A stretch of DNA of 64,000 nt from Theocolax elegans (taxonomy: Eukaryota; Arthropoda; Insecta; Hymenoptera; Cerocephalidae): NCBI GenBank assembly GCA_026168455.1, contig CM047428.1, forward strand, positions 40,377,513 through 40,441,512. Reading direction: 5' to 3'. The position numbers were made by a program, and so were the translations under genes. This document shows positions 1 to 64,000 of the stretch, in pieces. Under the pieces are notes generated by a model. The model was not told the origin of the DNA and made no database searches. It saw nothing but the letters and a program-made list of their open reading frames with translations. Each line of letters begins with the position of its first letter. The first letter of the stretch is position 1.

Positions 1-830
1 AAGTTTTTCGACAAACTTTAAAAACAAATTACTAAACACGATGAAAGTAAAACATTAATAAGCGTTAGGCATAAGGGGATTGAAAAAAATGTTGTTGATG
101 TTCAATATCATATTTATATTTAATCATAATATTAAATTTTTTACAACATTAGAAAATTACAATTACAATAAATAAACTTATTTTTTTTATTTATAACAGT
201 ACAAATTAACCAACTGATTTTCTTAAATTCTTTGGATCTGGTTTTCTTCAATTAAGGGGATAATGCACTTAAAATTGGTAAAATTACTTTTTAATTTAAA
301 AATTGTTATAAATAAATACTTTTTATTTATTGAATTTATATTTACATTCAGAATTATAAAAGTTGAATTCAACTATAAAAACTGAAAAAATTTAAAAACG
401 TTGCGAGATACGTCAAATCCTTTTATGCTGGAAGCAAATTATTTCCGAAAACATTATAGGTATACATAATTTATTTACCTATTTACTACAGTTTATAAAA
501 AATTAAAATATTAATTATTTAAATATTATTTATTTATACAAATTTTGAAAATCCAATAAATAAAAAAAATTCATTATTTAGAATTTTTCTGCAAATTGAC
601 TTACAGATTTGTAAAAAATTATTTTTTTCATAAATGCATTTTACTATTATTATAAATAATTTGAAATTTTTTTAAAACTCCCTAGTAGATATGAGAACAT
701 TTAACATGGGTAGGATTCTTAATGCCCCGAGTTTTAATAAATAATATGAATTACTAATGAATGGCCCATATATGCATATAAGAAAGTAAAGATAAGTTTA
801 TTATCACATAGTTTAAAAAATAATTGTAGA
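1..830. other. AT-rich DNA without a recognisable gene
   Basis: Very AT-rich sequence with short homopolymer runs. I see no coding region, tRNA-like sequence or clear repeat boundary. The far end may hold the unrecognised 5' part of the Harbinger gene, because the reading frame of that gene stays open for a few codons upstream of 831. Confidence 0.5.
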
Positions 831-1300
831 TTGACGCAAGACTTAGCAATTTTACTAATTAACTTGTTGACTCCGCATTTGCAAGAAGCTGTACGTAATA
901 CAGCTATGCCACAACACTTACAAGTATTAGTAACTCTAAGATTTTTGGCGGAAGGGTCTTTCCAAAAGGGTACTTCGAATGACTTCAATCACGCTATGAG
1001 CCAGAGCTCAGTAAGTAGATGTATCAACAAAGTGATCAATGCAATTCTTCATTTAGAAGATGATTACATACATTTTCCACAAACACGACAGGAACGGCAA
1101 ACTGTTTCTAATGAGTAAGTTAATTTCTTAACGTGTGCAATTTATTAATTTTCTGTGTCCAATTTTTATTCTAATTTTTGCGTGCTAGTGCACAAAATTA
1201 CATTTGTGCATAAAGTGTTAGTAATATATATTTACATCTATTCTGAAAAGTTTTCGCAGATTTAACAGAATTCCGGGAATTATTGGACTTACTAGGTAAA
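831..1300 (+). pseudogene. PIF/Harbinger transposase, N-terminal exons (broken)
   Basis: The translation carries the Harbinger/HARBI1-type N-terminal region: a leucine-rich helix, then 'LRFLAEGSFQKG' and 'MSQSSVSRCINKV'. A plausible intron runs from 1115 (GTAAGT donor) to 1259 (TTTTCGCAG acceptor). Splicing joins SN-E to FNRIPGIIG, the stretch that normally leads into the first catalytic Asp of this DDE family. The frame is lost right after IIG, near 1,295, and the middle of the protein with the first two catalytic acids is not found. A repeat cluster of about 5 kb separates this part from the C-terminal exons at 6,488. No ATG is obvious, so the start is probably in an unrecognised upstream exon. 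The gene is dead, and could be either a transposon or a former domesticated copy. Confidence 0.8.
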
Positions 1301-1391
1301 AAAAATTCTTTTTAAAGGCACACAGGGAGAAAACGCACAGACCAGTGTTGTATGTTAAGCTTGTTTTATACACTTAACGGATCCCTTCGAC

Positions 1392-2281
1392 AACAATATT
1401 AACGCAATACCTAATTACGACCAAGAAAGACGCAAATTCGAAGATCGATATTTCAGGTAACAATGGTCGTAAGTGGTCAATTTTTTTTTAAATTCAAGCT
1501 TGAAATCTCTACTTTAAAATGGTTTAACGTGATTTTCGATTGAATGCAATCCCTACTTACCTGATCTTGGATATCAAAATAATTTTTTTTAGCTAATACT
1601 ATTCAGAGCATATTAAAGTACAACATTTCCCCTTTAATTTGAAAAAAAATTTTACGCGATACGATTTTTTTGTCAATTTTACAGTAGTTTAAAAAATGTA
1701 CTAAAAGAATAGCGTTTTTTTTGTAAAAGATTTGATAATTCCGATCCACTCTTTTTTTCTTGATTCTTTCTTGATAATTCTGATCCATGCATATTATAGC
1801 ACAACTCTACTCCTTTAATTAAAAAAAAATTGGTTCGATATGATTTTTTTCGGCAATTTTACTGTATTTTAAAGAATGTATTAAAAACGCGCTTTCTACA
1901 CCGCTGATTCAATCTTATGGAGTGAATCAAAATTATCATAATTTCCCCGAACAAAACGCGTGTACTTTAAAATGCTATAAAATTGCTAAAAAAAAATCGT
2001 ATCGAATAAAAATTTCTTTTCAAATTAAAGGGGAAGAGTTCAATATTCACGGATCAGAACTTCTGAAGAAAATATCAAGAAAAAAAGAGCGGATTGGAAT
2101 TATCAAATTTTTTTCGAAATTTTTAGATTGCGTTGAATCGAAAATCACGTTAAACCATCTTAAACTAGAGATTTTAAGCTTGAATTAAAAAAAGACCCCC
2201 TTACGATAATTTTTACCTGAGATATCAATCTTCGAATTTGCGTCCTTTTTAGTCGTAATTAGGTATGGCGTAATGTATATT
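1392..2281. repeat. Long imperfect palindrome (foldback element P1)
   Basis: The left arm (about 1,392-1,790) is repeated in inverted orientation at about 1,920-2,281. Shared landmarks are the outer CTAATTACGAC / GTCGTAATTAG, CGCAAATTCGAAGAT / ATCTTCGAATTTGCG, and AAAATGGTTTAACGTGATTTT with its complement. The arms are diverged, with many small indels. Small ORFs on the two arms (1,603-1,788 minus, 1,922-2,188 plus) come from the inverted repeat and I do not think they are genes. No transposase is visible, so this is a non-autonomous foldback-type repeat or an inverted duplication inside the broken Harbinger gene. Confidence 0.65.
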
Positions 2282-2286
2282 ATTAC

Positions 2287-3869
2287 TGATAAATAAATTC
2301 TGCAATTCAATCTGACATTGTTATCTGATAAATAAATAATTTTAATTTCTAACTACCTTATTTTATCTATTTCTTTGAATTTTAATGAAACATTTTTATA
2401 AATATTACGAAAATTTCGTATAAAAAATTTCTGCAATTGAAAGAATTGAAATCAAACTGAAATCGACAAGTATTTTGAATCGTACCATAAATTTATATTT
2501 TATATAAACATTTTTATATGTATTACTTAAACTTCGTAAAAAGTTTCTGCAATTGAAAGCACTGAAATCAAACTGTAATCGACAAGTATTTTGAACCATG
2601 CAAAAATTTCTACCAATCTGAATACAGATTTTTTTATATGAAAAGTATCTTACACTATTATTTTTCATTTCTGGCCCTCACATGTTTTACAGTAATAAAT
2701 AAATAATATTCTAATGATATTAATTTGTGCAAAATTAATTTCTGCAATACTAATAAAATGGACATTTCTTTTTTATTCTTTTAAATAATAAAATAATACT
2801 TGCACCACCGTTGGTTAAACGCTTCATATATGTGTTAATTCTGACTGACTAATGTATTCCTTTACATTTATGAAAGTATATAATACCGTGAAGAAACTGC
2901 AATGAGTAATAATATATAAATATTGCAATACTATCTGGCAATTTTAATATCCTACATCACCAATGATAAAATAGACATCTTTATTTTTATCTAATAAAGT
3001 TCCTAAAAGAGGCCTGCGATGGCTTGGTCGGTAGGGCGACGGACTCGTAATCTGGAGGTCCCAGGTTTGATTCCCGGCCCCGGCCGATTGATACAAGCAC
3101 CACTAGCGACTGTATTTTCAACAAGTGCTTTCTTCACCAAGACATCGTACGACCTCCGTCGCTGATTAGCAAGTTTTTCTTAGTAGTTATGTAAAATAAT
3201 TATTATTTCACTTAACTAAGGATATACAATCTACATGATTTTACCAATTAATTAATAAGATAAAAGCTAAGATGTATGTAATTATTTATAAAATGTTACA
3301 TCAGTTAATATAGTCAGAATTAGCACACATATGAAGCGTTTAACCAACGGTGGTGCAAGTATTATTTTATTATTTAAAAGAATAAAAAAGAAATGTCCAT
3401 TTTATTAGTATTGCAGAAATTAATTTCGCACAAATTAATATCATTAGAATATTATTTATTTATTACTGTAAAACATGTGAGGGCCAGAAATGAAAAATAA
3501 TAGTGTAAGATACTTTTCATATAAAAAAATCTGTATTCAGATTGGTAGAAATTTTTGCATGGTTCAAAATACTTGTCGATTACAGTTTGATTTCAGTGCT
3601 TTCAATTGCAGAAACTTTTTACGAAGTTTAAGTAATATATATAAAAATGTTTATATAAAATATAAATTTATGGTACGATTCAAAATACTTGTCGATTTCA
3701 GTTTGATTTCAATTCTTTCAATTGCAGAAATTTTTTATACGAAATTTTCGTAATATTTATAAAAATGTTTCATTAAAATTCAAAGAAATAGATAAAATAA
3801 GGTAGTTAGAAATTAAAATTATTTATTTATCAGATAACAATGTCAGATTGAATTGCAGAATTTATTTAT
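2287..3869. repeat. Long palindrome (P2) with arms of about 570 bp
   Basis: The left arm (about 2,287-2,860) and right arm (about 3,310-3,869) are near-identical reverse complements. Both carry the same 87-codon open stretch (2,405-2,668 minus, 3,490-3,753 plus) differing by one residue, which shows how similar the arms are. The outer ends read CTGATAAATAAATTC and GAATTTATTTATCAG. The spacer of about 450 bp contains a SINE at 3,011. High arm identity suggests a recent inverted duplication or a foldback transposon. A hairpin-type assembly artefact is unlikely, because the spacer holds unrelated sequence. No protein of its own is visible. Confidence 0.8.
3011..3170 (+). mobile_element. tRNA-derived SINE (family A), 3'-truncated
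   Basis: The head from GGCCTGCGATGGCTTGG folds like a tRNA. An A-box-like TGGCTTGGTCGG lies about 10 nt in, and a B box GGTTTGATTCC follows at about 3,065. The anticodon loop CTCGTAA would give a CGT (Thr-like) anticodon; this is a guess from the fold. The body continues through GATACAAGCACCACT to CGTCGCTGATTAGC. The same head and body recur at 52,074-52,290 (minus), and body plus tail at 4,521-4,637. This copy lacks the tail with GAGCGACGTTAAA. It sits in the spacer of palindrome P2. Confidence 0.85.
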
Positions 3870-3874
3870 CAGAT

Positions 3875-4480
3875 AACAATTTTCAAAGTTTGATTAGAAT
3901 AGCACAATACTTGCGGGTTTTGACACCTTCTTGGAAGGTGTTTTCGAATTGAATACTTTGAATTGCAGAAAAATATTATGGAATATAAGTTAGATATAGA
4001 AAAGGTGTAATAAAAATATAAATAAGTAGAGAAAATATGGGAATTAGAATCAAAGATATTTTTATCTTATACTTTAAAATTTATCAGACAGATAACAATT
4101 TTATTTATCAGATAACAATTTTCAAAGTTTGATTAGAATAACACATATACTTGCAACCCACCTTTTTGAAAGGTCTTTTTGATTTGAGTACTTTCAATTG
4201 CAGAAAACTATTATGGAGTATAAATTACTTATACAAAGGTGTAATTACAATATAAATAAGTATAAAAAATAGAATTATCTTAAAAATGCAATAATTAATA
4301 TATTTAATTGTTGTATAATAGAATTATCTTAAAAATGCTAACACATATACTTGCGGGTTTTGACACGTCTGAAAGGTGTTGTTTTGAGTACTTCATGCAG
4401 AAACTATTATGGAGTATAAATTACTTATAAAAAGGTGTAATTAAAATATAAATAAGTATAAAAATAGAATTATCTTAAAA
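3875..4480. repeat. Diverged tandem repeat, unit about 230 bp
   Basis: Three diverged units share the order GATAACAATTTTCAAAGTTTG, ACTTGCGGGTTTTGACAC, AATTGCAGAAA, TATTATGGA and AAAGGTGTAAT, starting near 3,875, 4,107 and 4,330. The third is shortened at its start. The first unit follows palindrome P2 directly and shares the GATAACAATTTT element with the outer end of the P2 arm, so the array may have grown out of P2. Nothing coding is seen. Confidence 0.55.
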
Positions 4481-4520
4481 ATGCAATAATTAATATATTT
4501 AGTATATATTAATATATATA

Positions 4521-4637
4521 GCACCACTGTTTCAACTACATGTGCTTTGTTTACAGACACACCGTTCACCTCCGTCGCTGATTAGCCCTGGCAGCATAAA
4601 TAGAGCGACGTTAAATAACATAAAAAAAAAAAAAAAA
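4521..4637 (+). mobile_element. SINE family A, 5'-truncated body and tail
   Basis: The sequence begins at GCACCACTG and continues through CTCCGTCGCTGATTAGC, CATAAATAGAGCGACGTTAAA and a run of about 15 A residues. It is the 3' part of the SINE whose head is seen at 3,011. The tRNA-like head is missing, which is typical 5' truncation after LINE-type insertion. The body between the two landmarks is shorter than in the other copies. Confidence 0.75.
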
Positions 4638-5050
4638 TTAATATATTTAATTGTTTATAATAGAATTATCTTAAAAATGCAATAATTAATATATTTAATT
4701 TTTAACCCATTGTATATATCATATGGATATTTGGAAAAGTGTATGTTATACTTGATTAATATTTATTTCATCTTCAAACAATTTTGCATCTGTATTTAAA
4801 GCATTACATTGAATTTTAGATCCGTTATTATTATTGAGTATACGTTTAAAAATTTTATGAGTTTTATCAAGAATGAGTAAACAAATACACATTCTTTCAT
4901 GTTATGTTCACAACTTTTTTTTTTTGCGCACGGAAAAATACATATATTTTGTATTCTTGAAAAAACAATTTTAAAATATATATATATTATATAAATATTC
5001 CGCCGCACGCACACACACCCACATACATACATACATATATATACACATAT
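4638..5050. other. AT-rich DNA with (CA/TA)n tracts
   Basis: AT-rich sequence including a short CACACACC/CATACATA microsatellite near 5,005-5,045. I see no gene. Confidence 0.4.
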
Positions 5051-5565
5051 ATGGGCTATTTCACGTCAAGTGGTACAATGAAAATTTTAAATCATTCCAA
5101 AATTTGAGAACAAGCTGGAAACATCTTCCAGAACATACAAAAAAAATTTAAGTGTTAAAAATAATTTGCTTAAGAGTTATTTGACCATGAAAAGTGGAAA
5201 TTTTTTAGAAAAATTTCTATTTTTAAAGCCATTTATCTCAAAATCTGTTGATTTTTTTGAAAAAACATTACAAACAACTTTTGTTTAAATTAATCTTTAG
5301 AACTTATCTACCCTGGTTACATTTCTTAATTTTAAAATCTCGAAGAGATAGAACACCCGGACATATTGAATATCAAAAAAAAGGCTACTACACCATAATC
5401 GATTTTAATCTAACACCTCTCAAAAGTTCACATTTTTCGCGAGCTTTCGAATGGCTTGGGTTAGATTATTGGCCAAGACCGCTGGTGTAACTTATGCCTC
5501 ATAAACCTCATAAAATCACTAATTTTCACGTATTTTAGGACATAACTTACACCAAAGGTGTAATA
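5051..5565 (+). repeat. Single arm and spacer of foldback family P3
   Basis: From GGGCTATTTCACGTCAAGTGG onward this copies the left arm of the palindrome at 37,672-38,578. Shared stretches include AATTTTAAATC, ATTTATCTCAAAATCTGTTGA and CGAAGAGATAGAAC, and both end in the TTAGATTATTGRCCAAGA segment. It also carries spacer sequence (AAAATCACTAATTTTCA and CATAACTTACA). The inverted right arm is absent. Hence P3 is a dispersed family and the palindrome at 37.7 kb is a mobile foldback-type repeat, not a local accident. The open stretch at 5,248-5,490 is not a gene. Confidence 0.75.
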
Positions 5566-6487
5566 TATATATGGGTGGTTCTCTGTGACATCGAAGATGA
5601 AAAAAATAAATATTGCTATAACTGTGGGAATATGTTTTAGAGGTATCCAGTAGTTATCCTGAATTTTTTCAGATTTTTTCTGGGCCATTATTTTAAGTTA
5701 CCGAGAGTCAAAGTTGACATTTTAGAACTTTTTGGCATTATATGCCCATTTTCATGAATTTTTAGCTCCCAGGGGATGCATTTTTCACTAAAAACATAAG
5801 TATGACTTTTTTTGTAAAATTTTCCGAACTTTTCATTAAAAATACTTTTAAAGACATAAATGTATGCTGTCACACTCTTGTAAGCCATTTAAACCTTAAA
5901 TAGTGAAAATCAGCAATTCTGCTCCGGACTCTGGTAACCTAATACTGTCTAAAAGATGTCTTTTTATAGTCAGATATTATTATAATATTGTAGAATTTCA
6001 CACTACAATGGCAAGGCCGTCATATCAAAAGTGTTTTCAAAATTTATTCGTTTATTTGTAAGACAAATTCAATTAAAATTGTAGTGACTTTACAAAACTT
6101 GATATAAAAATTTGCTCGAAAATTAAAAGCAGTATTTTGTTCAACTTTCTATAAAGAAAAATTTTGCAATTTAGTTTACACATTCTTAAAATGGCTTGTT
6201 AATTAGTTTTTATTTATTAGATTTTATTTATTTTTTATTATTTAATATTTTTATTGAAACACATAGTTTTTGCAATACTATACATAAACTAAAGTCTACC
6301 ATCCATTGGAAAGCATTCGTAATGTAAAAAAATTTAAAATAATACTCATTTGTTGTTTAATAGAAGGTATGCTAGTATCTTGAGTTCTACTCATTTTTTA
6401 TACTTTTCTTATTCATTGTTGCTAAAATTAAGTCGATTTATATCAATATAATTTTAATATACATTAAAGTAATTTAAACGTTTTAAG
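5566..6487. other. AT-rich intergenic/intronic DNA
   Basis: No gene recognised. It lies between the foldback copy and the C-terminal Harbinger exon, and may be partly an original Harbinger intron, because the next exon begins after a TTTTAAG acceptor-like sequence. Confidence 0.4.
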
Positions 6488-7575
6488 GTGACAGTGGATA
6501 CACGCCTTCGCCCATTTTGCTAACCCCAATCTTAAATGCTGAAGAAGGTTCACCCGAAGCCATGTATACTTTAGAACACGTTGCAGCAAGATGCCAAATT
6601 AAACAAACGTTTGGAATTTTAACAAACTTATTTATGGCTATGAAAAGAGCCCGTATGCTATTTTATAAGCCCGAAAAAGTTTCTAAAATTATTACGGCAT
6701 GTGTAATACTGTACAATTTTCGGAAAAACCATAGGTAGAAATAAAGTTATTAGAAAAATCGTATGCGATGAACAAATTCTAGTAATTTTTTTTCTTGTTA
6801 CTGCAGTGATAATAAATTTAATACGAAGTGTTTTGAAGGATCTAAATTTGATCTCGCTATGTTATTAAATTGTCCTAAATAATGTAAATTTTATTCGAAA
6901 ACTAATTTCTCCATATAAAATTATTTTTCACCCTAATATAAAGTCCATACATAAAGTGCACTTTATTGACCTCTACGAAGGGACTAATACTGCATTTTAT
7001 TTCCTTCATTACTTTATTCCACGCAGATTCATTTTTTCTCCGTAGTCCTATTTTATGCAGCAAATACCCACTTTATATACCGTAGACTTACTTGTTTTCT
7101 TTAAACACTTATTTTAACCTACTACTAAAAATACAATATTAAATTTATTATATTAAACGAAATATACCAAAGAATCTTGCAAGAATTTATAAATTTAAAA
7201 AAATGTAGAAATTTTTAAATAAATTGTTGTCGAAAAATATTATATGCTTCGGGAGTAAAGGGCAATTCCTTTGGATAAATTACTGCAACTTTCCAGTGCA
7301 TTAACGCCTATTTTACTCACTAATTGCATAAATAACTATTGCTATGCACACGACAATAAAAATTACTAGAACTTTTCCTGCGCATAGATATACGATTAAT
7401 TATTTTAATTTTTTAAATTTGTTGTAGGTTAGAGGATAATGATATTATTTTCAACAATGAAAACAATAATGAAGAAGTTGCGAATTACGAAAATATTGAG
7501 GAAGTCGGAAATTACATTGGAGGAATTCGAGAAAGATATGCCTTAATAAATCAACATTACGCATACAATAATTAA
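6488..7575 (+). pseudogene. PIF/Harbinger transposase, C-terminal exons
   Basis: The exon at 6,488-6,734 reads GDSGYTPSP, LLTPILNAEEGSPE, a His/Arg-rich stretch and 'QTFGIL', the usual C-terminal block of Harbinger DDE transposases. The third catalytic acid, normally Glu in 'IE..FG', is Lys here (QIKQTFG), so the product would be inactive. A clean GT-AG intron from 6,735 to 7,427 joins NH-R to LEDND in frame. The last exon (7,428-7,575) adds an acidic stretch, 'GGIRERYALINQHY' and a TAA stop, a tail shape seen in this family. Together with 831-1,300 it is one split gene. Intact splice sites next to a lost active site suggest decay after a period as a spliced gene. Confidence 0.85.
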
Positions 7576-7839
7576 TAATTTACATCTTGTTTTCCGCATC
7601 AGTATTCTGATAATAAACAAATATATAATATTGAATAAAAATACTTATAAAAAGCTTCGAATATTTACATTTTGTTTTCTGCTTTAGATAAGATAGGCGA
7701 CTTTCAAAGTATAATATCGTTATCGCCTTTCGCCCGCGAAATAGCAAATTACGCACGTCAGCCTAAAATTTTAGTGAATAAGGCCCCTGAAGCTTATGGA
7801 TATTATTATTAGTAAAGCAAGAAATATTTGGTGAAGTTG

Positions 7840-8940
7840 TGTATATATGCATAATGTCCAGTAACAAAAACGAGGGATTTTCTTACGTTCTGTGCCGGAA
7901 ATCGTCACACAATCTATTCACGACGAATAGAATATTTAAATTCGCTAATTGTAAGTCGTCGGAGCCTTTCGTATGTCCAGGCCAACCGATGACACTTGTT
8001 TGTTTCATTTACGAGTGTACAATTACGCGCGCGACAATACGTAGGGATGAGAGCGCGAAAGTGTGTGTGTGTGTTCCCCACTCTCATCCCATTTTCGGAA
8101 AATTAGGCGATGACCTAATTAGTGTATATCTGTCCGCCGATCCAGGCGGATTAGTATATTTTTACCCGGAAGTATCGCTCGGTGAGTCGAGGGTACCTAC
8201 GCCGCCAGGTAGTGACGAGACCGTGTGCACGGTTTCACCAAAGCAGGGTCGAGCACGCGGCTCCGGTCGGACACAAGTGTATTGTGTGTGCACGAATGTC
8301 AGAGTGAATAAGAACGGGGTCGTGCACGAATGTAATCGTGGTTCGCGAACGCGCTCGCCGCGGCATTAGGCCGCCTTCACCACAGCCGACGTCCAACCTC
8401 CGCTGCCCAGGAGGTCGTTGAGGACCGTAGGATCGGCTGGACCATCCACGGGGCGTCGACCGGTAAGTTAACATGTTACTAACGTGAACCCCCTTTAGCA
8501 AGTGTATGTGTGTGTGTGAGACCTCGGGAGTGTGTTCGGGTACGACGGTACTCGAACAGTGGGTCCTGGGAGTTAGAACCTGTCGCAGGCGAGGATCTTG
8601 ATCTGACAGGTTTCCCGGGACTTCCGACCGCACGTATTCAAATTGTGGCGACCTAGATGGCCTCTTGTTAAAAGTTAAATAAATGTTTCTTTTATTTTTA
8701 TGTTAACTTATACTGTGTTTATTATCTCCCAGCTCCCGCCGACTTTTCCTTAATTTAAGTTAAATCGTGTCGAGGCAAGGAGGATCGCCCGAATTTTCCA
8801 CACTGTGCGTCCCAGCGAACTCGTGTTTCTTCGCGAAATAAAATTAATTGTTTGCGCGGTATTGGGCAACGCGGCCCAATGGTCATTTTTAATTAAATAA
8901 ATTAATTAATTTCACCGGGGTGCGCGAATACCACGTCACA
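7840..8940 (+). repeat. Solo LTR of a Gypsy3-related element
   Basis: The 3' half (about 8,560-8,940) matches, in reverse complement, the LTR at 46,291-46,730 of Gypsy3. Shared landmarks are GCAGGCGAGGATCT, CGAGGCAAGGAGGAT, GCGAACTCGTGTT, GGCAACGCGGCCCAA and the terminus GCGAATACCACGTCACA. The 5' boundary is uncertain, anywhere from about 7,790 to 8,040, and I found no clear target duplication. No internal retroelement sequence follows; a Helitron fragment starts directly after the end at 8,940. The GC-rich ORFs in it (7,839-8,369 plus, 8,235-8,633 minus) are LTR sequence and probably not genes. Confidence 0.75.
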
Positions 8941-9980
8941 TTTCATATTCTTTTGTGGCAAGCGATTAAAATCCGACCAGATGCAATTGATGATATCATT
9001 TTTGATGAGATACCAAAAGAAGATTTGGATCCTATAATTTGTAACATTCTTTATAAAAATATGATACATGGGCCTTAATGATGGTTGTCCAACTTATCGA
9101 CGTAAATCTCGTAAAGATGGAGCATACACATTTCCAGTGAATATTCGGGGTGAAATGATACAAAAAGACAATCGTTGGGTTGTACTGCATTGTTCTACGC
9201 TACTAAGATATTTTGGTGCTCATATTAATGTTGAATAGTGTTAATTTGTTCATGCAATCAAATACATAAGTAATGAATAAAGACTAAGTGAGAATTATAT
9301 CAATGGTCGCAGTATACGTTCGTCGGGGCAATTTGACGATTCCTTAAATTTTGTATTCGCAAAAAATATCCAACTATAATCCATTTGGTTATACAACTTA
9401 AAAGTGAATAAAGAGTTTACTTTACAAATAGAAATATTCAGGACTTCATTGCTAATCGTCGAAAAACAACACTGTCCGCTAAAACTATCTTATACTACGA
9501 AGTTTCAAGTTATTATACTTGGTCAAATAATAAATTTTCTCGAAGAAAAAAAAGAAAAAATGTTGAAGATTTACTGAAATCGAAAAAAGGTAATCAAATT
9601 GAATGTTTCCATTTGAGGTTATTATAACATCAGGTTAGAGGTCCCACTACGATTGAAAATTTGAGGACCGTTGATGGATTTATTCATTCCACATTTAAAG
9701 CAGCATTCCATGTACTGGGTCTGCTAAAAAATGATAATCATTGGAAACACACTTACTGATGCTTTATTAATATCTGCTTTAATAACAAAAAATGTATTTG
9801 CTACCATTTTCATTTTTTGTGAATTGCCTGAATCTATCACTTTATGGCAAACCTTTCAACAAGATCTATGTCATGATATTATTTATCGAGAAAGAAATCG
9901 ATTAAATAAATATTAATCGACATTTACAGAAGATATTAGTAATTAAGGCTTAATTGAAATAGAAGATAAAATGGCAAATT
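8941..9980 (+). pseudogene. Helitron Rep/helicase polyprotein fragment A
   Basis: The broken frames read in order 'HILLWQAIKIRPDAIDD', 'MIHGP', 'CPTYRRKSRKDG', 'WVVLHCSTLLRYFGAHINVEYC', 'LYYEVSSYYTW', 'CFHLRLL', 'LRTVDGFIHSTFKAA' and 'LCHDIIYRER'. This is the order of blocks in the Helitron_like_N and following region of Helitron Rep-helicases. At least three frameshifts or stops interrupt it, one of them right after MIHGP. The N-terminal part and the helicase domain are missing here. The 61-codon open stretch at 9,731-9,916 belongs to this fragment. Confidence 0.75.
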
Positions 9981-11199
9981 TGCCTGTCAGAAATAAAACA
10001 CATTCATACATTATACAGGGTGTCCCATTTTAATGTATCATCCCTTATATCTCTTTATGTATGTAATTTCACAAAAAATGTTTCAGATAAGAGTCGTTCA
10101 AGTTTAAATTTTTTTATGGAAATACATAGTTTTTCTTTTACAATCAAATCCTAGCAGAAAAAATACATATCTGTTGTACGAAACATATTTTTCGAAATAC
10201 TCTTGATTTCTTGCTAGAGTACAATTTTAAAGCTTGACCTTAAATTGCTATTCACCTGACCTGTTCAATGTCATGATCAAGTCAGTTGAAGGTTGGATCA
10301 ATGTCTAGTCGCAGTTATGCCAAAGCCATGCTATACGTCGATTTCGAGCCAGTGAGATGCAAATCGTCAAATCGTTAAGAAGAGATCGTAACAAAAAAAC
10401 AGTCAATCAAATATGATAGTTCTACTGCATAAAATTAAATGTGTATTCTGCACTATTATTCTCTTTAAATGGATCAAATTACTCCAAATTTTGCATAAAT
10501 GATTCATTCGGTCTTGAGAATAGAGCTCTGGTCTTAATATAGTTGAAGAATTTCGTATTATTATTGTTCGTCCTAATTTATCTGACCATTGTATAAGATG
10601 CAGTTTTATTACGGTTCTCCACTAATTTTTGCTTATGTTATATTATGATACAAAACTTTACCAGAACAATCAAAATAAAGTATAGAATAGCGCTCTGATA
10701 ACATATTGTACAAAAAATTATGCAATTGTGCTAAAACTAGTTTGCAAACAATAAACAGTTTTGCAGGTTATCTGCGAAAAAAATAAGTTTTTTTTTTATT
10801 TTGCCTAAAGATGGCGCTGCGCAATATTCCTATAGGCCTGGAACTGCCAAATCAACTTGTCAGCTATTAGTGTTAAGTGCTTACAGGGACGTACATGCGG
10901 TGTGCCTTACCTATTGTTCTGTGTATTACTACATATTATATGATTCTATAATTATTTTTTTATAACCTTAAATTGTCAAATATGTCAAATCTGTCAACCA
11001 ATCAATCAGTTTTGTACGACTTCGAGGTCGAATGCATGTCACGATCAAGGTCAAAGTGAGGTCAAGATCGAGTCATTTCTGAACTAGGCTAATCCACAGT
11101 CAAGTATAGGTTAAGTAGATGTCAAGTCAAGGTCAAGATCTAGCTGAAATCATAGTCACATCGAAGTCTAAGTCACGGCTAGGTACAGCTGAAAATGGC
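9981..11199. other. Noncoding DNA with a dispersed-repeat start
   Basis: ACAGGGTGTCCCATTTTAATG at 10,015 resembles the ends of very common insect repeats, but I could not find its partner end. From about 11,030 to 11,180 the text is dense in short GTCAAG and AGGTCA words. No gene is recognised. Confidence 0.35.
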
Positions 11200-14190
11200 T
11201 TCTCGAGTTATGAGCTGGCAATGTCAAGCTCGCTGATGGTAGTACTCATCCGTTGTGTGGTCACGTGATGCTACCATTTACCATCGGTAAAGAGACTCGA
11301 GAAATACGTGTTGCGATCATGCCGAACCTGGATGCTGAATGCTACATCGGCGTAAATTTTATCCGAGCATTCCGACCGTTTACTTCTAGAGGGAACGGAT
11401 CAAGTCCTACATCTGGAAGTGGCAACGATTTGTTATCATCAGTAGGTGTTGCTGACGTAACAGAAGGAGAGCACACAAAATTGCGCTAGCTTCTAGACCC
11501 AGTGTTGTCCACAACCTTGCCAAAGATCGGCCGCTCTTATGATGTCAAACATGAAATCGACGTCGGATCAGCCAGGTTGATCAATACCCCGTCTCCGACA
11601 AGATTGGATAAGTGCAACGTCAAATTCGCGAAAATTGATAGATTGATGAAACAATTTTTACAACGTCACACGCTATCTAATCTACAACGTTAATGTCTCA
11701 TTTTTTATGTGAGTCATAATGTCTAATAATAATATGTCTTATGTGAGTTAATTCTTCTAATGTGAATAAAGTCTTCATATAACTAGGTACTGGTAGGTCA
11801 CTAGTGTGCCACATAGCTGGGGTTACCCACGTTAATTGTCCCAATTGTGAGCATACACGGCATTTTCTGGCAAACCTAAAAGTAAAGCACTAAACTCCCT
11901 CCTCCCCTCACCCCCTTCCTAAGCCCGGTGCCACTAAAAGAGCGTACGAATTCTACGAGGCACATGATGCGGGTTGGTTAACACACGAGGTTGATTATTA
12001 TGAAATATAGATACCTCACTAACTACGTTGAATTGCTAAATAGAGAGTACGCAAATGTTCAAGAAGTAGGAGAGAGTAATTCTTTTAAACATTTGAAACT
12101 GGCAAAATCTGCTGAGTTACCTGTAGTTCAGGCTGTGAGTTTTCCGAAGCTAAACTCAACGTTCAAGACTGCAAACAAAGCAAATATACCTTTGGAGATC
12201 AAGAAGATCAAAGAATCTTTCGGGTTCGAAATGCTCTGTGGGCAAGTGTTTAATAAGAGCAAACGTTTACTTAGTGAGATGGTAAACAAGAGAGAGATCA
12301 AAACTTAGTAAACACACCAAAAAGGAGAACCATGATATTTGGTCAGAGTTATACTTCATCCTAATTTGGAACTAGTGCGTCTTGTCCTACACTATCCAAT
12401 CCACCAAAATTGTAAACAACTTCGGTCTTTCCTTGGCATAGTCAGTTGGTATTCACGCTTTATTGAGTAAGAGTCAAATATTCAGAATCCTTTCCTGAGA
12501 TTCATATGTAAATATCAGCTATAGTAGTGAGACAGAGAGCAAGATGCTACATTTAATAAAGTTAGGTTAGCTCCAGACCAGACTTCTCTAAGCCATTATG
12601 AGACCAACATGATGCGAGTGATAACGCTATTGGAGTAGTTTTCTTTCTTCTTCTTTTCTTCATGTTTGGCTATAGGTCCCTATTTTTAGGACCCGGTTTG
12701 ACACCATTTAATTATAGAACTCATTTCTGAGAGACGAAGTGCATGTGCAACACAACTGGTCCTACATTTTAAGATGAGATCTGAACCACCAGAACCGCGG
12801 TTTTTTTAACGAATTTCAGCACATACACATTTTATGAAAAAAAACTCAGAGGTGCCCGCTTCGGGATTCGAACCCCGACCCTCCGAGTGGAAAGTCGAGA
12901 TCCGAACCTCTGAGCCACCGCGGCTCTTAAAGTAGTTTTCACCCAAGATGATAAAAATGGTTTCAAGCGTTCGAACGTATTTCAGCCGAGCAAGGCTGAG
13001 CGCAATTATTATGGATTTTGCCTTATTATGGACAATTAAAAAACTTCGGCCGTACGTTGAAGTGTACCCTTTTAAAGCTGTGACGGATCACGACGCGCTC
13101 TAATACATGAAAATTTTTAAAGAACCCACAGGCAGACTAGCTTGAAATAGCCTCCTTTGACGTAATCATCGATTCTTGGTATATCTACAGAGTGATCGCT
13201 GTAAGGCCCAGTCTTCAGAAACTTCTACAAAAAAACATTACCTTACATCGTATGATCACTTGGAAGTTAGGAAACCTACGATAAAGTAGCACAAGATTAT
13301 TACTGGCCAGACGTTTACCACGACGTCAGGGAATTCGCTGTGCAGTGTATAGGCTGCCAACGTTATTAAAGTCTCTCAGGTAGGTCCACAAGGTTTAATG
13401 TGTAAACAAAATATTGAAAGACCGTATTCCAACATTATAGATCCTCTCAGGTAGGTCCACAAGTTTAACAAAATATTGTAAGACCGTATGCTTATGGTAG
13501 CAGCAGGCATAACGGTACTACCATGTAGCAAGAATCAGTACAAATACATACTGGCATTCTAAAATTTGTTTAGAAACTGAGTTGATTTATAACCACTACA
13601 AGCTGCTACGCGTAAGTCGATTGAGAAAGCATTTGGAGAACTCATACTATTCCGGTGGAAAACTCTTGATTATGTCCTCACGGTTAATGGTATAGAGTTT
13701 GTCAATAGCAAGTTGACACGAATGCTTGTGGAGTACGAGATTGAACAGATTACAGCTCCTCCTAATCGGTCACAACGCTATCAAGTCAAGTGAAATATTA
13801 GGATGTTGCAAAAAATGATTGCGGCTTTTGTCGAATCCGGCCATTGTAGTAGAGACGTGCATCTGTACGAATTCTACCATGCTATCAATATGTCAGTGCA
13901 GTCAAGTACTGAACTGAAGTCTTTCCAGCTTTTTCCAATTGACTCCGAAATGTGGTTTGATTGACTCAAACGTCTCGACTCACTTTACGATGTAGTGTAC
14001 AAGCATATCGATGAAGAGCAACATCACCAAGAGAAAATCTACAATAAAAATAAACATAAGAACAACAGGTTCTTCGAATTCAAAAAGAAACTATCACCAA
14101 TTGTCTTAAGAATTGAAGAATCTGGTATAAAGATCCGCATCCACGTATTAGTAGATACGATTCATCGAGGAAGAAAACTAGACTAGCAAC
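11200..14190 (+). pseudogene. Decayed Ty3/Gypsy pol (Gypsy2)
   Basis: Fragments appear in the correct Gypsy order. The protease end 'IMPNLDAECYIGVNFIRAF' is at 11,310. The RT start 'HEIDVGSARLI' is near 11,550. The RT connection 'LRSFLGIVSWYSRFIE' is near 12,415, followed by RNase H 'TDHDAL...KEPTGRLA' near 13,085. An HHCC-like integrase start is near 13,240-13,370, and an integrase core at 13,606-13,780 reads 'KAFGELILFRW', 'TVNGIEFVNS' and 'APPNRSQR'. The usual TDNG of the integrase core is TVNG here, so a catalytic Asp is lost. Many stops, frameshifts and deletions separate the parts; the RT palm is mostly gone and a SINE is inserted at 12,632. No LTRs were recognised. The ORFs at 11,253, 11,502 and 13,995 belong to it. 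Confidence 0.8.
12632..12932 (-). mobile_element. tRNA-derived SINE (family B)
   Basis: On the minus strand the head GAGCCGCGGTGGCTCAGAGG carries an A-box-like TGGCTCAGAGG. About 40 nt later comes the B box GGGTTCGAATCCC, then GAAGCGGGCACC. A body of about 200 bp follows, with CCGCGGTTCTGGTGG, GCACATGCACTTCG and GGTGTCAAACCGGGTCC, and ends in GAAGAAAAGAAGAA. The head differs from SINE family A in sequence and probable tRNA origin. It lies between the RT connection and RNase H remnants of Gypsy2, so it is younger than that element. It is not a functional tRNA gene, because the body continues directly and the anticodon stem pairs poorly. Confidence 0.75.
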
Positions 14191-14780
14191 AATAAGTCTG
14201 CCATTGTGATATTGGGGTGAGCGAAAGGTTTAATATATAATATTCTATAATAAATTGTATAATGTTTGGGACTCACAAGAAGGCTGAGATGGCCAGACGG
14301 AAAGAGAGCCGAAGTAAAACAAAGAAACAATGGGTGGAAGAGACTACGTTGCGTCAGTCATAGCAGTACACGCGGTTATTGTGGATGCACAGCCTCAAGT
14401 GAATCAACCATCGTACAATGTGTGACTAACTATTCTAAAATCTGATTTAAATTTCTTCCGGTAAAGTATCCGTAAAGTACGATTTTACGTACTGCTTTGA
14501 CACGTGTACGAAAAAAAAATTATATTGGAATTGTTAAGAACTTTGCAGATACTCTCTCGAAAAGTATTGTTATTGGTAGTATAGCCCTGCATTTCTTAAT
14601 CTACGCAGAAAAATTCTAGCCCCACATATCGTGCAATGGATAGAGTGTTTACATAAATTCCCAAAAATATATGATCTAGTAAAAAGACATAGAAACTTAG
14701 CAACAGCCAAACAAGCCCGGTACCCCAAAAAGGAAAACTAATTAAATAAACATATTTTGAATAAAATAAAACTGCATTGC
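14191..14780 (+). other. Noncoding DNA with a second Gypsy integrase tail fragment
   Basis: Mostly unrecognised sequence. At about 14,648-14,745 the plus strand reads 'KFPKIYDLVKRHRNLATAKQARYPKK', similar in layout to the integrase C-terminal region of Gypsy1 (ALHDLVKHHMDKATARQAKYY). It is probably the last remnant of Gypsy2 or of another Gypsy copy. Confidence 0.5.
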
Positions 14781-16095
14781 GATATCTTCAAGAAAGGAAA
14801 GAAATACTAACTAAATTTGCGCTAATTAGTAGAGGCAACAACAGGTTGAAACTTTGTTGAGCGCCTGCGACTAGTTTAACGACAATCGTCGGCAACCTAA
14901 GAGAAGAGGCATAATAGCTAAAGCCGCCATAGTGGCTACAACTAAGATGCAGGCTCAAAAGAGGAGTATGGAGTGCCCTCAAAGCTCGCCTGAAGTCTAT
15001 AAAAGCCGAAAGAAGAAGAAGCCTCGAAGGGAGGTACCACCGTCTGGCATGGACAAGGAGCAATCCAAGTCCAAGTCTTTGGCGGGAAAAAAGCCGAGCG
15101 CCAAGTCGGGACAGGCGTCTATTGATAGGAGAAAGCTCCAGAAGGCTCCGGTATCCACCTTGGTGGTCACCATTGCAAAGGACCGTACGTTTGCTGAAGT
15201 CTTGGGGAAGCTCCCAAAGGAAGTCAACCCGGACGACAGCGGCGCCCAGGTTCTGAGCGTACGGCCGACAGGGCGGGGAGATGTCCTGCTCCGGCTGGGC
15301 AAGAAGACGGACGCAACAGCATTCGCGGAGAAAGTCCGCACGGCTACTAAAGGTATGCCTGGAGATCAGAGACCTGGACGCTCTCACAACGAGGGACGAA
15401 GTGGTGGCGGCCCTAGATAAAGTTCTCGCGTCTCCGCCTGAGAGCCGAGAGGTGAAGCTTTTGGGTCCCAACCGCAATCAACAAAAGACAGCCATCGTAA
15501 AGCTAGATCACGAGACCGCTGACAAGCTAAAGTCGATGCGACATCTTTGCGTCGGCTTTCTAAGCTGTCGCGTTCGGGATCGAGTTTTGGTCGAGAGGTG
15601 CTATCGGTGCCTAGACTTCGGCCACACGAAACGGAATTGTAAGGGAGTGGACAGGTCCTCGTCATGCTACAAGTGCGGCGAGCCTGGACACAACCTTAAG
15701 AATTGTAAGAGTGCTCCCTAATATTTCCTTTGTCCTTCAAAGAGTGCTCAGGGAGTATCTCACGTGGCGGGATCCGGAGCCTGTGCCATCTTTCGGCGCA
15801 CGCTCGAAACCGCAAGGAAGGCCGTTTCACGATAAGTGGCAGTCTCAACGTGGGAGGATAGAATAAGGAACGAATGACGCATGTCACAGACACGCCTCCC
15901 AGCTTGAAGTAATGTAAAACACAGTTCCGGGCTGGGCAGGTGAAAGCGTTGGGTTTGGAGTTTTAGCCGGTAAGAATCCGGCACTGGCGACGAGTGCGGA
16001 CCCTCGTCGTCGTCTTATGTAAGATTTCTCCAGTTTCCCACGAAAAAAAAAAGAAAAAAAAATAAATAATAATAATAATAATAATAATAATAATC
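14780..16095 (+). mobile_element. R1-type LINE with ORF2 missing
   Basis: The order is a short leader, ORF1 (14,932-15,721), then a GC-rich tail of about 300 bp resembling the 3' end of R1-clade LINEs ('TTTTAGCCGGTAAGAATCCGGCACTGGCGACGAG', a small stem-loop), an A-rich run at 16,044 and a (TAA)n tract to 16,095. No endonuclease or RT is present between ORF1 and the tail, where several kilobases would be expected. Either ORF2 was deleted in this copy, or the family is an ORF1-only derivative moved in trans. The 5' end is uncertain. Confidence 0.7.
14932..15721 (+). pseudogene. R1-type ORF1 (gag-like, CCHC) with one frameshift
   Basis: The first half is Lys/Ser-rich and basic, then reads 'VVTIAKDRTFAEVLGKLPKEVNP', 'VLSVRPTGRGDVLLRLGK' and 'FAEKVRTATKG'. 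The frame then shifts by one near 15,345-15,355 into 'LEIRDLDALTTRDEVVAAL', 'TAIVKLDHETADKLKS' and 'GFLSCRVRDRVLVERCYRC'. Two zinc knuckles follow: C-X2-C-X4-H-X4-C at 'CYRCLDFGHTKRNC' and again at 'CYKCGEPGHNLKNC'. This is the standard layout of R1/TRAS-like ORF1 nucleic-acid-binding proteins. Apart from the one frameshift it is open. The true start may be upstream of 14,932, because no strong ATG context was seen. Confidence 0.85.
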
Positions 16096-16499
16096 TTAGA
16101 TCTAATATATAATTAAGAAGGATATGGATTATATTAGATACTTTATATAATTGTTTTGTAGAAGTTACAATTATTTTTGTGCCTTAATATTTTTGGGACT
16201 TACAATTTTGAAACTTTAAGTTTTAATTATCAATTAATTTGAAATCAATTTTTAACCAGATTTATTTTCATATTATTCGCGGGAAAATGGTTGGGGGTAC
16301 ACAATGCAGAAGTTAACAGTAGCCCAGAATGCGTAAAGTATTCAGTCTATCTCAAATAAGTATTTAGTAATAAATTAATTTGTATTTCAGTAATGTTACC
16401 CTACAATAATTTAAAATCATGCATTAACAGTATTTGTTATTTATTTAATTAAACAGCACTCTGCTCAATAAATAACTATTTTTAACAAAATTTTCTATA
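16096..16499. other. AT-rich DNA, no gene seen
   Basis: No coding or repeat structure recognised between the LINE tail and the Helitron helicase fragment. Confidence 0.4.
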
Positions 16500-17168
16500 T
16501 CTTCAGTACGGCTACCATGTTGAACAACTGGTAAGTTTGTCTAAGATCTCCTGAAACAAGTAACATATTACCACCAAGTATTTCTTTTGTATCACATATA
16601 TCTTGAAGTAGTCAGTCGACTGCTTCGAAAGCAAATTTTGATGTCACAGATATTTCATCCCATATTATAATTTTAACTTCTTTTAAATTTTTACCATCCT
16701 TTGAATTACATTTTATATTACCCATTGTACATTATGTTATATTAAGTGGTAATTTAAATGCTATGTGTACTGTTTTGCCATTTTGTACTAAGTTGGCTGC
16801 AATAACTGTTCAAGCAACGCATAAAAATGCCATGCCTGTTAATTTCAAATAGTCTATTAAAACGTTAAGTAAGTAACTCTTGACATTTCCTCCGTGTCCA
16901 TCAATAAAAATGCAATTTTTGTTTTTACTTTTTAACATTTCGAAACAGTGTCGTAAATATTCTTTTGTCGATCTTTTAATGAATTTACTTCAAATTCTAA
17001 TTCATTAAACATGTTACATTTATCGTAGAAAGTTGATATATTATTATTTTCTTGTGTATACATAGACGCATTTGGTAAATTAATATCAATTAAAGAATTT
17101 ATTATTATAATTATTAACTGCAGACATTGCAATATTTTACAATAAATGTATCCTATAGAGGTGCACAC
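16500..17168 (-). pseudogene. Helitron PIF1-type helicase fragment B
   Basis: Read on the minus strand, the pieces are 'DINLPNASMYTQENN' and 'SLKDRQKNIYDTV', then the Walker A region 'FIDGHGGNVKSYLLNVL' (normally G-GTGK; the loop is damaged). 'VIAANLVQNGKTVHIAFKLP', the Walker B 'IIIWDEISVTSKFAFEAVD' and 'LLVSGDLRQTYQL' follow. These are motifs I to III of PIF1-like Helitron helicases in order. Several stops and frameshifts are present. The open stretch 16,932-17,168 is its first part. It is opposite in strand to fragment A and probably a separate copy. Confidence 0.75.
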
Positions 17169-17390
17169 TGCGCCTGTACATAGGAGCCGGAGAACTTAAC
17201 ACTATATCCTAATACTAAATTAACCTAATACTATATTGAATAAGAATTTTGGAACTTAATCAGTATAACTAGTATACTGTTTAGTGCATCACTCTTTTAC
17301 ATTTTTTTTAAAACACTTAAAACTTTTTTTTTTAAATGCTCATATTATTGTTTAATATTATTACTTTTTTAAACATTTTTTCCTTATTTT

Positions 17391-17813
17391 TCACCAAAAT
17401 CTTGTTAACATGGCTCTAGCAGTTGTGAACGTTTCTGTTGACGCATTTCTGTTTCTTGCAAAAATAATTTTCTCGATGTTGTTTAGACTTGCAGGGCAAG
17501 TGATTCCAACCGCACAAGTGACTCTGTAATGTAGAAACATTTCCTGATGTTTTGAAGAATCACATTTACATGCTGATGTAAATACCATATCATCTATAAC
17601 TACTAGATCTTTGTATTTAGGCTGCTGTTTCAGTGGGTAAACAGAATTTGTAAAAATTTGTTTTCCTCTTATTCCCCTATCAAAATAAAAAATTGCTTTA
17701 TTCGATCCAATGTAGTTTAGATCTCCATAGGACATGCGGTAAGAGTTAACTTGCTGTAATTTCTTCCCTGGTGGATTAGTGACCTTCATATTTGTGGCAT
17801 TATCTTCAGCCAT
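17391..17813 (-). CDS. Unrecognised 140-codon ORF
   Basis: ATG-initiated frame with ordinary amino-acid composition: a hydrophilic start, 'DLNYIGSNKAIFYFDRGIRG', a Cys-containing 'SACKCDSSKHQEMF' and 'VTCAVGITCPASLNN', and a basic end. I do not recognise a family. It lies just upstream of Helitron fragment B on the same strand, so it may be part of a mobile element, or a spurious ORF in AT-rich DNA. Confidence 0.3.
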   Translation of the reverse strand: MAEDNATNMKVTNPPGKKLQQVNSYRMSYGDLNYIGSNKAIFYFDRGIRGKQIFTNSVYPLKQQPKYKDLVVIDDMVFTSACKCDSSKHQEMFLHYRVTCAVGITCPASLNNIEKIIFARNRNASTETFTTARAMLTRFW

Positions 17814-17964
17814 TTTGTCTATTTTAGTTGCAACCTTCTTTTTGCTCTTTTAAAATTTATTCATTGTAACTATCGATCCTTTCATATGTTCCGCGTCGTC
17901 TTATGAATTCTTTCAAATAATAATAATAATAATAAAAATTTAATCCATGCAAAATAAAATATAT

Positions 17965-18970
17965 TGTGACGTGTCCACTGGGGATTAGGGTGGAGTCACG
18001 GTTAAAACACAAAAAATCAACAACTTAGTTAAAAGAGATTGCAGGTTTAATGCACTTACTGTGCTTTCAAGTATTACACGGCAAAGCAGCGGCTTTGCCG
18101 TTCAAAGTTGCCAGTCACGTTGGCCGCGGTCGCTCGCGTTCGCGCGATTGCTGGCCGTCCCGCACCTAACCACGCGTCGCGCACACACACTTAAAGGAAG
18201 CTGGACTTGGGAGGAAGGAGCACGGCTCACCTGGACGCTCGTCTCCTGGATCCCTCGGACACACACGTAGCCTTTTGAAATAGCGATATGGCGTGGTACA
18301 CGATCGGTGGTCGGTCGCAGTCTCTCGATTATCGGCACGCACGAAGCGAGAGAGTTTCTCCTCTGCGTATTGCGCAGGCGCGCCTACTCTCGCGTCTCGA
18401 GTCGTGCGGCCATGGTTTCGCTGCCTCGACGGAGATGTCGTCGACGACGTTGACTTAGTGGTGCCGGATGGCGATTGAGTAACTGCGGCCCTGCTGAGAA
18501 TACTATCTGCGAGGTAAGCTTTTAAATCGTTCCTTTTTACCTCGATTTTAAGCTAAATCGAGCCCCTCGAGTTTCTTTATTGCAGGTGCCGTATATTGTC
18601 AATACGGGATCTTCGGCTCGGAGTGTCCGCACAGCTGGAGAGGTCATTCCAGGCTGGATGGGACCTGGGGATACAGTACGGGTCATTCCTGGTGCTGGAC
18701 AAGGCATAAGGATGCTGGATCAACGGAGCAGTGTGTGTGTGTGTGCAATTGTGCGCAGTCAGGAGTCGCATCTCCTTTGCTTCGGGTTCTCCTGCTTACT
18801 ACGCACTGTAAGCCTATATCGGTTTCACACATTCGCATATGTGTGTCTATTAGGACTTAATTGGTGTGTATAGCACGCTTACTTCGCATAGTAAGCTTGA
18901 CAGGTGCTATACTATACCTTGTCTCGCTATTTTATTTCTAAGTGACATGTAGTATAACTACAATGTCACA
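17965..18970 (-). repeat. 3' LTR of Gypsy1 (1,006 bp)
   Basis: It matches 28,489-29,524 almost exactly. In element orientation it starts TGTGACATTGTAG and ends GACACGTCACA. It lacks 30 bp present in the other LTR (28,926-28,955 region: GTGCGGCCATGG here). The U3 end folds into a near-perfect hairpin (plus 18,942-18,970, GTGACATGTAGT / ACTACAATGTCAC). GTAAGC near 18,512 and TTTATTGCAG near 18,575 look like splice sites on the plus strand, antisense to the element, and their use is unknown. ORFs read inside it are not genes. Confidence 0.95.
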
Positions 18971-18988
18971 ACTCCCCCCTCCCAAACC
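18971..18988 (-). other. Polypurine tract of Gypsy1
   Basis: On the minus strand GGTTTGGGAGGGGGGAGT abuts the 3' LTR, the expected plus-strand primer of Gypsy-type reverse transcription. It matches the TR-GAG tract at 43,649-43,666 at 16 of 18 positions. Confidence 0.85.
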
Positions 18989-19879
18989 AAAGTTATACCT
19001 TACTTCGATTTAGAATACGCAAGGGGATGCACAATGCACACAGAAGTATGAATACAATACTAGCTATCAAAACGATTCTAGATAGATCCTAGTACGTAAA
19101 AAACTTAACCTAAGATAGCCGGTGCTATCTACAGCGGTGTAAAGTGTAACTGTCTGTGTTGTTTGTGTCGTAAAATAAATTACCTTTTTTTTTCGCATAT
19201 CTTACTATTAAACTTCAACAGAATAACAAAAAAAAATTTTCCAATTGGTTAGTGTAATGGGTTTCTTGAATTCTGGAACACTGGAATCTGGAACAGCTGT
19301 TCTTTAGAGTTAATCTGTGTAACCGTGTAACACGCTGAGTGTGTAATTATTACTTTCCCGATAACTAAATTACTTTATTCGATTCGAATTACGTGTGACT
19401 GGCTTACAAACTCTTATCACGCTCGCTTTCCGACCAATTCCGAAATTCGCGACATTCATAACCCAAACTAACATGAAACAATCATCCCAAAAAAAAATGT
19501 ATTAGAATAGAAAACTTTCATTCATTACTAACCTGGTGAGTTGCTTTCCTCTGTCGAAAGTGGCTTTACATCGAGATTAAATAATGACATGAATTTGACT
19601 ATAATAATGAAACTATTATGAGTAACTAATAGTGAATCAAACACATTATTTGGTTTTCTTAATTAATTCATTTTTTTAACAATTAAAAATTTATTCATTA
19701 TACTTTGTGAAGTTTGTATGTAATTCCAATTTATCAATTAACTATTATACTAAACTACATTGTGTACATATTTTTCTCTATATTCGGGAATGGTGTGGGT
19801 TTTAAGGGAGTAAAATACAAGTCACATTTCAATAGTTTTATCTAATTTAATAAAATTAAAAAAAAAATTTTACATTCCC
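18989..19879 (-). other. 3' noncoding region of Gypsy1
   Basis: AT-rich sequence between the end of ORF3 and the polypurine tract. No reading frame of note and no env-like protein with signal or transmembrane segments. Confidence 0.6.
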
Positions 19880-21025
19880 CTATTTGGGGTGAATCCTCAG
19901 GGCTTGTACCCATTCTTCCTGGCATTCCGGACAGGCCTCAATGGTCGTCCCGGTCCGGCCACATCCGCGGCAAAACTTTATACGTGCCTCCGGACACCTC
20001 TGCCAACTGTGGTTCCTGCTTCCACAGTTCCAGCATCCCTGCCTTCTACGGCCACTTTACGCCGTTGGACGTGGGGCCAGGGTGCTGGACACGGCGAGAT
20101 TTTGGGCCGGGAGCGTCCAGGTTCGCTGGGATCGTCTGGGGGGTGTTAGGGATCTGGTGCTGGATGGTGAGGGTAATTGGGGTGGTGGGGAAATTTTCAG
20201 GGACAAGAGGGATGGGATAGCTGGGGAAACCGGTCCCGTACGGCGTTCTTCGGGAGGTGGGGTGGTTTGACGGGGTGCTGGAGGGGCGTTTTGGATAGGG
20301 GCTAATAGGGATGGGGGCAAACCGGAAAGGGTAAGGGAAGGGGTATACGGGATAGGGATAGGGACAAAATGGACGATGCGCATTGCATGGTCTTGGGAGG
20401 GGTCGTGGTACACTTGGGTAATGGGTCTGGGGAATGCGGGAAGGGGGTCGGGAGATTGCGGCGCAAGGGGTTGGGGACGGGTCACAGGGAATGGTGCTAG
20501 ATGGGAATGGGACTGGGAAGTTGGTGCTGGATGGGGTTGGTGAGATGGTGCTGGAGGGGGCTGTGGTGCTGGATGGGGTTGGGGTTGAGGGACTGGTGCT
20601 GGAGGAGGCGGTGGGTTCACCGGGACCTGCGGTCGCTCGCATTGCGCAGGCGGCTTTCCGTGGCCGACCTCGGCGCCTTGGAGGTCTCTCGCCACCGGCT
20701 CCCTCGTCTGGCTCCTTCCTCTTCCCCGTGGTTGCGGGGGCCTGTGCCGCGGGACGCTTTCGCCGTAGTGGCTCGGCGTCTCCGTCACCTCCGCCCGGTA
20801 CGGCACGTAACCCCGGTACCGATACCCCTCCGGACTCTTCTCCCTCTTCAGAAGCGTCCGTTGAGGCACCGGGGACGGTGGTGCTGGAGGTGTTGCTGGA
20901 GTTGGTAGCGCTGCTACGTTTTGGGGAGGTGGGTAGATCGGCGCCTCGCCCATCAGAGGTCGTCGAACTGCCGACGTTCCGCCTCTTCCTCCCCTTCCTC
21001 GTAGGCTGCTTCGCCGTTGTAACAT
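19880..21025 (-). pseudogene. ORF3 of Gypsy1: Pro-rich protein with C-terminal zinc knuckles, one internal stop
   Basis: An ATG at 21,025 opens a frame different from pol. It gives 322 codons of Arg/Gly- then Pro-rich sequence up to TAA at 20,057-20,059. The same frame continues for 58 codons to TAG at 19,880. That extension reads 'GCWNCGSRNHSWQRC' (C-X2-C-X4-H-X4-C), then 'FCRGCGRTG' and 'ACPECQEEW'. This second zinc cluster lies beyond the end of pol (20,046), so the knuckles there are not explained by pol coding. The layout CWNCG..HSW..CP....FCR.CGR.G is closer to the TR-GAG knuckles than to Gypsy1's own Gag knuckles. Readthrough, a new nonsense mutation or a spliced transcript are all possible. 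It could also be a relic of an older gag 3' end. Confidence 0.6.
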
Positions 21026-24000
21026 CTGGAATAGAAATGGGATTGATATTTACCTTTCGGGGCGGAATGTATCGCTTAATATCCTCTATGGATATTTCAG
21101 TTCTTTTCTTTGTATCGTCATCTTCTACGATATAAACAGTAGGGGATTTAATTTCGACTACTGTTGCTGGACCTACAAATTTCGGAGCCTGTTTGGCTGC
21201 AAAATTTTCTTCTGCAGAAGATTGGACACGATTTAATCTAACTATTTTATCTCCTATCTGGTAAGTAATATCCCTTCTATTCCTATTATAATATTTGGCT
21301 TGCCTAGCAGTGGCTTTATCCATATGATGTTTAACTAAATCGTGAAGAGCTGGAAGTCTCTTCATACGATCTGACCACTTTTCTGAGTCTTCAGGAAGGA
21401 TAGGAATGGGATTTTCGAGGTGCTTTCGGATTAGGATGGATGGTTCCGGATTTCTACCCAAATTCATAAACGCTGGTGTTGTTTTAAGCGACGAGTGAAT
21501 CGTTGTATTTAAAGCGAAACAAAATTCCTTTAAATGCAGATCCCACTCTTTATGATCTTCAGCTAAAAAGCTGTTAATCATAGGCTTTAAATTACGGTTT
21601 ACTCGCTCTACCGGATTCGCTTGGGGTCTATAAGGCGGTGTGGTAGTTTGCTTAATACCGTAAGCATCTAAGCGTTCAGACATTAATTTATTGGCAAATT
21701 CAGTCCCATTATCTGTCAACAAAAACTTAGGGCATCCCCATCGGTTTATGATCAAATCTTCAAAAGCTTGCCATACACTTTTAGCGTCTGCCTTCCTAAG
21801 TGGCTGAATTTCTACGTAACGAGTGAATAAATCTTCAAAAACAATTACGTATCTGAAACCTCGTTTAGATTTTGGCTTCGGGCCCATAATATCGACAGCC
21901 ACAACTTTCCATGGTCCCTCGATATTTCTTTCGCCCATTAGCCCTGCCGGGGGCAATTGGCAACTTTTGTGGATTTGACATTCATGACACGATCGGACAT
22001 AACAAGAGGTATCATAAAAATAACCTGGCCAATAATAATAAGTCGCAAGACGTGCGTAAGTTTTTTCTATGCCTAAATGTCCTGATTGAGGAGTATTATG
22101 GGCTTCGAAAAGAGCTTGGGGTCTGTTTGATGCTGGAAGAACTAATTTCCACGCATCCAAATCAGGGAACAATGGATCGACTAATGGGTTTGGACGATGT
22201 GCGTAAAGAAAACCACTCTCGATTTTAAAATCGGGATACTTAGCTGGAAATTTCCGTACGTTCTCCATTTTTCGTATGTACCATGGATCATCTATGTGAG
22301 TCGGAACTACAGCTGCTACTTCTGACTCTTCCCACGCTCTTGATAAAGCGTCCAGAACTTGATGCAAAGCACCTTTACGATGTACAAATTTGATATCGTA
22401 ATTTTGTAGCGCTGTATTCCATCGTGACAGTCGGCCTGCGGGGTCTTTGAGATTATTTAACCATAAAAGACTGAAATGGTCTGTTATTACGGTAAACTGT
22501 TCTCCTTGAAGATACCCTTTAAGCCTATCTGCTGACCACAGAACCGCTAAACACTCTTTTTCAGTTACAGTGTAATTGCGTTCTGCTTTGGTCATTGTTC
22601 TACTCTCATAGTAGATTGGATGTTCCTCCCCATCAATTACCTGCGTAAGCACACCTGCTATCGCGTAATTGCTTGCGTCCGTCTGCAACGTAAAGGGTAG
22701 GGTGAGATTGGGTCGTGCTAGAATGGGTGCTTGAGTAAGGGATATTTTCAGTTTTTCAAAGGCTGTCTGTTGCTCTGCATCCCAGTGCCAACGAACACCT
22801 TTTCTAGTTAACTGAGTAAGGGGATTTTTTATTTCGGATAGATTCGGAATAAACCGGGAATACCATCCGATCATCCCTAGGAATCTGCGGAGTTGCTTGA
22901 GGTTTTTGGGTGCTGGATATTCGATTACGGGTTTAGTTTTGTCGGGATCAGTACACAGACCATGTTCATTTACAACATAACCAAGATATTTTACTTCGGC
23001 ACAGCAAAATTCTGACTTATCTCGATTAAGTTGTAAATTCACTTCTTTTAACGCCTTCAGTACTTTACTTAACCAGAAAACATGATCTTTAAACGTTTGG
23101 GTCACAATAATTATATCGTTTAAGTACACGAAAACATGTGGTTCCCAATCTGGTTTGATTAGTTTTTCCATGATCTTTTGGAAAGTAGCTGGAGCGTTTG
23201 TTAAGCCGTAGGGCATTCTCTTGAAGTGGTGTAGGCCTCGTCCCGGTATGCCAAATGCAGTTATTTCTTTACTGCCTTCTTCCAGTAAAATCTGATGATA
23301 AGCTTGCGACAAATCTAATTTTGAAATATACGTTGCTCCTCTTAACTTATCTAGTATATCATCCATATTTTTCAATGGATAAGCAAATCTTTTTGTTACT
23401 TTATTGACCTGCCGATAGTCAATACAAAATCGGTATTTGCCGTCAGCTTTTGGGACTATTACTGGGCAACTACACCAAGGACTCTCTGATGGTTCTATTA
23501 TGTCTTCTTTTAACATACGGTCTACCTCTTCTTGCCCTGCTTTCAACATCTTTGCTGAGTACTTCCTCATCCTTTGTCTTATAGGCTCGTGACCCTGGAC
23601 ATCTATTTTGTGGTAAGCCAAAGTTGTCGCACCAAGTGTTTTCGGGGTTTTCGGGATAAGACTGTCTAGGACCTTTTTTATTTCTTTTTCCTCTTCTTCT
23701 GACGCTTGACGAAGGCCATCTATACTAGCTAGTGCTGGAAGGTAGCTGGGATCTTGCCCATAGGGATAAAACTGATGAACCTCCCCTGCTGGTGTCCACC
23801 ATGTGTCATTTCCGAAGTCTATCTTGAGTTCAAATAACCGTTTGAAATCAATTCCCAAGATACACTCGTACTGCAGTCCGTCTGCTACTCGGAAAGGTAA
23901 GGTTTTCTCAATTCCATCGATACTAATCGTTACGTCTAATTTTCCTTCCACAGAAACTGATATCCCATTGGCTACGCTTACGGCGCCCTTGCAAGGTTTA

Positions 24001-24554
24001 AATTTCCCGCTAAACTGTTTTCCTAACCCTTTTCCTATATAGGAATAAACAGATCCGGCGTCTAAAAGTCCTATCATCTTTCTTCCGTTTAGTTCTATCG
24101 AGAAAAACAACCTAGGCTCAAGCTTACCTAACGGATGCCTTTGGATGAGTGAATCTGGTGATAAGACAGCGGTTGCAAACATATTTTCTACTACGCTGTT
24201 ATTCGACAGTTTAACTATTTTTACCGCTGGTGCTGGAGAGGAATTTTTCCTTTTCTTTTTGGGTGCTGGATGGGAATTTTCTCTTTTCTTTTGGGGTGCT
24301 GGATGGGAATTTTTTCTTTTCTTTTGGGGTGCTGGATGGGAATTTTCTTGTTTTTTGTATGGTGCTGGATGGGCTTTTCCGGTATTCATAATTGGTGCTG
24401 GAGAGGAAATTTTTAATCTTTTTGGATTCATGGAACCTGTTTTCTTTCTCTTATTTGGATTTGCTGGAAATTTGGTAGTTTTGGAGTCTACTATAACGTT
24501 TTCTACCAAGGAGGACACAACGACTCCTACTGGTTCCTCTGCGAGTCGTTTCCC
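20046..24554 (-). CDS. pol: Gypsy1 Pol (protease, RT, RNase H, integrase), 1,490+ residues
   Basis: Residues counted from the GTG at 24,518. The frame opens a little upstream, so entry by -1 frameshift at 24,548-24,554 is likely. Residues 48-95 hold 11-residue HPAPQKKRKNS repeats. The protease motif at 153 is DAG followed by 'LGIDF' near 221 (family usually D-T/S-G). RT covers about 310-560, with LDLSQAYHQ at 401 and YLND at 465-468: the Asn at 467 (codon AAC, 23,118-23,120) replaces the first catalytic Asp. RNase H spans 610-725 (TDAS, EKE, TDH, LDALSR). The integrase HHCC is about 807-847, and D876, D936 and E971 are present. After about 1,160 a Ser/Thr/Pro-rich, GC-rich tail carries an AT-hook-like RRRGRPRK at 1,281. 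Open throughout, but RT is probably inactive. Confidence 0.95.
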   Translation of the reverse strand, partial: GKRLAEEPVGVVVSSLVENVIVDSKTTKFPANPNKRKKTGSMNPKRLKISSPAPIMNTGKAHPAPYKKQENSHPAPQKKRKNSHPAPQKKRENSHPAPKKKRKNSSPAPAVKIVKLSNNSVVENMFATAVLSPDSLIQRHPLGKLEPRLFFSIELNGRKMIGLLDAGSVYSYIGKGLGKQFSGKFKPCKGAVSVANGISVSVEGKLDVTISIDGIEKTLPFRVADGLQYECILGIDFKRLFELKIDFGNDTWWTPAGEVHQFYPYGQDPSYLPALASIDGLRQASEEEEKEIKKVLDSLIPKTPKTLGATTLAYHKIDVQGHEPIRQRMRKYSAKMLKAGQEEVDRMLKEDIIEPSESPWCSCPVIVPKADGKYRFCIDYRQVNKVTKRFAYPLKNMDDILDKLRGATYISKLDLSQAYHQILLEEGSKEITAFGIPGRGLHHFKRMPYGLTNAPATFQKIMEKLIKPDWEPHVFVYLNDIIIVTQTFKDHVFWLSKVLKALKEVNLQLNRDKSEFCCAEVKYLGYVVNEHGLCTDPDKTKPVIEYPAPKNLKQLRRFLGMIGWYSRFIPNLSEIKNPLTQLTRKGVRWHWDAEQQTAFEKLKISLTQAPILARPNLTLPFTLQTDASNYAIAGVLTQVIDGEEHPIYYESRTMTKAERNYTVTEKECLAVLWSADRLKGYLQGEQFTVITDHFSLLWLNNLKDPAGRLSRWNTALQNYDIKFVHRKGALHQVLDALSRAWEESEVAAVVPTHIDDPWYIRKMENVRKFPAKYPDFKIESGFLYAHRPNPLVDPLFPDLDAWKLVLPASNRPQALFEAHNTPQSGHLGIEKTYARLATYYYWPGYFYDTSCYVRSCHECQIHKSCQLPPAGLMGERNIEGPWKVVAVDIMGPKPKSKRGFRYVIVFEDLFTRYVEIQPLRKADAKSVWQAFEDLIINRWGCPKFLLTDNGTEFANKLMSERLDAYGIKQTTTPPYRPQANPVERVNRNLKPMINSFLAEDHKEWDLHLKEFCFALNTTIHSSLKTTPAFMNLGRNPEPSILIRKHLENPIPILPEDSEKWSDRMKRLPALHDLVKHHMDKATARQAKYYNRNRRDITYQIGDKIVRLNRVQSSAEENFAAKQAPKFVGPATVVEIKSPTVYIVEDDDTKKRTEISIEDIKRYIPPRKVNINPISIPDVTTAKQPTRKGRKRRNVGSSTTSDGRGADLPTSPKRSSATNSSNTSSTTVPGASTDASEEGEESGGVSVPGLRAVPGGGDGDAEPLRRKRPAAQAPATTGKRKEPDEGAGGERPPRRRGRPRKAACAMRATAGPGEPTASSSTSPSTPTPSSTTAPSSTISPTPSSTNFPVPFPSSTIPCDPSPTPCAAISRPPSRIPQTHYPSVPRPLPRPCNAHRPFCPYPYPVYPFPYPFRFAPIPISPYPKRPSSTPSNHPTSRRTPYGTGFPSYPIPLVPENFPTTPITLTIQHQIPNTPQTIPANLDAPGPKSRRVQHPGPTSNGVKWP
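24229..24402 (-). repeat. 33-bp tandem repeats in the Pol N-terminus
   Basis: GGTGCTGGA recurs exactly every 33 bp at 24,229, 24,262, 24,295, 24,328, 24,361 and 24,394. Each unit encodes an 11-residue Lys-rich block of the form HPAPQKKRKNS. The middle units are the most alike, as expected for expansion by unequal exchange or template switching. Confidence 0.9.
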
Positions 24555-26986
24555 GCCGGTCTAGGAACTTTACACGTTGGACAATTTCGCTTCAATGTGT
24601 TTTTCCTACCACACCCTCTGCAAGAATTGTCTGGGCAATCATAGGACCCATGACCTGTGATGCCGCATGTGTGGCAAGTGTCTGTTTCCTTATTCCTTGT
24701 TTTGCCATTATTTTCCGTAGTGGGGCTATCTGTCCCGTTTCCCTGTTTTCCATTATTACCATTTCCAGCTGGGGCCTGTTTGTTCTTCTCATTTGGCCCT
24801 TTTCCATTTTGATTTGTTCCGTTTCGCTTTTTATTGTAAGATTTTCTATGATTTCCTTTGGGGTTATACGACGGGGGGTTTGAGGGTGCTGGAGGTTGCT
24901 GTAAGGCGGCAGCAGGTGCCTCTTCGTGCGTAGTGCCTGCATCACTGGCATTCCCAGCGATTGCAGCAGTTTTACCAGACTTTTTTATTTTTACTGGTTC
25001 GTACGCGGAGTTGAAGAGTTGCTCGTCGTCTTCTACTGGCGGAGGACGGTAGAGTGTGTCTTGGCGTTTGCGTGCTTCTTCCTTCTTTCCTAGCAACTGC
25101 AATTCCAAAAACGATGAAAATTGGTCTTTGTCGATTCTTCGCCTATAATCTGGATGTAGATTATCGTATGTGATCGCTAATTGTTCGCCAAGGGGCATTG
25201 GAGGCTTCAACTGATCCAATAAGTTGCGGAATTTCGAAAGATATGTCGAAATATCTTCTTGCGGTCCCTGCGTTCTTACCATTATCCTTTTTCTTACTTG
25301 ATATTGTAAGTCTTCTTTACAATATTGGAGTCTGAATGCTTGTTGAAAGTCTTCCAATATCAACCAATTGCGATGTTCTCTGCGAAACCAATACCAGACA
25401 TCTTCATCCAGTACTACTGGCAATGACCTAGTGATGTCATCCATAGTCAATTGGTATGAGCGTGCACATTCCGTCAAATTTACTAGGAATGACTCTGGAT
25501 CGTTCCTTTTATCACCTTTAAATTCAATATGCCATTGTTTTAGAATTTCGCTGACACGTTTTTCTCTTTGGAAGGTCGAATTATCCAAAAGTGATCCTTC
25601 TCGCCTGGTGCTTGACTGGGGGTAGGGTTGGGAATAATTGTAGGGATATTGTCTAAAATTATTTTGTGATGGTGCTGGAGGAATATTATATTGGGATTGT
25701 GGCATAACTGGAGGCTGTCGTTCGAGGTTAAGATTAGATGAACCAGTATAATTTCGTGGGAATTGCTGGACGGTTCTAGGATTTTCCTGTTGCTGGAAGC
25801 AATTGTTTTGGGTGTAAGAAGGCTGCTGGATCGGTTCACGCTGATCGTAATACTGTCGTTCATTTCCTATTCGGTACCTCGTTTCGTTCGAACTACTCGT
25901 TGCAGGTATTGGTCTTTCACAATTCCTCGTGAATTCATCACTAAATCTCACTCCTTGTGTCCTATTACCCGCCTGAGTGTAGATTGGAAATGTTCTATTC
26001 TCCAGATCTTCCTCCGTTATCTGTGGAACATGTGATTCATGGCTTTGAACATTTCGCGGAAGATTGATTGTATTTGGATTTCTCGGCCTCGGGGTTGGTG
26101 GTGATCTCATGTTGTCTGTGTTTGTGTTAGTTGCCACAAACTGTCTAATTTGCAAATACGATGTTTGATCATATCCACCTGCATTTCCCGAATTAAAACT
26201 CGCACTTAAAAATTGTCTATCTTGAAATCTAAATTGAACCTGATCTGCCGCGTTTTGTTCATTTTGTCTATGTTCTATCACATTTCCGTGTGCTGGATGT
26301 TGGGTGGATTGCGCGCATGGGAGATTAATACTATTACTATGTAAATTATAATTATTATCTGGGTGCTGGAGGGGTTCTGACGTTGAAGTGGGCAATGGGA
26401 AGTTCAAATGTAATCTAACATTAGCATTTGTCGTTACCACATTTTCTCCGCCAATCAGTGCTGTCGAATTCTGCGAATTGCTGAAAGTTAACGGATCTGC
26501 ATATGGTCCCAATGTTTGACCTGTCGGCAATTGCCCATGAATACGTAGGTAAGCACCACTGTGCACTTCCATGTATTCCCTTGATACCGTAGGATTTCCC
26601 GCTGTAATTCCCCTACTTACTGGCCGCATGACGGACGGATTCCTCCATGTGCCAGCTAAGTAGTTTTCCCCTTCCGAGGTTAAATTCAAATTTCTATTAC
26701 CGGGTATATCCAATGGAACGAAATTCGCCTCGTCTACTTCAGGATCCCAATATGCCGCCGCTAACCCGAAACATTTCCGTGTTTCATATCTTTCAACTCG
26801 ATTTCTTATATTATACATGGAATCTGTGGCGTTTAAATTTTTTAGATCGGCATATTGTAGTATTTCTTGGTTACTACAATGAAAAACATTTTGCCGTATC
26901 CGCTGGATGCCCTCTTCCAACGATAACCTAGTATAATCCTCCTCTGCCAACGTATGCAGAGTCAAACTACCATTTAGTTCTGACAT
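24527..26986 (-). CDS. gag: Gypsy1 Gag, 819 residues
   Basis: Starts at a true ATG (26,986). The N-terminal domain includes 'RVERYETRKCFG', 'YWDPEVDEAN' and later 'QLPTGQTLGPYADPLTFSN', close to the N-terminus of the TR-GAG protein. A long Asn/Gln/Pro-rich middle follows. The capsid-type domain (about residues 490-650) contains 'FKGDKRNDPESFLVNL', 'WYWFRREHRNW', 'YLSKFRNLLDQL' and 'LHPDYRRRI', typical of Ty3/Gypsy Gag. The C-terminus has a C-X2-C-X4-H-X4-C knuckle (CHTCGITGHGSYDC, from about 771) and a second Cys cluster (CRGCGRK...CPTC). It packages the element RNA into particles in the cytoplasm. The stop at 24,527 lies 19 nt past the slippery site that leads into pol. Confidence 0.95.
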   Translation of the reverse strand: MSELNGSLTLHTLAEEDYTRLSLEEGIQRIRQNVFHCSNQEILQYADLKNLNATDSMYNIRNRVERYETRKCFGLAAAYWDPEVDEANFVPLDIPGNRNLNLTSEGENYLAGTWRNPSVMRPVSRGITAGNPTVSREYMEVHSGAYLRIHGQLPTGQTLGPYADPLTFSNSQNSTALIGGENVVTTNANVRLHLNFPLPTSTSEPLQHPDNNYNLHSNSINLPCAQSTQHPAHGNVIEHRQNEQNAADQVQFRFQDRQFLSASFNSGNAGGYDQTSYLQIRQFVATNTNTDNMRSPPTPRPRNPNTINLPRNVQSHESHVPQITEEDLENRTFPIYTQAGNRTQGVRFSDEFTRNCERPIPATSSSNETRYRIGNERQYYDQREPIQQPSYTQNNCFQQQENPRTVQQFPRNYTGSSNLNLERQPPVMPQSQYNIPPAPSQNNFRQYPYNYSQPYPQSSTRREGSLLDNSTFQREKRVSEILKQWHIEFKGDKRNDPESFLVNLTECARSYQLTMDDITRSLPVVLDEDVWYWFRREHRNWLILEDFQQAFRLQYCKEDLQYQVRKRIMVRTQGPQEDISTYLSKFRNLLDQLKPPMPLGEQLAITYDNLHPDYRRRIDKDQFSSFLELQLLGKKEEARKRQDTLYRPPPVEDDEQLFNSAYEPVKIKKSGKTAAIAGNASDAGTTHEEAPAAALQQPPAPSNPPSYNPKGNHRKSYNKKRNGTNQNGKGPNEKNKQAPAGNGNNGKQGNGTDSPTTENNGKTRNKETDTCHTCGITGHGSYDCPDNSCRGCGRKNTLKRNCPTCKVPRPAGNDSQRNQ
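24548..24554 (-). promoter_or_regulatory. Candidate -1 ribosomal frameshift site GGGAAAC
   Basis: In the gag frame the codons are GCG-GGA-AAC, so the heptamer G-GGA-AAC fits X-XXY-YYZ. A -1 slip enters the pol frame as GGG-AAA-CGA. A TAG in the pol frame just upstream (about 24,561-24,563) prevents entry from further 5', and the gag stop follows 19 nt downstream. This fixes the overlap to a short window holding the only classical slippery heptamer I see. A downstream stimulatory structure was not worked out. Confidence 0.75.
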
Positions 26987-28469
26987 TTTGAGGATTTCTT
27001 AGGACACGTAAATTAATTCACGCTATTTTGTCAAAAAAAAAATTTTAATACTAAGTGCAGCTCAATACAACTTGTAGTCAATCACAAAAAAAATTAAATT
27101 TATTTCTAAACAGCTCAATTGTAGCTTAATTTCTTAAAAAAAAAATTTTGACTTAATAATTAATTAGAATTATGCAAGCATGAAATTATCAAATTGCTTT
27201 AATTTTAAGCAAACTAATTTATGAGCAAGCAAATAAAAATAATAACAAAACTAGATTTTAGTTATAAAGCATTTAAAATTATATCACACACTAACAAGTC
27301 AGTATTGTTAATTTAAGCGCACAAAATGCCAAAAGCAAAAAAAAATTGTGAAATTATTTTTGTCGATACTGTTATGACCAAATTTATCAACAAAAACTAA
27401 TTAAGTACCTACGCAAGAATTCACAACAACTAACTTGAGTGAAAGGCAAGCGTATAAGTGAATAATTTACAAGCCAAGCTTGAAATATTTAAGCGTATTG
27501 GGTATATATGGGTATATATGGTGCTGGATTAGGTTACAATGGTGCTAGATGGGTTACGACTCTTAAAAAGACATATATACAATGCAAATAAATAGTGAAA
27601 TGTTACTTGTTAATGCAATTTCAAAATTAATAAGCGTACAGCAATTAAATATTACTATCTTAACACTGTATAACTGTGTATACACTTGGTTTGCTATCGT
27701 TCTCAATATTTGAAGGGTCCTATTTTGTTCAAAAATAAATTAAATTGAATATAATTTTGGTGGCTATAGGTTCTAATTTACTCAAAGAATGCTTATTTAT
27801 AATAAAAAACTCAATTTAATTGCAAACAAAAATTTTCACAAAAATTACTTGTTGAGTAAATCAAGTAACTGCGATATTTGCTATTTGTCCCTTGAATTTA
27901 TTACTACAGGGTCCAATATTAACTTTGACTGCTAATTTTTAACAATAATTAATTGTAATAAACTTAAAAAAACATTTTCCTTACTTTTCTTTTTCTAAGT
28001 TGAGAACGTAGCTTGAAATGACAATTTACTAAGTACTTACTCGTACTCCAAAATTCTCATACTCATTTAACTCTAAATATAATTTAATTTCACAAACTTC
28101 AAAAAGCCTTTAAACAAAATCAAATATTTTGGAGCTAGAAGGGAATAAACGAATTGTAAAATTTATATTTTTAAAGGGAAAAATAAAATTATTGCTGTTA
28201 TATGCAAAAAAGAACAATATGCAGAAAAAAATTTCAAACCAAATAATATGGAATAGACTCACCGAATTTTGCAGATAATTCACTAATATCAACAATTTCT
28301 ATTAACCAAACTTGAATTTATTACAAAAAATCAAAATCTGGTTACACGTGGTCGAAATTAAAATGGCCGTCCAAAACCACTTTCGACGCTTCCTCTGTGT
28401 GTGCGCAATATGGCGGATTAATACTTGAAAAAAAATCCCGAAGTCCACGATCACAATTTTTTTTCGGAT
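26987..28469 (-). other. Long 5' leader of Gypsy1
   Basis: AT-rich untranslated leader of about 1.5 kb between the primer site and gag. It contains one exact GGTGCTGGA (27,520) and one GGTGCTAGA (27,541). These are isolated in otherwise AT-rich DNA, next to a repeated GGTATATATG. No ORF of note. Confidence 0.7.
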
Positions 28470-28488
28470 CAAAAAGTCACGGTCGCCA
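28470..28488 (-). other. Primer-binding site of Gypsy1
   Basis: Reading from the 5' LTR on the minus strand, TGGCGACCGTGACTTTTTG follows the LTR end directly. The TGG start matches a tRNA CCA end, as for Gypsy-type priming. I cannot name the tRNA with confidence. It differs from the site in TR-GAG. Confidence 0.7.
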
Positions 28489-29524
28489 TGTGACGTGTCC
28501 ACTGGGGATTAAGGTGGAGTCACGGTTAAAACACAAAAAATCAACAACTTAGTTAAAAGAGATTGCAGGTTTAATGCACTTACTGTGCTTTCAAGTATTA
28601 CACGGCAAAGCAGCGGCTTTGCCGTTCAAAGTTGCCAGTCACGTTGGCCGCGGTCGCTCGCGTTCGCGCGATTGCTGGCCGTCCCGCACCTAACCACGCG
28701 TCGCGCACACACACTTAAAGGAAGCTGGACTTGGGAGGAAGGAGCACGGCTCACCTGGACGCTCGTCTCCTGGATCCCTCGGACACACACGTAGCCTTTT
28801 GAAATAGCGATATGGCGTGGTACACGATCGGTGGTCGGTCGCAGTCTCTCGATTATCGGCACGCACGAAGCGAGAGAGTTTCTCCTCTGCGTATTGCGCA
28901 GGCGCGCCTACTCTCGCGTCTCGAGTCGTGCGCGCTCGGCTCGGTTCGTACAGGCCGCTCGGGCCATGGTTTCGCTGCCTCGACGGAGATGTCGTCGACG
29001 ACGTTGACTTAGTGGTGCCGGATGGCGATTGAGTAACTGCGGCCCTGCTGAGAATACTATCTGCGAGGTAAGCTTTTAAATCGTTCCTTTTTACCTCGAT
29101 TTTAAGCTAAATCGAGCCCCTCGAGTTTCTTTATTGCAGGTGCCGTATATTGTCAATACGGGATCTTCGGCTCGGAGTGTCCGCACAGCTGGAGAGGTCA
29201 TTCCAGGCTGGATGGGACCTGGGGATACAGTACGGGTCATTCCTGGTGCTGGACAAGGCATAAGGATGCTGGATCAACGGAGCAGTGTGTGTGTGTGTGC
29301 AATTGTGCGCAGTCAGGAGTCGCATCTCCTTTGCTTCGGGTTCTCCTGCTTACTACGCACTGTAAGCCTATATCGGTTTCACACATTCGCATATGTGTGT
29401 CTATTAGGACTTAATTGGTGTGTATAGCACGCTTACTTCGCATAGTAAGCTTGACAGGTGCTATACTATACCTTGTCTCGCTATTTTATTTCTAAGTGAC
29501 ATGTAGTATAACTACAATGTCACA
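28489..29524 (-). repeat. 5' LTR of Gypsy1 (1,036 bp)
   Basis: Same sequence as 17,965-18,970 except for about 30 extra GC-rich bases near 28,926-28,955 (CGCTCGGCTCGGTTCG...GGCCGCTCGG) and one substitution. The copy boundary is confirmed by ATAT on the outer side (29,525). It should contain the promoter; I did not find a convincing TATA box placement. Confidence 0.95.
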
Positions 29525-29648
29525 ATATGCAACCTCGTAACCAGGCGGGAACAAGCAGCAAAAGAAAATTAAAGTAAAGCAAAAAAAGAAAATTGGTATG
29601 CATACATTAATGATTTAATGTTCTTTATATATATATATATATATATAT
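29525..29648. other. Flank of Gypsy1 with an (AT)n tract
   Basis: Starts with the ATAT target duplication and ends in about 20 bp of alternating AT (29,628-29,648), immediately before the GC-rich repeat that follows. Confidence 0.6.
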
Positions 29649-30955
29649 TGTAACGGGGTGGGTACTGGGGATATGTAAGGCCCACGGTTAGGCCCAATCT
29701 GTCCCAACTTACCAACCTTAAGTGTGCAGTCCCACGATGCGGCCGGGAATCCCTTTGATTCCCGTGCAATGCCGTTAACAACGTCAAACACTCCGCTTGA
29801 CTTATATACCGTGTGTTGGGCCCTATGCCCAAAATTGCCAACTAGGATAAACACCGGAGAGGGCGGTATTCGTAGGATAGGACGTTGACCGGTACAATAT
29901 TATCAACAAGTGATATTATTGTTAATCGGCGAGAAAGATTGTCTCGCCGAGTCAATTTATTAAATTAACAAATAAATATTAATAAATAAACAATAATTGA
30001 ACTTTAACAATTTACGGGGAGTCGTACCGATGACTACCCCCGAGGTCAGCGCGAAAAGAATCGGTTAAAATCTATTTAACAGTCGATTACGAGCAACCGA
30101 TCCGGATATGATCGGCTGCTTAACCTGATGGCATACGTCACACCGTGTGACGTATGAATCACTGACGTAGAGAGCTTTTACGTAGAAGCTTACTACGTCA
30201 CGCGCGCCTTCTCTCGTGAAGTGGTTCCCGCGAACCACCGACCTTTCTATCCGTACGAGTATTGTCACGAGAGGGGGGAAAGGAGGAACGCTTCCTCACC
30301 TGGACCGTACCAGGTAAATCGGGACACGAAATTTAAATAGACACGCGGGTCTAAATGTGGTGCACCACTTACCGCATATCTGAATATCTCGCTTCGGCAG
30401 GGAAAAGGCTGTGCTATTGAGAGAGAGCTCGTCCTCGTATATGTCTCTCTCTCTCTCTCCAACGGTCGAGAAGGTGGGATTCGCCGAGCCTCCTTTTCTC
30501 ACTGTCTGTGAGAGCTGCTGCTGCACCCGTCGACGTGGAGGTTAGTGGGGAGAAACTGCTCCCACCCACACACAACGCACAACAGTTCTTTTGCTCTTTT
30601 ATCCCGAAAAAAACAATCACCGGTCACCAACACCGTGTTGTTGTCGATCGCGCGCGAACTCTCTAACGATACTCTACTGCGCACGATTCTCGCGCGCGTT
30701 CTCTGCGCGCGTCGCGCTGTCGATACTCTTTTCAGTTACTCACCTGATCGGTAACTCGCTTACCGTTATAATATATATATTTATCGAGGCGAAGAGATCG
30801 CCGACGACGGTGAACGCTCGGAAGGACCTCGAGCAAATCTTCAAACGTGCGGGTTCGTTAGGTTGCGAAATAAAAATAAAATAAAAAGTTAAGAATTCAT
30901 AAGCTTTTCTTAATTAAGGAGAGGAAAATTCAGGGAAAGCAAGATCGAGATTACA
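29649..30955 (+). repeat. Possible solo LTR, GC-rich, about 1.3 kb
   Basis: A sharp switch from (AT)n to GC-rich DNA occurs at TGTAACGGGGTGGG. The GC-rich block runs to about 30,870 and a TGTAAC...GATTACA pair would close it at 30,955. The start resembles Gypsy LTR ends, and insertion beside an AT tract matches the two complete LTR elements here. No second copy, internal region or target duplication was found, so the right boundary is uncertain. Small ORFs inside are not convincing genes. Confidence 0.35.
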
Positions 30956-32112
30956 AAACATAAATTATTTTTTTGTGTGGTCAATGTCATCTTTTGTCTT
31001 TATTTTCTTTATAAAACATGAATACACACATAATCAAATTTGTTCACAGATGACTCGAATTAACAAGAAAATGATTAATTCCGCAATCACGGATCGATTC
31101 CGTGATCACTCGGGGCTTGTCACCCGGTGGTTATCCAGCCCCTTTATCGCGAAACAAACAATTAATTGAAGCATGAAAACATCATAGTATTTATTAATTA
31201 GAATAAAATTTTGAACCGTAGCGGATGAACCAGGATTCACTCGGGGCTTGTCGCCTGTTGGCTACCTAGCCCCTGGATTATATTTACTATCGTTGTCCTG
31301 GAACTTCGGGAATCCTCGACGTTGTCTCCGCTAACTGAATCTAGTCTCCAACGAAAAAAAAACTTTCTGAGTCAAAAACCTTGAATCAATCTGAATGACT
31401 GTGCGAACCCTTATAAGGACTAATGTATTTAGTTATCTGTAAGATTATCTAATGCGCGATCGATGATCCTTGATTCATCGCTATAGATCCACGCGCATGA
31501 TTTTTTCTATGAAATTTTTTTTTATTTTCCTTTTATTGTTATTTAGTAATTAAATTAATTATTTAACCTTAAATTAATCAATTTAATTACCGGTTCATGT
31601 TTAATAAATTGTTTACTAACGTTATTTTAACGTATATCTAATTTTACAAAACGAAAAACCCGTTTCACAATAGTTAATTGATTATTTATTTATCAATTTT
31701 ATTAAATTTTTATTTTAATAAGATAAGAATAAAAAATGATTCTTCGGATCTCTGGGATATATTAAGGTTAATTACATTGATAACAATGTTAATTATATAA
31801 CAAAAAACATGTTCAGTTAAATTAAAATACAGTGTAATCCGGCCTCGTCTTAATTGCGTAGTTAGGTAGCTTGTAGACCGTGGTACGTAGGGCAAGACGC
31901 ACGCCTCACCAAACTAGCCCGTGCGGTGAGGGGATAGTGTTCGCGTGCCGCGCATCAAATTTACCGAATTGTTTACTGAGCCGTTTATGCGCGAGATTTA
32001 AAATACACAATCTTTATATATTTATTTACTTATTTAATTAACCGATTATTTGGGTAGGTTGCATAGTATATACTGATTCTATAGGATCATATTTTTCTTT
32101 TTTAACTTCATC
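30956..32112. other. Unassigned DNA with a repeated motif
   Basis: No gene seen. CACTCGGGGCTTGTC...GG..ATCC/TACC AGCCCC occurs twice, near 31,108 and 31,237, and may be part of the same repeat as the GC-rich block before it. A further GC-rich patch lies at 31,840-31,960. Confidence 0.35.
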
Positions 32113-32659
32113 TTAAACTTTATTACATTCTGGTGTTTCTTTTACAAAACTTATGTATTTAAAACCAGGAACTACTCGATTAATTTTAATTTCACAGACC
32201 TTATCAAATAAATGTTTTTTGTCTTTTTTCACTGTTTTATACGGTATAGCTTTTTGTTTATCACTCAAACTCACCACGTCCTCTGCAACTGAAAGTTTAT
32301 ATGCCTCTTCAAGAAAGTTCATATTAATTACTTCAGTTGCAATTAGGATTAAATTGCTGATATTTTCTGGTTTTTTTTTCATTTTTTGTAGTTGTAATCA
32401 AATATTCTGCGATGCGATCGTTTGTAGTACTTGTTACATATACCATTTGCGCATAGATATGTTCTAACATTAAGTAACAAATACTGTCAAATACTGCCGT
32501 ATCCTGTAGGACTTCCAATGCAGGATTAACACATCTAACAAATTTATTATTTTTATCTGTTAAAAATGAATTAATTATTGAATTGTTTGCAAGTACCTGA
32601 TTATTTTGACTAATTAACTTACAAAACCATATTTTTATTTGAGTACAATCAATTTTCAC
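32113..32659 (-). pseudogene. Unrecognised protein remnant, one frameshift
   Basis: Two overlapping minus-strand frames (32,659-32,333 and 32,382-32,113) join near 32,380 into about 180 residues: 'KIWFCKLISQNNQVLANNS', 'NPALEVLQDTAVFDSICYL', 'YVTSTTNDRIAEYLI', 'SLSDKQKAIPYKTVKKDKK' and 'VPGFKYISFVKETPECNKV'. The composition looks protein-like but I do not recognise the family. It follows the LINE on the same strand without a visible poly-A boundary, so whether it belongs to that LINE is open. Confidence 0.35.
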
Positions 32660-32679
32660 TCAGTTATTCATACTAATTC

Positions 32680-35125
32680 TGTATACGTTTGTCTTGATCC
32701 AGTTTTTTAATTTTGCTTTTCTTACTTTAATATTATCTATATTTTTAAGTTCGTTTGGTAAGGTATTGTAATGGCTTACTGCTCTTATATAGCTGTTCTT
32801 TGAACTGACTTTGCTACATCGACGTGGCATTTGATATTCCTATTTCTTGTTATACTTTTTACTTAGATAACTTTTTATCAACTTATGCGCTTTACCTCTA
32901 ATTCCGTACCTATATAATTTATCCAATAGTATGGTTAACAGTATCAAAAGCTTTGGCTAAATCAAGGAAAGTTACTGCTATTGGAGTGTTTGAATCTAGG
33001 TTATTGTATATTATGTTGGTTATGTAGTTTAATGCATCCTTAGTACTTTTGTTTTTCCTAAAACCATATTGGTTGTTTGCTAGTATGTTACTGTCATTTA
33101 TAAACTTAATTAATCTAGTGAATATAATTTTTTCGAAAATTTTTGCTAAGTTTGAAATAAGCGAAATAGATCTATAATTCGTTATTTTATGTTACTCGCT
33201 ACTTTTGTGAATCGGAATTATTTCTGTTGTTTTTAGTGCACTTGGCCAAGCAGTTTTTTCTATACATAAATTTATGACATGTACTAATGGTAATATTAAA
33301 AACGAGATAGGCATTTTATTGTTTTTGCATTAATATTATCTACTCCTTCATTTTTATTCTTTAAATTTATTATTATATTTTCGATTTTATATGCATAGGT
33401 ATGTGGGTATAATAAAAATGCTATTTAAATTGAATTGTGGCAATTATAAATTATCTTTTGTTTCTATTTGTATTTTATCGCTTAAAGTTTTACCTATATT
33501 AGTAAAAAATTATTAGCAATTCGTGTAGTATCACTTACCTTTTCATTGTTTTCAATCATGTAATTAACCTTGACGTTTTTGTTACTTTTTTCCCCTAGTT
33601 TTTCATTTATAATTTGCCATAGATTTTTGGATTGCTAGAATTTTTTTCTATTTGCTCTTTTTCATTTTAAATAATTGTTGCGATGATGAGGGTCAAATAG
33701 TAAAACGCACAAATTTTTACTTTTTCTTTATATATTCTTTATATTCTGCTCTTTTTCATATAATTCTTTGGCTTTGTTTATAATTTTATCTAGTACTTTA
33801 GTATAATTTCTATGGTACAACTTATTATCTAAGCTATGATTTTTTTTCCAAAATAAATATAAACTTTCTTTAGTTTTACAGGATATCATTATTGCACTTG
33901 TAATCCACCTATTTCTAGAATTTAAATTATTCTTATTTTTATTTATCTTTATACTCTGTTTAACTTTATTTATACAATTTTGTATTTTTTCAATTAGAGA
34001 ATTTGTTGCAATATTTGGTTCCTGTATATTTAAAATTCCTGTCCAATTTTCGTTGTTAGCTACTTTGATTAATTTAGCATCAATCATTTTAATAGTATAT
34101 TTTATCTTTGATTTTCTAATTTTTCCTATAGTCATAATCAAAGGATAGTGATCATTAAAAGGGACAGTTAAATTAATGTGTTGTAATTAATTACTTCAGT
34201 TTTTATAAAGATGTTATTAATGCATGTCCCTGTATTGCAGTTATCCAGAGATGGCCTTGTTATGCCCTGAAAACTCGGTGCATATCCACTTTCAAGTAAG
34301 CTATTAAGTAATTCTTGCCCAATAGCTTCCATCTTTAACAGATCAATATTAAAATCTCCTATGATTAAATGATTTTTGGTTTTTTTATTTTCAAAAATTA
34401 ACTTCTTTATATTTAGTATAAATTCTGTTTTAGGAATATCATGTGACCTATATACAGCAGAAATTAATATTTCTTTATTATTTTCTATAGAAATTTTGAA
34501 ATTTATTATTTTTATTTTATTTATCTCAATTATTTCTGTTGTAATATGTAAATATATATGATCGTGATACTACTCCGTAATGGTACACGTCGCGCCATCT
34601 ATTGGTATACAACGATTTTGTGCAGTCATACAAGCTCACACGAGAGCAAGCGTACCGCGCATGTCTCGCGTCTATACTCTAAGCGCCTATTATGTACTAT
34701 ACCATACTTCGTGTGTAGAGTCTGAGTATGCTGTGCTGAACTCTACACTCTTCTCTCTCTACGCCAAGACTCCGATGTAGTTGGACGTGTCGACAGGCTT
34801 TTGCCACTTTACTTTATTTTACAATATATTATATTATTATAAAAACCTCACAGTGATATAATCTAATTATTGATCCACCACTCCAACAATTTCAGTGGTT
34901 TCTGTAATATAGTCCTTCAAATACATAACGACACCATCTGATTTGTTTACTCTACTAGCGTTATAAAATATTTTATACCTATTTATTGTAAAAAAAACTC
35001 TTTGTGATCCAAATTCCATGATTCAGTACACATAATGACACTTGGTTTAACTTCTAATTCTTTTAAAAAGACTTGTAATTTATTATAATTAGCATTTAAA
35101 CTTCAGATGTTAACATATAAAATAT
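32680..35125 (-). pseudogene. LINE ORF2: endonuclease and reverse transcriptase remnants
   Basis: Endonuclease pieces are 'SLNANYNKLQVFLKELEVKPSVIMCTESWN', 'NKSDGVVMYLKDYI', 'KISIENNKEILISAVYRSH' and 'NHLIIGDFNIDLL' (the GDFN block of APE-type endonucleases), then 'CINNIFIKT'. The linker is the open stretch 34,141-33,728. RT pieces are 'NYRSISLISNLAKIFEKII', 'NNQYGFRKNKSTKDALNYI' and 'AVTFLDLAKAFDTVNH' near 33,195-32,930. The sequence then jumps to the C-terminal 'SHYNTLPNELKNIDN', so the YxDD region is deleted. This order is that of Jockey/CR1-group LINEs. It contains stops and frameshifts and is dead. Confidence 0.8.
34570..34852. mobile_element. 283-bp insertion in the LINE endonuclease
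   Basis: A GC-richer segment (GGTACACGTCGCGCCATC, GCAAGCGTACCGCGCATG, GTCGACAGGC) interrupts the endonuclease coding sequence. GTGATA flanks both sides (34,564-34,569 and 34,853-34,858), which looks like a 6-bp target duplication. One end runs into an AT-rich TTTACAATATATTATATTATTAT stretch. I see neither terminal inverted repeats nor A/B boxes, so the class is unknown. The small ORF at 34,580-34,780 lies within it. Confidence 0.55.
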
Positions 35126-35239
35126 ATTCTTTTCCGAATTTCAAGTTGCCATTCAATGCAGTTAACTCATGTAAATTTGTTTCCTTTTTTATAACATTGT
35201 TTTGTAAATCTTCTGTTAAATTTAAAACTTGTGACATTA

Positions 35240-36897
35240 TTATTTATAATTTGGGGATAACGTGCTCAATGAACGGCTTCTGTGTCTTGTTGTTAATTTT
35301 AACGATGTTGCCAGAATAGGTTGACTTCTTTGCATTGTGCGAGACAAAAAGTTATCTACTTTTCCGATATATTTTGGTACTAATGATGCAATTTCATATT
35401 CTGTCATGTCAATATATTTTTTAATCTTTGTTTTTAAAATTTCGCATTTAAGTGTATCTACTGCGGTATGTTTAATATCGTATTTTTTATTATACTTTTC
35501 ATTACCGAACTTACAATTATGACAAAAATAGTGATTGTCTGAATTACATTCTGTAGTTTTATGAGCATCTGTATATTTGAAACATATTGGATTATTAATA
35601 TATTTAGCAGTACTATGTCCAAAACGTCCACACATATAACAAGGTTTGACCGATATCAAGTCAAAGGCTCTGCAGTTTTGATGACCAACGTAAATTTTGT
35701 TGTTACTGTCTCTGACGTCTTTATGGATTTCTGCTGACACTTCCAATATTGCCGTAGTTAACTTGCTTCGTGGATTAATATACGTGTGTAAACCACACCT
35801 TTACTTTTACAGCTGTTAAAATTTCTTTTGTTAATGTCGTCTTCTAGATCTTTATTACTCATTTTTTCAATATTATATATGCCAATTATTTTTATTTTAG
35901 GTTTCATTATTTCTCTTTTTCTACTGTACATAATTTAGATAGTTCTGAGTTAAATATATTAATTGCATTATTTACACTATCCTCGTTTATACATTTTATT
36001 ACAACTTCACTATCACCTTTTACTTTAACGTTTCGAGTTTTAATGGTTTTATCTTAATTAAATAATGAGACGCTCTTTGCACTATTGTCGCTATATTCTC
36101 TTCTTTTTTGGTTTTTTTTTTAATATTCTTTTAGGTGTCGGTTTATTAATAGGTTTGGGTTTTGTCAGTGTCTCAGCATATGAATTTTTGTTGATTTTAG
36201 TTGCTTCATGTTCTTTTTCTCTGTTTAAAAGTTCTTTGAGTAGTTGATTCTTTTCTTTTAGTTTAGTGTTTAACTCCTTTAACCTTTAAAGGACGGAATT
36301 TTCTGGTTAAAAAAAGCTTCTTTTTTCAACAAAATTAATGTCTAAAAACATCGGATCACTTTTAACCTTTAGAGGACGGGGTTTACTATTTCTCTCACTT
36401 TTCTATAGAAATCGAGTTTTTGTAGCGTTTCACATCTCAAAACTAACACATGTAAAGGGTCGATCATGGGCATGGCCCGTATAGGGGCCATCCCGTCCTC
36501 TAAAGGTTAATACAACATTTTCGATTTTCATGGTTTCAAATTCACTATGGTCTTCATACCTCGATTCTTCTTGGTTGTTAGCACTATCACTCATAATTTC
36601 ACTTATAATTTGGTTTTTAATTTGTAACATTTGCATTGATTTGATTTCGGCAATAATCATTTTTACATCATTACATAGCACATTTTCACTACTTTTCAAG
36701 GTTAGTTTTAGTTTATCATGTTCCGGGAAAATAACAAAGATATCACTTATTCTTTTTGTATTTTTCAATATGTTAAAATCACTAGTATGGTACGCGTTTT
36801 CACATATTAAACAAACAACTACTCCAACCTTTAATTTCTGATGACATTTAAAAAACTTATCGGAGCGAATGTCAGGCGGTTCTTTACTTCCCGCCAT
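35240..36897 (-). pseudogene. LINE ORF1 (zinc-finger and coiled-coil nucleic-acid-binding protein)
   Basis: The first part (36,897-36,511) begins 'MAGSKEPPDIRSDKFFKCHQKL' with a 'CLICENAYHTSDF' Cys/His block like the PHD-type start of many CR1-group ORF1 proteins. Past the inserted MITE, the frame resumes at 36,282 as 'LKELNTKLKEKNQLLKELL', a coiled coil. The last part (35,746-35,240) has 'CYMCGRFGHST' and further Cys pairs (CFKY, CHNC) as degenerate zinc knuckles. The frame is broken between 35,750 and 36,060. The MITE removes cleanly: its TTAA ends rejoin VV-LKELN in frame. Confidence 0.75.
36283..36506. mobile_element. piggyBac-like MITE with TTAA duplication, possibly nested
   Basis: TTAA at 36,279-36,282 and 36,507-36,510 flank a 224-bp segment. 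It starts CCTTTAAAGGACGG and ends CCGTCCTCTAAAGG, a terminal inverted repeat. A second, better matching start TTAA-CCTTTAGAGGACGGGG lies inside at 36,362-36,379, so a 141-bp element (36,366-36,506) may be nested or the left end duplicated. TTAA targets plus CC...GG ends are the piggyBac superfamily signature. No transposase is encoded. Confidence 0.8.
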
Positions 36898-37671
36898 CTT
36901 GGACGGACATATTTAAACAATATCCATTAATTTGTAAATTTTTATCAATTTTTCGTTCAAAAAATAATCGAATAACTCAGCCAATTCTAAACCGATTTGG
37001 CTGAAATTTTTATAATATCTTCTACATAAATACGGTAGTAAACGTTCCTATTTTGCACCAAATTGGTCGAATAGGTCTTGAAAGGTAGCACTTTTTAAAA
37101 TGGCGTTAAAACGTTTGTCTACGATATTATATAAAAAATGAAGTAATTAAAATATAAATATAGAAAATGTTTAAATATAAAATATGTGATAATTTTTGTA
37201 CTGTAACTTAAACACATAAATGTGTCAAAATAGTGCAAAAAAACCGTTTTTCTACTTATAAAGACAAATATAAATTGTACTGTAAAATTTTAAATGTAAA
37301 AAATCCTTATGTTAATAAGACAAAACTTTTTTGTATACAACACTTTTTGCTTAGATGAATATTTTTACAGTTTAATACAATAAAACAGTTAAGAAAGTCT
37401 AAAATATACAATAAAATAAGCTATTTAGACATTAATTAAATAAATATTGATTTTATGTAGAAATTTTAGATGTCAGGAATGTTCATCAGAATTAAAAAAA
37501 ACATTTTTCTATTAAACATTTCTTACTCACATTGATATTTTTGAATTTTAAGAAATGTTTTAGGAAGAAAACTTTTGTTTACCTTTTAATCGTTTTTGAA
37601 AATCTGTGTATGCTTGTATGTATGTGCTATGTATACAGGGTGATCTAGAAACATATATATATATATATATG
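36898..37671. other. AT-rich DNA, no gene seen
   Basis: Featureless AT-rich sequence with an (AT)n tract at 37,650-37,670 just before foldback element P3. Confidence 0.4.
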
Positions 37672-38578
37672 CGCTATTTCACGTCAAGTGGTACGATGAA
37701 AATTTTAAATCGCTCCAAAATTTGAAAATAGGCTGTAAATATCTTCCAGAAGATAGAAAAAAATTTTAGGTGTTAAAAATAATTTGCCTGAGAGTTATTC
37801 CACCATAAAAAATGGAAATTTTTCAATTTTTTAGGAAAATTTCTATTTTTAAAGCCATTTATCTCAAAATCTATTGATTTTTTTGAAAAAACATTACAAA
37901 CAACTTTTGTTTAAACTAATCTTTAGAACTTATCTACCTGGGTTACAATTCTTAATTTTAAATTCTCGAAGAGATAGAACGTCCGAGAATATTGAATATA
38001 AAAAAAAGGCGTTCAAAAGATCACATTTTTCGAGAGCTTTCGAATGGCTTAGGTTAGATTATTGACCAAGATCGCTGGTGTAACCTAATAAAATCACTAA
38101 TTTTCATGTATTTTAGGGCATAACTTACAACAGCGGTCTTAGCCAATAATCTAACCCAAGCCATTCGAAAGCTCTCGAGAAATGTGATCTTTTGAGCGGT
38201 GTTAGATCAAAATCGATTGTGGCGTGGTCGCCTTTTTTTGATATTCAATATTTTCAGGCGTTCTATCTCTTCGAGAATTTAAAATTAAGAATTGTAACCC
38301 AGGTAGATAAGTTCTAAAGATTATTTTAAACAAAAGTTGTTTGTAATGTTTTTTTCAAAAAATCAATAGATTTTGAGATAAATGGCTTTAAAAATAGAAA
38401 TTTTCCTAAAAAATTGAAAAATTTCCATTTTTTATGGTGGAATAACTCTCAGGCAAATTATTTTTCACACCTAAAATTTTTTTTCTATTTTCTGGAAGAT
38501 ATTTACAGCCTATTTTCAAATTTTGGAGCGATTTAAAATTTTCATCGTATCACTTGACGTAAAATAGTGCATATATAT
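37672..38578. repeat. Foldback element P3, arms about 405-445 bp
   Basis: The left arm (37,672-38,076, from GCGCTATTTCACGTCAAG) and right arm (38,132-38,578, ending CTTGACGTAAAATAGTGC) are near-perfect reverse complements around a 55-bp spacer. A related single arm lies at 5,051-5,565. AT tracts flank both sides. The right end coincides with the insertion point of TR-GAG, which sits in the AT tract directly after it. No protein is encoded. The family resembles foldback-type DNA transposons or hairpin-forming MITEs. Confidence 0.8.
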
Positions 38579-39421
38579 TGTGACAATGTGCTTTGCACAT
38601 GTCAAGTAACGAGCTATCGAACCCACAACGAACACCTACCTACCCATATATAATTCCCTACACCTACCTACCCGCACAGTAAATAAGCCCTGCCTACCCA
38701 CCAAGACTAAAAACCCAGTTCCAACCCATGCCGCGCGCACGAGCGCCGGTGAGAAGTAGCACGAGGATCCCTAACTTCAACCAGCATGCAGCTGTAAGGG
38801 ATTGAGCTAAGGAATAAAGACACATTGGGAGAGAATGCCCAGCGGTCGCGGGAGATCAGCTGAGCCACTTCAATACGCGCGATCGCGGTCCGTGCGACCG
38901 ACGCACGATCGCGCCGCACTTGGCCGCCGAAAACGAGCTACGCGCATGCGCGTAGGCCGAACCACGGCTCTCGCGAGCTACGAGAGCCAGAGCTCTACGG
39001 ACGGTCGACTCGACTACACCGGACGAAATAGCGTGTGTGGCCATTGTGTGCGAGAGAAAGAGAGAGATAGAGATTAGCAGTTCCCGACCAAGTGTCCAGG
39101 ATACTCCGCAAAGGTTGGTGTGGTTATTACCTCTCTCTGCCGACGGTACCGCCGTGTACCCTAGGAAGTGCGTGCGAGCATCCCGTCCGTCCCATCCTTC
39201 CCCTTCCCCTCCCCTACAGCGAACCGGGATAGAAGCAGCGGAGCACGGCTCCAAGTAGTGAACGATAACCCGCGAGTTATCGTACTAGTTGTCGCGTAGT
39301 AGCGCGGCTGGCGCCCACCCTTAGTCATTTATTTATATTAGTTTTAATAAATATCTATTTTATTAATAAGTATTTGCTGACCCTCATTAACCTGCACCCT
39401 GATCCCCAGTGCAGCGTCACA
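38579..39421 (+). repeat. 5' LTR of TR-GAG (843 bp)
   Basis: Starts TGTGACAATGTGC and ends GTGCAGCGTCACA. Bases 38,580-38,605 form a hairpin, TGACA-A-TGTGC / GCACA-TGTCA, with one bulged A. Matches 43,667-44,509 over the full length by eye. A GGAATAAAGACAC near 38,811 and TTTAATAAATATC near 39,344 are possible processing or promoter elements. ORFs inside are repeat sequence. Confidence 0.95.
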
Positions 39422-39422
39422 T

Positions 39423-39437
39423 TGGCGCCCAACGTGG
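39423..39437 (+). other. Primer-binding site of TR-GAG (tRNA-Lys type)
   Basis: One base after the LTR, TGGCGCCCAACGTGG fits the 3' end of insect tRNA-Lys as I remember it. It then diverges. This differs from the Gypsy1 primer site, so the two elements share ends and polypurine tract but not the primer. Confidence 0.75.
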
Positions 39438-40798
39438 CTTGTTTTAAGGGATCTAGTTAATTAATAATTTTGCAAAAGTGGCGTATATATATTGTGTGTT
39501 CTTTTATAGTTAAGAGCGAGGAAATAAAAATATTGTGAGCGTCGAAGCGCGACGCAAATAAGCGGCCATATTGCCCTTCCATTCCTTTTCCTCAGCAAGC
39601 TCGCACACACCGGAAGAACCGGTCGGCCATTTTGACGGCCATTTTGAATATTATATTAATTGAGCACGTGCACTGAAATAATAATTTTGTTTTTCTTTCT
39701 CTTAAAATATTATTTGCACTGCTTTTCATACTTGGTTATGTATAGTTGTTTTTTTTTGTGGGTACGCTGGTTAATAAAAATATAAATAATTCATTTTCCC
39801 TCTCCTTCTAACCCATACAGCAATATTAACCCATACAGCTATATTAACCGAGTATTCATGACATTTTTTTTGTAAGTGCTTCAATAAGAAAATAATATTT
39901 TATTAATTTTCTTTTAAAATTACATTTGCATTTTATAATTATAATAATAATTTAAGCTGCTTTGAGCAATATTAAAATTTTTTTTTAAGTATTATAATTT
40001 ACTTGGTGACACATATTAATATATTAATGCTATTTAATATCCCTACTGCTATTATCACGTTTGATTAAATTGGTTTTCTGTTGTTTATATACAATTAATG
40101 CTTAGTGAATTAAATCACACATTTTGCTAGTTATTTATTGTTAGCTGAATAAATAATAATAATTAAAATTTGCTTAACCTGCTATACCCATTACAACAAA
40201 AATTTAATTTCTCCCTCATAGCTTCCCATAATAATAGTTATAAAAATAATACTGCATAATTTTTGTTTATTATTATTTGCTGCCTGCCTAACCCAGTGTA
40301 TATATTATTTATATAAGCATAATTTGCACGTCCCTTGCACATTTACTCCAATACTGATTGATTGTAATATTATTAATATTAAATATTTAAGGAATATTTT
40401 AGTGTGTAGTAAAAGCTGTATATATTAATTTCCCTGAATAATAAGCTGTATAAGATACAAAATAATAATTGAACCCATATATATATACATATTTCCCGCT
40501 GTATTTATTTGCTATACTGCCCAGCCGATAATAAAGCAAGCTTGTTTAATTTTTTTTTGCTGTTGTGGATTGCTTAGTGGAAGTGAATTTAATTTAATTA
40601 GCTTAGCGTGAAAATTATTTTTTCTTTCTTTCATTGGTATTTTATTTTTTTTTTTGGACTTTTGCTTGGCATGTTTTATTTAAGTTAAGTATAATTAAAC
40701 AAGAGCTAAGATATTTCACGGCAATCGAGCTAAAAAGAGCTATAAATAAAATAATTATTTAAGTATTTAATACAAATAAGCTGCAAAAATTAATCAAA
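39438..40798 (+). other. Leader of TR-GAG
   Basis: AT-rich 1.36-kb leader without an ORF. It holds five exact ATACAGC/GCTGTAT words (39,815; 39,833; 40,415; 40,445; 40,498), part of a set of 12 in the internal region. GC content drops sharply after about 39,650. Confidence 0.7.
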
Positions 40799-42853
40799 AT
40801 GTCTCACAACGGTGATGACCTGGATTTGATTTTGGGAGAAGATTTATCGGTATTACAACCAGCAGTAGGTGCCGGTGTAATAAGACGCAGCATTAATAAT
40901 ACCAGTGATGGTAGAATCTCGGTATACGCGAGCAAAGTCGGAATAAACATAGACGCAGATAGCAAAATTATTAGAGATAGGTTAGCTAGGTACGAAATTA
41001 GACGTAATTTCGGACCATCGTCTGCTGACTGGAATGCAGCAGTAGACGAGGCTAACCCGATTATTGATACAGATTTATCCCTTACGCAATCGGAAAGAGG
41101 AAATATTCCCACTATCGCTATAGATACAGCCCCAGAAAGAAGCAGTAAAGCAAGACGGATGCTGTACATTCAATTGCCAACCGGACAATCGAGAGGACAG
41201 TATCGAGATCCAATTTCCATAAGTAATGAGAATTTATTATCATTACCAGATATGGAAAATGGAACGGAAATGCAATCGGCTGTAAGGGAGAACAGCAACG
41301 CGAGAGAAAATATGCAGCGGTTAAATATTGAAAATTTAAGGAGAAGCAGCGCAGAAATTCGTCCTCAGGCACAATCTACAGCATATAGATTGAGTCTACC
41401 GTCACCAGTATGCGATAATTCGATGATGGAATTAACGCATACAGTCCCAAGCTTAACAACGACGCAGTTGAGCATAAATTCGACTTCCTATTACCCCATC
41501 CACACATTAGCCCCTTCATCTCCCACAAACCCAGACCTCATAGATAATCCATTTACCCAATATACAGCTCCAGTTACCACATACAGTACCAATATTTATA
41601 CAGATACCCGACCTAGATCGACCCAAACTATCCAACCCTCAGCTTTTCGTCCAGTAAGCACAAGCCCCTTTTCCCCTATAGCACTCGTACCTAGAACAGT
41701 AAGCCGAGCAAATACGCCACAGCACAGCAATATAGAACCCGAATTAGCGACCCAGGAGTCAAGAGTCAATCAGGCACGCGGAAACAAACATAACCCCACA
41801 AGCAGCACACAGCTGAGCAATGTACATAGGAATGTACAGAGTGTCCATTGGGAAGACGATGGAGTTACAGAACCCAACGTCCCAAAAGAAAAGAGACAAT
41901 ATAAGGAAAAAGAGCTCGAAAATAGATACGATGAACAATTTAGACGATTGGAGCAGCAAATAGAGCAAATGCAGCAATTATACAGCAAATTAATAGAAAT
42001 ACACAGCAATCAGCAAAATAACGAGCAGCAAACTAGACAGCAAAGCAGATCGCCAGTGCACCAGGAAAGCAACGAAACGTACTCAATCCCAGCTAACCCA
42101 CGCATACAGCAGCAACAAAGTACGTTTAATCCAGCATTCAGGTATACCCGTAAATCAGCAGCAGTTTCCTCAGAGCAGAGGACAGATATTGGAGTACCTG
42201 CAAAGTCTATAGCACTCATAGCTAGCAACCCACAAAAGAAAATACAGCACCAGTACCCATGGAAGCCGAACAGCCCTCAAGCAGCAAGGGAATATGCAGC
42301 ACCTCCCAAGCAAGAGCCTAAGCAGCGGTACAGCGAAGCTGTAAAGAATAATAAATCCAGCAGTTATTGGCAGCGAACACAAAGTAATGAGCAAAGGGCT
42401 GAATCACCCAAAAAGCAGAAATTCAAGCTAAATAAAGTCAGCACGCCAAACTACGTAGAGCAAAAGCCAATTTACCCAAGAAAATTTAAAGAACCGCAAC
42501 CATCCGCCCTCACGACTCTACCATCCCTTATGTCCCAGCCAGTACAGCCCCCTACAACCCTCCCCTCTCTCATGGACCTCCCCGGCACCTCTACGCAGTG
42601 TGCCGCAGCGGGGACAATCCTAAGGACGAGCGGAAGTATCCCGGCAGAAGCACGTATGTCCCGCCCCAACCCGAGCAAATGTCGCCCGGGATGTTGGAAT
42701 TGCGGGGGACTGGGACATAGCTGGAGGATCTGCCCTTCTTCAAACGCAGTTTTCTGCAGAAACTGCGGGAGGAAGGGAGTATTCTCTAAAAATTGTTCCC
42801 GCTGCTCAGACAGCTATTGGGAAATGCAGAGGAAAATGGGAGGGAGGAAATAA
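40799..42853 (+). CDS. gag: Gag-like protein without a capsid domain, 684 residues
   Basis: Starts at a true ATG in good context (AAAATGT). The N-terminal domain has 'RDRLARYEIRRNFGPSSADW', 'AVDEANPI' and 'QLPTGQSRGQYRDPISISN', aligning block by block with Gypsy1 Gag (RYE-R-FG-W-VDEAN; QLPTGQ-G-Y-DP-SN). A Ser/Thr/Pro-rich middle follows, then a Gln/Glu-rich coiled coil at about 362-415. A Gln-rich basic stretch and zinc knuckles at 632-670 complete it: CWNCGGLGHSWRIC, then FCRNCGRKG and CSRC. The capsid-type domain of Gypsy1 Gag (FKGD...WYWFRR...LHPDY) is absent. The frame is fully open, so it probably retained function until recently. It may bind element RNA and join particles built by another element's Gag. 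Confidence 0.9.
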   Translation: MSHNGDDLDLILGEDLSVLQPAVGAGVIRRSINNTSDGRISVYASKVGINIDADSKIIRDRLARYEIRRNFGPSSADWNAAVDEANPIIDTDLSLTQSERGNIPTIAIDTAPERSSKARRMLYIQLPTGQSRGQYRDPISISNENLLSLPDMENGTEMQSAVRENSNARENMQRLNIENLRRSSAEIRPQAQSTAYRLSLPSPVCDNSMMELTHTVPSLTTTQLSINSTSYYPIHTLAPSSPTNPDLIDNPFTQYTAPVTTYSTNIYTDTRPRSTQTIQPSAFRPVSTSPFSPIALVPRTVSRANTPQHSNIEPELATQESRVNQARGNKHNPTSSTQLSNVHRNVQSVHWEDDGVTEPNVPKEKRQYKEKELENRYDEQFRRLEQQIEQMQQLYSKLIEIHSNQQNNEQQTRQQSRSPVHQESNETYSIPANPRIQQQQSTFNPAFRYTRKSAAVSSEQRTDIGVPAKSIALIASNPQKKIQHQYPWKPNSPQAAREYAAPPKQEPKQRYSEAVKNNKSSSYWQRTQSNEQRAESPKKQKFKLNKVSTPNYVEQKPIYPRKFKEPQPSALTTLPSLMSQPVQPPTTLPSLMDLPGTSTQCAAAGTILRTSGSIPAEARMSRPNPSKCRPGCWNCGGLGHSWRICPSSNAVFCRNCGRKGVFSKNCSRCSDSYWEMQRKMGGRK

Positions 42854-43648
42854 ATCTCCTCCTATACAGCTTCCCAAAACATATTCCCCCACATACACTT
42901 CCCGTACAAGCAACGAGTTAAAAGGATAAAATTTTTTTTTGTTTTATAAAAATAAAGGTTTCTATATAACGCAATCCATGTAGTATAATTATTAAGACCC
43001 CCAACCCAAAATGGCAAATTTTCCCAAGCAATAAGGGTGGTGATTATAAAGCAGAGCAAATAAGCAAATAATTTAAATCATATTTAATGAAACGGTAATT
43101 GACACAAAGAGTTCAAAACGAGGAACTCACAAGCAGCAGAAGGTAATAATTCACCACACCTTATTAATTTTCTTTTTGTATTTTATAATAACTTACATAA
43201 TAATTTGTATAACAGTATGAGTATGACTGCCATCATGTAAGTATGAGGTATGAGCGTATCGCGAGTAGGGATAGAGCTCTCAAACAAAAGCGAATATTCT
43301 ATATGATTATGTATATTTTATGTATTGGGGCCAGTCGTCGTTATAGTGTAATTAATTTTAAATTATTTAAAAGCAGCTAAAAGTTATACACCATACAGCG
43401 CGTATACATACACAGATTTCCAGCCAAGCAGCTAGTCAAGGAGACTATACACTTATACCCCGTACCAATAGCACCGGCTATTTGGATATTTATTAAGTAA
43501 GCAAGCGTAATTACCCCCACCAACTTTAGCATCATATAAGCATAGGAAATTTGAAGCAAAATAGTAATTAGCAGCATTGGTTATATTTTTTTTTTAGCTT
43601 AGCATTAATGTTAGCATTTTATTGAAATTACGACTTCCGCGTAATTTC
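42854..43648 (+). other. 3' noncoding region of TR-GAG
   Basis: AT-rich, no pol remnants in any frame that I can see. It contains ATACAGC at 42,864 and 43,393. Confidence 0.7.
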
Positions 43649-43666
43649 GGTTTGGTGGGGGGGAGT
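43649..43666 (+). other. Polypurine tract of TR-GAG
   Basis: GGTTTGGTGGGGGGGAGT directly before the 3' LTR. It differs from the Gypsy1 tract at two of 18 positions. Confidence 0.9.
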
Positions 43667-44509
43667 TGTGACAATGTGCTTTGCACATGTCAAGTAACGA
43701 GCTATCGAACCCACAACGAACACCTACCTACCCATATATAATTCCCTACACCTACCTACCCGCACAGTAAATAAGCCCTGCCTACCCACCAAGACTAAAA
43801 ACCCAGTTCCAACCCATGCCGCGCGCACGAGCGCCGGTGAGAAGTAGCACGAGGATCCCTAACTTCAACCAGCATGCAGCTGTAAGGGATTGAGCTAAGG
43901 AATAAAGACACATTGGGAGAGAATGCCCAGCGGTCGCGGGAGATCAGCTGAGCCACTTCAATACGCGCGATCGCGGTCCGTGCGACCGACGCACGATCGC
44001 GCCGCACTTGGCCGCCGAAAACGAGCTACGCGCATGCGCGTAGGCCGAACCACGGCTCTCGCGAGCTACGAGAGCCAGAGCTCTACGGACGGTCGACTCG
44101 ACTACACCGGACGAAATAGCGTGTGTGGCCATTGTGTGCGAGAGAAAGAGAGAGATAGAGATTAGCAGTTCCCGACCAAGTGTCCAGGATACTCCGCAAA
44201 GGTTGGTGTGGTTATTACCTCTCTCTGCCGACGGTACCGCCGTGTACCCTAGGAAGTGCGTGCGAGCATCCCGTCCGTCCCATCCTTCCCCTTCCCCTCC
44301 CCTACAGCGAACCGGGATAGAAGCAGCGGAGCACGGCTCCAAGTAGTGAACGATAACCCGCGAGTTATCGTACTAGTTGTCGCGTAGTAGCGCGGCTGGC
44401 GCCCACCCTTAGTCATTTATTTATATTAGTTTTAATAAATATCTATTTTATTAATAAGTATTTGCTGACCCTCATTAACCTGCACCCTGATCCCCAGTGC
44501 AGCGTCACA
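43667..44509 (+). repeat. 3' LTR of TR-GAG (843 bp)
   Basis: Same length and, by eye, same sequence as 38,579-39,421. Followed by ATAT and a longer (AT)n run. Confidence 0.95.
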
Positions 44510-45252
44510 ATATATATATATATATATATATTTATTCTGGTTCAGGAAGTTAATTCCAGTATAATCCTGTCGAAATTTTAAAAAAATATATATTAGGCGA
44601 GGCGTAATTAATTTTTGAAATGGGCCAATCAGAGGCCGGTTTAGAGAAGATAGGTGTGCGGCTTTGCCGTGCGAGACTAATGCAACTAGTGAACGAGCGA
44701 AGCGGCCAAGGCGCCTGAACATAGCAAATGCGTACAGGGTTGCCAGATGGCGATTTTTTCTCCTTATTGCTCTTGCTTAATAAACATCAATATACGTAAG
44801 AGAGAGAAAGAAAAAAAATTGCTAACTGGTCACTCTGAATGCGTACAGCAGATCGCGAAAGCGAATGATTCGCAAAATATATTTTACGAGATTGATTGTA
44901 TGAATCAAATGTACAATCAAGAAAAATATTTTTATTTAAGTTTAAATTAGACCGCAGATGCGTGCGTTATAAATATGAGATTATTACAGTTTTTAATCTA
45001 ATCGTTTTTACATTAATTTATTGAAACCTTTATGTCGAATTTTAAGACAATAAAATTTTGAATTGAACTAAATTTTGGGTACAATATAGCCAATAAATAC
45101 GTTTACCATGAAGATATATCGCTACATATTGGAAATATAGTAGTTAATTTTGCAAGTATATTGGCAATAATATTGCTGGTGAAATAATTCCTAGTCCGTG
45201 TAAAATAAAATTTAGCTCTAGCCTCACTTCTCCGCTTAAAAGCAATACCACC
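44510..45252. other. Unassigned DNA after TR-GAG
   Basis: (AT)n, then a mixed segment including a GC-richer patch at 44,600-44,760 and AT-rich DNA. The block around 45,145-45,235 (TTGGCAATAATATTGCTGGTG, AGTCCGTGTAAAATAAAATTTAGC) recurs diverged at about 45,590-45,665. No gene recognised. Confidence 0.4.
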
Positions 45253-45395
45253 GTGAGCGCTCTCCGATGTTCGCACACATCAAATTTTGTACTCGCGGAG
45301 TAAGCCCGCCGTGGGCGCTCTCCGAGGTTTGCGCTCATCAAATTTTGTATTCGCGGAGTAAGCCCGCCGCGGGCGCTCTCCGACGTCCGCACTGC
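45253..45395. repeat. 58-bp tandem repeat, about 2.5 copies
   Basis: The unit starting GTGGGCGCTCTCCGA and containing CATCAAATTTTGTA, CGCGGAGTAAGCCCGCC begins at 45,253, 45,311 and 45,369, a period of exactly 58. The GC-rich half stands out from the AT-rich surroundings. Confidence 0.8.
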
Positions 45396-45989
45396 AAGAC
45401 CAAACGTGCTCGAAAAAAGTTACTTCGTTAAAATTACAAATTTGTTTTTCATTGTGTTTCAGACTTAATAAATATTTTGGAAAACTCGTTCCAAATGGTT
45501 AGGATAATAATTGCAATAGTCTGGCTGTTGAATGGAATTGAGTGTTCAATATACAAAATGCCAATGAATAACTACCATAAATTCGCAATATATTGGTAAT
45601 ATATTAGCAATAATAATGCTAGTAAGTTAATTCCGAGTCCGTGCAAAATAAAATCTAGCTTAACCCTCCATTAAGTTTTGTAATAGTCTGGGAATCATCT
45701 AGCTATAATATATCTATAATATGTTTACGTTTACCAAATACTTTTAAACCGATTTTTCATAATATATTAGTATATGCTGAACAAATCGATATGAATAAAA
45801 TTAATTGAATCATATCTTTACTAAAAATCGGTATTATGAGAAATCGTGGATTTATGTCCTGCATCTAAGTAATTATTCGGATGACCAAAGAAAGACGTTC
45901 ATTCACGTTTTCATCCACTTGAGGTAATAAAAGATCATTGATTCGTCGGTATTATTGACAATTTGGTAAAAGTTACGAAGTTATGGAAG
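45396..45989. other. AT-rich DNA, no gene seen
   Basis: Includes a diverged copy of the 45,145 block at about 45,590-45,665. Nothing coding recognised. Confidence 0.4.
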
Positions 45990-46290
45990 ACATGAAACAT
46001 ATTGGCGATATATTGATAATACTTTGGCAATATGTTGGCAACATATTGTCAACATATCGGCAACATATTGGCCAGATATTGTATATAAATTGACAAACTT
46101 TGGCAATATATTGACAATACTTTGGCAACATATTGGTAATATATTGATCATACTTTGGCAATATGTTGGCAACATATTGGCAATATATTGACAATACTTT
46201 GGCAACATATTGGCAATATATTGATAATACTTTAGCAATATATTGGCAATATATTGACTATACTGTTGGTAACATATTCGCAATATATTG
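45990..46290. repeat. AT-rich satellite-like array built on CAATATATTG
   Basis: The palindromes CAATATATTG and the related CAACATATTG recur every 10-20 bp, separated by ACTTTGG or ATAATAC, in higher units of about 35 bp. The open frames on the minus strand (45,973-46,283) merely reflect a low stop density in this repeat. It ends exactly at the LTR terminus at 46,291. Confidence 0.75.
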
Positions 46291-46730
46291 TGTGACGTGG
46301 TATTCGCGATCCCGGTACACTTAATTATTTTATGTAATTAATAAAATCGTTGGGCCGCGTTGCCCAATACCGCGCACACAATTAATTTATTTTGTTATCG
46401 CGAACTGCGGGCTGTCGCCAGGAACACGAGTTCGCTGGGACGATCGGTGTGGATGATTCGGGCAATCCTCCTTGCCTCGACACGATATAAAAATTAAAGG
46501 ATGTCGGCGGGAGCGGGGAGAACTATAAATACTCAAATAATTAAAATAAAAATGAAGAAACCATTTATTTCATTAATTTAACAATTTGGCCATCCAGGCC
46601 GGGTGCCGCGACAAAGGTTACTTTTGCGCGGGCGGAAGTATCGGGAGCCAACCGGATCGAGATCCTCGCCTGCGGTTGACTTGACCCCGATCTCCGCTAT
46701 TCGGGTACCGGCGTACCAGCCGATCCGTGT
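46291..46730 (-). repeat. Partial 3' LTR of Gypsy3
   Basis: In minus orientation it ends ATACCACGTCACA at 46,291 and matches the solo LTR at 8,560-8,940. Its inner end runs straight into pol coding sequence near 46,715, with the integrase gene and LTR start missing, so a deletion joined pol to the LTR interior. Confidence 0.75.
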
Positions 46731-48845
46731 CCCTGTGTCCTCCTGTGACCCATAGCTGGGTGGAAATAAGAATCTACTAGAACTCGGTTCCTCTGCTCTA
46801 AGGGTAGTACAAGACGCCAGCCTTCCTCTCGTTCTGATACAGAGTCCAGGACTTTACCGCTTGTAAAACGATATAGCATACCATCCTCAATTTTCCTCTC
46901 CGGAAATCTTCGAAGGCATGAGCGTACATCGTTTAATCTAGCAATATACCATGGGTCTGTAATTACTTCGAACGAGGCAATCTCTTCTTCGTCGGGGTCT
47001 GGGTTGATGGCACGAGAAAGCGCGTCTGGGACATAGTGCAAGGCTCCTTTCTTATGCACTATTTCAAAGTTCCATTGCTGCATTTCAAGTATCCATCGTG
47101 CTAACCTACCCGACGGCTCCTTGAGATTTTTGAGCCATATGAGAGCACTATGGTTGGTCACAGCGTGAATCGATAGGCCTCAATGTATGGTCTCAATCTC
47201 TTGATAGCCCACATGGGAGCCGAACATTCCTTTTCCGTCGTCATGCAATTACGTTCAGCGCGATTTAATAATCGGCTGACGTAGACAATCGGATGCTCGA
47301 AACCCTCGTCATCCAGTTGCGTCAACACCGCACCTATTGCTAAGTCACTCTTGCCACAATTTAAACGGTAAATGGCTTAGCAAAGTCTGGACGGGCTAAT
47401 ACAGGCGATTCAGCTAACGCAACTCTAAACTGACGAAACGCATCCTCCTGCTCCTCGCCCCAATCCCAAGCCTGGTCTTTACGCAGCAACTTGGTAAGGG
47501 GAGCTTTAATGTCAGCTTCTCGATTAATGAATCGAGAGTACCAGCCTACCATCCCGATAAAGGATCTCAGCTGTTTGACATTACGAGGAGTAGGGTAGTT
47601 AAGGACTGGAGCGCCGTCCGCGTCCAATTTGTACCCAAGGAACGTTACACTAAAACAACAAAACTCACACTTCTCTCGATTCACTTTGAGTCCAGCGTCA
47701 TTCAACGTCCTTAGTACGTATTCGAGCCATTTTAGATGGTCCTCAAAAATTTCGGTAATGACGATCAAGTCGTCTAGATAACCAAACACATGAGGTTCCA
47801 CCTAAGGCCCGAAAATTGCATCTATAAGCCGTGCAAAGGTCATAGGAGCATTCATGAGGCCAAAAGGCTTTCTCGTGAACTGCCACAGCCCCGACCCTGG
47901 TACAGCAAATGCAGTATAATGCCGTCTCGCCTCGGCCATTAATATTTGGAAGTACGCTTTCTTAAGATCGATTTTTGATATATACCTTGCATTATGCAGC
48001 TTATCCAATATGGTATCCATATTAAGAATTGGATAAGAATCACGTGTTGTGACTGCATTAAGGTCTCGAAAATCGATACAGAAGCGATAACTTCCTTCGT
48101 CCTTGCGGACGATGACCGGAGCAGCTGACCAATCACTCGCACTCGGTTCAATAATGCCCTTATCAAACATCTTTTTGACCTCACTCTGGGCAAATTCGAG
48201 GACCTTGGGAGACATACGTCTTGGCTTATGACGAACCGGTCTTGCACCAGGTTCAACCTCTATATGGTGCTCCGTTAACGTCGTAAAGCCGTGGACGTCT
48301 CCCGAGGGCAAAAGTAGGCTTTCAACTAACTCTTTGACTTGTTTCCGCTGGTCGTCCTGTATCTCAATTATACCAGCACATTCAGCGGAAATCCTCGAAT
48401 CGATGTCATGAGCTGTATCTCTGACGAAGTGTCTCCAATCACTCTCGCCAATACGCCAGATAGCTTCGCCTAATTTGACTTCCATATTCCAATGTTGTAG
48501 AAAATCCATACCGAGAATGATGGAATGCTCAATATTTTCTACAATTCGCAGTTGGATATTGCCATCGAGGCCTTCTACACAGAATAGAATGTCGATAAGG
48601 CCAAGGACTTTAAGTGCTGGTCCAGCCATACGTTTCACGATAACCTTGGCAGGTCTCCATTTAAATTTATACTGTTTGACAACATCTGATCGTACAAGAG
48701 AGACCATGGCGCCAGGATCGAAAAGTGCTTCAAAGTCCTTTCCACCGGGTCGTACCAAGAAGAATAGCCGGTTATCCGATTGGATTCCAGCAATTATTTG
48801 ATCGGTTTGACTATCGTCGTTAGGAGTCGATGCCGTGTGCGTCAT
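46697..48845 (-). pseudogene. Gypsy3 pol: protease, RT, RNase H (broken)
   Basis: From 48,845: a protease with 'FEALFDPGAMVSLV' (D-P-G where D-T/S-G is usual) and 'SIILGMDFL', then RT with 'RFCIDFRDLNAV', 'SKIDLKKAYFQI' and 'FGYLDDLIV' (catalytic YLDD intact). An in-frame TAG at 47,802-47,804 interrupts RT just before YLDD. After a stop at 47,361 and frameshifts come RNase H remnants ('AIGAVLTQLDD', 'TTEKECSAPMWAIKRLRPYIEAY') and, from 47,161, 'TNHSALIWLKNLKEPSGRLARW', 'VPDALSRA' and the start of the integrase zinc region. The integrase core is deleted. It is related to Gypsy1 but clearly another family. Confidence 0.9.
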
Positions 48846-48870
48846 TTTAGACGTACTTGGTACGGCATCT

Positions 48871-48887
48871 GCCCCCCCCCCCCCCCT
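48871..48887. repeat. C16 homopolymer
   Basis: A run of about 16 C between gag and pol of Gypsy3 (poly-G on the coding strand). It is prone to length variation and may have caused loss of the gag-pol frame. Confidence 0.9.
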
Positions 48888-48955
48888 GAACTGTACTTCT
48901 CGGCAACGAGTTTGTACGGTTCATGTTATGCACACCATCGACAACTACCTTCTCC

Positions 48956-49063
48956 ACCAAGGGCTCGTTGTTGAGGACAATTTCCTTCTCTACCAAGGGC
49001 TCGTTGTTGAGGACAATTTCCTTCTCCACCAAGGGCTTCTTGTCCTCTTCACTAGGTGTGTCA
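48956..49063 (-). repeat. 36-bp coding tandem repeat in Gypsy3
   Basis: ACCAAGGGCTCGTTGTTG begins at 48,956 and 48,992, with a partial third unit at 49,028, a period of 36. The minus strand encodes a 12-residue acidic repeat PLVEKEIVLNNE. It lies between gag and protease. Confidence 0.85.
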
Positions 49064-49634
49064 CAACGGGGTGACGATGAGCAATAACCAAGGTCGTTCA
49101 CTCCGATGGTGCTAAGCGGCTGAGATAACGATCTCTTTACGCTTTCTTTACCAATTATATCTCTGCTACCAGAGTATATTTGCCTTTGGAGTTCCTTAGC
49201 CCGATCTTTAGCTTCACGCTTTTGTTGGTCTAATAAGGTTCCTTGTTATGTTTCACCTTGCAAAACTCGGGTGGGATTGACAGGTTGTGTTCTCAGAACT
49301 TTTCCATCTGTCGAATCCCAGAACGTTTAGAATCCTTACACTCAACACTTACTTTCAACACCAACTTCGGTCTGAGAGGGAATTTGATCTCCGTTAAGGA
49401 ATTTAGAGAAGTCAGCAAATGATTTGCTAGACTTCTTAAAGAATTTAGAGGGTTCTCCAACCTTAAACTCTTGCCCTTGTAAATCATGCGGTTTACTTAC
49501 TGGAATGCAGGGCGCCCGGGGCAGCTCGGGTGCCCTGCGTTCAGGTTTCCCACGTTTTGAAGGAACCTGACGCAGTTAGGACATGTTTGGAGTGTAACAT
49601 CACTAGTTCCACATAGCTGGCACTTCTGTGCTAC

Positions 49635-51773
49635 CTATTCGGTAGAGCACTGCTCAGCGGAGTGCCCAATGTTTCCGCATCGGTAGCATGTTCGGCTCGG
49701 GCAATCCGACGACCTATGACCGACTTTTTGGCATGTGAAACACACGCCGAGAAAGTTGGTGCTCAGGTTCGTTGGGTTTACTGCCGTCGCCTGTAGTTGC
49801 ACATACCTCACCAGGTTTTGTGCCATTTGTGGGACAAAAAGATTTTGCTGGGGCAGTTGAGAATTCGTCAAAGCACGTCTTTCTCTTTTGCCCGAGCTCT
49901 GTTTTTGTTGCCCAGATGACTGTTGAGAAACAGGTACGTACGATACGGATTTCGAATTGAGGCACTCACTCCATTATTCGACTTGCCGTATCGTTTCTGA
50001 AAACTATTAGCGACGTTGGAAGTACCGTACACAGCGGCTGCTTCGTATTCGCTCGAAGAAGAGTTTGGCGAGTTTTTCGCACTTTTCTTGCTCTTCTTCT
50101 TAATAGTTTTCTTAGACGACTGTTTATCCGAATGAGCAGACTCATCCTTACTCTTTTCGGTAACAGTCGCCACTTTACCCGAAACTCGTGCTCCACCACT
50201 CTGTTTCGGAAAAGCTTCTGGTACGAGCTTTTCACGCTTAACGTTGGAACTGGAGAATTTCGTGTCCCATGTTAAATGCTGCTTGTACTCTTTACCGTAG
50301 CTTGTCAAATCAGAGAAATTCCTGATTTGTCGTACTGGTACGTACCTACGGTAATCTGGCCTCATCTGCTAGTAGGCCATCTTCACCTGTTGTTCTAATG
50401 AGGGAGGGCATTTAAACTTATTTACGATCGCTCTGAAACAGTTCAAGAACGTCGTAGCCTTTTTTTCCTCATTCTGTGTTCTTGATCGAAGTTCCATGAG
50501 TAAATCTTCGTCATTTATTACACGGCCATACTCATTTAGGAACTCGACCTCAAAATCACGCCAATCTCGAAGAGATGGCTGAACTGTTCTATACCAGAAC
50601 AGAGCTGATTTTGAGAACATATTGGGCAGGGCACTGAACATCCTGCGATATGAGAACTCGTTGTCATTTCTGAAGTCGTGCAAACGGTTCAGAAACTCTT
50701 CCGCGTACTTTTTGGTCTCATCATCAAAGGACAAGTTCCAGATACGCAGCTCTCGTGCGCACCCTGTCCGATCGTGCGTTCAGTTATTGTCTTCACGATA
50801 CCTTGGCCTGGCCTCGTAAGAGTCTCTTTCCCGACGGTCATCTCCATTATCCGTCCGGGAACTCCTACGCCTGCTGGGATACCCATCGGACGAATCCGTC
50901 TGAGTACACTGATCGCATGTGGCCGCCGCACGCTTGTCTCGAGGCGTTTCTCTACGTCTGTCCGACCTCTCTTTGTGATTGCATTTCACTCTCTCTAGTG
51001 CCAAGATGTCCGCTGTTTCTTTGCTCTTCAATTGGGAGGTAATGTGCGGGTGCATAAAAACCTCCGAGTTGAGCAGTCGTCACGGTCGTAACCGTCGAAG
51101 CCACCGAAACAGGAACATAAGGGATAGCAGTCGTGGTCGTGTTTGCTACCAGTACCTCACCAAACCGTTTAGGTATAGCACCTGTTGATGCCAATCTCGG
51201 GCTTTGTGCAGTACTCATTGGCGAGTTTATGGACTGACCACTTGGTGACAGAGCTCCATCTTCTTAAGGAATGGGTGCTCTGTCACTAGCAACCCTTTCG
51301 CGATCTGACATTTCGGACTCGCAGGACACTTCCGTTCCTGATGGAACCACGCTCCCTTTCTTGGATCGAAGTTTCCTAATTTCCCATAGTTCCTGGCATA
51401 CTAGAGGTTTATGTGCAGGCTCTGCCCTTACATTCTCATCGTATTCTGGGAACCATGGTATTTCCAGATTAATGTCTACACATCTTATCCGGTGACGCAA
51501 AAGACATTCGCGGCACTCCGCCTTTTCGCCACTTGCGTTTAAACTCATATGCTCCAATTGTGCATACACTGCCTCAATCGGAAGCTTCTTCTTTTCCCGG
51601 CGAATATCTCTAGCTATGCGTGATTCACGCAAAACCTGGGCCATGCGGGCTTTATAGCTGCTGGCCATTATTTTTTTGACCAGCAGCAGCCGACGTGTTA
51701 CGTCGGGAGAAGTACTCTCAAACGGGATTTCAGATGAAATCCCTAGTGTTTCAAATACTTCGGAAGTATCCAA
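49635..51773 (-). pseudogene. Gypsy3 gag (several frameshifts)
   Basis: Pieces in order are as follows. A 169-residue N-terminal frame (51,773-51,264) with a basic helix 'ARMAQVLRESRIARDIRREKK' and a Cys pair 'CRECLLRHRIRC'. A Thr/Val-rich stretch (51,218-50,952). A capsid-type domain (50,734-50,369) with 'FLNRLHDFRNDN', 'MFSKSALFWYRTVQPSLRDW', 'FEVEFLNEYG' and 'LEQQVKMAY'. A Lys/Ser-rich linker (50,365-49,868). Two zinc knuckles (49,871-49,635), 'CFTCQKVGHRSSDC' and 'CYRCGNIGHSAEQC'. At least four frame breaks separate them. The start codon is not clear, because the longest frame begins at TTG after an upstream stop. Confidence 0.85.
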
Positions 51774-52073
51774 TTTTCAATTGGAAATTATTTTATTGGA
51801 CTCACCACAATAAAATAATTATTACTCCCATCGAGTAAAAAAAATTTGCTGTCGGCTAAATTACAATAAATTGTAAATATGCACCGACTAGTGTACCAAC
51901 AAAATTAATTCACTTTATCAAAATCCAAAAGATTTTCTTTAAACGAAATTTATTTCGTCCTTAGAAGGACAAAATAATTAAATTTTGTTGGTTAAAGTTG
52001 TGGCAAATCACACACTTAACACTTGCACCAAATTAAAATTAATTATTTAACTTGCTCACAAATCTAAATAATT

Positions 52074-52290
52074 TTTTTTTTTTTTTATTATTATTTTAAC
52101 GTCGCTCTTTTTATGCTCCCAAACCGGTGCTAATCAGCGACGGAGGTCATACGATGTCTTGGTGAAGAAAGCACTTGTTGAAAATACATTCGCCAGTGGT
52201 GCTTGTATCAATCGGCCGGAGCCGGGAATCGAACCTGGGACCTCCAGATTACGAGCCCGACGCCCTACCAACCGAGCCATCGCAGGCCTC
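52074..52290 (-). mobile_element. Full-length SINE family A with target duplication
   Basis: Minus-strand copy with the complete tRNA-like head (B box GGTTCGATTCC), body and tail (CATAAAAAGAGCGACGTTAAA, then AATAATAATAAAA). AATCTAAATAATT occurs on both sides (52,061-52,073 and 52,291-52,303), a 13-bp target duplication as made by LINE machinery. It landed at the end of the first 33-nt hairpin. Confidence 0.9.
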
Positions 52291-53192
52291 AATCTAAATA
52301 ATTAATGTTTATAATAGCGTCTTGTGACTCACACACACCAAGACTCTATACAATTGCTTCTGCAAGTAAAAATAATTATTAACAACAAAAAAAAATCTTT
52401 AAATTATTTCAATATCGTCGGTAATTTACCAGTAATGGTAAATTTAACAATTTCCCAAAATATCTCTCTCGCCAGTTATAATCCAAAAGATTCCTCACTG
52501 GCGAAAAGAATTTATTTTGTTATGGAAATTGAAATAATTAAAGTTTTAATTTATCAATAAATACAGAAACAACAAATTATAAAGGAAGAAAAGAAAAGAA
52601 AAAAAAATTAAATTATTTATCTCGCTAACGAGCCTAAATAATTAATTTTAAAATAAATATAAAAATAAATACAGTGCCTTGTGATTCACACACACCAAGA
52701 CACTATTTATTATTTTGCTTATCCAAGCCCAAAACAAAAAAAAATTTTTTTTTATAATTTACACTACTCTACAAACACAAATTTAATTAAATTATTTCAA
52801 CAGTAGGGGTATTTACGAAATGTTGTAAATCCCGTATAGTTTGCAACAAAATAATTATTTCACTAATTAACGTCCCAAACGACAATTTTTCAGCGAAATA
52901 TATTTATTTTATCCTAAGAAGGACTAAATAAATAATTTATGTTGCTACCAAGTAGAAATAATTTATATTTCCTTTTTTAAATAAATTGAACGAAAAGGAA
53001 ATGAAAATTTAATTATCTAACTTGCTAACAAGTCTAAACAATTAAATTTATACACCGAATTATTATATTCAAACACACCAAAAAAAAAATTATAACCAAT
53101 TATTTAACTAACAAACAAGTCTAAATAATTGTTAAAAATGTGTGGAGATATAATTTAAACACATGAAAAGAAAAAAGAAAGTTTTTTACATA

Positions 53193-53580
53193 CCGTCACA
53201 TACCCAATTGTTGATCATGAACCAATTTCTGATCAGTGTATTAGTTCAATAAAATAATAAGATTTACATAAATCTAAACGTTGTTACGCACAATTTGAAG
53301 GTTAAACAATCAATAATTGTTTAGTAGACCTCAATAGAAAGTGGTATATGTACCGAAAATTTACTGATCAGAAATTGGTACTTCCCGCTTTTTTTTCTTA
53401 GATTGTTGCTTACTTTAAAAATAGCACCTATTTTATTTTTCTGAGATGGCTAAAAGGAAGTTTAATACTTATACTTTCTGTACCCGTCTAAATATATACA
53501 ATTATTAGCTTTTTTAACATAAAATTATTCTATGAACGTACAGATTTACCTTAATTGATCAACAATTGGGTATGTGACGG
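53193..53580. mobile_element. MITE of 388 bp with 25-bp inverted repeats and TA duplication
   Basis: CCGTCACATACCCAATTGTT at the left is inverted at the right (AACAATTGGGTATGTGACGG), both continuing to TGATCA. TA lies on each side (53,191-53,192; 53,581-53,582). TA duplication suggests the Tc1/mariner superfamily; no transposase is present. It interrupts the hairpin array between modules. Confidence 0.85.
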
Positions 53581-53800
53581 TATATTAAAATTTCACAGCA
53601 AATAGCGAATACAAAATATTAGGTTAGATGCCGATCATTAAAATACATGCAAAAAAAAATTTAATTATTTAACTCACTCTCGAGTCTAAATAATTATATA
53701 TTATAACTCTCGTATCTTTGCGGAAGAATCACACAAAGTTACTTACTGTTAATTATTTAACTTGCAAACAAGTCTAAATAATTAACAATAGTTGTAAAAT

Positions 53801-54649
53801 ATATTTTAACAAACAAAAAATGATACATATATTATATAAATAAATAGTAATAAATAATATAGAAATATTAAATTATATTACTATGTTATAACATATGCGT
53901 GGGTAAGGGAGGGGAGAAAGCAAGAAAAATTTCACTCTCGTACACGCAATAGCAATAATTAAATCGCCGCGTCCTGTGTATAAAGAAAACAATTATTTAA
54001 ATTTTCTTTAAAAGGGAGGAGAGGTGGGGCAGCTACCTCTCCCGAAAGATTCTATTTTAAACACTCTCACACCGACAAAAAAAATAGATTCTGCACGGGA
54101 ATGAATGTATTTTATTAAAAGAAAATAAAATAACTCGCCGCAGTGGTTTCTCTCGGCGAAAGCAACTGCAAAGACTTTATACACGCAATTTTAGAATCGT
54201 CTTTCTCGACCTCCATTTACTAAATATCACAAATTCAGTCTTTTCTGTGGCCAACTCGTTTGCACAGCTAACGTTGCTATTAGCTTCAGAGGTTAGGATC
54301 ACCGTACATTAGAGCCGATATTCCTTCCCGAATTTTTATCGAACACTATAAATCGACCCGAGTATTTTCTACCAGGGTAGAGGTATTGGTTTTTCATTTT
54401 TCGCTTTCTATCAAAAACTAGAATTGATTTTATGTTGTGGCTAAGCAACATATTTACAAATGTGTTACAGAATTTTATGTACCTCAAAGAAAAAATATAC
54501 ATTTGTTGATGTAAATGAAAAATAATTTTTAAGTTGAAAGGGGATAAACAATATTTTAAAATATTGTATTGATTTAATAAAAAATTTAATAAAATTTCAT
54601 AAGTTAATTAAATATTACTTATGTCGACTGTAGTATAACTAAATTAATT
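53801..54649. other. AT-rich DNA with GC-richer patches, no gene seen
   Basis: Contains GGGAGGAGAGGTGGGGCAGC near 54,015 and a moderately complex segment 54,120-54,400 without recognisable coding. The missing 5' LTR of Gypsy3 could lie here but shows no match to 46,291-46,730. Confidence 0.4.
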
Positions 54650-54850
54650 AATATTTTTATCGGTCTTACAGTCACTTATATGGGCAATCAGATTGCCCCT
54701 ACTTATAATCACCCCCGAAGAATCTATAAAAATAAAAAAAAAAATATAAAATATAAAAAATAAAAACACTAACTAAACATAAAAACAAATTATTAATAAA
54801 GCAATCTGACTGCCCCCCTGCACCAAAAATCTACTAACCCCAAATATGAT

Positions 54851-54890
54851 GTCCGACGTTTCGAGCTCGCTGCTGCTCCTCATCAGCGAC
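54851..54890 (-). ncRNA. Hammerhead-ribozyme-like motif (left Penelope arm)
   Basis: On the minus strand, in the sense direction of this copy: GTCG, then the core box CTGATGA, a stem II with GAGC/GCTC (one bulged G), the core box GAAA, then CGTC and GGAC. ACGT is self-complementary, so stem III would be minimal or formed between two molecules, as described for Penelope-like hammerheads. Stem I GTCG/GGAC has one mismatch. Core boxes are intact. Confidence 0.65.
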
Positions 54891-54968
54891 TGAAATGAAA
54901 ATCTATTCCACACGATATTTAAACCCTCAAAAAAGCCTCCCCACTCCAAGGACCCACCCTAAATAAAT

Positions 54969-55450
54969 TCACACCAATAAACTAAGCAGAGTTAAGATAG
55001 GATGATAAATCTTATTTAACTTACTTGACTCTAACATTAAATTAACATTCTTATCATTCTTAAATATATGAATATTCTCAAGACTTTCTCTTTTAAATTT
55101 ATTCATAATATTTTGTTCTAAAATTTCTACATTTTTAAAATCAAATGAATGAACAAAATCTAAACAATGCTCTTTCAAACCTGATGTGACAGATACACTC
55201 CTCAAACTATATTTATGTTCATAAATTCTCTTTTTCAAATATCTACTAGTTTGACCAATGTAACATTTATCACAATCAATACAATTTATTTTATAAACAA
55301 CTCCAGATTTATCATCCTTTCTATCTATATCCTTACAATTATTAAACAAAAAACTTAAATTATTAATATTTCTAAAGAAAACTTGAATATCTAGTTTTTT
55401 AAATTCTTTTCTTATTCTTTCAGATAAACCTCTAACATACGGTATAACAA
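54969..55450 (-). pseudogene. Penelope-like GIY-YIG endonuclease fragment (left copy)
   Basis: Minus-strand frame reading 'VIPYVRGLSERIRKEFKKL', 'FFRNINNLSFLFNNCKD', 'VVYKINCIDCDKCYIGQT', 'RYLKKRIYEHK' and 'LKEHCLDFVHSFDF'. The GIY-YIG-type signature VYKI/CYIGQTSR with the CxxC-like CIDCDKC is the endonuclease of Penelope-like elements. It is nearly identical to the right copy. It is 5'-truncated at the junction at 55,450 and lacks RT. Confidence 0.85.
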
Positions 55451-56424
55451 CCGTTGTCACCTGTAATAGCTAATTTAGTGATGGAAAAGTTAGAGGGTAT
55501 TGCTTTGTCGAAATTGAGTTTTGAACCAATGATTTTTAGTAGATTTGTTGATGACATCTTTACGATAGTACCTGAATGTTTTGTTGATGAAATGGTTGAT
55601 GTACAGTAGAGGTTGAGTTTGATAAAGAATTAAATTTTTTAGATATTAAAGTTATTAGAGATGATAAAAATAAAGTTAAATTAAATTGGTATAGAAAGCC
55701 TACTTGGTCGGGTAGATTTTTAAATTTCCATTCTCATCACCAGTTCAGTGACAAGATTGGTGCGTTGAAAGGTGTTATTGACCGTGCCGTTGGACTGTCA
55801 CCCGGTGATTTTAGAAAAGTAAATTTGGATTTAGTTAAAAAAACTTTTGTAAATGATAATTATCCGATAGATTTGATTAATAGAGTGATTGAAGAGAGAG
55901 TGAATCACATTTATAATAGTAAATTAAAAGTTAGAGTAGATATTAAAATTGATGCACTTGTTGTTATACCGTATGTTAGAGGTTTATCTGAAAGAATAAA
56001 AAAAGAATTTAAAAAACTAGATATTCAAGTTTTCTTTAGAAATATTAATAATTTAAGTTTTTTGTTTAATAATTGTAAGGATATAGATAGAAAGAATGAT
56101 AAATCTGGAGTTGTTTATAAAATAAATTGTATTGATTGTGATAAATGTTACATTGGTCAAACTAGTAGATATTTGAAAAAGAGAATTTATGAACATAAAT
56201 ATAGTTTGAGGAGTGTATCTGTCACATCAGGTTTGAAAGAGCATTGTTTAGATTTTGTTCATTCATTTGATTTTAAAAATGTAGAAATTTTAGAACAAAA
56301 TATTATGAATAAATTTAAAAGAGAAAGTCTTGAGAATATTCATATATTTAAGAATGATAAGAATGTTAATTTAATGTTAGAGTCAAGTAAATTAAATAAG
56401 ATTTATCATCCTATCTTAACTTAG
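55451..56424 (+). pseudogene. Penelope-like RT C-terminal part and GIY-YIG endonuclease (right copy)
   Basis: It begins within RT at 'PLSPVIANLVMEKLEG', then 'FSRFVDDIFTIVPE' with the catalytic FVDD intact. A frame break near 55,606 follows, then 'ELNFLDIKVIRDD', 'WYRKPTWSGRFLNFHSHH' and 'KGVIDRAVGLSPGDF', blocks conserved in Penelope RTs. From 55,765 the frame is open for 219 codons through the linker and the GIY-YIG domain (CIDCDKCYIGQTSRYLKKRIYEHK split over two blocks) to a stop at 56,424. The 5' two thirds of RT are missing. Confidence 0.85.
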
Positions 56425-56520
56425 CTTAGTTTATTGGTGTGAATTTATTTAGGGTGGGTCCTTGGAGTGGGGAGGCTTTTTTGAGGGTTTAAATATCGTG
56501 TGGAATAGATTTTCATTTCA

Positions 56521-56560
56521 GTCCCTGATAAGGAGCAGCAGCGAGCTCGAAACGTCGGAC
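56521..56560 (+). ncRNA. Hammerhead-ribozyme-like motif (right Penelope arm)
   Basis: GTCC, CTGATAA, GAGC...GCTC, GAAA, CGTC, GGAC on the plus strand, sense for this copy. Stem I GTCC/GGAC pairs perfectly, but the core box reads CTGATAA where CTGATGA is required, so a key G is lost and this copy should be inactive. It lies about 100 bp after the endonuclease stop, as in the left arm. Confidence 0.6.
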
Positions 56561-56789
56561 ATCATATTTGGGGTTAGTAGATTTTTGGTGCAGGGGGGCA
56601 GTCAGATTGCTTTATTAATAATTTGTTTTTATGTTTAGTTAGTGTTTTTATTTTTTATATTTTATATTTTTTATTTTTATTTTTATAGATTCTTCAGGGG
56701 TGATTATAAGTAGGGGCAATCTGATTGCCCATATAATTGACTGTAAGACCGACAAAAATATTAATTAATTTAACAAAATTTCATAAGCT

Positions 56790-57679
56790 TAACTAAAAGT
56801 CAGTTTACATTCAATTTCTTCATCGAGTTCTTTTTTTATTTTACTATTCCATGAATGTTGGTTTAGATTATTACTTATTATTTAGAATACCTTTTTCCAA
56901 TATTTAACATAAAAGCGAGTTCTGTCCGATTACTGGGTACTTTTGTAGGTTTACGTTATTATTTATTATTTTTTATCCAAAAGTAAACGAACAATTTGTT
57001 CGCTAACATATACATTTTTAATTTTAATAAATCCCAATCATGCTGAATGATAATTTGTAATAAAAATCAACAATAATCTTTAATGTAAATGAAATTCATC
57101 ATAAAAATATCCAAAACTCATTTATGCACTCAATTTATTATCCAAAAACTTACACGAGATAAAAGTGAAATCATAACTCTACTAAAGCGTAATTAATTAA
57201 TAATAACTAAGCAAACTCAAATAAATACTACAACTTTGTATGTGTATCATGCCTAAATATATTAAAACTACTTAATTACCACCAATGCATTAATAAAGTG
57301 AGGTACGAATATTTCACCAGGAGAGTGCTTGAGGTGCTGGTCAAGGATTCGATATGAACTTTGTGAAATTTACCAAAATATATCAAAGGATGCTTAAATT
57401 TGTCCATCTCGGCATATTGCCGAGGTCCGAATTTGTTAAATAAATAAATATTTTTTGTACGCTACCTATGCCAATTAAGAGCAATAAATTAGCAATAAAA
57501 TATGCACTTTGGATCGCGAAAAAATAACCATTAGAAGCAAAGTTGCAGCTGTGGCTGTGCCAGCTTAAGACTTAAGGTAGAACCGCCACGGTTTCTCGGA
57601 AACGGCTGGAGCAATAAAATTGGTTTTTGCGTAATAAATTAGCAATAAATTAGCAATAAATTAAGGTATAGGTTAAATT
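56790..57679. other. AT-rich DNA with a GCAATAAATTA repeat
   Basis: No gene until 57,680. AGCAATAAATTAGCAATAAA recurs at 57,480-57,505 and 57,630-57,662. GTGGCTGTGCCAGCTT occurs at 57,553 and again at 57,693 inside the Helitron ORF, so a local duplication overlaps the start of that gene. Confidence 0.5.
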
Positions 57680-60600
57680 ATGGCGTTTGAAAGTGGCTGT
57701 GCCAGCTTCATAGACGTAAGATTGTGGTGTGACCGTAATCTTGATCCAGTATCAAAATATGCAGATAAAATGAATTTACCACTAGAGTTACTTGGTCTTA
57801 ACATTGATAACAACTATTGGGAGAAACTAAAGTGTCAGTATGATGCAGAAGAATTTAATAATTCTTATATATGCAAATATTGTATTGGTAAATTTAAGAA
57901 ATATTCTTTACCAGCTACGTGTTTTTTAAATAATTTATATGTTTAAGAAACGCCTAAAGAGATAAAAATTTTAAACGACTTTCAAAAAATATTAATTCAA
58001 CACGATAAAGCTTTTCAAACAGTAATATAAGCAGGCATAGTTATGAAAGCAAATGTTCCGTATCATTGTAAACTAGATGAAGTAAAAGGTAGAACTTTTC
58101 ATTTACCTTTACCAGTAAAACAGACATTGAATAAACTTTGTCCGAATATAGATCCTCTGAATAGTAATCATGAAATATTTTTTTTAGTAAGAAGTAATCC
58201 CACAAAGGGTAAAATTATTTGGGAAGACTATGTCGACATTAAAAAAGTGTGGATTGCTATAAAATTTTTTAAGGAATGGAATCATCTTTTTGCGGAAATA
58301 AATATTCCAAATTCTCTTGAAGAACTTATAAAATCACTTCATACATTTGAATCGTTAGAAAAGATTGATGAAAACATTCATAATTCCTTTGATATAAACA
58401 AAAAAAAATAAAAATGATATCAGGAGCATCGTCATAACGATTATTGCATAAGAAAGACGGAAACTAAAACTGGTTTTAAAAGTGCCTATCGTTTTGGATT
58501 TGCTCGTCAAGTAACAGATCAGTTAGTATTTAAATCTGTATCTGTTTCAATAGCAAATCGTAAAAAATTGAAAATCTAGGGCAGATTTTACGATTTACCA
58601 CGCAGTCAACAAGAGTAAAACATAAATGAGTATATGCCTGCTTTATTAGTAATTTGGGAAGGCAACAACGCCTCACTATTCATTTGTGAGTCATCTTATA
58701 TGTTAACAAGTTATGTATGCAGTTATGGGACTAAAGGTAAAAAAAGCATGGTTGATTTTCAAGAAATAAAAATTACTGAATCGTTATGTAGCCGGCTATG
58801 GTCTTTCTCTATGAGAGCTTTAAATCACAGAGAAATAGGGGCTATCAAAGCTGCTGATGCTCTTTCGGGTCACCCTCTTCATGGTACTGATCGTAATACT
58901 GTAATTAGGTGGTTAGATATAAGAGAACTAAGCAATAGGAAACTTAAAAAACGTTCGGAAGTGGCTAAGCTTCTTGATGATTCTACAGATATTTACTACG
59001 CTTCACTAATAGATACTTATTATCCACTCCGACCTAAACAGTTAGAATCACTATGTTTGTATGATTTTGCTAAATGGTACGATGTTATAAAAAAACCGGT
59101 TCGAAAGGTAGAATATTATGAGATACCTCCGAATCTGTTTTGTAGAAAGAGAAAAAATCCTTATTTAATAAATATTATAAAAATATCCCAGATTCTAAAC
59201 CTGAAGAATAGTTTTATGCTTTGCTTTTATTATGTCAACCTTGAAGATATACTGATAAATTAAAAGGCAACGAAAACATTTACAAAAATGCATTCCTTAA
59301 AAAAGGAAATGAACTAATTGAAGCAATGAAATATCACGATAAATTTGATGATATTCACGAAACTAGAAATAAAATGAATGAAATGATTCAAGAAAAAAGT
59401 GATTTAAACAGCCAATGAAAGTCAAGTAATTTACATGCAGGATGTATCCCTATTGAAGTGGAAAATGCTGTGAAAGACTTCCAAGATATTGCTCAAAAGT
59501 TTTCAATGACGCCCACGGACCTTCAAGAATCTTTTACAAAACTAAATGAAGCTCAAGCAAGAGCTTTCGAAAAAATTACGTGTATACTGTCATCAGAAAA
59601 TAAAATTTTAAGAATTTTTGTAAGTGGTTCTGAAGGTACGGGAAAGAGCTATATTATTAAACTGCTGGTAGCGTGGAATAAGATAATTTGAAACAAAGAA
59701 ATGGCTGTCACTGCACCTACTGGTATAATATTGACGGTCTCACTATTAATAGGCTGTTACATTTACCAGTCGCACTAGGATATACAGCAACATACAAAGA
59801 ACTGTCCTCAGCAGCATTAAAGCCAATAAGATTAAGTTTAAGAGATGTTGATTTAATTATACTTGATGAAATATCTATGGTATTAAATATAATGCTAATG
59901 TATATTCATTTAAGGCTTGTAGAAACATTTGATACTTCTGATACCGATGATGAATGGTTTGAAAAAAAACATATTATTGTTACTAGAGACCTGTTGCAAC
60001 TCTCTCCGGTTCATGAAGAATTTGCCTTTAAATTGAATTTATTTTCGTACGACGAATTGAATATTAATATGAAACAATTGAAGGATAATCAATTTAACGA
60101 CATTTTATCTAGAATGAGACTGATTTTGCCACAAAATTGGATATTGCTGTATTACGAAAACAAAAAATTCCATTTACGAAGCATAATTCCAATGAAGTGG
60201 TTGAAGAGCTCTGCACTTATTTGAATAAATTACCGTTAAATACTATTTGTTTAATACCTACTTAAAAATGTGTAATAACGATTAAATTAAATTAAAAAAT
60301 TATGTTAAGAAATATTGATGTAACTATTGGTTTAGTTAATGGTATTATAGCAACAGTTATAGCAGTATCAAATATGCAGATGATGAGTGTACAAAAATAC
60401 ATATTAAATAAGAAAACGGTCAAGAATATACAGTTGATCGATTGGAATTTAAATTTGTTGTTATGGATAGAATTTGCATAATTCGCAATCAATATCCGAT
60501 ATGTAACAATTACGGAATAACTATTCATAAGAGTCAGGGTCTCCGCTTAGACAATGTAGCTGTAGATGCTGGTAACAATATATTTACTTCTGGTCAAACT

Positions 60601-61085
60601 TACGTTGCTTATTCGTGTACTACACAATAAAGGGTTTACATTTTATTAATTTCGATCCGTCGCGAATTATTGCTGATTTATCAGCTGTCCTTGAATATAA
60701 CAGATTAAGGCAATATTTTCGATCTGATTTAAAATAATTTGCAATTCCCGATGGAAAACCCGAATGTTTACTTAAAAATACTTTGGTCAAATATGTTCAA
60801 TGGAATATTACTACAAATTTAACTATTAATGACAAAAACTCTTACTTAAATTATTGAAAGGATAACCGTTGGAGTATTGTTGGAATACCTAATTCTGATT
60901 ATGTTTCCTGTTATGCCAATTCATGCATCCAAAGTTTATTTCATTCGATAACAGTAAGAAGGGCTTTGACGCAACTTAAAACTACTGATCACTTAAACGG
61001 CTTCTGATCAATACGTTTTTAAAAATAAGATAAACATTTCAGCTTTAAGAAGATATGTTAATCATACTATAAGTAAAATTTTTCC
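57680..61085 (+). pseudogene. Helitron polyprotein C: N-terminal domain, PIF1 helicase and USP-like Cys box
   Basis: Order of blocks: 57,680 Cys-containing 'CKYCIGKFKKYSLPATCFLNNLYV'; 'LNDFQKILIQHDKAFQTV'; 58,043 'GRTFHLPLPVKQTLNKLCP' and 'WEDYVDIKKVW'; 58,634 'SSYMLTSYVCSYGTKGKKS', 'REIGAIKAADALSGHPLHG' and 'DTYYPLRPKQLESL'. The helicase follows: 59,548 'LNEAQARAFEKI', Walker A 'VSGSEGTGKSYIIKLL' (59,628), then 'LTINRLLHLP', Walker B 'LIILDEISMV' (59,855) and 60,520 'TIHKSQGLRLDNVAVD'. After two stops, 60,868 reads 'GIPNSDYVSCYANSCIQSLFH', the Cys box of ubiquitin-specific proteases. Rep HUH motifs were not seen. At least eight frame breaks make it a pseudogene. The satellite cuts off the protease domain. 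Confidence 0.75.
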
Positions 61086-61164
61086 GGTGTAAGGCGTACG
61101 GCGTACGGAATTGGCGTTCGATTAGATTTATCGTTTACCACATTTGGTTTTACCTGTGAGTGGT

Positions 61165-64000
61165 TGACACTAGGGGTAATGACATGTAGACTTTCCTGTA
61201 GACGATGTCCGGATGACCTGGAGTTCACCCTGACCACCTGGACATCATCTCCAGGAAGTGACAATATTTTTTGCATATTTATGCAGAATGGCATGTAGAC
61301 TTTCCTGCAGACGATGACCGGATGATATGGAGGTCACCCTCACCACCTGGACATCATCTCCAGGAAGTGACAATATTTTTTGCATATTTTTGCAGAATGG
61401 CATGTGGACTTTCCTGTAGACGATGTCCGGATGATATAGAGTACAACCTGACCACCTGGACATCATCTCCAGGAAGTGACAATATTTTTTGCATATTTAT
61501 GCAGAATGGCATGTGGAGTTTCCTGTAGACGATGTCCGGATGATATGGAGTACACCCTGACCACCGAGACATCATCTCCAGGAAGTGACAATATTTTTTG
61601 CATATTTTTGCAGAATGGCATGTGGACTTTCCTGTAGACGATGTCCGGATGATATGGAGTACAACCTGACCACCTGGACATCATCTCCAGGAAGTGACAA
61701 TATTTTTTGCATATTTATGCAGAATGGCATGTAGACTTTCCTGTAGACGATGTCCGGATGATATGGAGCACACCCTGACCACCTAGACATCATCTCCAGG
61801 AAGTGACAATATTTTTTGCTTATTTTTGCAGAATGGCATGTGGACTTTCCTGTAGACGATGTCCGGATGATATGGAGTACACCCTGACCACCTAGACATC
61901 ATCTCCAGGAAGTGACAATATTTTTTGCATATTTTTGCAGAATGGCATGTGGACTTTCCTGTAGACGATGTCCGGATGATATGGAGTACACCCTGACCAC
62001 CTAGACATCATCTCCAGGAAGTAACAATATTATTTGCATATTTTTGCAGAATGGCATGTGGACTTTCCTGTAGACGATGTCCGGATGATTTGGAGTACAC
62101 CCTGACCACCTGTACATCGCCTCCAGGAAGTGACAATATTTTTTGCATATTTATGCAGAATGGCATGTCGACTTTACTGTAGATGATGCCAGGGTGACCT
62201 AGAGTTCACCCAGACCACCTAGACATCATCTCCAGGAAGTGACAATATTTTTTGCATATTTTTGCAGAATGACATGTGGACTTTCCTGTAGACGATGTCT
62301 GGATGATATGGAGCACACCCTGACCACCTAGACATCATCTCCAGGAAGTGACAATATTTTTTGCATATTTTTGCAGAATGGCATGTGGACTTTCCTGTAG
62401 ACGATGTCCGGATGATATGGAGTACACCCTGACCACCTAGACATCATCTCCAGAAGTGACAATATTTTTTGCATATTTTTGCAGAATGGCATGTGGACTT
62501 TCCTGTAGACGATGTCCGGATGATATGGAGTACACCCTGACCACCTAGACATCATCTCCAGGAAGTGACAATATTTTTTGCATATTTTTGCAGAATGGCA
62601 TGTAGACTTTCTGTAGACGATGTCCGGATGATATGGAGTACACCCTGACCACCTGTACATCGCCTCCAGGAAGTGACAATATTTTTTGCATATTTATGCA
62701 GAATGGCATGTCGACTTTCCTGTAGACGATGTCCAGGCTGACTAGGAGTTCACCCTGACCACCTAGACATCATCTCCAGGAAGTGACAATATTTTTTGCA
62801 TATTTTTGCAGAATGACATGTGGACTTTCCTGTAGACGATGTCCGGATGATATGGAGCACACCCTGACCACCTAGACATCATCTCCAGGAAGTGACAATA
62901 TTTTTTGCATATTTTTGCAGAATGGCATGTGGACTTTCGTGTAGACGATGTCCGGATGATATGGAGTACACCCTGACCACCTGGACATCGTCTCCAGGAA
63001 GTGACAATATTTTTTGCATATTTTTGCAGAATGACATGTGAACTTTCCTGTAGACGATGTCCGGATGATATGGAGCACACCCTGACCACCTAGACATCAT
63101 CTACAGGAAGTGACAATATTTTTTGCATATTTTTGCAGAATGGCATGTGGACTTTCGTGTAGACGATGTGCGGATGATATGGAGTACACCCTGACCACCT
63201 GGACATCGTCTCCAGGAAGTGTCAATATTTTTTGCATATTTATGCAGAATGGCATGTGGACTTTCCTGTAGACGATGTCCGGATGATATAGAGTACACCC
63301 TGACCACCTAGACATCATCTGCAGGAAGTAAAAATATTTTTTGCATATTTTTGCAGAATGGCATGTGGACTTTCCTGTAGACGATGTCCGGATGATTTGG
63401 AGTACACCCTGACCACCTGGACATCGCCTCCAGGAAATGACAATTTTTTTTGCATATTTATGCAGAATGGCATGTAGACTTTACTGTAGATGATGCCAGG
63501 ATGACCTAGAGTTTACCCTGACCACCTGGACATCATCTCCAGGAAGTGACAATATTTTTTGTATATTTATGCAGAATGGCATGTAGACTTTCCTGTAGAC
63601 GATTTCCGGATGATCTGGAGTTCATCCTGACCACCTAGACATCCTCTCCAGGAAGTGACAAAATTTTTTGCATATTTTTGCAGAATGGCATGCAGACTTT
63701 CCTGTAGACGATGACCGGATGATATGGAGGTCACCCTGACCACCTGGACATCATCTCCAGGAAGTGACAATATATTTTGCATATTTTTGCAGAATGGCAT
63801 GTGGACTTTCCTGTAGACGATGTCCGGATGATATGGAGTACACCCTGACCACCTAGACATCATCTCCAGGAAGTGACAATATTTTTTGCATATTTTTGCA
63901 GAATGGCATGTGGACTTTCCTGTAGACGATGTCCGGATGATATGGAGTACACCCTGACCACCTAGACATCATCTCCAGGAAGTGACAATATTTTTTGCAT
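61165..64000. repeat. 109-bp satellite array, about 26 copies, open at the window end
   Basis: The unit runs through GGCATGTGGACTTTCCTGTAG, GATGTCCGGATGATATGGAG, ACACCCTGACCACCTAGACA, TCATCTCCAGGAAGTGACAA and TATTTTTTGCATATTTTTGC. Spacing is 109 bp with a few single-base deletions (near 62,452 and 62,608). Because 109 is not a multiple of three, overlapping 73-codon frames appear on the minus strand every 109 bp; they are artefacts. Units differ at a few positions and a marked variant pair recurs. CCTGGA...TCCAGG gives each unit a small inverted repeat. The array starts where the Helitron C coding sequence ends. Confidence 0.95.

What the first reader, a model, noticed from the sequence alone, without database searches (positions are those of the whole stretch)
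17965..29524. GGTGCTGGA dispersed 21 times, on one strand only, through Gypsy1
Exact copies on the plus strand start at 18691, 20081, 20156, 20274, 20523, 20547, 20565, 20595, 20880, 22909, 24229, 24262, 24295, 24328, 24361, 24394, 24885, 25671, 26362, 27520 and 29245; GGTGCTAGA occurs at 20493 and 27541. A given 9-mer is expected about 0.04 times in 11.5 kb on one strand at even base composition. Six copies are in a 33-bp tandem repeat, but the rest are isolated. In pol the reverse word TCCAGCACC is read in all three frames (Ser-Ser-Thr at 20,523; Pro-Ala at 22,909; Gln-His at 20,081 and 20,156). It also sits in gag, the AT-rich leader and the LTR. Selection on protein cannot explain that; a DNA or RNA binding site, packaging signal or insulator-like role could. 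Gypsy of Drosophila carries a cluster of protein-binding sites, so a precedent exists.
Basis: seen in the sequence. Interest (0 to 1): 0.87.

Follow-up and report, generated by a model that had tools for sequence, protein, structure and literature searches.

The report
One-strand code words in gypsy retrotransposons
Several gypsy-type retrotransposon families in this insect genome each carry their own short DNA word, repeated tens of times along their length and almost always on the same strand, which looks like a private address label on the element's RNA that its own zinc-finger proteins could read.

Summary
In detail: 21 GGTGCTGGA, all + strand, all in one element (shuffle mean 0.19 per window). 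It is part of something larger. On the element's sense strand the core is TCCAGC(ACC). One register or another of it is the top word in 4 of 6 parts, it exceeds synonymous-codon nulls in gag and pol, and is nearly absent antisense (37 against 2).

Relatives in the same genome lack the 9-mer (31 pieces), but most carry their own one-strand word: C TCNAGC, D AGCAGC, I/J CGCCGG, K (A/T)TCGAG(T), B TTCCCC (weaker). The word-by-family matrix is close to diagonal, in coding and noncoding DNA. Comparison copies E and F, and a degraded element G3, show no dominant word; H (same lineage as E) none comparable.

Proposed mechanism: a family-specific, dispersed RNA recognition code, read by the element's own CCHC-plus-ribbon zinc modules (Gag, and an ORF3 after pol in 5 of 7 word families), probably for packaging. 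Strand restriction and family specificity are shown; reader and function are inferred. G3 has knuckles without a word; D and J have words without ORF3.

The host-insulator reading is not supported. Five searches of open papers listed no such report.

The parts
17965..18970 (-). 3' LTR (element reads on minus strand); word at 18691
   Evidence: direct repeats D2/D3; boundaries TGTGAC...GTCACA, flanked by ATAT on both sides
28489..29524 (-). 5' LTR; word at 29245 and one-base variant GGTGCCGGA at 29014
   Evidence: of 31 aligned LTRs (2 of the window element, 29 others, taken from the best 40 of 688 candidates) 21 have exact GGTGCTGGA at the 29014 site and 29 at 29245
28476..28488 (-). primer binding site TGGCGACCGTGAC next to the 5' LTR (resembles tRNA-Arg PBS of mdg1/412; recalled)
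   Evidence: sequence
26987..28488 (-). AT-rich leader with words at 27520 and 27541 (TCNAGC 5 sense, 0 antisense, expected 0.58)
24527..26986 (-). gag ORF, 819 aa, CCHC knuckle plus zinc ribbon; words at 24885, 25671, 26362
20046..24431 (-). pol ORF, 1461 aa (RT, RNase H, integrase)
24229..24402 (-). 33-bp tandem array carrying six words, encodes PAP repeats; copy number varies between genomic copies
22909..22917 (-). word between the RT and RNase H matches (YPAPKN)
20060..21049 (-). ORF3 P-rich part overlapping the pol tail; eight words 20081-20880 lie here
19886..20056 (-). ORF3-type CCHC plus ribbon zinc module, in the frame of the P-rich ORF, after a stop codon
38578..44491 (+). G2: second element with an LTR pair and one long ORF, Gag-like at its start and ending in an ORF3-type zinc module; sense words AACCCA 15/0 and AGCAGC 14/2
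46700..51800 (-). G3: degraded gypsy element, comparison without a dominant word (score 2.3) although it has two CCHC knuckles and a ribbon

Best explanation
Each of these gypsy families carries a family-specific short word on its sense strand, scattered through LTR, leader, gag, pol and 3' region. Shown: strand restriction, family specificity, presence in noncoding DNA, and biased synonymous codon choice in coding DNA. Inferred: the word works in the genomic RNA, where many weak sites together mark the RNA as self and are bound by the element's own CCHC-plus-ribbon zinc modules in Gag nucleocapsid (and in ORF3 where present), so that the right RNA is assembled into particles.
For: Window family A: GCTGGA (sense TCCAGC) 37 against 2; TCCAGC is the top 6-mer of pol (13/0), gag (8/1) and LTR (5/0), and other registers of the word top the ORF3/tail. 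Family matrix close to diagonal: C pol TCNAGC 24 against 4.6 in synonymous shuffles, C gag 18/3.9, D pol AGCAGC 10/1.9, D gag 40/12.6, I pol CGCCGG 7/1.8, J pol 7/1.8, K pol ATCGAG 14/3.7 (0 of 300 shuffles reach these); of 101 piece-word cells of other families 6 are as extreme as 16 of 300, about what chance gives. Noncoding: C 3'UTR 11/2 (expected 0.79), D 3' side 17/0 (1.36), K 5' noncoding TCGAGT 10/1 (0.43), I leader CGCCGG 5/0 (0.22). Best strand-word scores A 9.7, C 13.3, D 17.2, B 5.8, G2 5.3, each reached in 0 of 40 local simulations; E 3.0 and F 3.3 reached in 8 and 7 of 40. I, J and K scored 9.3, 7.0 and 11.2 (not simulated). CCHC knuckle plus ribbon at the end of Gag in A, B, C, D, I, J, K, no CCHC found in E, F, H; the same zinc pair after pol in A, B, C, I, K, and at the end of the G2 ORF. 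A and C share the TCNAGC core and have near-identical ORF3 knuckles (CWNCGxRNHSWxxC). Most word positions differ between A and C pol (11 and 24 sites, 5 shared). A words are predicted more unpaired than anagrams (p 2e-4).
Against: No binding, RNA or mobility data. D and J (the copies read) have words but no zinc pair after pol; G3 has knuckles but no word. B is weak: 1 TTCCCC in its gag. In K ORF3 the words are reached by 33 and 15 of 300 shuffles. AGNAGC is 10/0 in pol of F, a family counted as wordless. A Markov-3 null, which contains the word's own tetramers, does not reject B or D and rejects C only narrowly. Word sites are only mildly less variable among copies of family A: gag P 0.019, LTR P 0.077, leader none. 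Accessibility is not raised in B and C. The A 3'UTR has no words, and the C leader has 4 antisense against 8 sense. Deleted derivatives of A carry 3-5 antisense GCTAGA (the reverse of TCTAGC), mostly in a foreign middle. A dsDNA reader with orientation dependence is not excluded.
Confidence: 0.5

Rival explanations
1. Double-stranded DNA binding sites for an element-encoded regulator (ORF3 or another product), as VANC proteins bind motifs that accumulate in VANDAL transposons to undo silencing.
For: Same evolutionary pattern: short family-specific motifs, part in tandem repeats, co-evolving with an element protein (PMC5735166, passages seen). ORF3 is an extra zinc protein in 5 of 7 word families, and its module ends the G2 ORF.
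Against: Strong strand bias (A 46/4, C 76/10, D 63/2, K 36/2, I 31/0) and sites throughout coding sequence; in the passages seen VANC21 motifs lie in noncoding DNA and were bound as double-stranded DNA. D and J lack ORF3 in the copies read.
Confidence: 0.17
2. Words for a host RNA factor: export of unspliced RNA, splicing suppression, stability, or escape from small-RNA silencing.
For: Would explain one-strand restriction and spread through coding and noncoding RNA.
Against: One host gives at least five different words in related families; B and D pol are 81% identical yet differ in word.
Confidence: 0.12
3. The words act on single-stranded cDNA during reverse transcription (nucleocapsid binding, pausing, strand transfer), on the G-containing antisense word.
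For: Antisense words contain G (GGTGCTGGA, GGGGAA), which zinc knuckles often prefer (recalled). In at least 5 of 7 fetched derivatives the deletion joint lies at the gag word 26362 and an array word (L045, L046, L050 read; L047, L048 by overlapping alignments).
Against: Word-to-word deletion is expected from any direct repeat; no reason for family-specific words.
Confidence: 0.1
4. By-product of codon bias, low-complexity protein tracts or mutation bias.
For: The array and the P/S-rich tail hold 14 of the 21 9-mers; local composition raises expectation (synonymous shuffles within 50 codons give 5.5 of 15 in pol, and reach the observed gag count in 11 of 2000 and the tail count in 1 of 2000).
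Against: Synonymous nulls fail in gag and pol of A, C, D, I, J, K (J gag 1 of 300); noncoding enrichment; no dominant word in E, F or host blocks.
Confidence: 0.05

Closest known systems
Multiple dispersed packaging signals of ssRNA viruses (MS2 and others; PMC6281560, passages seen)
   Same: many sites sharing a short recognition motif scattered through genomic RNA; read by the assembly protein (here inferred)
   Different: those are stem-loops presenting a motif; here a linear word without consistent loop context, in LTR retrotransposons, with a different word per family
VANC target motifs of Arabidopsis VANDAL transposons (PMC5735166, passages seen)
   Same: short motif that differs between related families, partly in tandem repeats, proposed co-evolution with an element-encoded binder
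   Different: dsDNA, noncoding regions, DNA transposons; here mostly one strand and through coding sequence
Su(Hw) site cluster of Drosophila gypsy (recalled)
   Same: repeated protein site in a gypsy-group element
   Different: one cluster in the untranslated leader, a host protein; here element-wide, family-specific
Ty1/Ty3 genomic RNA encapsidation (PMC4974528, passages seen)
   Same: Ty3 Gag NC with one CCHC finger is needed for genomic RNA packaging
   Different: the passages seen name no dispersed word; 'packaging signal' and 'dispersed' occur 0 times in that text

Membership tests
Ty3/gypsy LTR retrotransposon | RT, RNase H, then integrase in one pol ORF, flanked by LTRs | tested here: met
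   Pfam order RVT_1, RT_RNaseH, Integrase_H2C2, rve; LTR pair
mdg1/412-type subgroup | PBS for tRNA-Arg | tested here: inconclusive
   TGGCGACCGTGAC beside the LTR; tRNA assignment recalled, not tested
Dispersed RNA packaging signals | many sites of one motif on the genomic RNA strand | tested here: met
Dispersed RNA packaging signals | motif presented in stem-loops | tested here: inconclusive
   words more unpaired than anagrams in A (p 2e-4) and D (p 0.003), not in B and C; loops as such were not tested
Dispersed RNA packaging signals | bound by the element's assembly protein | not testable with these tools
   needs binding assay; only co-occurrence with CCHC modules
VANC-type anti-silencing motifs | sites in noncoding regions | tested here: not met
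   words are in noncoding DNA too, but also enriched in gag and pol coding sequence
VANC-type anti-silencing motifs | family-specific motif differing between related elements | tested here: met
   near-diagonal matrix
Gypsy-type insulator (Su(Hw) cluster) | sites clustered in the untranslated leader (feature recalled) | tested here: not met
   21 sites over LTR, leader, gag, pol and tail

The most novel reading that the evidence does not exclude
Gypsy retrotransposons of an insect use a family-private sequence code: tens of copies of a short RNA word per element, kept in coding regions by synonymous choice and read by a CCHC-plus-ribbon zinc module in Gag and a third ORF. Word and reader change together, giving families in one genome that do not package each other's RNA.
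Probability: 0.4. Interest if true: 0.92.

Novelty: new variant of a known kind. Interest (0 to 1): 0.86.

Why it matters
How LTR retrotransposon Gag selects its own RNA among cell RNAs and competing elements is an open question. A readable, family-specific word spread over the element would make RNA self-recognition directly testable, provide natural reader-word pairs (at least five words), and explain how related families coexist in one genome. It also adds a constraint on synonymous sites of such elements.

Tried and rejected
Protein explanation: the Pro-Ala-Pro reading covers the array, two gag sites, RT and most tail sites in the ORF3 frame, but not gag 26362, leader or LTR, and synonymous nulls fail. 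Scans of public viral contigs by pattern and tblastn found no relative of pol or gag. ORF3 of family B: 875 candidates, none at E 1e-3; no Pfam family above its cut-off in three ORF3 pieces. Within-family conservation gives weak support only (one search is biased because window-private changes count against other sites, one search corrects this). Spacing is not regular (CV 1.13 and 0.91). The 'antisense' rows are a trivial mirror and were not used as a control. Markov-3 null does not reject B and D because it contains the word's tetramers. Family H has no LTR found, so its pieces include flanking DNA; best scores 4.1 (TGGnnTA, whole) and 4.2 (CTnCGA, 3' piece), not simulated; its pol is 97% identical to E, so E and H are one lineage. 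K also has no LTR found. Of the loci fetched, L002, L007 and L009 were left out as repeats of others, and the pieces of B, C and D as other families; C2 (L055, 99% identical to C pol) was used only. L040 was used for B in the early counts and replaced by L056 from then on, because that stretch holds a 5' LTR and flank but not a whole gag. Not followed: pol searches with P0001 and P0042. Of 12 genome searches 6 were used.

Paper searches: (one search was malformed and not run). The listings of 57, 60, 68, 93 and 94 (8 of 8, 2 of 2, 8 of 12, 10 of 20, 8 of 11 papers listed) show no description of one-strand family-specific words in LTR retrotransposons; one search was for VANC. Open-licence papers only. 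Papers read: passages of PMC5735166, PMC4974528 and PMC6281560; nothing else beyond listings and the starts of abstracts in them.
Full report
What the finding says is true. GGTGCTGGA occurs 21 times in the window, always on the + strand and always inside one LTR retrotransposon at 17965-29524; 100 dinucleotide shuffles of the window give 0.19 on average and never more than 1. After removing the LTR duplicate, 20 copies in 12 clusters remain, more than any other 9-mer of the element including poly-A words. The element reads on the minus strand: 5' LTR 28489-29524, primer site, AT-rich leader, gag (24527-26986), pol (20046-24431), 3' region, 3' LTR 17965-18970; the LTRs differ by one substitution and a 30-base gap, so I infer that it is young. 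On its sense strand the word is TCCAGCACC.

It is more than composition or protein. Synonymous-codon shuffles of the pol tail give 1.4-2.4 words against 8 observed (reached in 0, 0 and 1 of 2000 for global, 100-codon and 50-codon shuffles), and of gag 0.08-0.45 against 3 (0, 1 and 11 of 2000); a single word in RT is not significant (191 of 2000). Families B and C have the same kind of module in open stretches downstream of pol, of 334 and 181 codons. I call it ORF3. Words in gag at 26362, in the leader and in the LTR are not Pro-Ala-Pro.

The 9-mer is the tip of a core excess. The 6-mer TCCAGC occurs 37 times sense and 2 times antisense in the one-LTR element (expected 2.3). It is the top 6-mer, separately, of pol (13/0), gag (8/1) and LTR (5/0); in the ORF3/pol tail other registers of the same word lead (AGCACC 9/0, then CAGCAC and TCCAGC, 8/0 each); it does not lead in the leader or the 3'UTR. 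At the 29014 site the window copy has a one-base variant, while 21 of the 29 other aligned LTRs have the exact word; at 29245 29 of all 31 have it.

The decisive comparison came from the genome in which the window lies (G000, 658 Mb; window at C4:40377513-40441512). Pieces of other families were fetched. None of 31 pieces of B to K has the 9-mer on either strand. Instead most families have another one-strand word. C: TCNAGC 76 sense against 10 antisense (expected 6.0), D: AGCAGC 63 against 2 (8.1), B: TTCCCC 23 against 1 (5.5), and the second element of the window, G2, AACCCA 13/0 (2.9) and AAnnAGC 36/7 (13.9) (hits at least 15 bases apart). A more distant group gave I: CGCCGG 31/0 (3.9), J: 22/0 (2.9; its top score is the overlapping GCCnGA, 35/2), K: TCGAGT 36/2 (4.4) and ATCGAG 31/1 (5.4), top score ATnGAG 60/5. 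Pol amino-acid identity is 68-81% among A-D, 64-97% among I-K, 47-50% between those groups. I and J are 97% identical and count as one lineage.

Coding control. With the protein held fixed and synonymous codons shuffled (300 times), own-family words exceed all shuffles in pol of A, C, D, I, J, K, in gag of A, C, D, I and K (TCGAGT; ATCGAG in K gag 36 of 300) and in I ORF3; J gag is reached by 1 of 300, B pol by 1, B gag by 55, K ORF3 by 33 (TCGAGT) and 15 (ATCGAG). Examples: C pol 24 against 4.6, D pol 10 against 1.9, K pol ATCGAG 14 against 3.7. Of the 101 cells that pair a piece with another family's word, six are reached by 16 of 300 or fewer: CGCCGG in D pol (14), ATCGAG in A pol (16), J gag (7) and F gag (8), AGCAGC in E gag (14), TTCCCC in K ORF3 (1); about five are expected by chance. 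Noncoding control: C LTR part 5/0 (expected 0.26), C leader 8/4 (0.36), C 3'UTR 11/2 (0.79), D LTR 9/0 (0.74), D leader 5/0 (0.35), D 3' side 17/0 (1.36; includes the last pol codons), A LTR 6/1 (1.23), A leader 5/0 (0.58), A 3'UTR 0/0, B LTR 6/0 (0.38), B leader 1/0 (0.28); K 5' noncoding 10/1 (0.43) and 3' noncoding 9/0 (0.80), both without a mapped LTR border, I leader 5/0 (0.22).

Comparison elements. Copies of two families of another gypsy group in the same genome, E and F, each with an LTR pair, show no dominant word: best scores 3.0 and 3.3, reached by 8 and 7 of 40 simulated sequences, whereas A 9.7, C 13.3, D 17.2, B 5.8 and G2 5.3 were reached by 0 of 40 (H, I, J, K were not simulated). 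TCNAGC is balanced between strands in E (14/12) and F (8/11); AGNAGC is 15/9 in E and 14/4 in F, of which F pol 10/0. H, the same lineage as E by pol and without LTRs found, has TCNAGC 11/13, AGNAGC 16/11 and best scores of 4.1 and 4.2 for other patterns. Four host blocks score 2.2-3.0 and the degraded element G3 2.3. So the trait is not seen in every gypsy lineage of this genome.

Who could read the words? All seven word families have at or after the end of Gag a CCHC knuckle followed by a CX2CX9CX2C ribbon; I, J and K have two knuckles (in the K copy they lie in a 130-codon open stretch behind the 671-codon gag stretch). E, F and H show no CCHC motif in any sense frame of the pieces; F and H have the ribbon only, E neither. 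The same knuckle-ribbon pair lies after pol in A (after a stop), B, C, I and K, and the G2 ORF, Gag-like at its start, ends in such a pair. A and C, which share TCNAGC, have nearly the same ORF3 knuckle. G3 has knuckles and ribbon but no word; it is decayed, so I count it as a weak counterexample.

Mechanism. Strand restriction points to the RNA (or to one cDNA strand). Family specificity inside one host points to an element-encoded reader rather than a host factor. Spread over coding and noncoding RNA points to many weak sites that act together, as proposed for dispersed packaging signals of ssRNA viruses (PMC6281560, passages). Of 11 A and 24 C words in aligned pol, 5 are shared: sites are gained and lost. 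I take selective packaging, or RNP assembly of the element's own RNA, as most likely (0.5). Seven deleted derivatives were fetched; they keep leader (L046 lacks part of it), gag up to about 26352 (L051 nearly all of gag) and the 3'UTR, with 2-6 exact 9-mers in the internal part (L050 also contains part of an LTR). Words therefore survive in derivatives, but fewer.

Limits. Word conservation among copies of family A is weak (gag P 0.019, LTR P 0.077, leader none). Predicted accessibility is raised in A and slightly in D, not in B and C. B is the weakest family. A Markov-3 null that includes the word's own tetramers does not reject B (4.7 against a simulated maximum of 4.8) or D (13.9 against 19.0) and rejects C only narrowly (4.5 against 4.2); A is 8.6 against 6.0. 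The word list was found by scanning many patterns; the simulations repeat that scan, and the per-part repetition, synonymous nulls and cross-family matrix are further checks. One copy per family was read for most parts. Nothing here measures binding.

Noticed in passing
window 26362 and 24394; L045, L046, L050, L047, L048: In at least 5 of 7 deleted derivatives the 5' part of gag is joined to the 33-bp array through the shared word, as expected of deletion between direct repeats; L051 keeps the normal gag there, L049 was not read at the joint. The foreign middle of L045 contains a roughly 74-bp tandem repeat.
   Followed up: partly
window 29065-29142 (and 18511-18588): The LTR strand opposite to the element carries an intron-like pair GAGGTAAGC ... 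TTGCAGGTG, exact in 28 and 29 of 31 aligned LTRs.
   Followed up: no
window 38578-44491: Element whose single long ORF starts like Gag and ends in an ORF3-type zinc module; one search lists no pol-like open stretch of 130 codons or more inside it.
   Followed up: partly
window 61178-64000: 109-bp satellite, about 26 copies, reaching the window end.
   Followed up: no
window 20001-21135: GC-rich (63% in 20001-21000) overlap of pol tail and ORF3 in a 42% GC element, with a 233-codon open frame on the other strand too.
   Followed up: no
window 45999-46290: 11-bp/33-bp tandem repeat (ATATTGGCAAT) between G2 and G3.
   Followed up: no
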